Origin: a virus
Length of the DNA: 27,107 nt
Reading direction: 5' to 3' (one strand)
Virus record (IMG/VR): IMGVR_UViG_3300031997_001569
Location: 1-27,107 of that record
Translations under genes and position numbers: made by a program
The notes under the pieces: model-generated
Database searches by the model: none
Seen by the model: the letters and a program-made list of their open reading frames with translations, nothing else
Told to the model about the DNA's origin: nothing
Shown here: piece by piece, positions 1 to 27,107 of the stretch
How positions within the stretch are numbered: the stretch's first letter is position 1
Layout of the letters: each line of letters starts with the position of its first letter

Positions 1-810
1 AGAAAACTTATAGATCCTAGTGATTCGGGATTTGGAGATTCAGGAGTAGCATATATAGAACAATTTAAACCCTTTGCAAGAATGATTTATCGATTTCAAT
101 CCATACTTTTAAATAATATTTCTCAACTTATTAAAATACATTTAATGCATACAGGGGATTTTGAGTTAGATGAAATAGAATTTTCTTTATCTATGCCTTA
201 TCCAGAAGCTCAAACAAACAATGATTTAATTTCTGCTCAAAGTTCATTACTTGATCTTGCTAATAATATTATAGGAGCAATAGAGGATAGAGTTACTGGT
301 GGAGAAAAATTACCACCTGAACTTATTAAAACTATATATCATAAATTTCTACCTTATGACGCTTCTACTGTAGATTTTTGGGTAGATGAAGCAGTAAAAG
401 CTAAAGATAATGGAGAAACTATTTCAGATGAATCTGATGATTTTGATACAGAATTAAATAATATTAATATAGATTCTGAAGAACCTGAAATAAATGAAGA
501 AGGTAAATATAATTTAAAAGAAAGAAATATAAGATCAAGAAAAAGTTGGAGATTATTAGAAAGTAAAATTGGTAAGAAGAAACTTAAAGAGACTATTGAA
601 GATATTTCATTTGAATGTTTTGTTAATTCATCGTTAAGAGATGGATCTTTAAAAGGTAGACATTATTATACAAGTAAAAATAAATATACTGATTTTAATC
701 TTAAAGAATTTGCAGAAATTAGAAAAAAAGGATTAAATAAATTAAAAGAAAAAAATAAATCTTATGTTAATAGATTCGATGAATATAAAATAAATGTAGA
801 AGAAGATTAA
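1..810 (+). CDS. Probable portal protein, C-terminal part (5' end outside window)
   Basis: The frame is open from base 1, so the gene starts before the window; 269 C-terminal residues are visible. The first ~100 visible residues (a GFGDSGVAYIEQF stretch, then R-M-I-Y-R-F-Q and long amphipathic helices) resemble the stem/wing part of large-phage portal proteins, the dodecameric ring at the capsid vertex through which DNA is packaged. The tail end is charged, with an acidic stretch (ESDDFDTELNN) and then a very basic Lys-rich region. I infer portal from this pattern and from the prohead protease, scaffold and capsid genes in the same window; no single diagnostic motif is visible. The N-terminal clip domain is missing, so another head protein remains possible. 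It ends with TAA, directly followed by an AT-rich hairpin. Confidence 0.55.
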   Translation, partial: RKLIDPSDSGFGDSGVAYIEQFKPFARMIYRFQSILLNNISQLIKIHLMHTGDFELDEIEFSLSMPYPEAQTNNDLISAQSSLLDLANNIIGAIEDRVTGGEKLPPELIKTIYHKFLPYDASTVDFWVDEAVKAKDNGETISDESDDFDTELNNINIDSEEPEINEEGKYNLKERNIRSRKSWRLLESKIGKKKLKETIEDISFECFVNSSLRDGSLKGRHYYTSKNKYTDFNLKEFAEIRKKGLNKLKEKNKSYVNRFDEYKINVEED

Positions 811-855
811 AATATATAAAAAATAGTTTAATTTTTTAAATATTTTTTATATATT
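811..855 (+). terminator. AT-only hairpin just after the portal stop codon
   Basis: The 15-base arms 811-825 and 841-855 are perfectly complementary around a 15-base loop that can itself fold. The structure starts at the base after the stop codon. There is no G-C pair in the stem and only a run of T within the 3' arm, so it may be a weak terminator or an mRNA 3'-end stabiliser rather than a classical terminator. Confidence 0.4.
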
Positions 856-874
856 ATATATAGGTAATTAAAAT

Positions 875-1534
875 ATGAAAAAATATATACCATATAAAAT
901 TGAAGAATCTAAGAATATTTATCAAAAAAAATTATTAAATAGTTCTTATATTATCAAATTTAACGCATTAATTCGATTACAAGAAAAAGCATTATTTTTC
1001 AATAAAATTAGATATAAATTTTCTGAAACATTTCAAATGCCAGAAATTATAGATATGCTTAATGATTTAGAAAAAAATAATATAATAGAAGATTATGTAA
1101 TTGGAGAAGCTACAGCTCTTTTATATTATTCTACTCCTCATCTAACAGATGATATTGATGTTTTTATTAAAAAGAAACAAAAAGGAATTTTATTTAGTCT
1201 TACTGATCTATATGAATTTTTAAAAAATAAATATAAGGCAAAAGAAGAGGGTGAATTTTTAATTATAAAAGGTAATCCAATACAATTTTTAGTTCCTGGA
1301 GATAAACTTACTCAAGAAGCTTTTAATCATCCTAATAATGTACAGATAAGAGGTAAAAAATTTAAGATATTTTCGTTAGAATATCTAATAGCTATTATGT
1401 TATTTTTAGGTAAATCTAAATATAGAGAAAGATTAAGAATTATAAAAGATGAAAATAGATATAATGTGAATATATTAAATAATATTTTACATAATTATAG
1501 TTTATTAGAAAAATGGATTAAAATAGAAATATAA
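875..1534 (+). CDS. Nucleotidyltransferase-fold protein (AbiEii/MNT-like)
   Basis: The 219-residue product has an AbiEii/MNT-type nucleotidyltransferase core. Near residues 74-97 it reads YVIGEATALLYY then T-x-D-D-I-D-V, which fits the Gly-containing loop followed by the metal-binding D-x-D (D93, D95) of this superfamily. The C-terminal part, with LEYLIAIMLFLGK and then R-L-R-I-I-K-D, matches the helix after the catalytic domain in such proteins. The second G of the usual GG/GS loop is E here, so activity is uncertain. Family members include type IV toxins, antibiotic nucleotidyltransferases and uncharacterised phage proteins. The N-terminus MKKYIPYKIEES resembles the M-K-R-Y leader of small proteins on the other strand. 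No antitoxin-like partner is visible beside it. Fold call moderately sure; function unknown. Confidence 0.6.
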   Translation: MKKYIPYKIEESKNIYQKKLLNSSYIIKFNALIRLQEKALFFNKIRYKFSETFQMPEIIDMLNDLEKNNIIEDYVIGEATALLYYSTPHLTDDIDVFIKKKQKGILFSLTDLYEFLKNKYKAKEEGEFLIIKGNPIQFLVPGDKLTQEAFNHPNNVQIRGKKFKIFSLEYLIAIMLFLGKSKYRERLRIIKDENRYNVNILNNILHNYSLLEKWIKIEI

Positions 1535-1549
1535 TTAAGAGGAATATAG

Positions 1550-1684
1550 ATGGAACAATTAGTTGAAGTAGATGGACAACAAATAACAAAAGAACAATTA
1601 GAAGAAATGTTAAAAGATTCTAATATACGACTTAAAGAAGTAGAACCTGGTAAATATAAAAAATTAGAAAAATTATTAGGGTAA
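1550..1684 (+). CDS. Small conserved phage-type protein (44 aa)
   Basis: A 44-residue ORF with a good ribosome site (AAGAGGA, about 7 bases before ATG) lies between two longer genes with short gaps. It begins MEQLVEVDGQQITKEQLEE and ends with a P-G-K-Y-K-K-L-E-K-L-L-G stretch. I recall similar tiny proteins with a 'dGk.vtkeel ... VepGkYk.L' pattern near head genes of large phages, but no function is known to me. High Glu/Lys content and no membrane segment suggest a small soluble protein. It is probably in one transcript with the nucleotidyltransferase-fold gene upstream. Confidence 0.65.
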   Translation: MEQLVEVDGQQITKEQLEEMLKDSNIRLKEVEPGKYKKLEKLLG

Positions 1685-1702
1685 AAATATAAGGAGTAAT
1701 AC

Positions 1703-2065
1703 ATGATTTTTTCTGAACAAGAAAAGCAAGCATTTTCTAAAATAGTAGCTTTATCATCTAAAGATCAAGGGACAGTTCGCGACGTGCTCTTCGCTATATT
1801 AACTTATGCAACAATAGACGCTTTTAATCAAGAAGAAAATGAAATTATTATTCCATATTTGTGTTCTTTAAAACTAAAATATATAGAACAAGTAAATGAA
1901 AAAGGAATAGAATCTAATATTAATATAACTGCAGAACCTTCTGTAATACTTCTTAGAGAATTTGTATCTATAAAAAACAACGAAGAACATACTACTAAAA
2001 AATATTATAAACGACAAATTAGATTATATTTTAAAAATTTATTAAAAATAGATATTGAAGAATAA
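1703..2065 (+). CDS. Conserved phage protein of unknown function (120 aa)
   Basis: The start has an AAGGAG ribosome site. The product is mixed alpha/beta: a helical first part (FSEQEKQAFSKIVALS, VRDVLFAILTYATID), then a beta-rich centre (NEIIIPYLCSLKLKY) and a Lys/Tyr/Arg-rich end. The layout (helices, then an 'IIIPYLCSLKL' strand) is superficially like HU/IHF-type proteins, but I do not see the DNA-binding arm signature and do not claim that. The gene sits between the 44-residue gene and further unknown genes, in what looks like one + strand operon downstream of the portal. Confidence 0.7.
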   Translation: MIFSEQEKQAFSKIVALSSKDQGTVRDVLFAILTYATIDAFNQEENEIIIPYLCSLKLKYIEQVNEKGIESNINITAEPSVILLREFVSIKNNEEHTTKKYYKRQIRLYFKNLLKIDIEE

Positions 2066-2095
2066 ATAGAATTATTAAATAGAAATAGAATTTTT

Positions 2096-2227
2096 ATGAA
2101 ATATTATTATTATCAAGACATCTCATTAGAAGATATTTATATAATTTGGAATAAATTTTTTAATCATTATACTTTTGCATTTTATGTGGCAATTATAAAA
2201 TTTAAATTTTTTGTAAGGATTATTTAA
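2096..2227 (+). CDS. Possible small protein (43 aa)
   Basis: An ATG-started ORF fills the gap between two genes and ends in a TAATG overlap with the next start, which favours real translational coupling. The product starts M-K-Y-Y-Y-Y-Q-D-I-S and is rich in aromatic and hydrophobic residues, with a possible membrane-associated second half. There is no good ribosome site before its ATG. Function unknown. Confidence 0.4.
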   Translation: MKYYYYQDISLEDIYIIWNKFFNHYTFAFYVAIIKFKFFVRII

Positions 2228-2631
2228 TGGATTGGATAATTTTATTTCAAAATAAAAATGATAGAGTTATATTTGTTTCTTCTTTAAATCCTAATGAAAG
2301 AGATTCATTATCTTATTATCAATTTTTTGAATTTATAAATAAAGAATTCAATATACATAATTTTTTAGAATTTAAAAATCAACTTGATAGATTTAAAGTT
2401 ATATACTTATTACGAAGTGGTTCATGGGAAATAATACAACTTGAAGAACAAGAAGCAACTTTTGAAGAATTATATAAAATAAATGGAGATAGTAAAGAAC
2501 AAGAAGAAAAATCAATTACTAAAAAAACTGTTGATAAATCTAAAATATTTTTAAATAAAATTTTTGATTTTAGAAAAAAGGAGTTTAATTATGGTATTAG
2601 GAAAAATAATTCTTTTATTAATAAAAAATAA
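2227..2631 (+). CDS. Hypothetical protein (134 aa)
   Basis: An AAGGATT ribosome site precedes the ATG, which overlaps the stop of the preceding small ORF. The first ~85 residues form a plausible small alpha/beta domain (MDWIILFQNKNDRVIFVSSLNP, FKVIYLLRSGSWEIIQLEE). The rest is Lys/Glu-rich and low in complexity. The last residues overlap an alternative small ORF at 2591 with its own strong ribosome site. I do not recognise a family. Confidence 0.6.
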   Translation: MDWIILFQNKNDRVIFVSSLNPNERDSLSYYQFFEFINKEFNIHNFLEFKNQLDRFKVIYLLRSGSWEIIQLEEQEATFEELYKINGDSKEQEEKSITKKTVDKSKIFLNKIFDFRKKEFNYGIRKNNSFINKK

Positions 2632-2653
2632 AATTGGAGAAATAATTATATGA
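2591..2653 (+). CDS. Possible 20-aa hydrophobic peptide, coupled to next gene
   Basis: A strong AAAAAAGGAG site lies 7 bases before an ATG inside the end of the previous gene, in another frame. The reading frame codes M-V-L-G-K-I-I-L-L-L-I-K-N-K-I-G-E-I-I-I and ends in an ATGA overlap with the next start. It may be a translated membrane peptide or a leader ORF that couples translation to the 81-residue gene. The ribosome site and the overlap are the only evidence. Confidence 0.35.
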   Translation: MVLGKIILLLIKNKIGEIII

Positions 2654-2895
2654 GTTTAACTTTAGAAATTGATGATACTTTTGAACAAGTATTTGAATTT
2701 GAAACTTTTGAAATTGTACTATCAAAAAATGGTAATTATCTTTTATGCGATGCAGGTTTTTTTCCAATAGAGGGATTAGAAAGTTTTAAATTAATTAGTG
2801 AACAATATATAATTTTAAATACTGATGGTGATACTTTTTTTATTTCTGAGGAAGAGTTTGAAAAAATAAAAGAAATATATATTAAACATATGTAG
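2650..2895 (+). CDS. Hypothetical acidic protein (81 aa)
   Basis: Small, strongly acidic, beta-rich protein (SLTLEIDDTFEQVFEFETFE, GNYLLCDAGFFPIEG). It starts in an ATGA overlap with the small ORF at 2591 and ends with TAG. No membrane segment or known motif is visible. It probably belongs to the same + strand operon as the genes around it. Confidence 0.6.
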   Translation: MSLTLEIDDTFEQVFEFETFEIVLSKNGNYLLCDAGFFPIEGLESFKLISEQYIILNTDGDTFFISEEEFEKIKEIYIKHM

Positions 2896-2956
2896 TTTAT
2901 CATTAATAATTTTATCTATAAGGATAAAAAAATTTTAAATAAGGAGAAAAATATAA

Positions 2957-3973
2957 ATGAAAAAAATTAAAAAATTAACTAAAAAACAAGAAGTACAATT
3001 AGAAGTCTACAAAAATAAATGGTTAGAAATTGGTCTATCGACTAAACAACCCTCTTTTGATAGAACAAAAGAAATTATTGATAATGTTTATATTCATCTA
3101 TTAGAAAAACCAGTAGTTCCTGTAGTAGTATTGGATAATCCTTATGATACTTGGGTAGCAGTATGCATTTATGTGTCAGAACAAAATCAAGTTTGGAATC
3201 AAGTTGAGAATCAAGTTAGGAATCAAGTTAGGAATCAAGTTAGGAATCAAGTTGAGAATCAAGTTAGGAATCAAGTTGAGAATCAAGTTGGGAATCAAGT
3301 TGAGAATCAAGTTGGGAATCAAAAAAATTTATTAAGTTTTGTTTATCCTTATTTAGGTGGGAATTTAATGTCGGGTTATTTTTCATTTTATGATTATTGC
3401 TTAAATGAATTAAATCTTGACGTAGACATTAAAGTTAAGAATAATTTTAATGTATATAAAGATATTTCAGAATTATCTTTAATTTATCCTTTTGACGATA
3501 TTTGCTTTGTATGCTCTAAGCCAATAGAAATTCATTTTAATGAAAATAAAGTTTTACATAATTTTACTGGAGCAAGTATTAAATATAAAAATGGATTTGA
3601 GTTATATCATCTTAATGGAGTAAAAGTAACAAAAGAAATTGGTAATATTAAACCAGAAAAAATTACTGTTAATATGATTTTACAAGAACAGAATGTAGAA
3701 GTGAGAAGAGAGCTTTTAAGAAAATTAGGTATAGATAGATTTATTAAAAAACTTAAAACTAAGCCAACTAATATTTCAAAAGATGGAGTATATGAACTTT
3801 ACAAGATTAAAATTGGAAATGATGTTGATGCTACTTATCTTAAAATGTTAAATCCTTCATTAAAAGATACTTATCATTTTGAAGGAGTAGTCAATAGTTG
3901 CAATACAGTAGAAGAAGCACTTGCTTGGAGAGACTCAGAAGATGAATATATTAAACCAGTGAAGTTAACATAA
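2957..3973 (+). CDS. DUF6745-type protein with N-Q-V-x repeat
   Basis: The ribosome site AAGGAG is 8-9 bases before the ATG. The 338-residue product fits the DUF6745 family as I know it: an N-terminal W-L-x-I-G-L-S-T segment, a degenerate tetrapeptide repeat in the middle, a G-Y-F-S-F-Y-D-Y-C-L-N motif, F-D-D-I-C-F-V-C-S-K-P with I-H and L-H residues, a Y-x-x-G-x-x-x-Y-x-x-x-G-V segment, E-x-R-R-x-L-L-R-K-L-G near residue 255, and an E-A-L-A-W motif near the end. Residues 77-122 are eleven N-Q-V-x units plus N-Q; bacterial relatives often have S-V-x-x repeats in the same place. Biochemical role unknown. The genes just downstream, a zinc-ribbon peptide and a 104-residue protein, look like partners. 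A phage carrying this bacterial module is unusual. Confidence 0.8.
   Translation: MKKIKKLTKKQEVQLEVYKNKWLEIGLSTKQPSFDRTKEIIDNVYIHLLEKPVVPVVVLDNPYDTWVAVCIYVSEQNQVWNQVENQVRNQVRNQVRNQVENQVRNQVENQVGNQVENQVGNQKNLLSFVYPYLGGNLMSGYFSFYDYCLNELNLDVDIKVKNNFNVYKDISELSLIYPFDDICFVCSKPIEIHFNENKVLHNFTGASIKYKNGFELYHLNGVKVTKEIGNIKPEKITVNMILQEQNVEVRRELLRKLGIDRFIKKLKTKPTNISKDGVYELYKIKIGNDVDATYLKMLNPSLKDTYHFEGVVNSCNTVEEALAWRDSEDEYIKPVKLT
3185..3322 (+). repeat. 12-base in-frame tandem repeat (11.5 units)
   Basis: The unit is AATCAAGTT plus one variable codon. Copies are identical in the first nine bases; only the last codon changes, among TGG, GAG, AGG and GGG. It codes (N-Q-V-[W/E/R/G])x11 then N-Q in the DUF6745-type protein. 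The near-perfect DNA identity points to recent slippage or unequal exchange. Confidence 0.95.
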
Positions 3974-3985
3974 AGGAGCATAATT

Positions 3986-4123
3986 ATGGGAATTGTACCA
4001 CCTAAAATACCTAAAATACTAAGAATTATAGAATTTAATGAATATACTGATACTGAGGTTTGTGAATATTGTTCAACTATTAAATTACAAAATAAGATTT
4101 GTAAAAATTGTGGTAGTAAATAA
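3986..4123 (+). CDS. Small zinc-ribbon protein (45 aa)
   Basis: An AAAGGAG site is followed after 7 bases by ATG. The 45-residue product has two C-x2-C knuckles, C26-x-x-C29 and C39-x-x-C42, typical of a zinc ribbon, after a basic/hydrophobic N-terminus. It lies 12 bases after the DUF6745-type gene and 15 before the next gene, so it is probably cotranscribed and may be an adaptor or partner. Exact role unknown. Confidence 0.65.
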   Translation: MGIVPPKIPKILRIIEFNEYTDTEVCEYCSTIKLQNKICKNCGSK

Positions 4124-4138
4124 AAAGGGAGAAGAAAA

Positions 4139-4453
4139 ATGAAAAAATATCAGCAGGGTGATTTAATCTTAAAAGAAAGTAAAGTTGCTAAAAAAGATTA
4201 TGGTAAAAAACTTAATCATTTACTATTACAGCAATCAAATGTAAGTAATCATAAACATCAAATAATTAAAGGGACTGCTATACTTTATTCAACACAGAAA
4301 GCGGATGAATTTTATCTTGACATTACTTCAGAGAAAGCCGTACTGGTGCATGAAGAACATACTTCTATAAATATACCTAAAGGAAAATATTTTGTATATG
4401 GAGTAAGAGAATTTGATCCATTTAAAGATGTTATAAGAAGAGTAAGAGATTAG
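4139..4453 (+). CDS. Small beta-rich protein, partner of DUF6745-type gene
   Basis: 104 residues, with an AGGGAGAAG ribosome site. The pattern is Q-G-D-L-I-L near the start, a V-S-N-H-K-H-Q-I segment in the middle (usually 'TGHAHAI' in bacterial relatives), L-V-H-E-E-H-T-S-I-N-I-P-K-G-K-Y, then R-E-F-D-P and R-R-V-R-D at the end. I recall small bacterial proteins with this same order of motifs, often encoded beside DUF6745 proteins; the conserved His residues hint at a metal or ligand site in a beta-barrel. That recall cannot be checked here. The gene ends in TAG directly followed by the ATG of the next gene. Confidence 0.65.
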   Translation: MKKYQQGDLILKESKVAKKDYGKKLNHLLLQQSNVSNHKHQIIKGTAILYSTQKADEFYLDITSEKAVLVHEEHTSINIPKGKYFVYGVREFDPFKDVIRRVRD

Positions 4454-4735
4454 ATGGAAAACTGGAATTGTGTAGATATTATATATTCTGAAATACCAGG
4501 AACTGAAGTAACAATTAACGGAGTTGAATTAAAATTTATAAGTTTTGACATACCTATAGAAGATATATATGAAAAAATAACTATAAATCCTGTAGATTTT
4601 TCTGGAGAGTTTAGATGTACTTCCGATAATACTAAGTTATTAAAAAAATTATTTTTAAAGCTTCCAAGAAAATTAAAGAAAAAATTACATGGAACAAGAG
4701 ATTCAAGGAGAAGAAATAAAATAAATTATGTTTGA
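4454..4735 (+). CDS. Hypothetical protein (93 aa)
   Basis: It starts immediately after the preceding stop (TAGATG) with no spacer, so translation is probably coupled. The N-terminal two thirds is acidic and beta-rich. The last ~30 residues are strongly basic (K-K-L-F-L-K-L-P-R-K-L-K-K-K, R-D-S-R-R-R-N-K), suggesting nucleic-acid contact. It overlaps the next gene by 8 bases. Family not recognised. Confidence 0.6.
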   Translation: MENWNCVDIIYSEIPGTEVTINGVELKFISFDIPIEDIYEKITINPVDFSGEFRCTSDNTKLLKKLFLKLPRKLKKKLHGTRDSRRRNKINYV

Positions 4736-5807
4736 TAATTTCAATAAAAATATTGATATAATTTCTGCATTAAATACTTTAAATATAAAACATCAAAATA
4801 AACCAAATTCTAAAGGATGGATTGATATTATCTGTCCTTTACATAATGATCATTCTTTTGGTAATGCTTCTATTAATATTAATAGTGGTGTTATTTCTTG
4901 TTTTAAATGTGGTCAATCAAAAAATATATCTTCTTTATTAAAAGAAAGAAATAGTAATTATATTTATACTCCTCAAATTTTAATACAACCAAAAATAAAA
5001 AAACAAATACAAAATTCTAGTATAAATAAAGATCTAATTTATAACTTTATACATAAAGAAATAGATAAACCAGAAGATTTTTATTATTTAAAACAAAGGG
5101 GATTTACAAAAGAATTTTGTAAAGAATTTAAAATTGTTAGAAGTTTTACTGATCCATATTGTGATTATTTTGCTTTTCCTATTATAGATTCTAATAAAAG
5201 CATATGTCTTACAGAGTTTAGAAAACTTATGCAAATAGAATATTTACAAACTTACTATAATTCTTGTTCTTTATCTTATGAACAATTAAATGAAGATTTT
5301 AAACAGCATTGTAAAGATAATAATATTCATATTACCAATTATAAACTATATAAAGGAAATGAGATAATAATAGATAAAGTATTATTTTATCTTTTAGATA
5401 AGAAAGTTAAATATGAATCAGGATCAAGAATAAAAGAAACAATTTTTAATATAGATAATTTAAATTATAATGAAATTTTGTGGCTTGTAGAAGGGATAGG
5501 TTCAATTCCAAAAATTTGGAATAATATTTCTAAAAATGTAACATGTACTTTTGGTTCACAAATAAGTTTGGATCAAATTATTTATTTAAAAAAATTCAAA
5601 CAAGTAAATTTAGTTGTTGATCAAGATGAAGCCGGAGTAAAGATGGTAATAAAATTGAGAGGTGAATTAAAAAAATTTTTCATAATTGATATTTTATATG
5701 AAGATACAGATGAAGAATATGTTAATGCTATTAAAAACTGTAAATTAAAACTACAAGAGGAATTTTTAGCAAAAAGTATTTTAAAATATGGTAAAACTTT
5801 ATTTTAG
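4728..5807 (+). CDS. DnaG-like primase (zinc finger plus TOPRIM)
   Basis: The 359-residue protein has the primase order of domains. An N-terminal zinc-binding site reads C36-P-L-H39 and C58-F-K-C61 in the usual 'CPxH...CFxCG' setting. A middle RNA-polymerase-like region follows. A TOPRIM domain has L-V-E256-G and V-V-D299-Q-D301-E-A-G, the metal-binding Glu and D-x-D. It would make RNA primers for phage DNA replication in the cytoplasm. It is shorter than cellular DnaG (about 600 residues) and has no helicase part. Its place in a run of unknown and virion genes, away from any helicase or polymerase in this window, is slightly odd. The start ATG lies inside the previous gene's end, after an AAGGAG site. 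Confidence 0.8.
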   Translation: MFDNFNKNIDIISALNTLNIKHQNKPNSKGWIDIICPLHNDHSFGNASININSGVISCFKCGQSKNISSLLKERNSNYIYTPQILIQPKIKKQIQNSSINKDLIYNFIHKEIDKPEDFYYLKQRGFTKEFCKEFKIVRSFTDPYCDYFAFPIIDSNKSICLTEFRKLMQIEYLQTYYNSCSLSYEQLNEDFKQHCKDNNIHITNYKLYKGNEIIIDKVLFYLLDKKVKYESGSRIKETIFNIDNLNYNEILWLVEGIGSIPKIWNNISKNVTCTFGSQISLDQIIYLKKFKQVNLVVDQDEAGVKMVIKLRGELKKFFIIDILYEDTDEEYVNAIKNCKLKLQEEFLAKSILKYGKTLF

Positions 5808-5852
5808 CCCATAGTATCTTTTTCTAAAAAATTCTAAAATTTTATAGTTCCC

Positions 5853-5953
5853 TATTAGTAATAAAAAAAACAATCAATATTCATAATAAAACAAAGCAAG
5901 AAATCCATAAAGTCTTCAGTTTCATAGCAATTCACTAAGAAAGAATATTAAAA
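5853..5953. other. Intergenic gap with one partial promoter-like motif
   Basis: This is part of the 191-base space after the primase gene. It is AT-rich with no open frame of note. The core TTACTAATA occurs at 5853-5861 on the - strand but lacks the downstream half of the motif and faces no - strand gene. A short A-T palindrome (TAAAATTTTA, near 5837) could be a weak transcript end for the primase operon. Confidence 0.4.
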
Positions 5954-5959
5954 AATAAA

Positions 5960-5972
5960 TTACTAATAATTA
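5960..5972 (+). promoter_or_regulatory. Candidate late promoter motif TTACTAATAATTA
   Basis: An exact copy of the 13-base motif found before most - strand transcription units, here on the + strand, ending 27 bases before the ATG of the 150-residue gene. It restarts transcription after the gap behind the primase gene. Confidence 0.65.
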
Positions 5973-5998
5973 AAATAAGTTATTAGGCATATAAATAA

Positions 5999-6451
5999 AT
6001 GAAATTTATAGAAGTAGAAACATCATCTTATTCATTTAATCCCATTCACGATTATGGGTTTGATACTCCTTTTTTAACTGCTGGTAAAATATTAATAAGA
6101 GATTTGGGTCTTGAAAAATTTGGTAAAAATATTTTTATACAAAAAGTTATTGGTAGTGCGCTTCCTATTTATATAATTACTTATAACAGTAAATATCCTA
6201 ATGTAGCTTTATCAGCCTCAAAAGTAAAAAAATTAAAATTTACTTGGATTGGTAAAATAAAAAGAAAAGCAATACATACATATGTTAAACCAGTTAAACT
6301 TACACCCCCTTTATATTTAGATTCTGCTATGGTTACTATGACATCAGGAAGTCTAGTAATTTTTCGTGACCTCGCTGGAGAATATTTAAGAAATTATAAA
6401 ATGTTTTCATATACAGATACAATCTTAGATCATACGGTGAATGGAATATAA
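5999..6451 (+). CDS. Hypothetical protein (150 aa)
   Basis: First gene after the + strand promoter motif, which suggests late, perhaps structural, expression. The product is beta-rich with aromatic and Lys-rich stretches (F-T-W-I-G-K-I-K-R-K, Y-V-K-P-V-K-L-T-P-P-L-Y-L). No signal peptide, membrane helix or known motif is visible. The ribosome site is weak (TTAGG about 12 bases before the ATG). Family not recognised. Confidence 0.65.
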   Translation: MKFIEVETSSYSFNPIHDYGFDTPFLTAGKILIRDLGLEKFGKNIFIQKVIGSALPIYIITYNSKYPNVALSASKVKKLKFTWIGKIKRKAIHTYVKPVKLTPPLYLDSAMVTMTSGSLVIFRDLAGEYLRNYKMFSYTDTILDHTVNGI

Positions 6452-6475
6452 AAAATAAATAAGAGGTATATAATT

Positions 6476-6592
6476 ATGATATGTAAAAGATGTAAAAATG
6501 GAATATATCTAAAAGAGAATTATTTTTACAAGGATAGATATATAATTATATATAAATGTAGTGTATGTGAAAATATAATTAAACTTAAATAA
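6476..6592 (+). CDS. Small zinc-ribbon peptide (38 aa)
   Basis: An AAGAGG site 11 bases upstream precedes an ORF with two knuckles, C3-x-x-C6 and C28-x-x-C31, the spacing of a minimal zinc ribbon. It fills the gap between two longer genes, 9 bases before the STAS gene. Such peptides often bind nucleic acid or a protein partner; the partner here is unknown. Confidence 0.6.
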   Translation: MICKRCKNGIYLKENYFYKDRYIIIYKCSVCENIIKLK

Positions 6593-6601
6593 AGGATAAA
6601 A

Positions 6602-6940
6602 ATGGAATCAAAAAAAATAGATACTACATTAATCTTATATTTAAAAGGAAGATTAGATGCTTATTTATCTAAAACAGTAGAAAAAGAAATTAATGAATTT
6701 ATTAATATAGAAACATCCTGTAATTTTATATTTAATTTAAAAGATGTTGAATATTTAAGTAGTTCAGGTCTTAGAATTTTTGTTTCAACAACAAGAATTC
6801 TTAAAGAGAATAAAAGAATATTAGTTCTTTGTAATATGAATAAGGCAGTTCATAATATATTTAGAATAGTTGAATTATTAGATATGTTTAATATTTTTAA
6901 TACTGAAAAAGAAGCAATAGATTTTTTAAGAAAAAAATAG
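6602..6940 (+). CDS. STAS-domain anti-sigma factor antagonist-like protein
   Basis: The 112-residue product is a complete single STAS domain of the SpoIIAA/RsbV type. It starts with L-I-L-Y-L-K-G-R-L-D-A (first strand and turn) and has D-V-E-Y-L-S-S-S-G-L-R-I-F, which holds the phosphorylatable Ser (S54 by alignment with the D-S-[ST]-G-L motif). It ends with the helical V-E-L-L-D-M-F-N-I-F-N-T-E-K-E-A segment. In hosts such proteins bind an RsbW/SpoIIAB-type kinase and free a sigma factor. The usual Asp before the phospho-Ser is Ser (S53) here. The phage has no cognate kinase in this window, so it may act on a host anti-sigma factor; that is inference. Its ribosome site (AAAGGA) is close to the ATG. 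Confidence 0.85.
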   Translation: MESKKIDTTLILYLKGRLDAYLSKTVEKEINEFINIETSCNFIFNLKDVEYLSSSGLRIFVSTTRILKENKRILVLCNMNKAVHNIFRIVELLDMFNIFNTEKEAIDFLRKK

Positions 6941-6956
6941 AGAGAGAATAAATAAG

Positions 6957-7391
6957 ATGAAATTATATGAAAGTGCTTTTAGTAGAACAGATAAAATATT
7001 AAATTGTGCAATTGGATCAAAAAAATATGAAGTAGATTTAACTGAAAATATAAAAGAGTATACTCATTTATTTGGGCCAAAACTTATAAATATAGAAAAA
7101 GTATTTGGAAAACAACTTAAATTAAAAGGTGGACCTAATCATGCTGAGTATTCTTTTAAGGGGGTTATACCTATAACCCCAGAAGGACTTTTAGCAACTG
7201 CTTATCAATTAACAGGAGATAAAATATTTAAATCTTTAAATTCTGTAATAATTACAATATTTGGAAAAGTACAAGGTTCTTTTGATTATTGGGTAGAAGT
7301 TCCAGATTATAATCATACAGATATAGAAATAGATTTTACTTATTTATACCCCGATACTCTTGAGATTCAAATTGATATAGTGGCAGATTAA
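6957..7391 (+). CDS. Hypothetical protein (144 aa)
   Basis: The gene lies 16 bases after the STAS gene, with an AGAGAG site upstream. The product is beta-rich and acidic at the end (T-D-I-E-I-D-F-T-Y-L-Y-P-D-T-L-E-I-Q-I-D-I). The N-terminus M-K-L-Y-E-S-A-F-S distantly recalls the M-K-R-Y leaders on the other strand but lacks the basic/acidic pattern. No family recognised; a virion component is possible. Confidence 0.65.
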   Translation: MKLYESAFSRTDKILNCAIGSKKYEVDLTENIKEYTHLFGPKLINIEKVFGKQLKLKGGPNHAEYSFKGVIPITPEGLLATAYQLTGDKIFKSLNSVIITIFGKVQGSFDYWVEVPDYNHTDIEIDFTYLYPDTLEIQIDIVAD

Positions 7392-7392
7392 G

Positions 7393-7440
7393 ATGAAAAG
7401 ATATAATTCTATAAAATTACAAAAAGAAAAGTACAATTAA
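7393..7440 (+). CDS. Possible 15-aa M-K-R-Y peptide
   Basis: ATG lies 1 base after the preceding stop. The ORF codes M-K-R-Y-N-S-I-K-L-Q-K-E-K-Y-N and ends with TAA. It carries the same M-K-R-Y start as the small virion-type genes on the - strand and may be a decayed or minimal copy. No separate ribosome site is visible. Confidence 0.3.
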   Translation: MKRYNSIKLQKEKYN

Positions 7441-7468
7441 AAAATATTTCAGATAAAGGTAAATAATT

Positions 7469-7624
7469 ATGCCTGCTGCTAGTCATAAACAACAAAAATA
7501 CATTTATTTTCTTAGAGGAAAATATAAAACTAAAACAGATACTCCAGAAAAATTTAAATGGATATGGGATGAGGGGTATTCAAAAATAAAAGAAAGATAT
7601 ACTCCTTTTAATTTTAAAAAATAA
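7469..7624 (+). CDS. Small hypothetical protein (51 aa)
   Basis: A good AAAGG site 9 bases upstream precedes the ATG. The product is basic, with several Trp and Tyr residues (K-Y-I-Y-F-L-R-G-K-Y-K, F-K-W-I-W-D-E-G-Y). It fills the gap between the 144-residue gene and the next ORF. Function unknown. Confidence 0.55.
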   Translation: MPAASHKQQKYIYFLRGKYKTKTDTPEKFKWIWDEGYSKIKERYTPFNFKK

Positions 7625-7625
7625 T

Positions 7626-7829
7626 GTGAATCTAAGTTCTAATACTCAGTATATAATTCGTAAATATATTAAAAATAATAAATATAGCATAATTCTTAAA
7701 ACATTTAAAATTTCTTTCACAGATATTATAGATATAATTATATTATTACAAGAAGAATATACAAAGACTACAGATGAAAATATTAAAAAAGCTATAGATG
7801 AATTAAGAAAAGAAAGGTTCAAGAAATGA
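7626..7829 (+). CDS. Small hypothetical protein (67 aa), GTG start
   Basis: The only usable start is GTG at 7626, just after the previous stop, and there is no clear ribosome site, so translation would depend on coupling. The product is helical and basic, with a hydrophobic middle (F-T-D-I-I-D-I-I-I-L-L-Q-E-E). Its end overlaps the start of the next gene by 4 bases (ATGA) and contains that gene's AAGAAA-type site. Function unknown. Confidence 0.5.
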   Translation: MNLSSNTQYIIRKYIKNNKYSIILKTFKISFTDIIDIIILLQEEYTKTTDENIKKAIDELRKERFKK

Positions 7830-8935
7830 AAAGATATAAAGTTTATTTTAAAGAGAATTCGCATCCTATTATATTTCATCCTTTTAAAGCTTGGTATTTT
7901 CCAGATAAAGATGAATTTGTTAAATTTAATGCAAATAAAGATCATCTTAATTATGTTAAATCTATGTATCAAGCATACAATGAAGGTGCTATTAGATTTT
8001 ATATAAGTCCTATTGAAGTAGTTATAGAAACACTTCAACAACCTGATAATAATTTATATTTTAAAGTTATAAAATTATTATCAAAAAATATGGAAGATTT
8101 TAATAAAGTTAAAACTATCATATGGGATTCAATTAAAGACAGAAAAACAAAAATATTTAAAATAAAAAAATCTATTGAAATTCCTCTTGAAAAAGGTAAT
8201 CATTTTAAATATGGAAAATTTAAAAATAAAGATGCTATATATGATAGTAATTATATAAATGAAAAAGGAGATCTTATCATAATTACTGATACAGGTAAGG
8301 AAATCCCCGCTTGTAAAATAAGACTAATACAGGAAAATATTTTAGAAGAAGATTTACGATTATCTGATCTTACTAAGCATGCTGGAGTATCTGATCTTAC
8401 TAGAATTTTTATGAAAGATAGACAAAAAATAAAAGGTGCTGGTAATATATCTGCAAAATTAGTCAAAATGAAAGTTAACAAAAAGAAAGGCTGGGTAACA
8501 TTTGTATTCTTATCTGAGCCTACTTATACATTTGATACTCAGATAGTAAAACTAAAAACTTCTGATAAGAGTATGAGGAAAGATAATCTATATACACAAG
8601 AAATTAGAATTTTGGATATATTTTCTTTATTAAAATCAAATCCAGAATTTAAATCATTTAAAGATGTAACTATTGAGGAGATAAAAAAAGTTTTAAAGAA
8701 TGCTGATGTTCAAGTAAGTTGTGATGATCCTAGTTTTTGGTGGCAAGGGGATGCATGGACACTTACCCAATTTGATGCTTCTATAATTCCTTGTGAAATT
8801 GAACCTAAACACTGGGGGAAATTTCATAATTATGGGGATAATTTTTTATGTAAGCATTTGAGTTTAATTTTTAATTCCATAGATTTTTACATTCCTATTA
8901 TGGCAGGAATGATTTATAAATATTTAAATAGATAA
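7826..8935 (+). CDS. M-K-R-Y protein with C-terminal Cys/His (SWIM-like) motif
   Basis: The 369-residue product starts M-K-R-Y-K-V-Y-F-K-E-N, the same leader type as the small proteins near the capsid protease. After a mixed alpha/beta body, residues 294-350 hold V-Q-V-S-C299-D-D-P-S-F-W-W-Q-G and L-C342-K-H344-L-S-L-I-F. I recall phage proteins with a C-x-C-P-x-F...W/Y...G...C-K-H-L pattern, similar to a SWIM zinc site; here the second Cys is Asp (D301), so the site is incomplete. Zinc or DNA binding is therefore uncertain. In the phages I have in mind such proteins are virion-associated. The stop codon overlaps a perfect 16-bp hairpin, and a same-frame ORF without a start follows, so the protein may once have been, or may still be, longer. 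Confidence 0.6.
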   Translation: MKRYKVYFKENSHPIIFHPFKAWYFPDKDEFVKFNANKDHLNYVKSMYQAYNEGAIRFYISPIEVVIETLQQPDNNLYFKVIKLLSKNMEDFNKVKTIIWDSIKDRKTKIFKIKKSIEIPLEKGNHFKYGKFKNKDAIYDSNYINEKGDLIIITDTGKEIPACKIRLIQENILEEDLRLSDLTKHAGVSDLTRIFMKDRQKIKGAGNISAKLVKMKVNKKKGWVTFVFLSEPTYTFDTQIVKLKTSDKSMRKDNLYTQEIRILDIFSLLKSNPEFKSFKDVTIEEIKKVLKNADVQVSCDDPSFWWQGDAWTLTQFDASIIPCEIEPKHWGKFHNYGDNFLCKHLSLIFNSIDFYIPIMAGMIYKYLNR

Positions 8936-9011
8936 TTTTAAAACATAGATAGGATTGCACTCCGAAAAGTAAATAGATATCACCTTTATTTATCTTCTAT
9001 GTTTTAAAATT
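8934..9011 (+). other. Perfect 16-bp stem with 46-base structured loop at the stop codon
   Basis: Arms 8934-8949 and 8996-9011 are perfectly complementary. The 46-base loop can form smaller stems: GGA/TCC at 8952-8963, and AAGTAAATA with TATTTA(T)CTT. The structure starts inside the TAA at 8933-8935 and separates two ORFs in the same frame by 72-75 bases. It could be a weak terminator, an inserted palindrome, or a decoding (bypass or readthrough) signal. Confidence 0.7.
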
Positions 9012-9310
9012 ATTCTATACCATTATTATTTTCAGAAAATATTGTTCAAAAATATCAATTAGAAAATAAAATAAAAACTAAATATAAAAATGGATTTTGG
9101 GATAAAAAAATTGTTTATCCTGCAGATTTTAATTCTTTTGGATGGACTTTATTTTGGAAATTATATAAAAATTATATTAATAAAGATTTTTCTCTTATTT
9201 CAAAAGAAATTTTTGAATCTCTTAAAACAATCTTACCAGAAATAGCGTTAGGTATTAATTATATTAAAAACGAGGAAAAGAAAATATTTATAGAAAATTA
9301 TCCAACATAA
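9008..9310 (+). pseudogene. Start-less ORF (100 codons) in frame with upstream gene
   Basis: The frame codes 100 residues with protein-like composition (N-G-F-W-D-K-K-I-V-Y-P-A-D-F-N-S-F-G-W) and then TAA. No ATG, GTG or TTG occurs anywhere in the open frame. An ATG at 8999-9001 lies in frame, but TAA follows two codons later. The frame is the same as that of the 369-residue gene, 25 codons upstream. It is therefore either the cut-off 3' part of that gene or reached by an unusual decoding event. No family recognised. Confidence 0.45.
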
Positions 9311-9336
9311 AAATACTATAATTATTTAACAAAATA

Positions 9337-9364
9337 GAAAACCACTCAATTAAGAGTGGTTTTC
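9337..9364. terminator. Bidirectional terminator between convergent gene blocks
   Basis: An 11-bp perfect stem (9337-9347 with 9354-9364) has a 6-base AATTAA loop. T-rich sequence follows the stem in both orientations (TTTTG on the + side, TATTTTG on the - side). It separates the + arm from the capsid gene on the - arm. Confidence 0.9.
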
Positions 9365-9386
9365 TTTTGTCTAAATTTATTCTAAA

Positions 9387-10853
9387 TTAAATAAGTGAAT
9401 CAAGTGTCATAAGTCTTACAAACTTGGAATTTACAACTTTTGTGTCCTCGATGACTGCTGAATTCCCCTCGGTTACGAAGTTAGGGTATCTTAAACTGGA
9501 ATCTATCTCTGTTAATGTGCCAAAAATTATTGAACAATCCATGGCTTCTTGAGGATTTTTGTAAACAAGTAACATTTCGTTAGTTGCAACAAGTGAAGCA
9601 TCTGCTGGACAAGTATAAACCTCCATATCAGAAAGAGTACCTGATTGATATACGCCATTTTTAACATCACCCATAACATCTTTCCAAAGATCATGGTTTT
9701 TCATATATTCAGTTGCTTTAGAACCAGCAACAATCTTATTGATACCACCTCTTTTGATGTCATCATAAATTACAGCACCAACTCTTCCAATTTCTGTAAG
9801 AAGTCTTTGTGCATGAGATTTATAACTGATTTCACCAGCTGCTGCAAAGTCTGTATCAAAAGTAGCAACTGCATTACTTAAAGCTACGCGCCTTGCTTGA
9901 GCTACTGATCTATAGTCTTTTGCTCTTGCATGTTCTTGACCAACAGCCATAGCCATATAGTCTTTAGCATCTCCAAGACCAGTAGTTTCAAACATAATTT
10001 GTGTCATATCTGAAATTCTATATCCAAGAGGCATAGGACGTGCATTAAAACGAGTTTTAACAAGTTCAAGACTCATTGTACCATAATTAGTATAATTAGT
10101 GGATTGTTCTGAGTTCCAATTATATACTGCAGTAATTGCTACGCCCGCTAAAGGACCAGCACCAGCATAGAAATTTAGAGTAATAACTCCAGTTGCATAA
10201 ACAACAGTATTAGTTGCTGCTGGATCAAGAAGCGTTCCAACAAGAGTACCAGAACCATTATCAACAGCTATAATAGCGCCATCTAACAAAATTTGTGTTT
10301 TAAATGGGATAAGTGGAATATAAGTCATTGCACCAGATACGAATGTTATAGTACCAACACCAGCACCTGTTCCAACTGATCCATAAAATTCTTCACCAGA
10401 GTAATATGGTTTTAAATTTTCATAAGATCTTGTATTTGCAGTTGTTCCTCTAAGAGCTTGCTCATATGTTGCTTGAATATAGAACAGTGCATCATCTGTA
10501 GATGTAAGAGGATATTCTGTAAATATATCACCACGTTTAGAGTTAGCTGAACCTAGAAAAACTGCTTTAAGCATATGTTCTGGTTTTACTGATGTTCCAA
10601 AAGTAGTTGAATATAGATTTTCTTTAATAATCTGTTTGAGAACTTTTTCTTGATTTTCAAGCATAATGGCTGCTTTACGAATTTTAGCAGGATTAGATGC
10701 ATATTTATCTAGCATTTCTTTTCCAACTAAATCTGTTTTAGACCATTTAGATACGCAAGCTTCACCAAGTTTGGATTTAGAACTCCATTCTTTATTGATA
10801 ACTTCTTGCATTTGACCTTCACTTAGTTTTTCTGTTTGTCTTCCATGTTTCAT
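9387..10853 (-). CDS. Major capsid protein (HK97 fold, T4 gp23-like)
   Basis: A 488-residue protein encoded just downstream of the prohead protease-scaffold gene, the usual place for a major capsid protein. The N-terminal ~78 residues are charged and helical with several hydrophobic-x-E sites (L-S-E, L-G-E, I-K-E78), as expected of a delta region removed by a gp21-type protease; the exact site is inferred. A beta-rich insertion with low-complexity Gly/Ala/Thr follows (about residues 150-250), perhaps an extra surface domain. The C-terminal half (I-S-D-M-T-Q-I-M-F-E-T-T-G-L, I-K-R-G-G-I-N-K-I-V-A-G-S-K, L-L-V-Y-K-N-P-Q-E-A) fits the gp23-type core. GAGG lies about 13 bases before the ATG, somewhat far. 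GC content and codon use are richer than in neighbours, as common for highly expressed capsid genes. Confidence 0.85.
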   Translation of the reverse strand: MKHGRQTEKLSEGQMQEVINKEWSSKSKLGEACVSKWSKTDLVGKEMLDKYASNPAKIRKAAIMLENQEKVLKQIIKENLYSTTFGTSVKPEHMLKAVFLGSANSKRGDIFTEYPLTSTDDALFYIQATYEQALRGTTANTRSYENLKPYYSGEEFYGSVGTGAGVGTITFVSGAMTYIPLIPFKTQILLDGAIIAVDNGSGTLVGTLLDPAATNTVVYATGVITLNFYAGAGPLAGVAITAVYNWNSEQSTNYTNYGTMSLELVKTRFNARPMPLGYRISDMTQIMFETTGLGDAKDYMAMAVGQEHARAKDYRSVAQARRVALSNAVATFDTDFAAAGEISYKSHAQRLLTEIGRVGAVIYDDIKRGGINKIVAGSKATEYMKNHDLWKDVMGDVKNGVYQSGTLSDMEVYTCPADASLVATNEMLLVYKNPQEAMDCSIIFGTLTEIDSSLRYPNFVTEGNSAVIEDTKVVNSKFVRLMTLDSLI

Positions 10854-11052
10854 AACTATTATTATACCTCAATTTGTATAAATTTTAATTTTATAAGTTT
10901 CTTCTTTTAAAAATTACTTTATAAAGTGTTCTTTAAATCATATATAAAATTGTTTATTTTCAAACTCAAGTGGATATTTTGAATGGCTGTTATTAGCTTA
11001 CTTATTTAATTTATAAATTAGCTTTTTTGCTTCCTATAATAATCTTTTTTAT
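10854..11052 (-). promoter_or_regulatory. Long (~190 base) leader of the capsid gene
   Basis: Between the promoter motif and the capsid ATG there is no convincing ORF. The leader is AT-rich and holds a 14-base palindrome (TAATTTATAAATTA, near 11008) that could fold. All other promoter motifs in the window that have a gene downstream lie 14-37 bases from a start codon, so this long leader is exceptional and may hold a stability or regulatory element. Confidence 0.5.
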
Positions 11053-11065
11053 TATTTATTAGTAA
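11053..11065 (-). promoter_or_regulatory. Candidate late promoter motif TTACTAATAAATA (capsid gene)
   Basis: Matches the window-wide consensus TTACTAATAAWTW on the coding strand. It lies directly after the terminator that ends the protease-scaffold transcript, so the capsid gene can be transcribed as its own unit. Confidence 0.7.
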
Positions 11066-11110
11066 AAAATACTTTAATAACTTCTTACACTTTTTGATAA
11101 TTATAAACTA

Positions 11111-11142
11111 AAAAACCTCTTTTATTTCTAAAAGAGGTTTTT
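11111..11142 (-). terminator. Terminator between scaffold and capsid genes
   Basis: A 13-bp perfect stem (11111-11123 with 11130-11142) with an ATTTCT loop, CCTC/GAGG core and T run on the - strand, 19 bases after the protease-scaffold stop. It is symmetrical and could act both ways; the - strand transcript is the relevant one. Confidence 0.9.
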
Positions 11143-11160
11143 CATATTTAAAAAAAGGAG

Positions 11161-12387
11161 TTATATCTTAAATTCGTATTTTTGAAATTTTTGATCTTTA
11201 TTATCTTTTACTGATTCTCTGAGTTTATGAATATCATTACCAAATTTATTCTCAAACATAGAAACTTTTTTAACTGCTTCTAATAAAGATCTTGATTTAA
11301 GAATTTGTTTTTGAATGTCTCTTACAGCCGGTTTATTTCTTACAACTGCTTTATAATATTCAATAACTTCTTTTACTGGAGCTTTTGATTCTTTAACTTC
11401 AATTCTTTTTTTCTGAGTAATTGCTTCTTTTTTAGCAGCTCTTACTGCTGCCATTTTATCTTCATTTGATTCTTTTTCATCTTCTTCATCATCATCATCT
11501 GATTCTTCTAATTCATCATCATCATCTGAATCATCTTCTTCTGCTTCTTCCATTTCTTCTTCTTCATCTTCAGAATCGTCTTCATCAGTTTCTTTTACTA
11601 ATTTTTTCTTTTTAGAGGTAATTGATTCTTTTTTTTCTTCTTTATCATCTTCCTCTTCTTCTGCTTCATACAAATCTTCATCATCTTCAAAGCCAAATGC
11701 ATCATCTATAATATCATTTCCAGTATCTATAAAAGAATCTTCTTCATCATCAAATTCATATCCATATTCTTCTTCAAGAATTTTTTCAAGTTTAGATATT
11801 GTTTTTTCTGCAAGTTGAAGTGCTATTTTTGTTTTATTAATCTTTTTACTCATATTTTTTCTTTCCTCTTTAAACTTAGTAATATCTTGTTCTCTAAGTT
11901 GAGTATCTTCTTCATATATTTTTAAATCTGCATTTCTTTTTTCTATTTCTTCTATAAATAGTTTAATATCTTCTTCCATTTTTACTCTATCAGTAGAAAA
12001 GAGTTCAATATCTTCTTTCATTTTTTCTATTGATTTTTGAGTATCTTTATTAACAGCTTTTTCAACAATTACTTGCGCTTTTTGAAGGTTTTCTTTAAGA
12101 GTATTAATTGTTTCACAAGCTACTTGATACTTTTCAGTAAGAGTTTCTAAAGTTTCCTTAGATTCCTTAAGTTCTTTTTGAGCTAGTTCTTTTTGCTCAG
12201 CAAGTTTAGTTTGAATTGACATAATTGCAGTTTCAACTTGCGCTTTTTGTTCTGCCATTTCTGGAATAATTGTATCAGAAACTTCTTTTAGCTCTTTTAT
12301 AGCTTCAACGTAGTTTTCTTTAGCAATTGCTTCCTTTATGGTAGATTTAATTTGGTTTTTAATTGAGAGTTCCAAATATTTATCCAT
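11161..12387 (-). CDS. Scaffold protein from internal start (408 aa)
   Basis: In-frame ATG at 12387 (M216 of the fused protein) has a strong site, AGAGGT, 7-8 bases upstream, and a perfect promoter motif 28 bases upstream. The product would be the scaffold part alone: M-D-K-Y-L-E-L-S-I-K start, coiled coil, acidic stretch and basic tail. Making scaffold in excess over protease from an in-frame internal start is known in other phages, for example lambda C/Nu3. The protease domain ends near residue 185, so the start falls cleanly between the two parts. The arrangement of sites is visible; actual use is inference. Confidence 0.7.
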   Translation of the reverse strand: MDKYLELSIKNQIKSTIKEAIAKENYVEAIKELKEVSDTIIPEMAEQKAQVETAIMSIQTKLAEQKELAQKELKESKETLETLTEKYQVACETINTLKENLQKAQVIVEKAVNKDTQKSIEKMKEDIELFSTDRVKMEEDIKLFIEEIEKRNADLKIYEEDTQLREQDITKFKEERKNMSKKINKTKIALQLAEKTISKLEKILEEEYGYEFDDEEDSFIDTGNDIIDDAFGFEDDEDLYEAEEEEDDKEEKKESITSKKKKLVKETDEDDSEDEEEEMEEAEEDDSDDDDELEESDDDDEEDEKESNEDKMAAVRAAKKEAITQKKRIEVKESKAPVKEVIEYYKAVVRNKPAVRDIQKQILKSRSLLEAVKKVSMFENKFGNDIHKLRESVKDNKDQKFQKYEFKI

Positions 12388-13032
12388 GTTTTTTACCTCT
12401 ACCGTTTTTTCTTTTAATTTATTAGTAATATCTTTTTCAATAATTTTTATTTCTTCTTTTACACTTTCTTCTAAATTTTCTTGAGTAGCATATACATTTT
12501 GAGATGGTTTTCTTACCCAATCGCAGTTTTCAAACTCGAAATCTTCAGTCATAACCGTTTTTCCGTCAGATTCAGATAAAGTCCCAAAGGCTACTGTACT
12601 AAAACCAACTTTACCACCGGCTTTTGCTTTTTCAAGTAATAATGATCCTATTGCACCAATACAATATAAATCTGCTGTTGCTATATTTTCACCAACTTTA
12701 AAATTTTTCCAAACCCCGGCAGTATCTAAAACACTACCATCTCCCTCTGCTGCATGGTCCGCCAAACAATCGGCCCCTTCAAATGTTTTTTTCTTTTCTA
12801 CTTCAGTCCATAATTCTTTTGGGTAAATTCTTGAATTTGCATTTTCAATAAATCTAGTAACTGGTACATTTTTAAGTACACCACGACATTCATATTGTTT
12901 ACCTGCTACAGCTTCAATAAATTTAGTTTCTATTTTAATATCATCTATATTAGGTAAATAAGAAATACTTTCAATAAGTAATATCTTATTTTTTTGTTTT
13001 GCTCTTTCTTCTAATGAAATCTTTGTACTCAT
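11161..13032 (-). CDS. Prohead protease fused to scaffold (T4 gp21-type + scaffold)
   Basis: 623 residues. Residues ~35-185 are a gp21-type prohead serine protease: N-A-N-S-R-I-Y-P-K-E-L-W (residues 64-75, the family's 'NxNxRIYP' motif), L-A-D-H93 (catalytic His) and K-V-G-F-S145-T-V-A-F-G (catalytic Ser). From ~190 to ~400 the sequence is Glu/Lys-rich heptad-like coiled coil, then a very acidic Asp/Glu stretch (~425-545), then a basic helical tail. The second part has scaffold character. The protease would mature scaffold, capsid and internal proteins inside the prohead. T4 uses separate genes; here they are one ORF, with a likely internal start at M216. Start ATG has AGAGGT upstream and overlaps the preceding ORF's stop (ATGA). 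A terminator follows. Confidence 0.85.
   Translation of the reverse strand: MSTKISLEERAKQKNKILLIESISYLPNIDDIKIETKFIEAVAGKQYECRGVLKNVPVTRFIENANSRIYPKELWTEVEKKKTFEGADCLADHAAEGDGSVLDTAGVWKNFKVGENIATADLYCIGAIGSLLLEKAKAGGKVGFSTVAFGTLSESDGKTVMTEDFEFENCDWVRKPSQNVYATQENLEESVKEEIKIIEKDITNKLKEKTVEVKNMDKYLELSIKNQIKSTIKEAIAKENYVEAIKELKEVSDTIIPEMAEQKAQVETAIMSIQTKLAEQKELAQKELKESKETLETLTEKYQVACETINTLKENLQKAQVIVEKAVNKDTQKSIEKMKEDIELFSTDRVKMEEDIKLFIEEIEKRNADLKIYEEDTQLREQDITKFKEERKNMSKKINKTKIALQLAEKTISKLEKILEEEYGYEFDDEEDSFIDTGNDIIDDAFGFEDDEDLYEAEEEEDDKEEKKESITSKKKKLVKETDEDDSEDEEEEMEEAEEDDSDDDDELEESDDDDEEDEKESNEDKMAAVRAAKKEAITQKKRIEVKESKAPVKEVIEYYKAVVRNKPAVRDIQKQILKSRSLLEAVKKVSMFENKFGNDIHKLRESVKDNKDQKFQKYEFKI
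12415..12428 (-). promoter_or_regulatory. Internal candidate late promoter inside protease-scaffold gene
   Basis: Reads TTACTAATAAATTA on the coding strand, coding for part of D-I-T-N-K-L. It lies 28 bases before the internal ATG at 12387, the same spacing as other copies. It would give a scaffold-only transcript. Confidence 0.65.
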
Positions 13033-13166
13033 ATATTAACCTCTAAATGAAAATCTTCTTTTCCTTTATAATTATTAGTAATAATAAAATTGAAATTTTT
13101 AAATTCATCTAAAACTAAATTTAAATATTCTAACATATCTTTTTGTTCCCAATATTTTTCTATCAA
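13029..13166 (-). CDS. Small ORF (45 aa), TTG start, coupled to protease gene
   Basis: The best start is TTG at 13166, with AAGGA 6 bases upstream and TAA of the preceding 14-residue peptide just before it. The stop TGA overlaps the protease ATG (ATGA), so it is well placed for coupling. The product (I-E-K-Y-W-E-Q-K-D-M-L-E-Y-L-N) is acidic and helical. It is in the same frame as the M-N-R-Y peptide upstream, separated only by TAA, so it may be the second half of one protein. A promoter motif lies within it. Confidence 0.5.
   Translation of the reverse strand: MIEKYWEQKDMLEYLNLVLDEFKNFNFIITNNYKGKEDFHLEVNI
13069..13081 (-). promoter_or_regulatory. Candidate late promoter motif TTACTAATAATTA (protease-scaffold)
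   Basis: Exact consensus on the coding strand, 37 bases before the protease ATG, followed by TATAAAGGA. It lies inside the small ORF at 13029-13166, where it codes I-I-T-N-N-Y. Confidence 0.7.
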
Positions 13167-13211
13167 TTAAATTCCTTCAACTTTTTCTTGTAATGTTTTA
13201 TATCTATTCAT
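13167..13211 (-). CDS. M-N-R-Y leader peptide (14 aa)
   Basis: ATG is in a TAATG overlap with the preceding gene's stop. It codes M-N-R-Y-K-T-L-Q-E-K-V-E-G-I and then TAA; the same frame continues open for 45 codons after the stop. It has the M-(K/N)-R-Y start of the neighbouring small proteins and a possible L-Q-E protease site. It may be a true short peptide, or the start of a gene interrupted by TAA. Confidence 0.45.
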   Translation of the reverse strand: MNRYKTLQEKVEGI

Positions 13212-13489
13212 TATTCTTCTTCTTTATCTTGCCCATAATTTATTAGTTCATCACCTAATTTTGTAAACATATCTCCAACATACTTAAAAGCGCGTCTTGC
13301 CCTGCGATCACCACTTGTATGGAGAGAAGTCATTTTATCAAGAAACATTTTACGTCCCTCTTCGTTGCCAAAAGAATTATCCCGTAAAAATTCTAATATT
13401 TCTGTTACCCCTGGCTCTAACCAATCAGGTATACCATTGTTATTCTTATCATCTTCATCTTCACTATAATATCTTATGTATCTATTCAT
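13211..13489 (-). CDS. M-N-R-Y small protein with Ca-loop-like motif (92 aa)
   Basis: Starts M-N-R-Y-I-R-Y-Y-S-E-D-E-D-D, the leader shared by the genes of this cluster. It then has D-D-K-N-N-N-G-I-P-D-W-L-E, which matches the short Asp/Asn calcium-binding loop seen in thrombospondin type 3 or dockerin-like repeats ('DxNxNGIPDxLE'). The rest is helical and charged (G-D-R-R-A-R-R-A-F-K-Y-V-G-D-M-F-T-K-L-G-D). Ribosome site AAGGATAT is upstream. Likely an internal head protein by context; calcium binding is inference. Confidence 0.6.
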   Translation of the reverse strand: MNRYIRYYSEDEDDKNNNGIPDWLEPGVTEILEFLRDNSFGNEEGRKMFLDKMTSLHTSGDRRARRAFKYVGDMFTKLGDELINYGQDKEEE

Positions 13490-13491
13490 AA

Positions 13492-13671
13492 TTATATCCT
13501 TGCTTTAAGATCTCTACATAATCTAGAAATAACAGAAAACTTTATATTTTCTGTATTATTTTCAGATGGAATTTGAGTAAAAGCACTATCAATTGCAAAT
13601 CCAATTGCTTTAATTACTTTAGAATCTTCAATACCAAATTTATTTGTAAGATAATTAATCGCTTCTACCAC
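13492..13671 (-). CDS. ORF after in-frame TAA (59 aa from GTG)
   Basis: This frame directly continues the 103-residue gene after its TAA; the first available start is GTG, 2 codons on, and it has no ribosome site. The product (V-V-E-A-I-N-Y-L-T-N-K-F-G-I-E-D-S-K-V) is helical. Its pattern K-F-G ... I ... A-I/L ... L-x-x-D-L resembles the C-terminal half of the 92-residue protein at 14964-15242. This suggests it is the C-terminal half of one M-K-R-Y protein cut by a stop codon, or expressed by readthrough or coupling. Its end overlaps the ribosome-site region of the next gene. Confidence 0.5.
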   Translation of the reverse strand: MVEAINYLTNKFGIEDSKVIKAIGFAIDSAFTQIPSENNTENIKFSVISRLCRDLKARI

Positions 13672-13677
13672 AGCATA

Positions 13678-13989
13678 TTAAGCTGATGCAACATTATTTA
13701 TATTAATCATAGATTCTTTAATCTTTTTATCTTTCTTTTTAGAAACAGTTGATTCTTTATAATCTTCTGAATTCATTTTAGAAGTAAAATCTGATAAGTC
13801 TTGAATGAATTTATCTGCAACTTTTGTGTTTGCAAATACAAGAGCTTTAAATAATGCTATTGCAGTATTTTGTGCTTCTTCATCTTTACCCCAGTTAAGA
13901 TCAATAAGATCCTTTATAGCTTTTTCTGATTTAGCTTCTTCTTCATCTTCTTTAATTACTTGTTTAAAATTTTGTTTATACCTTTTCAT
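13678..13989 (-). CDS. M-K-R-Y small protein (103 aa)
   Basis: Starts M-K-R-Y-K-Q-N-F-K-Q-V-I-K-E-D-E-E-E-A, then a helical domain (N-T-A-I-A-L-F-K-A-L-V-F-A-N-T-K-V-A-D-K-F-I-Q-D-L-S-D-F split over residues ~40-68) and a Lys-rich tail. Its ATG directly follows the TAG of the upstream gene. The frame stays open past its TAA for another 61 codons, so the original protein may have been about 165 residues. Likely packaged with the capsid, by the leader and by neighbourhood. Confidence 0.6.
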   Translation of the reverse strand: MKRYKQNFKQVIKEDEEEAKSEKAIKDLIDLNWGKDEEAQNTAIALFKALVFANTKVADKFIQDLSDFTSKMNSEDYKESTVSKKKDKKIKESMININNVASA

Positions 13990-14223
13990 CTACTTTTCAA
14001 CCTCTATATTAGGAAATTTTGATTTAACTGCAAATTTAACTTTTAATATTTCCTCTGGTGTACCATTTGCAGATACTCTTGCTAAAGCATTTCTTGCATG
14101 TGATTCATCTGGAATAGGATATTTTCTTTCTTTAGGAAAAACAAATGCACTATCAGGAAGATCTCGTTTTTGTTTATATGTTAATGCATCTTCTTTAAAA
14201 TTAAATGAATTATATCTATTCAT
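13990..14223 (-). CDS. M-N-R-Y protein with L-P-D-S-A-F / H-A-R-N-A-L-A-R domain (77 aa)
   Basis: Leader M-N-R-Y-N-S-F-N-F-K-E-D is followed by a domain I recognise from bacteria and phages: K-R-D-L-P-D-S-A-F-V-F-P-K-E-R-K-Y-P-I, then H-A-R-N-A-L-A-R-V, G-T-P-E-E and K-F-P at the end. This is often annotated as DUF6582-like (number from memory). It is found as a stand-alone protein and attached to phage head proteins; biochemical role unknown. Here it is a short fusion of the local leader and this domain, which supports the idea that the leader is a transferable tag. Confidence 0.7.
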   Translation of the reverse strand: MNRYNSFNFKEDALTYKQKRDLPDSAFVFPKERKYPIPDESHARNALARVSANGTPEEILKVKFAVKSKFPNIEVEK

Positions 14224-14225
14224 AT

Positions 14226-14663
14226 TTATGCTTCTTTTTTTAATTCTGCAGCGAAGTCTGTTTTTGTAGTATAGTAAACATCATTCTCAAAAAAATGATC
14301 ACTTGATATCTTTCTAGCAAACATATCTTGAATAGCTTTTATGACTTTATTATCTTCATATTTTTTATCTAGAGATACGTGTTCATATTCTATTTCAAAT
14401 CCTATATCTAATTGTTCTTTTGTTATTTTAGAAGTATCTCCTTTAGATTTACCACCAATAAGAATAGTAGTTAACATAGCATAAACATATTGCTCAAGTA
14501 TATCAGCTTCTATTCCTAAATCTTCTGCTAATTTATGTATACCACTATCATCTTTTGGAAAAGGGTTTTTTGTTAAATAATCTTTTATTTTTTGTGGTAT
14601 AGAAATATCTGTTAAATCTGATAATGAATCTTCTTCTTTAAATTTTCTTATATATCTTTTCAT
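14226..14663 (-). CDS. M-K-R-Y protein with DUF5661-like domain (145 aa)
   Basis: Starts M-K-R-Y-I-R-K-F-K-E-E-D-S, nearly identical in DNA to the start of the gene at 15242. It then has I-H-K-L-A-E-D-L-G-I-E-A-D-I-L-E-Q-Y-V-Y (a 'HklAddlGidpe.lEe.vY' segment) and L-D-I-G-F-E-I-E-Y-E-H-V with a later D-V-Y-Y-T segment, the order I know from DUF5661-type phage proteins (usually 'GiEVEmEHT ... HL ... DYYtrL'). Function unknown; often found near phage head genes. A second leader-plus-domain fusion. Confidence 0.65.
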   Translation of the reverse strand: MKRYIRKFKEEDSLSDLTDISIPQKIKDYLTKNPFPKDDSGIHKLAEDLGIEADILEQYVYAMLTTILIGGKSKGDTSKITKEQLDIGFEIEYEHVSLDKKYEDNKVIKAIQDMFARKISSDHFFENDVYYTTKTDFAAELKKEA

Positions 14664-14676
14664 TTTTATATTTCTT

Positions 14677-14967
14677 TTATTTTATATTATTTTTTAAATT
14701 TTTCATACAAAGGGTAACAACTTTTTTAATATCTAATTCAAGAAATTTATCTGGATCTTTCTCATGTTTTTTAAAATATAAATATAACGCTTTTTTAAGC
14801 ATATCTGGTAATAATTGTCCAAAACTCCCAGCTATTGCATTTTCTGCATTATCATATAACATTTCTCCCATTAATTCAAACAATACTTCTTCATCCATAA
14901 GAATTTGAATAGTCTTATTAAAAATCTTTTGTGTATCTATATTTTCTTTTATTTTATATCTTTTCAT
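14677..14967 (-). CDS. M-K-R-Y small helical protein (96 aa)
   Basis: Starts M-K-R-Y-K-I-K-E-N-I-D-T and continues as an all-helical protein (I-L-M-D-E-E-V-L-F-E-L-M-G-E-M-L, L-P-D-M-L-K-K-A-L-Y-L-Y-F-K-K). The ATG overlaps the TGA of the gene upstream (ATGA). The leader is shorter than in its neighbours (I-K-E is a possible protease site). No known family. Confidence 0.6.
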   Translation of the reverse strand: MKRYKIKENIDTQKIFNKTIQILMDEEVLFELMGEMLYDNAENAIAGSFGQLLPDMLKKALYLYFKKHEKDPDKFLELDIKKVVTLCMKNLKNNIK

Positions 14968-15242
14968 ATTATGTCTTTCATTAAATTTATTATAGCTTTT
15001 GCTGCATTTTTATTATCCAATTTAACATTTGCCTGTACTATACTTAAACACATTCTAGCTATTGCATCATCTACAGAACCACCAAATTTTTTAGTGTATT
15101 CTTCAGAATATTCTTTAGCTATTAATCTTAATTTTTTATCTAATTCATGAGAAACAATTATTGTCTCTACCTCCTTTAATCTATTAAAATTCTTTGATAA
15201 ATATGAGTCTTCCTCTTTAAATTTTCTTGTATATCTTTTCAT
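14964..15242 (-). CDS. M-K-R-Y small helical protein (92 aa)
   Basis: First gene of the leader-carrying cluster. Starts M-K-R-Y-T-R-K-F-K-E-E-D-S-Y, followed by a helical body (E-V-E-T-I-I-V-S-H-E-L-D-K-K, then K-F-G-G-S-V-D-D-A-I-A-R-M). A promoter motif ends 14 bases before the ATG and GAAGG lies about 9 bases before it. It ends in TGA overlapping the next ATG. The C-terminal half resembles the split ORF at 13492-13671. Confidence 0.6.
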   Translation of the reverse strand: MKRYTRKFKEEDSYLSKNFNRLKEVETIIVSHELDKKLRLIAKEYSEEYTKKFGGSVDDAIARMCLSIVQANVKLDNKNAAKAIINLMKDII

Positions 15243-15255
15243 ATTAAGTACCTTC

Positions 15256-15268
15256 TATTTATTAGTAA
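15256..15268 (-). promoter_or_regulatory. Candidate late promoter motif TTACTAATAAATA (M-K-R-Y cluster)
   Basis: Consensus match on the coding strand at the head of the M-K-R-Y gene cluster, just after a hairpin that ends the upstream operon. Its distance to the ATG (14 bases) is the shortest of the set; a start site about 6 bases downstream would just include the GAAGG ribosome site. Confidence 0.6.
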
Positions 15269-15270
15269 TA

Positions 15271-15288
15271 AAAAGTTTTAAAACTTTT
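15271..15288 (-). terminator. AT-rich palindrome ending the membrane-gene operon
   Basis: AAAAGTTTTAAAACTTTT is a perfect 18-base palindrome overlapping the stop of the 72-residue gene; T-rich sequence follows on the - strand. Weak terminator at best. Confidence 0.4.
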
Positions 15289-15496
15289 TTATAAATTCAA
15301 CTTCTACTTCTTTTATTCTATCTAACCCCATATTTATTTGAGGATTTAAATCAGTTTTTATATTTGCTTTTAATAATACATCTTCAGATAATTCTGTTTC
15401 AAATTTAATTTCTGTATCTAAAGAATTTAAAACTAATTTCTTATTTTTAAATAATTCTTTAAACTTTATTTTTGGTTTTAAATTAAATTTAAACAT
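15278..15496 (-). CDS. Hypothetical protein (72 aa)
   Basis: Lys/Phe-rich, beta-prone small protein (M-F-K-F-N-L-K-P-K-I-K-F-K-E-L-F, then L-S-E-D-V-L-L-K-A-N-I-K-T-D-L). It overlaps the end of the membrane protein gene upstream by 8 bases, so coupled. No family recognised and no membrane segment. Confidence 0.55.
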   Translation of the reverse strand: MFKFNLKPKIKFKELFKNKKLVLNSLDTEIKFETELSEDVLLKANIKTDLNPQINMGLDRIKEVEVEFIKKF

Positions 15497-15767
15497 AAGA
15501 TAAAATTAAGTGTAAAGGATATGTTAATAATCCTCCAATTGTCCATTGAGAAATATCAGCCAATCTATCTTCTATTTTAAGATCTTTATTGTCTAAAAAA
15601 TAATACTGATATATTTCAACAATAATACCAATAAATAATCCAGATAACAAAGAATAAATTGAATGAATTTGAAGAAATATTATAATGGTTATATATTGTC
15701 CTACAAACATATGAGCTAAACAATTAGAAAAATTACTATAACTATGGATAAATTTATTCCATTCCAT
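15489..15767 (-). CDS. Small membrane protein, possibly VanZ-like (92 aa)
   Basis: Three hydrophobic segments (about residues 21-35, 37-52 and 74-91). The middle one ends G-L-F-I-G-I-I-V-E-I-Y-Q-Y-Y-F, followed by D-R-L-A-D-I-S-Q-W-T-I-G-G-L. Order and residues are like the 'E.xQ...DxxDi..n..G' core of VanZ-like and small phage membrane proteins. The role is unknown; a lysis-related function is possible only by context. The ATG overlaps the previous stop (TAATG). Confidence 0.6.
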   Translation of the reverse strand: MEWNKFIHSYSNFSNCLAHMFVGQYITIIIFLQIHSIYSLLSGLFIGIIVEIYQYYFLDNKDLKIEDRLADISQWTIGGLLTYPLHLILSYV

Positions 15768-15937
15768 TAATTACCTCCCATTTGAAATTTTTTTATTTTT
15801 TGTTTCAATATAGATATTTCTAATACTAAATTTCCATATACAGTAACAAGTCCTTTTTCTTTTGCTTCTATTGCTTCTGCTTGTTTCTTTTTAAGTAATT
15901 GCCCTAATTGTTCTAAAGTTTCTATTTGTTTCATCAT
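15767..15937 (-). CDS. Small coiled-coil protein (56 aa)
   Basis: Two consecutive ATGs (15937, 15934) follow a GG-T-T-G-A site; either could start. The product (Q-I-E-T-L-E-Q-L-G-Q-L-L-K-K-K-Q-A-E-A-I) is helical with heptad character. It ends in a TAATG overlap with the membrane protein gene and carries that gene's GGGAGG ribosome site within its last codons. It was missed by length only; coupling on both sides supports it. Confidence 0.6.
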   Translation of the reverse strand: MMKQIETLEQLGQLLKKKQAEAIEAKEKGLVTVYGNLVLEISILKQKIKKFQMGGN

Positions 15938-15946
15938 TCAACCTTT

Positions 15947-16726
15947 TTACTGATCTAAAGTATATTCAACTCCAATTACTTTTGAAACTTCCTTTTCAAA
16001 ACAATCTTTTGTAGATTTAAGTTTAGCTTCAAAAGCTATAGATACATCTCTAGCATAATCAAAACAATCTTTTAATTCTGTATGAATCCTTGATTGAGTT
16101 TGATATATTTTATTAAAATTTTTTATATTATCTTTTTGTGGATATCTTTTTCTAAGCAATTCTCTTAAAGAACCTTCTATTAATAAAATATTTGTATCAA
16201 CAATATCTTTATATTCAGAAATAGAATATTTTGAAAAATGAGTGTTTCTACACATTTGTCGAAAAAATACTTGAACATTTGTTTCACATATTTCCATAAA
16301 ATTTTCAAAGTTAGTAAAATAAGTTCCATAATGAATATCGCTTATTCCAGCGTCTTTTAAAAGGGTCATCATTATATCTGTTACTATTATTTTTATTGAT
16401 TGTATATGTTTATGTAAATAATCCATTTGTTCTTTAAGAATTATTGAATTTAATTCATTTATTGATTTAAGAAGTTTACTTTGTTCTAATAAAAAATATA
16501 AAAAACATCTATAATCATCATTAGATAATTTAAAAGAGGTGTCAATTGGTGAATTCAATATATTTATATTAACTTCAGAATCCTTATTTTTTTTATCTTC
16601 TTTCTTTTTATTAAAAAATTCTTTTATCCATGAATAAAAATATTTAAAAATATTTAAAAAAGCAGCAAAACCTAATACAATATAGGCAATGTTTTCACCA
16701 ATTGATTTTGCTGTTTGTTCATCCAT
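15947..16726 (-). CDS. Membrane-anchored helical protein (259 aa)
   Basis: One N-terminal transmembrane helix (about residues 11-32) is followed by a Lys-rich stretch and a long, mostly helical soluble part with several Cys residues. The topology resembles anchored coiled-coil proteins, but no catalytic motif is visible. It sits between two other membrane-protein genes. Spanin or superinfection exclusion are possible roles by topology only. Not a recognised family. Confidence 0.6.
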   Translation of the reverse strand: MDEQTAKSIGENIAYIVLGFAAFLNIFKYFYSWIKEFFNKKKEDKKNKDSEVNINILNSPIDTSFKLSNDDYRCFLYFLLEQSKLLKSINELNSIILKEQMDYLHKHIQSIKIIVTDIMMTLLKDAGISDIHYGTYFTNFENFMEICETNVQVFFRQMCRNTHFSKYSISEYKDIVDTNILLIEGSLRELLRKRYPQKDNIKNFNKIYQTQSRIHTELKDCFDYARDVSIAFEAKLKSTKDCFEKEVSKVIGVEYTLDQ

Positions 16727-16741
16727 TCTTACTTTACCTTA

Positions 16742-17221
16742 TTATATAGAAGTTTCTTTAATATTATTTTTTTTATTATTATTATATAGAAGAACAAGAG
16801 ATGATACAAAACCTAATACTACTCCTAAATCAGCGGTACTTATCATTTCAGAAGTAAAAGTTCCTTTCTTAACTGCAAGCCCAGCTGCATAGATTTTAAC
16901 AAATAACATGGCAGAAGCAAGAGTACAAAAAATAAAAATCCAAAAATATAAAGGTTGAAATTTATTATTACCATAAAAAAATGTAAAAGGAACATAAGTT
17001 TGCCATTTAGATTGTTTAATTTTTTTAATATCTTCTTCAATATTTTTTTTTTCCTTTTTTGTAGAATCTTTCAAATTTTCTTTTATTTTTTTAATTTTTT
17101 TCATAGGATCTCCAATTTTAGTTATTGTTTCTTCAGTAGTAGTTATTAACTTATTTTTATTTATTAATGTAAATAAAAAAGATACATTTGTTTTTATAAA
17201 TTGTATTACAGTATTAAACAT
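16742..17221 (-). CDS. Membrane protein with two TM helices (159 aa)
   Basis: An amphipathic/basic N-terminal half (Lys-rich from 40 to 72) is followed by two transmembrane segments at about 91-114 and 128-146, with a short basic tail Y-N-N-N-K-K-N-N. The last helix and tail look holin-like in layout, but there is no specific signature. First gene after a promoter motif; AGGAG ribosome site near the ATG. Together with the next three genes it forms a membrane-protein operon. Confidence 0.6.
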   Translation of the reverse strand: MFNTVIQFIKTNVSFLFTLINKNKLITTTEETITKIGDPMKKIKKIKENLKDSTKKEKKNIEEDIKKIKQSKWQTYVPFTFFYGNNKFQPLYFWIFIFCTLASAMLFVKIYAAGLAVKKGTFTSEMISTADLGVVLGFVSSLVLLYNNNKKNNIKETSI

Positions 17222-17246
17222 ATAAATCTCCTTTTTTTCTTTTTTA

Positions 17247-17259
17247 TAATTATTAGTAC
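17247..17259 (-). promoter_or_regulatory. Candidate late promoter motif GTACTAATAATTA (membrane operon)
   Basis: One-base variant (first T is G) of the consensus on the coding strand, 26 bases before the 159-residue gene and followed by TATAAAAAAG as in the protease copy. Confidence 0.6.
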
Positions 17260-17329
17260 TTAGAAAATAATAAATATATTAATAAATAGAAAAATATGCA
17301 AATTAATATTGTTATTAACATTATTTTCT

Positions 17330-17345
17330 CTTAAAAATTTTTAAG
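17330..17345 (-). terminator. Palindrome at the end of the fibre operon
   Basis: CTTAAAAATTTTTAAG, a perfect 16-base palindrome, spans the stop codon of the 889-residue fibre gene. It has few G-C pairs and only weak T-rich sequence after it, so termination is uncertain. Confidence 0.35.
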
Positions 17346-20010
17346 TAATTTTTGTTAATATTAAAGCAGTTTCTTTTTTAATTGTTATTGTAGATGTTCC
17401 CACCTCTGAGGCAAAATATAATTCAAGATTTCCTGAAACAGTAACTACTACATGACCTTCTATAATAATTAAATTATCTACATTTTGTACTTTTACTCCT
17501 ACTAATCCACCAGTAGACCAATCTGCTAATGCACTTTTAGCTCTTACAGAATTAGCTCCTAAAACTCCTCCTGTAACTGCAGCTTGTGCTTGATTAACTA
17601 CTCCTGTTGCTGCAATTGCTGAATCATCTACCCAACTCATATTTGCAACGAAAGAAGTTACTGTTCCTGTGTGATTTACAGATAGTTTAATACCTGTTGA
17701 TGTGGCAGCCGATTGCCATAATAAATAATATTTAAAAGCGTAAGTTCCTACTCCTACAACAAAATCTAAATTAGTTACTTTAGCTGCACTTGTAGTATTA
17801 TTTGTTATTTCTGCAGATAATGCTAAAGTTGTTACTTTATTAACACTTTGTACAAATGCAGTTGATGCTGCAGAAGTATCATTAGTACTTGCTATTTTAG
17901 TTGGTATAATTGGAGATTCTATAAAAGTTTTTACTCCATTAACTGATTGAACTCCTGTAATATTTACAAATTCACTTATATTTCCAAAAGTATTATCGCC
18001 TTTAGTATAATTAGAAGATGTTCCACCTGGAATTAATTTTGCAAGAGATATACTATTATCTACTATTTTAGTTCCTTGAATACTTATTGATGTAATTTTA
18101 CTACCACTTATAGAATTATCTGCTATTGTATTAAATGAAAGAGGGTCTAATATAGATATACTAGTTTCTTTCATAATTTGAACTCTAACTTTATCTCCAG
18201 ATCTAGGAAGTTGATTTGCTACAAGTTTAGAATCAATAGTAAGTTGACTTCCAGCTCCAGCAAATAAAGTTAAAACTACCCCACTAACTTCATATAAAGA
18301 TTGATCAAGTACAACTCCATTTACTGAAACATTCATATATTCAATCCCAATTGGGGTTTGGGATAAAGTATAAACATCTTGACTTGCTGTAGCCGTAAAA
18401 GAATCTACATATATTTTACTATAGGAAGATAATTTAGAAATTGGTATGCTTGAATCTACAATTTTACTTCCATCTATTGTATTATCTATTAAAGCAGCAA
18501 TAGATAAAGGATCAAAAGAATATATATTTCCAAGTCGTACAATCTGTACTCGTAATTTATCACCATCTATTGGAAATTGATTTGTAATTAAAGTTCCATC
18601 TAATGTTGTTTGACTTCCTGCTCCATTTAATAAAGTAAGGGTTGTATCTGCTAAAGTATATAAAGATTGATCTAATACTATTCCATTGATAGATATAACC
18701 ATATATTCTATCCCAATAGGGGTGTTTGTTAAAATAATTTCAGTTTGATTTGTAGTTAAAGTAAAAGATTCAACTGCAATTAAAGTAGGGGTTATTCCAG
18801 CAACAGAATCAACATATAATTTATTTGCCACTTCAAAATTAGTTGTAGGAGTTCCTGAAGGAGTTAATGGGCAACTTGTAAATGTTTTTATTCCTGAAAT
18901 TGTTTCATTTCCCGTAAGATGTACGGCTTCTAAATCAAGTTCTTCTATTGCTGTTTGTACAGTTGTACTAGAAATTGTACCTACAGGATTAAAAGAAACA
19001 GCAGATGCAGTTGTTGATACATTACCTGCTGCCATAGGTAAGCTAGAAACAGTTCTATAATCATCTTGAGTAGTATCTATTGCTTGTAATATTCCATCAG
19101 CTCTTATTATTAATCTATAAATTGGTTTCATTTCTGGAGATAATCCAAAACTACCAAGATTTGGAAATGGAATATCTCTAGCTGCCGCTACATTTTTATA
19201 GCCATTATCTGCTGCCACTGCTGCTGATACTGTTTCAACTAATATTGTTATAGGTGTATGAACAGCTGTAGTAACATATACAAATGCATTTATAAATCTA
19301 TTAACAGCAGAAGACATTGTAACTAATGAATAAGTAGAATTAACATATTGAGGTAAATTTCCAACTTGTTTAAAAGGAACAGTAGATGCTGTTTTATCAA
19401 ATGCCATTGTATTAGCGCCAGTTTGCCAAAATAATCTACAAGTATTTGGGGTTGGAAAAGCGCTAGAAGCATTTACTACAAATTCAATATCTTCATCAGC
19501 AATTTCTCCTGCTGTAGTAGCAAATGTAGCTGCTGATCCAGTACCCCCATTATGTGTGAGAGTAATACCACTACGATATCTACAACCTACTGTATAATGT
19601 GCCCATATATGCCATCTATGGTCTCTATTATAAAGATGTCTTTCATCATATATAAGTCCATAATCAGTACCATTCCATAATACAGTTGCAATTAGTATAT
19701 TTGAAGTTATATCGAATCCAGGAAAATTTTTAGTTGCTAATATATTACCAGTTACTCCATCAAAATATATATAATATAATCCAGAAGTTCCATCTGTTAA
19801 AGTTGCTGTTTTATTTGAAGATACAATTATTTTTTGTCCTTGATAATAATAAGTAATTGGATTAGTAGTAGCACCAAGAGTAAATGTTGTAGTAGTTATA
19901 TTTGAAGGTAATGGGTTAAATGTATCAACAGTTCGAGCTAATATTCCATGATAGTAACTTTTTCCTGCAAGATCGGTTATTAAATTTTTTACTTGTTTTT
20001 GACTAACCAT
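17341..20010 (-). CDS. Tail fibre protein with duplicated module (889 aa)
   Basis: The N-terminal ~330 residues form a beta-rich attachment region (D-L-A-G-K-S-Y-Y-H-G-I-L-A-R, I-Y-D-E-R-H-L-Y-N-R-D-H-R-W-H). Then come T4-fibre-like 'G-x-K-T-F' elements at ~372 (I-S-G-I-K-T-F-T) and again near 700 (V-N-G-V-K-T-F). Between them a ~110-residue module occurs twice (about 415-527 and 537-650), each with P-I-G-I-E-Y-M, N-G-[IV]-V-L-D-Q-S-L-Y, G-A-G-S-Q and G-D-K-[LV]-R-V-Q-I, followed by D-N-[ST]-I-x-G-S-K-I. The C-terminal ~130 residues form a separate beta domain that may bind the receptor. Last gene of the fibre operon. Ribosome site AGGAG lies in a switchable hairpin. Confidence 0.8.
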   Translation of the reverse strand: MVSQKQVKNLITDLAGKSYYHGILARTVDTFNPLPSNITTTTFTLGATTNPITYYYQGQKIIVSSNKTATLTDGTSGLYYIYFDGVTGNILATKNFPGFDITSNILIATVLWNGTDYGLIYDERHLYNRDHRWHIWAHYTVGCRYRSGITLTHNGGTGSAATFATTAGEIADEDIEFVVNASSAFPTPNTCRLFWQTGANTMAFDKTASTVPFKQVGNLPQYVNSTYSLVTMSSAVNRFINAFVYVTTAVHTPITILVETVSAAVAADNGYKNVAAARDIPFPNLGSFGLSPEMKPIYRLIIRADGILQAIDTTQDDYRTVSSLPMAAGNVSTTASAVSFNPVGTISSTTVQTAIEELDLEAVHLTGNETISGIKTFTSCPLTPSGTPTTNFEVANKLYVDSVAGITPTLIAVESFTLTTNQTEIILTNTPIGIEYMVISINGIVLDQSLYTLADTTLTLLNGAGSQTTLDGTLITNQFPIDGDKLRVQIVRLGNIYSFDPLSIAALIDNTIDGSKIVDSSIPISKLSSYSKIYVDSFTATASQDVYTLSQTPIGIEYMNVSVNGVVLDQSLYEVSGVVLTLFAGAGSQLTIDSKLVANQLPRSGDKVRVQIMKETSISILDPLSFNTIADNSISGSKITSISIQGTKIVDNSISLAKLIPGGTSSNYTKGDNTFGNISEFVNITGVQSVNGVKTFIESPIIPTKIASTNDTSAASTAFVQSVNKVTTLALSAEITNNTTSAAKVTNLDFVVGVGTYAFKYYLLWQSAATSTGIKLSVNHTGTVTSFVANMSWVDDSAIAATGVVNQAQAAVTGGVLGANSVRAKSALADWSTGGLVGVKVQNVDNLIIIEGHVVVTVSGNLELYFASEVGTSTITIKKETALILTKIT

Positions 20011-20017
20011 ATTTTAA

Positions 20018-20061
20018 CTCCTATGTTATATAACAATAGGAGGGATAGTTTATATCCCTCC
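20018..20061 (-). promoter_or_regulatory. Two mutually exclusive hairpins masking the fibre ribosome site
   Basis: On the - strand RNA, hairpin A pairs GGAGGGATA (20061-20053) with TATCCCTCC (20047-20039). Hairpin B pairs CTCCTAT (20042-20036) with ATAGGAG (20024-20018), which holds the ribosome site 7 bases before the fibre ATG, around an inner GTTATATAAC. Both need 20039-20042, so only one can form. Hairpin A frees the ribosome site; B hides it. Confidence 0.7.
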
Positions 20062-20083
20062 ATAGAGTTTTTTAATTTAAATA

Positions 20084-20959
20084 TTAAACAAAATATTTTA
20101 CTGAAAAAGTATCAGTTACATCTAATGCAATAATAAAATGTCCTGTCGTATTAGAATCCCAAATAAAATCAGAAGATTTCACTTGTTCAACTCCATTTTC
20201 AAGAATTTCTATTTGATTATTATCTCTAAAAGCATTAGCAGAAGCTCCAAGAACTACTCCTGAATATTCACCTGATGGAGTAGATATTCCAGATACTCCT
20301 CCAGCTCCAGTTGTAAGAGTTACAACTTCATTTGCAGCAAATGCGGTTGTAACAACATATTTAGCAACTTTTTGAGAAGCTCCTGTTGGTGCTACCATAT
20401 CTGGAGTTATTGATCCAATTGCAACTTCATAAGTAGGAAGATTTTCTTCTGTTAACATTACTCTTACAGCAAATTCTATTGTTGCTGTAATTGGAACAAG
20501 AGTTACTGTTCCACCAGCAGCAATATAAACAAATGATACTTGTAAATTTTCAGAAGCTGCTGCTCCAATCGCTGCTCCATCAAGAGTACCATTAGCAGCT
20601 TGAATTAAACCAAAAACTTCAAAATCTAAATACGTAATAGGATCATTTGTTGTAGCATCTCTGATAGGAACAATATTAGCTATATTTCCTAATGAATCAG
20701 AAATATAAGTAGTAGCGGCTGTTCCAACTGCACCAGCAAGTTCTGCTGCAACTACACCACTAGAATAAGTAGAGGCAGTTCCTAATGAAATATTCCCTGG
20801 TAATTCTGTAGCACTGATCAAACTATATTGATCAGCTGTTAATGTTAGTGTTTGAGTAGGAACAAATGGTAGTGCTTTTACCCATGCTTTTTTTGCAAGA
20901 TTGTAAAGCGATGCAAAATTGCCGCCAAATGCTACTTGTCTTTTGTTAATTTTAGCCAT
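20084..20959 (-). CDS. Virion/tail protein, Ala/Thr-rich beta protein (291 aa)
   Basis: Starts M-A-K-I-N-K-R-Q-V-A-F-G-G-N-F-A-S-L-Y-N, as in many tail-fibre-adjacent proteins, and is then a beta-rich, Ala/Thr/Gly-rich protein with few Lys, richer in GC than the neighbours, as for abundant virion proteins. The last ~45 residues (N-N-Q-I-E-I-L-E-N-G-V-E-Q-V-K, D-F-I-W-D-S, L-D-V-T-D-T-F) are related to the end of the next protein at 20970-21596. Probably a fibre or decoration protein; exact role unknown. Confidence 0.65.
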   Translation of the reverse strand: MAKINKRQVAFGGNFASLYNLAKKAWVKALPFVPTQTLTLTADQYSLISATELPGNISLGTASTYSSGVVAAELAGAVGTAATTYISDSLGNIANIVPIRDATTNDPITYLDFEVFGLIQAANGTLDGAAIGAAASENLQVSFVYIAAGGTVTLVPITATIEFAVRVMLTEENLPTYEVAIGSITPDMVAPTGASQKVAKYVVTTAFAANEVVTLTTGAGGVSGISTPSGEYSGVVLGASANAFRDNNQIEILENGVEQVKSSDFIWDSNTTGHFIIALDVTDTFSVKYFV

Positions 20960-20969
20960 TGTTAACCTC

Positions 20970-21596
20970 CTAGGTTAATATTAAAATTTTATCTAAAACA
21001 TCTAAATCTATATTAAATTTAAATGAGATATTTGAGCACCATAATACATCTACACCTTTTTCTTGATCTACTCCATTTTGAGTAATATATATTATTTTAT
21101 TATCATTAAATACTAATTCACTAGATTCTAAATCTATTATATCTCCATCTACTGTATAATTAACTCCTGAAGTATTTACATCTATGATTGTATCTTTAAT
21201 TATATATCCCGTAATAGATATTACTTTCTTTTTTGTCCAACTTTGACCAGATTCTCCTTTTTCCCCTTGATCTCCTTTATCGCCCTTTTCTCCTTTATCT
21301 CCTTGATCTCCTTTTAATTCTATTTTTGCATTTAATAAAAAAATATTAGAAGTATCATTAAAAGTAAATTTTATATCATTACCAGAAAATTCTACTGCAA
21401 TAATATATTTACCTGCGGGACCAGTAATTTCACTTAAAGCAACTAAATGTTTCCAAGAAATTTCATTAACATATCTCCAATCTATATAACCAGAAACATT
21501 TCTTAATTCTATCTCTCTTCCATCTATTGGAGAAGTAAGAATAATAGATACGTCATCTATTTCTTCTATGATATTTACGACTATATTATCAGCCAT
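20970..21596 (-). CDS. Fibre-like protein with collagen-like triplets (208 aa)
   Basis: An acidic N-terminal domain (about 1-90) is followed by a short collagen-like run of G-D-Q/G-D-K/G-E-K triplets (about residues 94-117), which forms trimers in phage fibres, and a C-terminal domain ending N-D-N-K-I-I-Y-I-T-Q-N-G-V-D-Q-E-K and L-D-V-L-D-K. That last module is shared with the 291-residue protein and resembles the repeat in the 889-residue fibre. It starts directly after the stop of the gene upstream. Likely a trimeric fibre or adaptor. Confidence 0.7.
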   Translation of the reverse strand: MADNIVVNIIEEIDDVSIILTSPIDGREIELRNVSGYIDWRYVNEISWKHLVALSEITGPAGKYIIAVEFSGNDIKFTFNDTSNIFLLNAKIELKGDQGDKGEKGDKGDQGEKGESGQSWTKKKVISITGYIIKDTIIDVNTSGVNYTVDGDIIDLESSELVFNDNKIIYITQNGVDQEKGVDVLWCSNISFKFNIDLDVLDKILILT

Positions 21597-21944
21597 TTAT
21601 ATTCCCGTTGTAATATCTTGTTCTATTTTCCACTGACCTTCTATGTACGTTTTAACTTTTCCATTTGATAAAATAATTTGAATATCATAATAATATAAAG
21701 CTGCAGGAATATCTATTATTTGAGGTACAATTTGGAATTTTCCATTTATTGCATCAATTATTAATAATCTTCCATTTGTAGTTGATAAATCAAAATCTGA
21801 TTTTAATGTTGATTTATTTGTTTTTAATGACATTTTTATAAAAGAATTAGTTAAAGATAATGGAATTCCATTTACTAAAATAGTAAAAGTAGTTCCTTCA
21901 AATGTATCACCTTTTAAATGATCATGAAAATTATATATTTTCAT
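21597..21944 (-). CDS. BppU-like fibre adaptor (115 aa)
   Basis: Pattern G-D-T-F-E-G-T-T-F-T-I-L-V-N-G-I-P-L-S-L-T, then I-K-M-S-L-K, then L-Y-Y-Y-D-I-Q-I and T-Y-I-E-G-Q-W-K-I-E-Q-D-I-T at the end. This is the order of the N-terminal domain of baseplate upper proteins and similar small phage proteins ('GDTf.g..f.i..nG.p.dLt'). It likely links fibres to the tail tip. Stop and next ATG are adjacent. Confidence 0.65.
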   Translation of the reverse strand: MKIYNFHDHLKGDTFEGTTFTILVNGIPLSLTNSFIKMSLKTNKSTLKSDFDLSTTNGRLLIIDAINGKFQIVPQIIDIPAALYYYDIQIILSNGKVKTYIEGQWKIEQDITTGI

Positions 21945-21957
21945 TTATCTTATACCC

Positions 21958-22209
21958 TTAATTCCAAATACTTGAATTTCTAATTTTTAATATTTTAGTT
22001 ATCCAAAAACTACCATTCCAAATTTTTATTCTTTTGTATGACATCATCAAATTACCATTCCAAATTTTAATAATTGAATTATTTATAATTTCAGTTGTAT
22101 CACCAAAAAAACTATTTGATACAAGTAAATAAGAGAAAAAATAATTATCTATTTGATAAAAATTCTTTCTATCTAATCTTCCAGGAATTTCTCTAAATAT
22201 ATTAGCCAT
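21958..22209 (-). CDS. Small tail protein with I-K-I-W-N-G repeats (83 aa)
   Basis: The second half has imperfect ~16-residue repeats: I-I-K-I-W-N-G-N-L-M, R-I-K-I-W-N-G-S-F-W and I-L-K-I-R-N-S-S-I-W. This is a motif common in phage tail and baseplate proteins ('vKvWnGs.W..k'). The start overlaps the upstream gene by 8 bases. Exact position in the virion unknown. Confidence 0.65.
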   Translation of the reverse strand: MANIFREIPGRLDRKNFYQIDNYFFSYLLVSNSFFGDTTEIINNSIIKIWNGNLMMSYKRIKIWNGSFWITKILKIRNSSIWN

Positions 22210-22999
22210 TTGTTATTTCAACCGTTAATTCTGGAATTCCAGAAGCTGTACTATCTGGAGTAACCATTAAAAATAAAGCCATATCTGAAAATACTTGAGG
22301 TAACCCTGTTTTAAATAAATCATGATTATCTCCACCAGCTACACTAACTACTCTTCCAGTCCATAATCTTCTCATAATATGCACATTAAAAGTTCCAGCA
22401 GAAGCAACTGTACCAGTAACAGATTCAATAATTTTAATTCCTTTATCTCCAGCTTGTAATGGTAATTGCCACATTCTACCAAGAGTTGCTGCCACTGATA
22501 CTGCAATTGGTCCAGTAGTTCTCCCTGGAACATCTGCATCATTTGTATAGGTTACAGTAACATTTTGTATTAAGGTTCCAGGAGTAACTTGTTCTACCCA
22601 TAATTCTAAACCTTTATAATCACTTAATGGTAATCTCGATAAAAAAGATGGTTGTGCTGTTAAACTTACTGAAGCATTATAATTATATGCACCTGCTGAA
22701 AATAATCTATCAAATAAAGTAAATCTACCTGCTACTGTACATCCAAAATCTACTTTGGATAAATAACCAGTATTTCCTCCTCCAAATGCATTTAAAACAG
22801 GATATCCTGCTACAGTAGGATTTGCTGGAAATATACCATTTGCAGTATTACCTACTGCTAAAGTTCCTGCCCCTGGATTTCCAGCTACATCAAATAAACT
22901 AAAAGGCATTGCAGCTACAGTTACTCGTGATGCTGTTTTCATTATAGTAATTCTTTGTTTTGCCGCACCCATATAACCATCTGTTGTTGTAATTGACAT
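22202..22999 (-). CDS. Phage virion protein (265 aa), beta-rich
   Basis: Starts M-S-I-T-T-T-D-G-Y-M-G-A-A-K-Q-R-I-T-I-M-K and is Gly/Ala/Thr-rich and beta-sheet-prone (L-F-D-V-A-G-N-P-G-A-G-T-L-A-V-G-N-T-A-N). I recall similar proteins of ~260 residues among structural proteins of large phages, with a 'W.G.v....GG..H......GLP.V' C-terminal region (here R-L-W-T-G-R-V-V-S-V-A-G-G-D-N-H-D). GC-richer than neighbours. Likely a tail or decoration protein; role not proven. Confidence 0.7.
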   Translation of the reverse strand: MSITTTDGYMGAAKQRITIMKTASRVTVAAMPFSLFDVAGNPGAGTLAVGNTANGIFPANPTVAGYPVLNAFGGGNTGYLSKVDFGCTVAGRFTLFDRLFSAGAYNYNASVSLTAQPSFLSRLPLSDYKGLELWVEQVTPGTLIQNVTVTYTNDADVPGRTTGPIAVSVAATLGRMWQLPLQAGDKGIKIIESVTGTVASAGTFNVHIMRRLWTGRVVSVAGGDNHDLFKTGLPQVFSDMALFLMVTPDSTASGIPELTVEITNG

Positions 23000-23008
23000 A
23001 ATAACCTC

Positions 23009-23554
23009 TTAGTATTCGTGATAATGTAATTTTAAAGATATATTTCTAGCTGATGTTGCTAATGATGTTAATTTTGCACTTACTCTAGAATTTGCTGCAA
23101 GTAATTCAGTTTGACATGGAATAGAACTATCTGTTGCTGAAGTACCTCTTTCAAAAGATACCCTAGCAATTTCTTTTTCATTTCCTATTCCACCCTCAAA
23201 TAATAATAATTCATATTGGTCATTACTTGATATTGTTTCTAAATTTATAAAGTGAATATCAAAAGGAACTGTAATAGTATTTAATGGAATAATTTGAGTA
23301 AAAGTTGCATCTAATCCCCATGCAGAAGAATTAACTTTATTTATAATTGTTGCTAATGCTAAAGTTGGATAGACTTTAGCAGGTGAATGTATATGTTTTT
23401 CTAAAATATAAAGTTTAGAATAAATACTATTTCCTAATACATCATCTGTTTTATTTCCTATTACATCAGTTTCTTTTATATTATTAACACTATTTTTTAA
23501 TGGAATATTTAATGTTGTTTCTTTTGCTATGGTAGTTAAAGGTGTATAACTCAT
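23009..23554 (-). CDS. Hypothetical virion protein (181 aa)
   Basis: Beta-rich protein with an N-terminal Thr/Lys region (T-P-L-T-T-I-A-K-E-T-T-L-N), a helical centre (S-I-Y-S-K-L-Y-I-L-E-K-H-I-H) and a C-terminal sandwich-like part ending in K-L-H-Y-H-E-Y. It is cotranscribed with the tail genes (9 bases to the next gene, AGAGGT near the ATG). The middle resembles fibre-associated proteins in other phages only in general terms; no family recognised. Confidence 0.6.
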   Translation of the reverse strand: MSYTPLTTIAKETTLNIPLKNSVNNIKETDVIGNKTDDVLGNSIYSKLYILEKHIHSPAKVYPTLALATIINKVNSSAWGLDATFTQIIPLNTITVPFDIHFINLETISSNDQYELLLFEGGIGNEKEIARVSFERGTSATDSSIPCQTELLAANSRVSAKLTSLATSARNISLKLHYHEY

Positions 23555-23568
23555 TTTTTACCTCTTTT

Positions 23569-26166
23569 TTATATTATTATCCATATGTAAGTAGCTGCAC
23601 CTAAATCTATTAATAATACTGTTATACATTGCCATTGACTAACAGTAGCACTTGTTGTACTATCAATATTTACTTCAGAACTTACAATTATATCTCCAGC
23701 TCCAATATTTTTTATGTTATATCTCTTCCCAACATATGCCGCAACTGCTGTTGGCAAATTAACAGTAAACCCACTTACAGAATTACAAACTATATCATCA
23801 TGTAAATCAGAAAGAGTTTGTGGTCCTGTTATAAATAAAGTTGTACCATTTCCAGAATCGATCCATACATCTCCTATTGTAGGAAGAGTTGGAGGTGATG
23901 TATTAACAGTAATTTGCTCTAATCCAGAAAATGATGCAATAGGTAAATATACTAAATCTAATCCTGTAAGAGCATCGGCAATATGAACTCCTGCTTTATT
24001 TGAATCATTTTGTAATTCACTTGCTGCTGTAATTATTATTGGACCAGAGGGATCTAATAAAGCATAATTAAAAGTATTTGTAAGATTATGGTATGTAGTT
24101 GCTGGAGTAGTGTCATCATATGACATTCTTCCAAGAAGAGGTTCATTTTTAAATACAATACTAGATGGTGTAACTAATATTGCATCAAAAGGATAACTAG
24201 CATCTACCATGAAACTTATATTATCAAAATATAATCTTGCACTAATTGACATATAACAAGAATTCATAGCATATTTCATATTTATAAATTTACATCTATT
24301 TTGTAATGATAATATTCTTGTTACATAATCATTAAAATAAATAAGATAAGAAGATTTATTTATTGCAGTATTTTGAACTACACTATCTCTGAAAATATCA
24401 ATAACTTCAAATTTTTGTATATTTGTTGTATAACTACTAGTTAAAACTGATCCTTCTACAACATTTAAAATAGATAAATAAGTTACGGATAAATAACTAG
24501 TAAGTAAATAAGAATCTATGGCATTAAAAGATAAGCAAGAAATATGAGTATTATAGATACCTGCAAAAATATCCATATGATTTCCTCTTATAGTATGATC
24601 ATATCCAACATTAAAACGTCCTGTTGATACAATTTTTAAACCATAAAAATTAAGTACTCCATTTGTTGCATCTGAAATAGATATATATTTAGTTCCAAAA
24701 TTTAATATAACATTATGTATAACTATATCATATGTTGCTATATCTTGACTTTGAGATAAACCACCTTGTACAAATCCTGTTTCTATCCAATCAATTCCAT
24801 TTCTTAAAATAGGGATTATTCTATAAGTATAAGAAACTCCATCTCCATTAGAAGGAAGAGAACCAGAATTCATTGTTTTAATTCTTAAAAATTTACCTGA
24901 ATGTTCATCTATTGTCCAAGATTTAGAAGTGTCTATATGTATATTACTATCAATATCTACTAATGCACTAAATGTTCCAGAATCTTCTATAGTAAATGCA
25001 GAATTAATATCTGCTTGAGATTTAATTTTAATTCCAGTAGTTGTACCAAGACCTCCAACTATCATTTCTTTATCTATAATTAAATCATTCATGGTACTAT
25101 AATCATAAATTCCATCAGCAATAAGAATTGTTATAGTAGTTCCATTTAAAATATGTCCTATATTCTCTATTGCTTTATGAAGAGAATAATAAGGTAATCC
25201 AATTGTTCCATCTCCAGTTATATCATTTCCAGTAGTTGCAATATAAATAGTTCTATTTACTAATTCACTAGGTATTACTAATGAGTTTAATGCATCTGTA
25301 ACTGTAATTCCAGGAACTAGACTATCATTTTTAATGTTACTTGAAGAAGAATGCAGAGTAATAATACCTAATATACTCACTCTATCATTAATATACATCG
25401 TAGAACTATCAGTTATATAATCTCCACCTGCCTCTACTACTAAATCATAATAAGGAGATCCTAATCCAGTTAATGTACATCCAGCCGTAAGTGTAAGATA
25501 TGCACCGGATTTACATCTAAGTCCATCAGTTGCAGATAAAATTCCAAAATTTGACGCAGTAAAAAATCCACCTTCTACAATTGTACCTATTCCTGCAGAA
25601 CATAAAGCAAATACATTAGAACAAACTAAATTTCCACCAGTTTGACATCTAATAGCTGTTTTAGTAGGATCAGCACTTTCACAAGAAGTTGTACAATTTT
25701 GAATAATACTTCCAAATGAACTCATTCCTGCTCCAGCAATTACTACATCACCGTCATAATGAATTATAACAGAATCTACGGCTTCTCCATCAATTTGGAC
25801 AAATGGTTTAAGCGTTATCTGTTCATTATATTTATTTGGAGATACTTTTAATAAATATCTATTACTATCAGAAGGTGAAACAACTCCAGATAATGCAGCA
25901 TTAATTGATTTAAAAGGTTTTGTAATTGCACCTGTTGGAGTATAGGCATCAATTCGTCTATTATCTATATAAAAAGTATTAGTAACTATAATTTCTGCTG
26001 ATTCCCAATTTGCATTTTTTCTACTATAAGCAGATCCATCTACAGGAGCATCAGATATTCCACCCCCTCCTCCAGCAACAGTCCAATTTGCATCTTTTCT
26101 TCCATAAGTATTTCCATCACTGGGCGCATCAGGTATTCCACTAGGCTGTACTAATTTTGTTCCCAT
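23569..26166 (-). CDS. Tail spike/fibre with beta-helix (865 aa)
   Basis: The N-terminus has two copies of the attachment motif 'D-A-P-x-D-G-x-x-Y-x-R-K-x-A-N-W' (about residues 12-28 and 38-54), typical of the head-proximal part of phage fibres. A pectate-lyase-like right-handed beta-helix follows, with openings P-F-K-S-I-N-A-A-L (~80) and L-P-Y-Y-S-L-H-K-A-I-E (~325, after A-T-T-G-N-D), many Ser/Thr/Ile/Asn-rich strands, and a C-terminal domain with V-G-K-R-Y-N-I-K-N-I-G-A-G-D-I-I-V. Two helix starts suggest two beta-helix blocks. Enzyme activity on a surface polysaccharide is possible but no catalytic residues can be named. Promoter and ribosome site (A-T-A-G-G) are upstream. Confidence 0.8.
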   Translation of the reverse strand: MGTKLVQPSGIPDAPSDGNTYGRKDANWTVAGGGGGISDAPVDGSAYSRKNANWESAEIIVTNTFYIDNRRIDAYTPTGAITKPFKSINAALSGVVSPSDSNRYLLKVSPNKYNEQITLKPFVQIDGEAVDSVIIHYDGDVVIAGAGMSSFGSIIQNCTTSCESADPTKTAIRCQTGGNLVCSNVFALCSAGIGTIVEGGFFTASNFGILSATDGLRCKSGAYLTLTAGCTLTGLGSPYYDLVVEAGGDYITDSSTMYINDRVSILGIITLHSSSSNIKNDSLVPGITVTDALNSLVIPSELVNRTIYIATTGNDITGDGTIGLPYYSLHKAIENIGHILNGTTITILIADGIYDYSTMNDLIIDKEMIVGGLGTTTGIKIKSQADINSAFTIEDSGTFSALVDIDSNIHIDTSKSWTIDEHSGKFLRIKTMNSGSLPSNGDGVSYTYRIIPILRNGIDWIETGFVQGGLSQSQDIATYDIVIHNVILNFGTKYISISDATNGVLNFYGLKIVSTGRFNVGYDHTIRGNHMDIFAGIYNTHISCLSFNAIDSYLLTSYLSVTYLSILNVVEGSVLTSSYTTNIQKFEVIDIFRDSVVQNTAINKSSYLIYFNDYVTRILSLQNRCKFINMKYAMNSCYMSISARLYFDNISFMVDASYPFDAILVTPSSIVFKNEPLLGRMSYDDTTPATTYHNLTNTFNYALLDPSGPIIITAASELQNDSNKAGVHIADALTGLDLVYLPIASFSGLEQITVNTSPPTLPTIGDVWIDSGNGTTLFITGPQTLSDLHDDIVCNSVSGFTVNLPTAVAAYVGKRYNIKNIGAGDIIVSSEVNIDSTTSATVSQWQCITVLLIDLGAATYIWIII

Positions 26167-26176
26167 ATATAATTAC

Positions 26177-26518
26177 CTATTTCATTTTAGCATATGCCAT
26201 TATTTTTCTAGATACTCCAATTGCGATTAATTTTTTTTGTTTTTCAAATTTTTCAGGATAAGAATCTGCCATATTCTGTAATACTTCATTTGCAGAATCT
26301 AGACCAGAAATAATTCCATCACCTATAAAACTAATACAAGTTGATCTATTCATATTTTTCTTTTTCATAATAAACATAATACATTTAGCAATAGATTCTT
26401 CCGCATCTTGTACAGTATTTATTGTAATGGAAGCTTCTGTTAATATTTCTTTATTTTCTTTAAGAATATCTTTATATAATGTATTGTCTCCACTTCTATC
26501 TATTTCATATTTTTTCAT
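26177..26518 (-). CDS. M-K-K-Y helical protein (113 aa)
   Basis: Starts M-K-K-Y-E-I-D-R-S-G-D-N, a weaker form of the leader in the 13-15 kb cluster, and is otherwise helical (Y-K-D-I-L-K-E-N-K-E-I-L, Q-D-A-E-E-S-I-A-K-C-I-M-F-I-M-K-K-K). In pattern it resembles the helical proteins at 14964-15242 and 13492-13671. It lies in the fibre operon; AAGGGG ribosome site. A packaged protein encoded away from the main cluster, or a coincidental start. Confidence 0.55.
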   Translation of the reverse strand: MKKYEIDRSGDNTLYKDILKENKEILTEASITINTVQDAEESIAKCIMFIMKKKNMNRSTCISFIGDGIISGLDSANEVLQNMADSYPEKFEKQKKLIAIGVSRKIMAYAKMK

Positions 26519-26544
26519 TTTATAATACCCCTTATAATATTTAA

Positions 26545-26928
26545 TTAACTTGTTGGTGAATTTTTATATCCTATAAATTCTACTGTTAAAGATGATGTAG
26601 CAGTTAAGGCAGTTGCATGAATTATAAATTTATAACATCTACCAAATGAAGTAAAATCATCTTGTAGTATATACGTTTTTAATAATCTTACAAATGTAAA
26701 TGATGAAGGATTTGCTACATATTCAGCATATTCAGCTGCACTATTTAAACTTAACCATTCTAATGGAGCCCCACAATCATTTATAATTTGAATTTCTTGA
26801 GGATGTAATTTTCTTGCATCGGCATTCCCAGTTACAGAAGTATTAGTTTTAATTATTTCTACATTTAATACTATAGGATCTCCAACATTTAAGTCTGTAT
26901 GAGTAATCACAAATCTTTGATTTATCAT
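26545..26928 (-). CDS. Hypothetical virion protein (127 aa)
   Basis: First gene of the fibre operon, directly after a promoter motif and terminator. Beta-rich protein with Leu/Val-alternating strands (D-P-I-V-L-N-V-E-I-I-K-T), Cys residues, and a C-terminal strand S-L-T-V-E-F-I-G-Y-K-N. It resembles small beta-sandwich baseplate or fibre-associated proteins. No specific family recognised. Confidence 0.6.
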   Translation of the reverse strand: MINQRFVITHTDLNVGDPIVLNVEIIKTNTSVTGNADARKLHPQEIQIINDCGAPLEWLSLNSAAEYAEYVANPSSFTFVRLLKTYILQDDFTSFGRCYKFIIHATALTATSSLTVEFIGYKNSPTS

Positions 26929-26961
26929 TTTAAATAATCCTCATTTTTACTTTAAAATCTT

Positions 26962-26974
26962 TAATTATTAGTAA
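26962..26974 (-). promoter_or_regulatory. Candidate late promoter motif TTACTAATAATTA (fibre operon)
   Basis: Exact consensus on the coding strand, 34 bases before the first fibre-operon gene and 20 bases after a strong terminator. No other full copy is seen down to 17341, so this may drive the whole ~9.6 kb operon. Confidence 0.7.
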
Positions 26975-26993
26975 AAATAAATGTAAAAAATAA

Positions 26994-27025
26994 AAAACTC
27001 TAACACTTTCATCTGTTAGAGTTTT
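26994..27025 (-). terminator. Terminator of the upstream - strand operon
   Basis: A 12-bp perfect stem (26994-27005 with 27014-27025) with an 8-base loop, followed on the - strand by a TTTTTTATTTTTT run. A T-run on the + side makes it possibly bidirectional. Confidence 0.9.
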
Positions 27026-27070
27026 CTTGGCGAAAATCCTTGTCGGGATATATTAATTATTTCCAACCTT

Positions 27071-27107
27071 CTAGTTATCGTTTATCATTCTCCTCAATTC
27101 TTTAATC
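27071..27107 (-). CDS. C-terminal end of an upstream gene (partial)
   Basis: One - strand frame is open from the window edge and reads I-K-E-L-R-R-M-I-N-D-N then TAG. The terminator 46 bases further on supports a gene end here, but 11 codons cannot identify it; a GAGGAG-ATG start within it could instead give only a 5-residue peptide. Confidence 0.3.
   Translation of the reverse strand, partial: IKELRRMINDN

Follow-up and report, generated by a model that had tools for sequence, protein, structure and literature searches.

A candidate promoter-driven scaffold gene nested within the gp21-type protease–scaffold fusion of an AT-rich tailed phage

The fused prohead protease–scaffold gene described here is best read as a nested pair of genes with a common 3′ end, in which a second late promoter inside the fusion would drive a separate start for the scaffold; from the sequence comparisons below, we put the probability of this reading at about 0.86. 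The gene lies on the minus strand of the window, by which we mean the whole analyzed stretch of DNA, a 27.1-kb record with a G+C content of about 26%, taken from an environmental collection, and the source of this DNA is an AT-rich tailed phage. Between the two parts of the fusion lies a variable linker that holds a copy of the phage's putative late-promoter motif, a Shine–Dalgarno (SD) sequence and an in-frame ATG (Table 1), and this group of signals is retained in every related lineage that uses the motif.

The fusion gene and its two parts

The initial annotation of this DNA had described a single ORF that holds a protease with residues H93 and S145, followed by a promoter-like motif, AGAGGT and an in-frame ATG, and the coordinates that it gave proved exact, on the minus strand. 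Relatives of the fusion ORF were gathered by eight scans of viral contigs, and those used here are L004–L006, L012, L015, L026, L069, L071 and L077–L079. A capsid-protein scan of genome contigs found no relatives, and a tblastn search with the whole fusion ORF against a phage collection returned zero matches.

Table 1. Features of the fusion locus in the 27.1-kb window
Feature	Position	Strand	Details
Fused prohead protease–scaffold ORF	11161..13032	−	623 aa, 71.8 kDa; from translation and relatives
gp21-type (S77) protease domain, predicted	12463..13032	−	about residues 1–190
H93	12754–12756	−	codon CAT
S145	12598–12600	−	codon AGT
D171	12520–12522	−	invariant residue of protease domain
Variable linker between protease and scaffold, holding the nested signals	12388..12462	−	indels and low identity in alignments
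14-mer of the initial annotation, TTACTAATAAATTA	12428–12415	−	located in the letters
Nested late-promoter core TACTAATA (P2), putative	12420..12427	−	7/7 motif-using lineages
Nested Shine–Dalgarno sequence AGAGGT	12395..12400	−	SD in all seven lineages
Nested in-frame ATG (M216)	12385..12387	−	kept in all close relatives checked
Nested scaffold gene, predicted	11161..12387	−	408 aa, 47.8 kDa, pI 4.57
TACTAATA copy preceding the fusion ORF (P1)	13073..13080	−	40 nt before fusion ATG
Intrinsic terminator-like hairpin directly after the fusion stop	11109..11144	−	16 pairs and T-run
TACTAATA copy preceding the major capsid gene, past the terminator	11057..11064	−	motif scan
Major capsid protein gene	9387..10853	−	82–85% identity to L006 and L015 capsid genes

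Compared as a whole with Pfam and PHROG, the fusion ORF matched no family, probably because its long acidic coiled coil masks the signal. The protease domain of the window alone matched phrog_207 (head maturation protease; E = 1.7e-6), as did all nine aligned relatives, and a nine-sequence profile of the domain matched the crystal structure of T4 gp21 (5jbl, chain 5jbl_A; E = 2.4e-14). H93, S145 and D171 are invariant across 13 sequences, and the first two align with positions 104 and 159 of the 5jbl chain, both of which are Ala there; these positions would fit H85 and S140 of gp21 if the tag offset is 19. The structure predicted from the 13-sequence alignment (pLDDT 84.8) resembles gp21 in a Foldseek search (E = 5e-7) and in a fold comparison (Z 14.1, rmsd 3.3, 148 residues); an earlier model built from 4 sequences was too poor (pLDDT 47) and was discarded. 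The rows that follow gp21 in the fold comparison are all HCMV protease, with Z scores of 4.3–5.5 over about 100 residues, a weak similarity in a range that the tool itself calls common, and unrelated rows reach 2.6 at most. Together, the profile, family and model comparisons confirm the assignment made in the initial annotation, namely that the N-terminal part of the fusion is a predicted prohead protease of the T4 gp21 type (peptidase S77).

At the end of the domain lies the sequence ATQENLEE (residues 182–189, positions 12466–12489), which fits a gp21-type cleavage pattern, is mostly retained in L006, L015 and L069, and could be an autocleavage site akin to the R site of herpesviruses.

The C-terminal part is predicted to be a scaffold from its acidic, coiled-coil-like sequence and from the position of the gene, and no sequence match between this part and T4 gp22 was found. 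Its segment at about residues 547–623 is strongly conserved in the alignment of relatives. Both the scaffold character of this part and the length of the product that would begin at M216 agree with what had been predicted. Downstream of the fusion, the identity of the capsid gene is supported by the distant relative L071, which matches an annotated “major head protein”. Three terminator-like sites were found in the window, against 0.5 expected from shuffles.

The window also contains many small ORFs that begin with MKRYK.., MNRYI.. or MKKYE.. followed by a FKEE-like sequence, six of them at 13211–15242 and others at 7826–8935 and 26177–26518. Their starts resemble the capsid-targeting N-termini of internal head proteins in T4, and similar small ORFs precede the fusion gene in L006, L015, L069 and L071. 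Elsewhere, positions 6602–6940 encode a STAS-domain protein (Pfam E = 1.9e-20), with the fold of anti-anti-sigma factors, and positions 2957–3973 encode a DUF6745 protein (E = 6e-18) whose N-terminal half contains a tandem repeat, NQVRNQVE.

A late-promoter motif in the window phage and its relatives

The motif was characterized in the window and in large contigs from three relatives (155.6, 163.6 and 77.1 kb), with genes called by a simple longest-ORF script. No 8-mer is more enriched in upstream regions than TACTAATA, and its occurrence is strand-specific, with 60 such regions containing it compared with 8 in antisense. Its density within 110 nt upstream of starts is 1.9–2.65 per kb, compared with 0.03–0.09 per kb in the coding sense and about 0 in the coding antisense, so that it is some 40 times rarer inside genes than near starts. 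The 52 clean intergenic copies lie 14–78 nt before an ATG, with a flanking consensus of AwwA after the core. Genes directly downstream include those for the tail sheath (in the genomes of all three relatives), the tail tube, the tape-measure protein and the baseplate wedge, and in three divergently oriented gene pairs each strand has its own copy. Judged by this distribution, TACTAATA is a genuine late-promoter motif of the window phage and its relatives.

The promoter status claimed in the initial annotation is thereby borne out for the core. Its 14-mer, TTACTAATAAATTA, was found 9 times in the window alone when up to 2 mismatches were allowed, against 5.8 expected, which is not above chance. 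The 9-mer TACTAATAA occurs 7 times in the window against 1.9 expected, a number reached in 0 of 100 shuffles, and within the 14-mer it is the core that counts. A generic sigma-70 scan of the region gave no excess (10 found against 12.3 expected), from which it follows that the phage motif does not represent a standard sigma-70 promoter. In two relatives, sigma-factor-like genes adjoin the capsid gene (phrog_1740, E = 1.2e-5; phrog_351, E = 1.3e-8); these genes, at 10445–11077 in L006 and 10016–10660 in L071, are candidates for the recognition of TACTAATA. A second strand-specific upstream motif, TTTCTATATATTATA, was observed in G001, G002 and G003 (L035–L057) and may represent another class of promoter.

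Conservation of the nested signals and competing explanations

TACTAATA lies inside the fusion gene in each of the seven motif-using lineages (the window with L004; L006; L015; L026; L069; L071; and L077–L079). It starts 37–58 nt before the in-frame ATG with which the scaffold begins, and in all seven GAGG, GGAG or AAGGA starts 9–15 nt before this ATG. The linker protein around these signals is barely alignable and contains indels. At residues 203–219, 10 of 10 conserved codons are identical among three lineages, compared with 151 of 306 (49%) over the gene, which makes this stretch the maximum of the gene; the window, L006 and L015 are only partly independent of one another. These comparisons establish that the motif, the ribosome site and the ATG are conserved at the DNA level, as the initial annotation would have expected of functional signals in relatives.

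The coincidence of the signals is confined to the fusion gene. The four genomes contain 1385 internal in-frame ATGs, of which five lie 14–75 nt downstream of the motif and four have both motif and SD; all five, and all four, lie in the fusion gene, the latter one per genome. When codons were shuffled synonymously with the amino acids fixed, both signals arose in 2.5–15% of trials per gene, and this is a conservative test, since the motif may be the sole reason for the Thr-Asn codons. Chance occurrence of the motif is ruled out by its density near starts as compared with coding sequence and by the joint counts of motif, SD and ATG. On either side of the internal core, agreement with the wider consensus is only moderate (extended scores from −2.8 to 4.9), and the internal promoter may therefore be weak.

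It is unlikely that the nested unit is a translation start only, in which ribosomes would initiate internally on the long mRNA, as in C/Nu3 of lambda, where we know of no promoter belonging to Nu3 itself, and in which TACTAATA would be inactive or left over from the time when the scaffold gene was separate, before the fusion. Several distant fused genes (L080, L081, L082, L084, L085, L087 and TM21B) keep an SD and an ATG without TACTAATA, and the moderate flanks of the internal motif would also suit such an explanation. A relic, however, would be expected to decay, yet the 8-mer is intact in seven lineages despite a linker that diverges and acquires indels, the codons at the motif are fully identical, and TACTAATA is otherwise almost missing from the coding sense.

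Slightly less credible still is an action of TACTAATA on RNA, as a processing site or an element of the 5′ leader, which would make the nested unit post-transcriptional. The properties measured for the motif, its position and strand bias, would be compatible with an RNA element; the distance from motif to ATG ranges between 14 and 78 nt, however, the divergent gene pairs with a copy on each strand speak against it, and the downstream set consists of virion genes, like that of the late-promoter class. That constraint on the protein preserves Thr-Asn and Val-Glu-Val-Lys, for example as an autocleavage site between protease and scaffold, with the DNA signals incidental, is very improbable: ACT-AAT does encode Thr-Asn, always in the same frame, ATQENLEE shortly before the linker resembles a possible gp21-type cleavage site, and each motif alone appears in 17–47% of synonymous shuffles once the amino acids are given, but L026, L071 and L077 do not retain VEVK and form the ribosome site within codons for other residues, identity at the codon level is complete over the stretch, and the same 8-mer is the late-promoter motif elsewhere in the genome.

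Under the preferred reading, a promoter-driven scaffold start nested in the fusion gene, long transcripts would begin at P1 and be translated from 13032 to give a minor fusion protein of 72 kDa. P1 has counterparts in L069 and L026 and is absent in L006, L015 and L071, and relatives without it would obtain long transcripts by read-through. From P2 we infer a shorter mRNA that would start just upstream of AGAGGT and the ATG and would yield, by translation from M216, the 408-residue scaffold alone; the internal ribosome site would be usable on the long mRNA too. Both mRNAs would end at the hairpin that follows the fusion stop and would thus be 3′-coterminal. The free scaffold would form the core of the prohead, and fused copies would co-assemble through the common scaffold domain and bring the protease inside, where it would cut scaffold and capsid. 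The need for an excess of scaffold is expected from the copy numbers in T4 (576 gp22 versus 100 gp21; PMC5694885) and from the share of fused scaffold in herpes simplex (about 10%; PMC12474303), and since the P1 motif is as good as that of P2 in the window, the sequence alone does not prove such an excess.

Relation to known systems and to other fused S77 genes

A comparable arrangement is known from herpesviruses. In UL26/UL26.5, as Liu and Roizman (1991) are cited in PMC4498786, the scaffold gene lies in frame within the protease–scaffold gene and has its own internal promoter and a shared 3′ end. The window fusion resembles UL26/UL26.5 (HSV-1) and UL80/UL80.5 (HCMV) in its in-frame nested scaffold, its promoter and 3′-coterminal mRNAs being predicted features. 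The herpesviruses differ in being eukaryotic viruses that use an RNA polymerase II promoter, and their protease has a Ser-His-His triad, in contrast to the invariant H93, S145 and D171 of the window protease. The two proteases are only weakly similar in fold, and no homology in sequence was detected between them; a relationship between gp21 and the herpesvirus protease has been published (PMC5694885).

Among phages, lambda C/Nu3 combines protease and scaffold in one gene, with the scaffold made from an in-frame internal start (Shaw and Murialdo 1980, as cited in PMC8508860), and P2 and Mu are likewise cited as one-gene protease/scaffold systems. Lambda C is a peptidase of the S49 family (PMC10695390), a type to which the S77, gp21-type protease of the window does not belong. 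Genes 21 and 22 of T4 are similar in their homologous protease, their position before the capsid gene and their late promoters, and scaffold excess is a feature of T4; T4-type phages differ in that protease and scaffold are separate adjacent genes, as in RB9, and split genes are also found in Vibrio SRILMA and L010. For the large myophage 0305phi8-36 of Bacillus, a figure legend in PMC2147016 marks a “protease with nested scaffold gene”, which by this wording would resemble the window in its nested scaffold.

Single ORFs that join an S77 protease to a long C-terminal part, like that of the window, also occur in the phage isolates RHph_TM21B, Molly_4, phiXF1, QdP_Psa3 and PTm1, and TACTAATA was not seen at the junction of any of these five. 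The cultured phages RHph_TM21B of Rhizobium, Molly_4 of Maribacter and phiXF1 of Xanthomonas have an SD-preceded Met at the junction, as in the window fusion, with M207, M198 and M188 as the candidate starts, whereas PTm1 and QdP_Psa3 have no strong SD there. RHph_TM21B, Molly_4 and PTm1 are each annotated with one combined product, “prohead core scaffolding protein and protease”, and no second start, and the genes of phiXF1 and QdP_Psa3 are single CDSs. With the seven lineages included, 16 of 19 fused S77 genes have an SD-preceded Met at the junction, compared with 10 of 143 other internal Mets (Fisher p = 2e-8, computed on Met codons), the exceptions being PTm1, L099 and QdP_Psa3. Nested scaffold starts look general among fused S77 genes, judging from these junctions, and the putative nested promoter is limited to the clade of the window phage.

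The initial annotation had regarded a nested promoter and start in a T4-type fused gene as undescribed, and this claim holds in part. In the open-access literature, which misses most subscription journals, we found no account of a promoter nested in a phage gene of the gp21 type, where it appears to be new. The combination of nested promoter and nested start, in contrast, is already known from UL26/UL26.5, nested starts without TACTAATA look common in fused S77 genes, and the legend for 0305phi8-36, as far as its wording goes, already names a nested scaffold. If the promoter-driven reading is true, the herpesvirus way of achieving scaffold excess, by a nested promoter and start, would exist in a bacterial virus with a gp21-fold protease, and many fused genes that are annotated as one “prohead core scaffolding protein and protease” would encode two products. 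We consider it improbable that a promoter-driven nested scaffold is ancestral to gp21-type phages and herpesviruses alike, with the split genes 21 and 22 of T4 derived and nested starts an unannotated rule in fused S77 genes.

A separate observation on S77 prohead proteases concerns L085 (ORF 4930–7494) and L093 (Desulfovibrio phage 7757, 2441–4192), apparently unrelated phages that share the position of an intein-like insert just after the catalytic-His motif.

Follow-up and report, generated by a model that had tools for sequence, protein, structure and literature searches.

A common N-terminal leader of about ten residues opens a set of otherwise unrelated proteins encoded beside a head maturation protease and is very probably a T4-type capsid-targeting propeptide on an expanded set of proteins that would be packaged and probably injected. 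It was found in a 27,107-nucleotide stretch of DNA (the window) whose source is an uncultured virus of bacteria and a distant relative of phage T4. The same leader stands on up to 25 genes each in six IMG/VR contigs related via their capsid genes (0.1 to 2.3 by chance). The 91 leader proteins of the window and five related contigs form 64 body families, most of them without an assigned function and a few predicted to be enzymes. This comparative evidence supports reading the leader as a putative capsid-targeting signal.

Leader genes in the window

M-(K/N)-R-Y is encoded at seven minus-strand starts from 15242 to 13211, which belong to six full genes and one 14-codon mini-ORF (Table 1). The earlier note had described seven consecutive genes. 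All seven starts were found, but the one at 13211 opens the mini-ORF only, and a leaderless 59-amino-acid ORF between two members interrupts the run. By eye only, this ORF resembles the C-terminal part of a single-ORF homologue in contig G002 (41803-42594), in which tblastn gave no separate match to it. Homologues of the broken gene that precedes it (leader gene 5) have leader-type starts in all four contigs concerned (G001, G002, G003 and G007). Another in-frame ORF comes after the TAA of the mini-ORF; its homologues were found only in the window and in the near-identical contig G005.

Table 1. Features of the window. A slash marks a candidate cleavage position.
Feature	Coordinates	Strand	Start as read	Description
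Outlying leader gene	875..1534	+		MKKYIPYKIEE/S..., DUF2204 nucleotidyltransferase (Pfam E 4.6e-6, above cut-off)
Cargo homologue, degenerate leader	6957..7391	+		MKLYESAFSR
Outlying leader gene	7826..8935	+		MKRYKVYFKE/NSH...; leader-bearing homologues in G001, G007
Major capsid protein, Gp23-family-related	9387..10853	-		Profile comparisons and homologue match
Head maturation protease, T4 gp21 type	11161..13032	-		One chain with acidic coiled scaffold-like tail
14-codon mini-ORF	13167..13211	-	MNRYKTLQEKVEGI, then stop	Resembles G001 protease N-terminus (MNKYKTLQEQAKAKG)
Leader gene 6	13211..13489	-	MNRYIRYYSEDED	MNRYIRYYSE/DEDDKNNNGIPDWL..., 92 aa; homologues in G001, G003, G004
Leaderless 59-aa ORF	13492..13671	-		In-frame continuation of leader gene 5 past single TAA
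Leader gene 5	13678..13989	-	MKRYKQNFKQVIKED	MKRYKQNFKQVIKE/D..., N-terminal part of cargo gene broken by one TAA
Leader gene 4	13990..14223	-	MNRYNSFNFKED	MNRYNSFNFKE/DAL..., DUF6582 / phrog_16160 body
Leader gene 3	14226..14663	-	MKRYIRKFKEED	MKRYIRKFKE/EDS..., DUF5661-like body; leader-bearing homologues in G001, G003, G007
Leader gene 2	14677..14967	-	MKRYKIKENID	MKRYKIKE/NID..., 96 aa, body unknown
Leader gene 1	14964..15242	-	MKRYTRKFKEED	MKRYTRKFKE/EDSYLSK..., 92 aa, body of unknown family
Outlying leader gene	26177..26518	-		MKKYEIDRSGDN...EILTE/ASITIN; small protein

M[KNSQ][RK]Y starts were present in 8 of the 43 automatically called genes of the window, versus 0.09 expected. The gene caller overlooked two further real leader starts, and one of its eight, at 4139 (MKKYQQGD...), is probably no leader gene; its family is conserved over the whole length (MKKFQQGD in G001), and it was therefore left out of the leader count. 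The similar starts that had been proposed farther away, at 7826, 875 and 26518, are real, since homologues in other contigs also bear the leader. The G001 homologue of the gene at 875 begins MERYTPHKFEES. The small protein at 26518 occurs in four contigs and has a longer propeptide-like N-terminus that ends in phi-x-E (phi, aromatic or aliphatic) ahead of A/I-S. In G001 and G002, homologues of the cargo gene with the degenerate leader retain MKRYKRFKE and MKRYKRFEES.

The leader across related contigs

Seven related contigs were found in all. Leader starts were counted in 21 of 245 genes in G001, 18 of 118 in G002, 9 of 109 in G003, 8 of 43 in G005 and 25 of 172 in G007, with 0.06 to 2.3 expected, while two unrelated contigs used as negative controls (G008 and G009) had 0 leader genes, their pattern matches being due to chance. 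Likewise, unsupervised clustering of N-termini gave clusters of 22, 19, 10 and 21 in G001, G002, G003 and G007. The same procedure found IPI, IPII, IPIII and gp61.1 (4 genes) in T4 as a positive control, and no such cluster in two marine T4-like phages and one unrelated contig. The start enrichment and the unsupervised clusters together rule out a chance origin of the leader.

The leader has a phage-specific form: residue 7 is L, I or V in 23 of the 25 leader genes of G007, versus 10 of 74 in the other contigs (p 1e-12). A search of the genome-contig collection with the leader DNA pattern returned 6 matches, none of which opens an ORF of at least 45 amino acids, and no host can therefore be named.

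Motif, register and level of constraint

The leader profile has Y at residue 4, L, F or Y as the commonest residues at 7, F as the commonest at 8, and E most often at 10. In 75 to 88% of leader genes, versus 16 to 31% of other genes, a phi-x-E places its E at residues 8 to 14, and in each contig none of 500 shuffles exceeded the frequency in leader genes. The earlier note had cited a T4 cleavage context of the form (L/I)-x-E; the putative context in these leaders is (F/L/I/Y)-x-E. Previous research on T4 IPIII has shown that residues 4 and 7 serve targeting and residues 8 and 10 processing (PMC9026906), and the leader matches these determinants position by position (T4 sequence MKTYQEFIAE).

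The likeness among leaders could instead lie in the DNA or RNA, as a common translation-initiation or recombination sequence that incidentally encodes MKRY. Indeed, the near-identity reported for the starts at 15242 and 14663 was confirmed (37 of the first 40 bases are the same, the 30 bases upstream being dissimilar), and the sequence ahead of leader genes is unusual, in that AGGAG-like sites are few (7 of 82 leader genes versus 152 of 427 others) and AGGTA is more frequent (24 of 82 versus 49 of 427). Both observations would fit such a sequence; the T4 late promoter TATAAATA was not enriched upstream of leader genes. However, codon usage in the leader is near genome-wide for K, R, F and E, with Tyr moving toward TAC in G007, and this near-genomic synonymous usage points to constraint at the protein level and disfavors DNA-level constraint alone. 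Substitutions are also conservative (K/N/S/Q/E at residue 2, R/K at residue 3), and the phi-x-E register is kept over variable DNA. Between leaders whose bodies are unrelated, identity at the DNA level declines from 0.88 over the first 12 nucleotides to about 0.33 by nucleotides 37 to 48. We regard an origin at the DNA or RNA level as highly improbable.

The neighboring protease and capsid protein

The gp21-type protease that had been placed next to the leader cluster is there, but as part of a single long chain whose tail is acidic, coiled and scaffold-like. The gp21-type part of this protein comprises about residues 1 to 190, in which H93 and S145 do not vary among 5 sequences, and aligns with T4 gp21 over 168 columns, including the catalytic H and S regions (hhalign E 5.2e-5). 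The G002 homologue matches PHROG 207 (head maturation protease; E 3.6e-11), and the G007 homologue matches Pfam S77 (Peptidase_S77) below the cut-off (E 0.025). The window protease itself matched no Pfam or PHROG family and had no tblastn match in isolate phages; an AlphaFold2 model from four sequences was set aside (pLDDT 31).

Similarly, the window capsid protein had no Pfam match above the cut-off, while a profile based on it found the G007 homologue (E 1.2e-114), which matches Pfam Gp23 at 25.3 bits versus a cut-off of 24.4. The profile matches a solved Gp23 at 5.7e-6, and direct comparison with T4 gp23 gave E 0.046. Among isolate phages, the capsid protein matched only the distant QdP_Psa3 and phiXF1; no such leader is seen on the N-termini visible around their head genes.

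A leader that is retained uncleaved, as a scaffold- or DNA-binding tail directing proteins to the head or nucleoid with no propeptide, would be consistent with its basic residues (K, R) and with the missing in-register phi-x-E in about 12 to 25% of leader genes per contig. The strong enrichment of phi-x-E in the correct register argues against this, as do the adjoining protease gene and similar possible sites near the N-termini of the protease (LLIE/S; LLIE/T in T4 gp21) and of the capsid protein, where possible cleavage contexts are conserved at residues 31 ([LIM]GE/A, here LGE/A) and 78 ([IM][KR]E/N). An uncleaved tail is thus quite unlikely. It is more improbable still that the leader addresses another destination, such as export, the membrane, the tail or an intracellular replication compartment. 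Some leader genes are distant from the capsid genes, and two outlying MKKY starts in G001 (91098 and 134055) resemble secretion signals. However, neither of these two has the remainder of the leader. The leader lacks a hydrophobic core and matches the T4 capsid signal position by position, and in G001 it is absent from the tail sheath, from a baseplate protein and from the identified replication proteins.

As a capsid-targeting propeptide, the first ten or so residues (M-K/N-R-Y-x-x-phi-phi-x-E) would recruit each protein to the prohead core, where the adjoining protease would cleave after Glu and release the mature body within the head. Packaging, cleavage, injection and effector action are all inferred here from sequence comparison. 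The cargo, unrelated and rapidly exchanged, would probably enter with the DNA and begin acting on the new host straight away.

Bodies behind the leader

Most bodies do not align, in agreement with the earlier description of them as unrelated, and common descent of the whole leader proteins is therefore ruled out. The body of leader gene 3 scores below the Pfam cut-off for DUF5661 (E 8.4e-5), while its G007 homologue scores above it (1.1e-10). That of leader gene 4 matches DUF6582 (3.5e-7, above cut-off) and phrog_16160 (PHROG, 7.3e-17) and has a homologue in Klebsiella phage MY01 that lacks the leader. Conservation of the leader in relatives while the bodies differ, on which the capsid-targeting proposal had been made to depend, was observed both in the 64 families and at one cargo locus, that of leader gene 6, where G001 and G004 have near-identical flanks and identical leaders and only the cargo bodies differ.

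The cargo includes a predicted SprT-like metallopeptidase, a predicted nucleotidyltransferase and HExxH proteins. HExxH is overrepresented in the leader set (8 of 111 versus 3 of 500; p 1e-4), and several of these proteins have a later FLNE/A-like site instead of an in-register phi-x-E.

Implications

Proteins injected with phage DNA face the first defenses of the host, and they are hard to spot because their bodies have no sequence in common. T4 internal proteins and Alt are delivered with the DNA and act immediately on the new host. As the tag resembles the T4 head-loading signal, it probably marks proteins that the virus carries into the infected cell. We favor, with moderate confidence, a broader reading in which one short phage-specific address tag loads an enlarged arsenal of exchangeable injected proteins in this T4-related lineage, including several predicted metallopeptidases and nucleotidyltransferases, with recombination exchanging the bodies while the leader stays fixed. 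The arsenal would make up about one-twelfth to one-seventh of the genes. If this is true, the injected proteome would be readable from sequence: the short tag, whose motif is clear, allows candidate injected proteins to be listed, and the list would hold candidate new anti-defense or host takeover proteins. The G001/G004 pair is a natural instance in which the cargo was replaced and the leader kept, and only an indirect analogue of foreign-protein packaging.

Comparison with known systems

In giant phages SPN3US and phiKZ, head-protein propeptides, most of them >100 residues, are cleaved after Glu (A-x-E in SPN3US), and the diverged paralogues gp53 and gp54 have identical N-termini (PMC5694885). 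Glu as the candidate cleavage residue and identical N-termini on diverged proteins recur here, whereas the leader has only about ten residues and an aromatic or aliphatic-x-E context. In phage P1, a signal within the first 30 residues sends the large protein DarB into the head (PMC9024508), comparable to the N-terminal head targeting inferred here. However, Dar proteins have no consensus N-terminus, and the common leader excludes packaging by individual, non-shared signals of the Dar type.

The T-even ip loci encode injected inhibitors of Type IV restriction that have only the leader in common (PMC12373910, PMC9391042). Their bodies, like those described here, are dissimilar and turn over rapidly, although none of the present bodies matched a known Ip. 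In T4 itself, IPI, IPII, IPIII and Alt carry a capsid targeting sequence that is cut by gp21 (PMC3012670, PMC9026906). Both viruses have a ten-residue leader on unrelated bodies, with Tyr/Phe at residue 4, hydrophobic residues at 7/8 and Glu at 10. Both also encode a gp21-type protease and a Gp23-related capsid protein, and have small genes just upstream of the protease gene (67 and 68 in T4). Among the differences from T4, MKRYK(R/P/S) stands in place of MKTYQEF, and phi is usually Phe. The protease and its scaffold-like tail form a single chain, which begins with a leader-like sequence in some contigs, and the metabolic and replication set of G001 is not that of T4 (e.g., NAD-dependent ligase). 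A capsid-targeting leader is already known from T4; the predicted set described here is several-fold larger than that of T4 (9 to 25 or more leader genes per contig versus 4) and has predicted enzymes among its cargo.

Leader genes in the window

The window, an A+T-rich phage fragment of 27,107 bases in a separate virus record, encodes M-(K/N)-R-Y at minus-strand starts 15242, 14967, 14663, 14223, 13989, 13489 and 13211, all seven of which the earlier note had listed. Its description of seven consecutive genes holds for six of the starts, which open full genes; the start at 13211 opens only a 14-codon open reading frame (ORF), and a leaderless ORF interrupts the run. The near-identity proposed for the 15242 and 14663 starts over about 40 bases was borne out (37 of the first 40 bases match); the 30 bases upstream are dissimilar.

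Coordinates of features and cargo proteins
Feature	Contig	Position	Strand	Remark
Mini-ORF MNRYKTLQEKVEGI*	Window	start 13211	minus	14 codons, M-(K/N)-R-Y start
Leaderless 59-aa ORF	Window	13492-13671, between 13989 and 13489 starts	minus	In-frame continuation of preceding gene past one TAA
Protease-scaffold gene	Window	13032-11161	minus	Downstream of leader cluster
Major capsid protein gene	Window	10853-9387	minus	Downstream of leader cluster
DUF2204 nucleotidyltransferase	Window	875		Pfam above cut-off
DUF5662	G005	15202		Pfam above cut-off
Phosphoribosyltransferase	G001	67712		Pfam above cut-off
SprT-like metallopeptidase	G007	98614		Pfam above cut-off
DUF5661	G007	40808		Pfam above cut-off
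DUF6582	Window	13990		Pfam above cut-off
Further nucleotidyltransferases	G005; G007	3433; 8044		Pfam below cut-off
YunG-like protein (leader cargo)				Pfam below cut-off

Minus-strand segments 13678-13989 and 13492-13671 appear to form one cargo gene broken by a single in-frame TAA, and by eye the homologue in the related contig G002 (41803-42594) is a single ORF. That ORF also has a second, internal leader (MKRYEPKFKVKE), a sequence feature that suggests gene fusion in G002. Within 13029-13211 (minus strand), a 45-codon ORF lies in frame downstream of the mini-ORF; its only homologue is in G005, a contig near-identical to the window. The mini-ORF itself is similar to the G001 protease start, and the arrangement may reflect a leader peptide, a broken cargo gene or reinitiation.

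On the plus strand, a small protein (7469-7624) carries a C-terminal leader-like motif (...KERYTPFNFKK), and its G002 homologue (19311-20207) has a similar motif, MERYTPYF, inside a longer protein. The leader protein at 7826-8935 (plus strand) differs by about 100 residues mid-protein from the longer form in the otherwise near-identical G005 (24876-26291), which contains an internal leader-like KQYKPQFKES. The same strand encodes a STAS domain protein, as in anti-sigma factor antagonists (6602-6940, Pfam E 1.9e-20), and a DUF6745 protein (2957-3973, E 6e-18) with a run of four-residue NQV(R/E/G) repeats; G005 likewise has a repeat tract.

Leader genes in related phages

Protease and capsid protein searches yielded six related IMG/VR contigs (G001 to G006), the G005 protease being 99% identical to that of the window. 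A leader DNA pattern search added a more distant relative, G007, and G010, a fragment of a G003-like phage. Among isolate phages, the window protease found no match and the capsid protein two distant ones.

Leader starts and phi-x-E motifs (hydrophobic residue, any residue, Glu; Glu at residues 8-14)
Contig	Size	M[KNSQ][RK]Y starts/genes	Leader genes with phi-x-E
Window		8/43	7/8
G001	155.6 kb	21/245	16/21
G002	77.1 kb	18/118	14/18
G003	71.0 kb	9/109	7/9
G004	18.4 kb		
G005	30.6 kb	8/43	6/8
G006	18.3 kb		
G007	99.9 kb	25/172	22/25

By chance, 0.06-2.3 such starts are expected per contig; T4 has one, and the unrelated contigs G008 and G009 none. The counts are approximate because the contigs are incomplete and the gene caller was simple: the window's 8/43 omits two leader genes overlooked by the caller and includes the gene at 4139, which probably lacks the leader. 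Further start variants (MERY, MIRY, MVKRY, TTG or GTG starts) make the true count higher.

Unsupervised comparison of N-termini (residues 2-11) gave largest clusters of 22, 19, 10 and 21 members in G001, G002, G003 and G007, nearly all of the MKRY type, against 3 for shuffled N-termini. In T4 it grouped the known IPI, IPII and IPIII leaders with gp61.1; a second T4 cluster, larger and unrelated, held five MNYxKIY-type proteins. Clustering did not exceed that of shuffled N-termini in Pelagibacter phage HTVC008M, in G008 or in the roughly 100 kb of cyanophage S-PM2 that were compared.

Independence of leader and body

As the earlier note had held, unrelated bodies follow a common leader: 91 leader proteins sort into 64 body families. 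Leaders whose bodies are unrelated share a DNA identity of 0.88 over the first 12 nucleotides, falling to about 0.33 by nucleotides 37-48. Synonymous codon usage in leaders is near the genome-wide usage, with Tyr shifted to TAC in G007, and selection is therefore mainly on the leader protein. The DUF6582 body of the fourth leader gene has a leaderless homologue (MAKLTTKQRNKLPDS...) in Klebsiella phage MY01; in Streptomyces phage Kela it forms the end of a larger protein. Between G001 and G004, the flanks on either side of the protease-adjacent cargo genes are essentially identical and the leaders MNRYIRYYSEDEDDK and MKRYKR identical, but the bodies differ, one moderately and one completely. 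Judged by sequence, this is natural cargo replacement behind a fixed leader.

Across the window, G001, G002, G003 and G007, an AGGAG-like ribosome-binding site was rarer upstream of leader genes (7/82) than of others (152/427; p 2e-7), and AGGTA was commoner (24/82 versus 49/427).

Motif, protease and capsid protein

The phi-x-E motif was found in 16-31% of non-leader genes, and in every contig tested its frequency in leader genes equalled or exceeded the highest value from 500 shuffles. The earlier note had placed F-K-E or a similar motif at about residues 8-10 and had given (L/I)-x-E as the T4 cleavage context; the position largely stood, with Glu commonest at residue 10 (36), then 9 (24) and 11 (11), but the hydrophobic residue was mostly F (49), followed by L (20), I (8) and Y (8). 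S, D or E follows the Glu in most leaders. T4 IPII and IPIII begin MKTYQEFIAE|A, and suppressor analysis of IPIII assigned targeting to residues 4 and 7 and processing to residues 8 and 10 (PMC9026906). Residue 7 was L, I or V in 23/25 G007 leaders versus 10/74 in other contigs (p 1e-12), and such phage specificity would fit each leader being read by a partner in its own phage, e.g., the scaffold or protease.

The gp21-type protease gene expected next downstream is present. In an hhalign comparison, its family and T4 gp21 align across 168 columns (E 5.2e-5); their catalytic His and Ser regions line up, and both have LLIE near the N-terminus. The G002 protease hits PHROG 207, the head maturation protease family (3.6e-11), and that of G007 weakly matches Pfam Peptidase_S77 (0.025). 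The protease starts MSRYRYLEDKAKLKG (G003) and MNKYKTLQEQ (G001) indicate that there the protease itself bears a leader-like start. The G007 capsid protein exceeds the Pfam Gp23 cut-off and a window-based profile matches solved Gp23 (5.7e-6); direct comparison with T4 gp23 was weak.

Apparent homing endonuclease genes lie among cargo and capsid genes: by eye, two GIY-YIG-like in G003 (sequence L009, 4889-5632 and 6918-7787) and one HNH-like in G001 (151702-152394), which separates the protease gene from the capsid gene and is absent from G004.

Cargo and comparison with T4

HExxH-type motifs, which alone are no proof of activity, occur in 8/111 leader genes versus 3/500 others (p 1e-4); several of these proteins form one family, with HE(L/I)(V/I)HR. 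None of the G001 DNA polymerase, helicases, ligase, NrdD, tail sheath or a baseplate protein is among the leader genes. A G007 leader protein (99018-99503; L063 9018-9503), with no Pfam match, contains the motif YHGTTS, which on visual inspection is reminiscent of ADP-ribosyltransferases, the activity of T4 Alt; this is only a lead.

By analogy, the simplest account is a T4-type route, in which the leader would bind the assembling core, the protease would cut it off after Glu, and the mature protein would remain in the head and then be injected. T4 Ip1, Ip2 and Ip3 differ in the Type IV restriction enzymes that they inhibit (PMC12373910), and the bodies may likewise be anti-defence or takeover proteins. 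A limited search of the open literature found no report of a leader set this large, of a lineage-specific leader form or of such leaders on metallopeptidases. The leader principle itself is already known for T4, and such leaders have been described in related T-even phages, across which at least 10 Ips are reported (PMC12373910). The small leader genes here also occupy the position of the small T4 core genes 67 and 68, upstream of gene 21.
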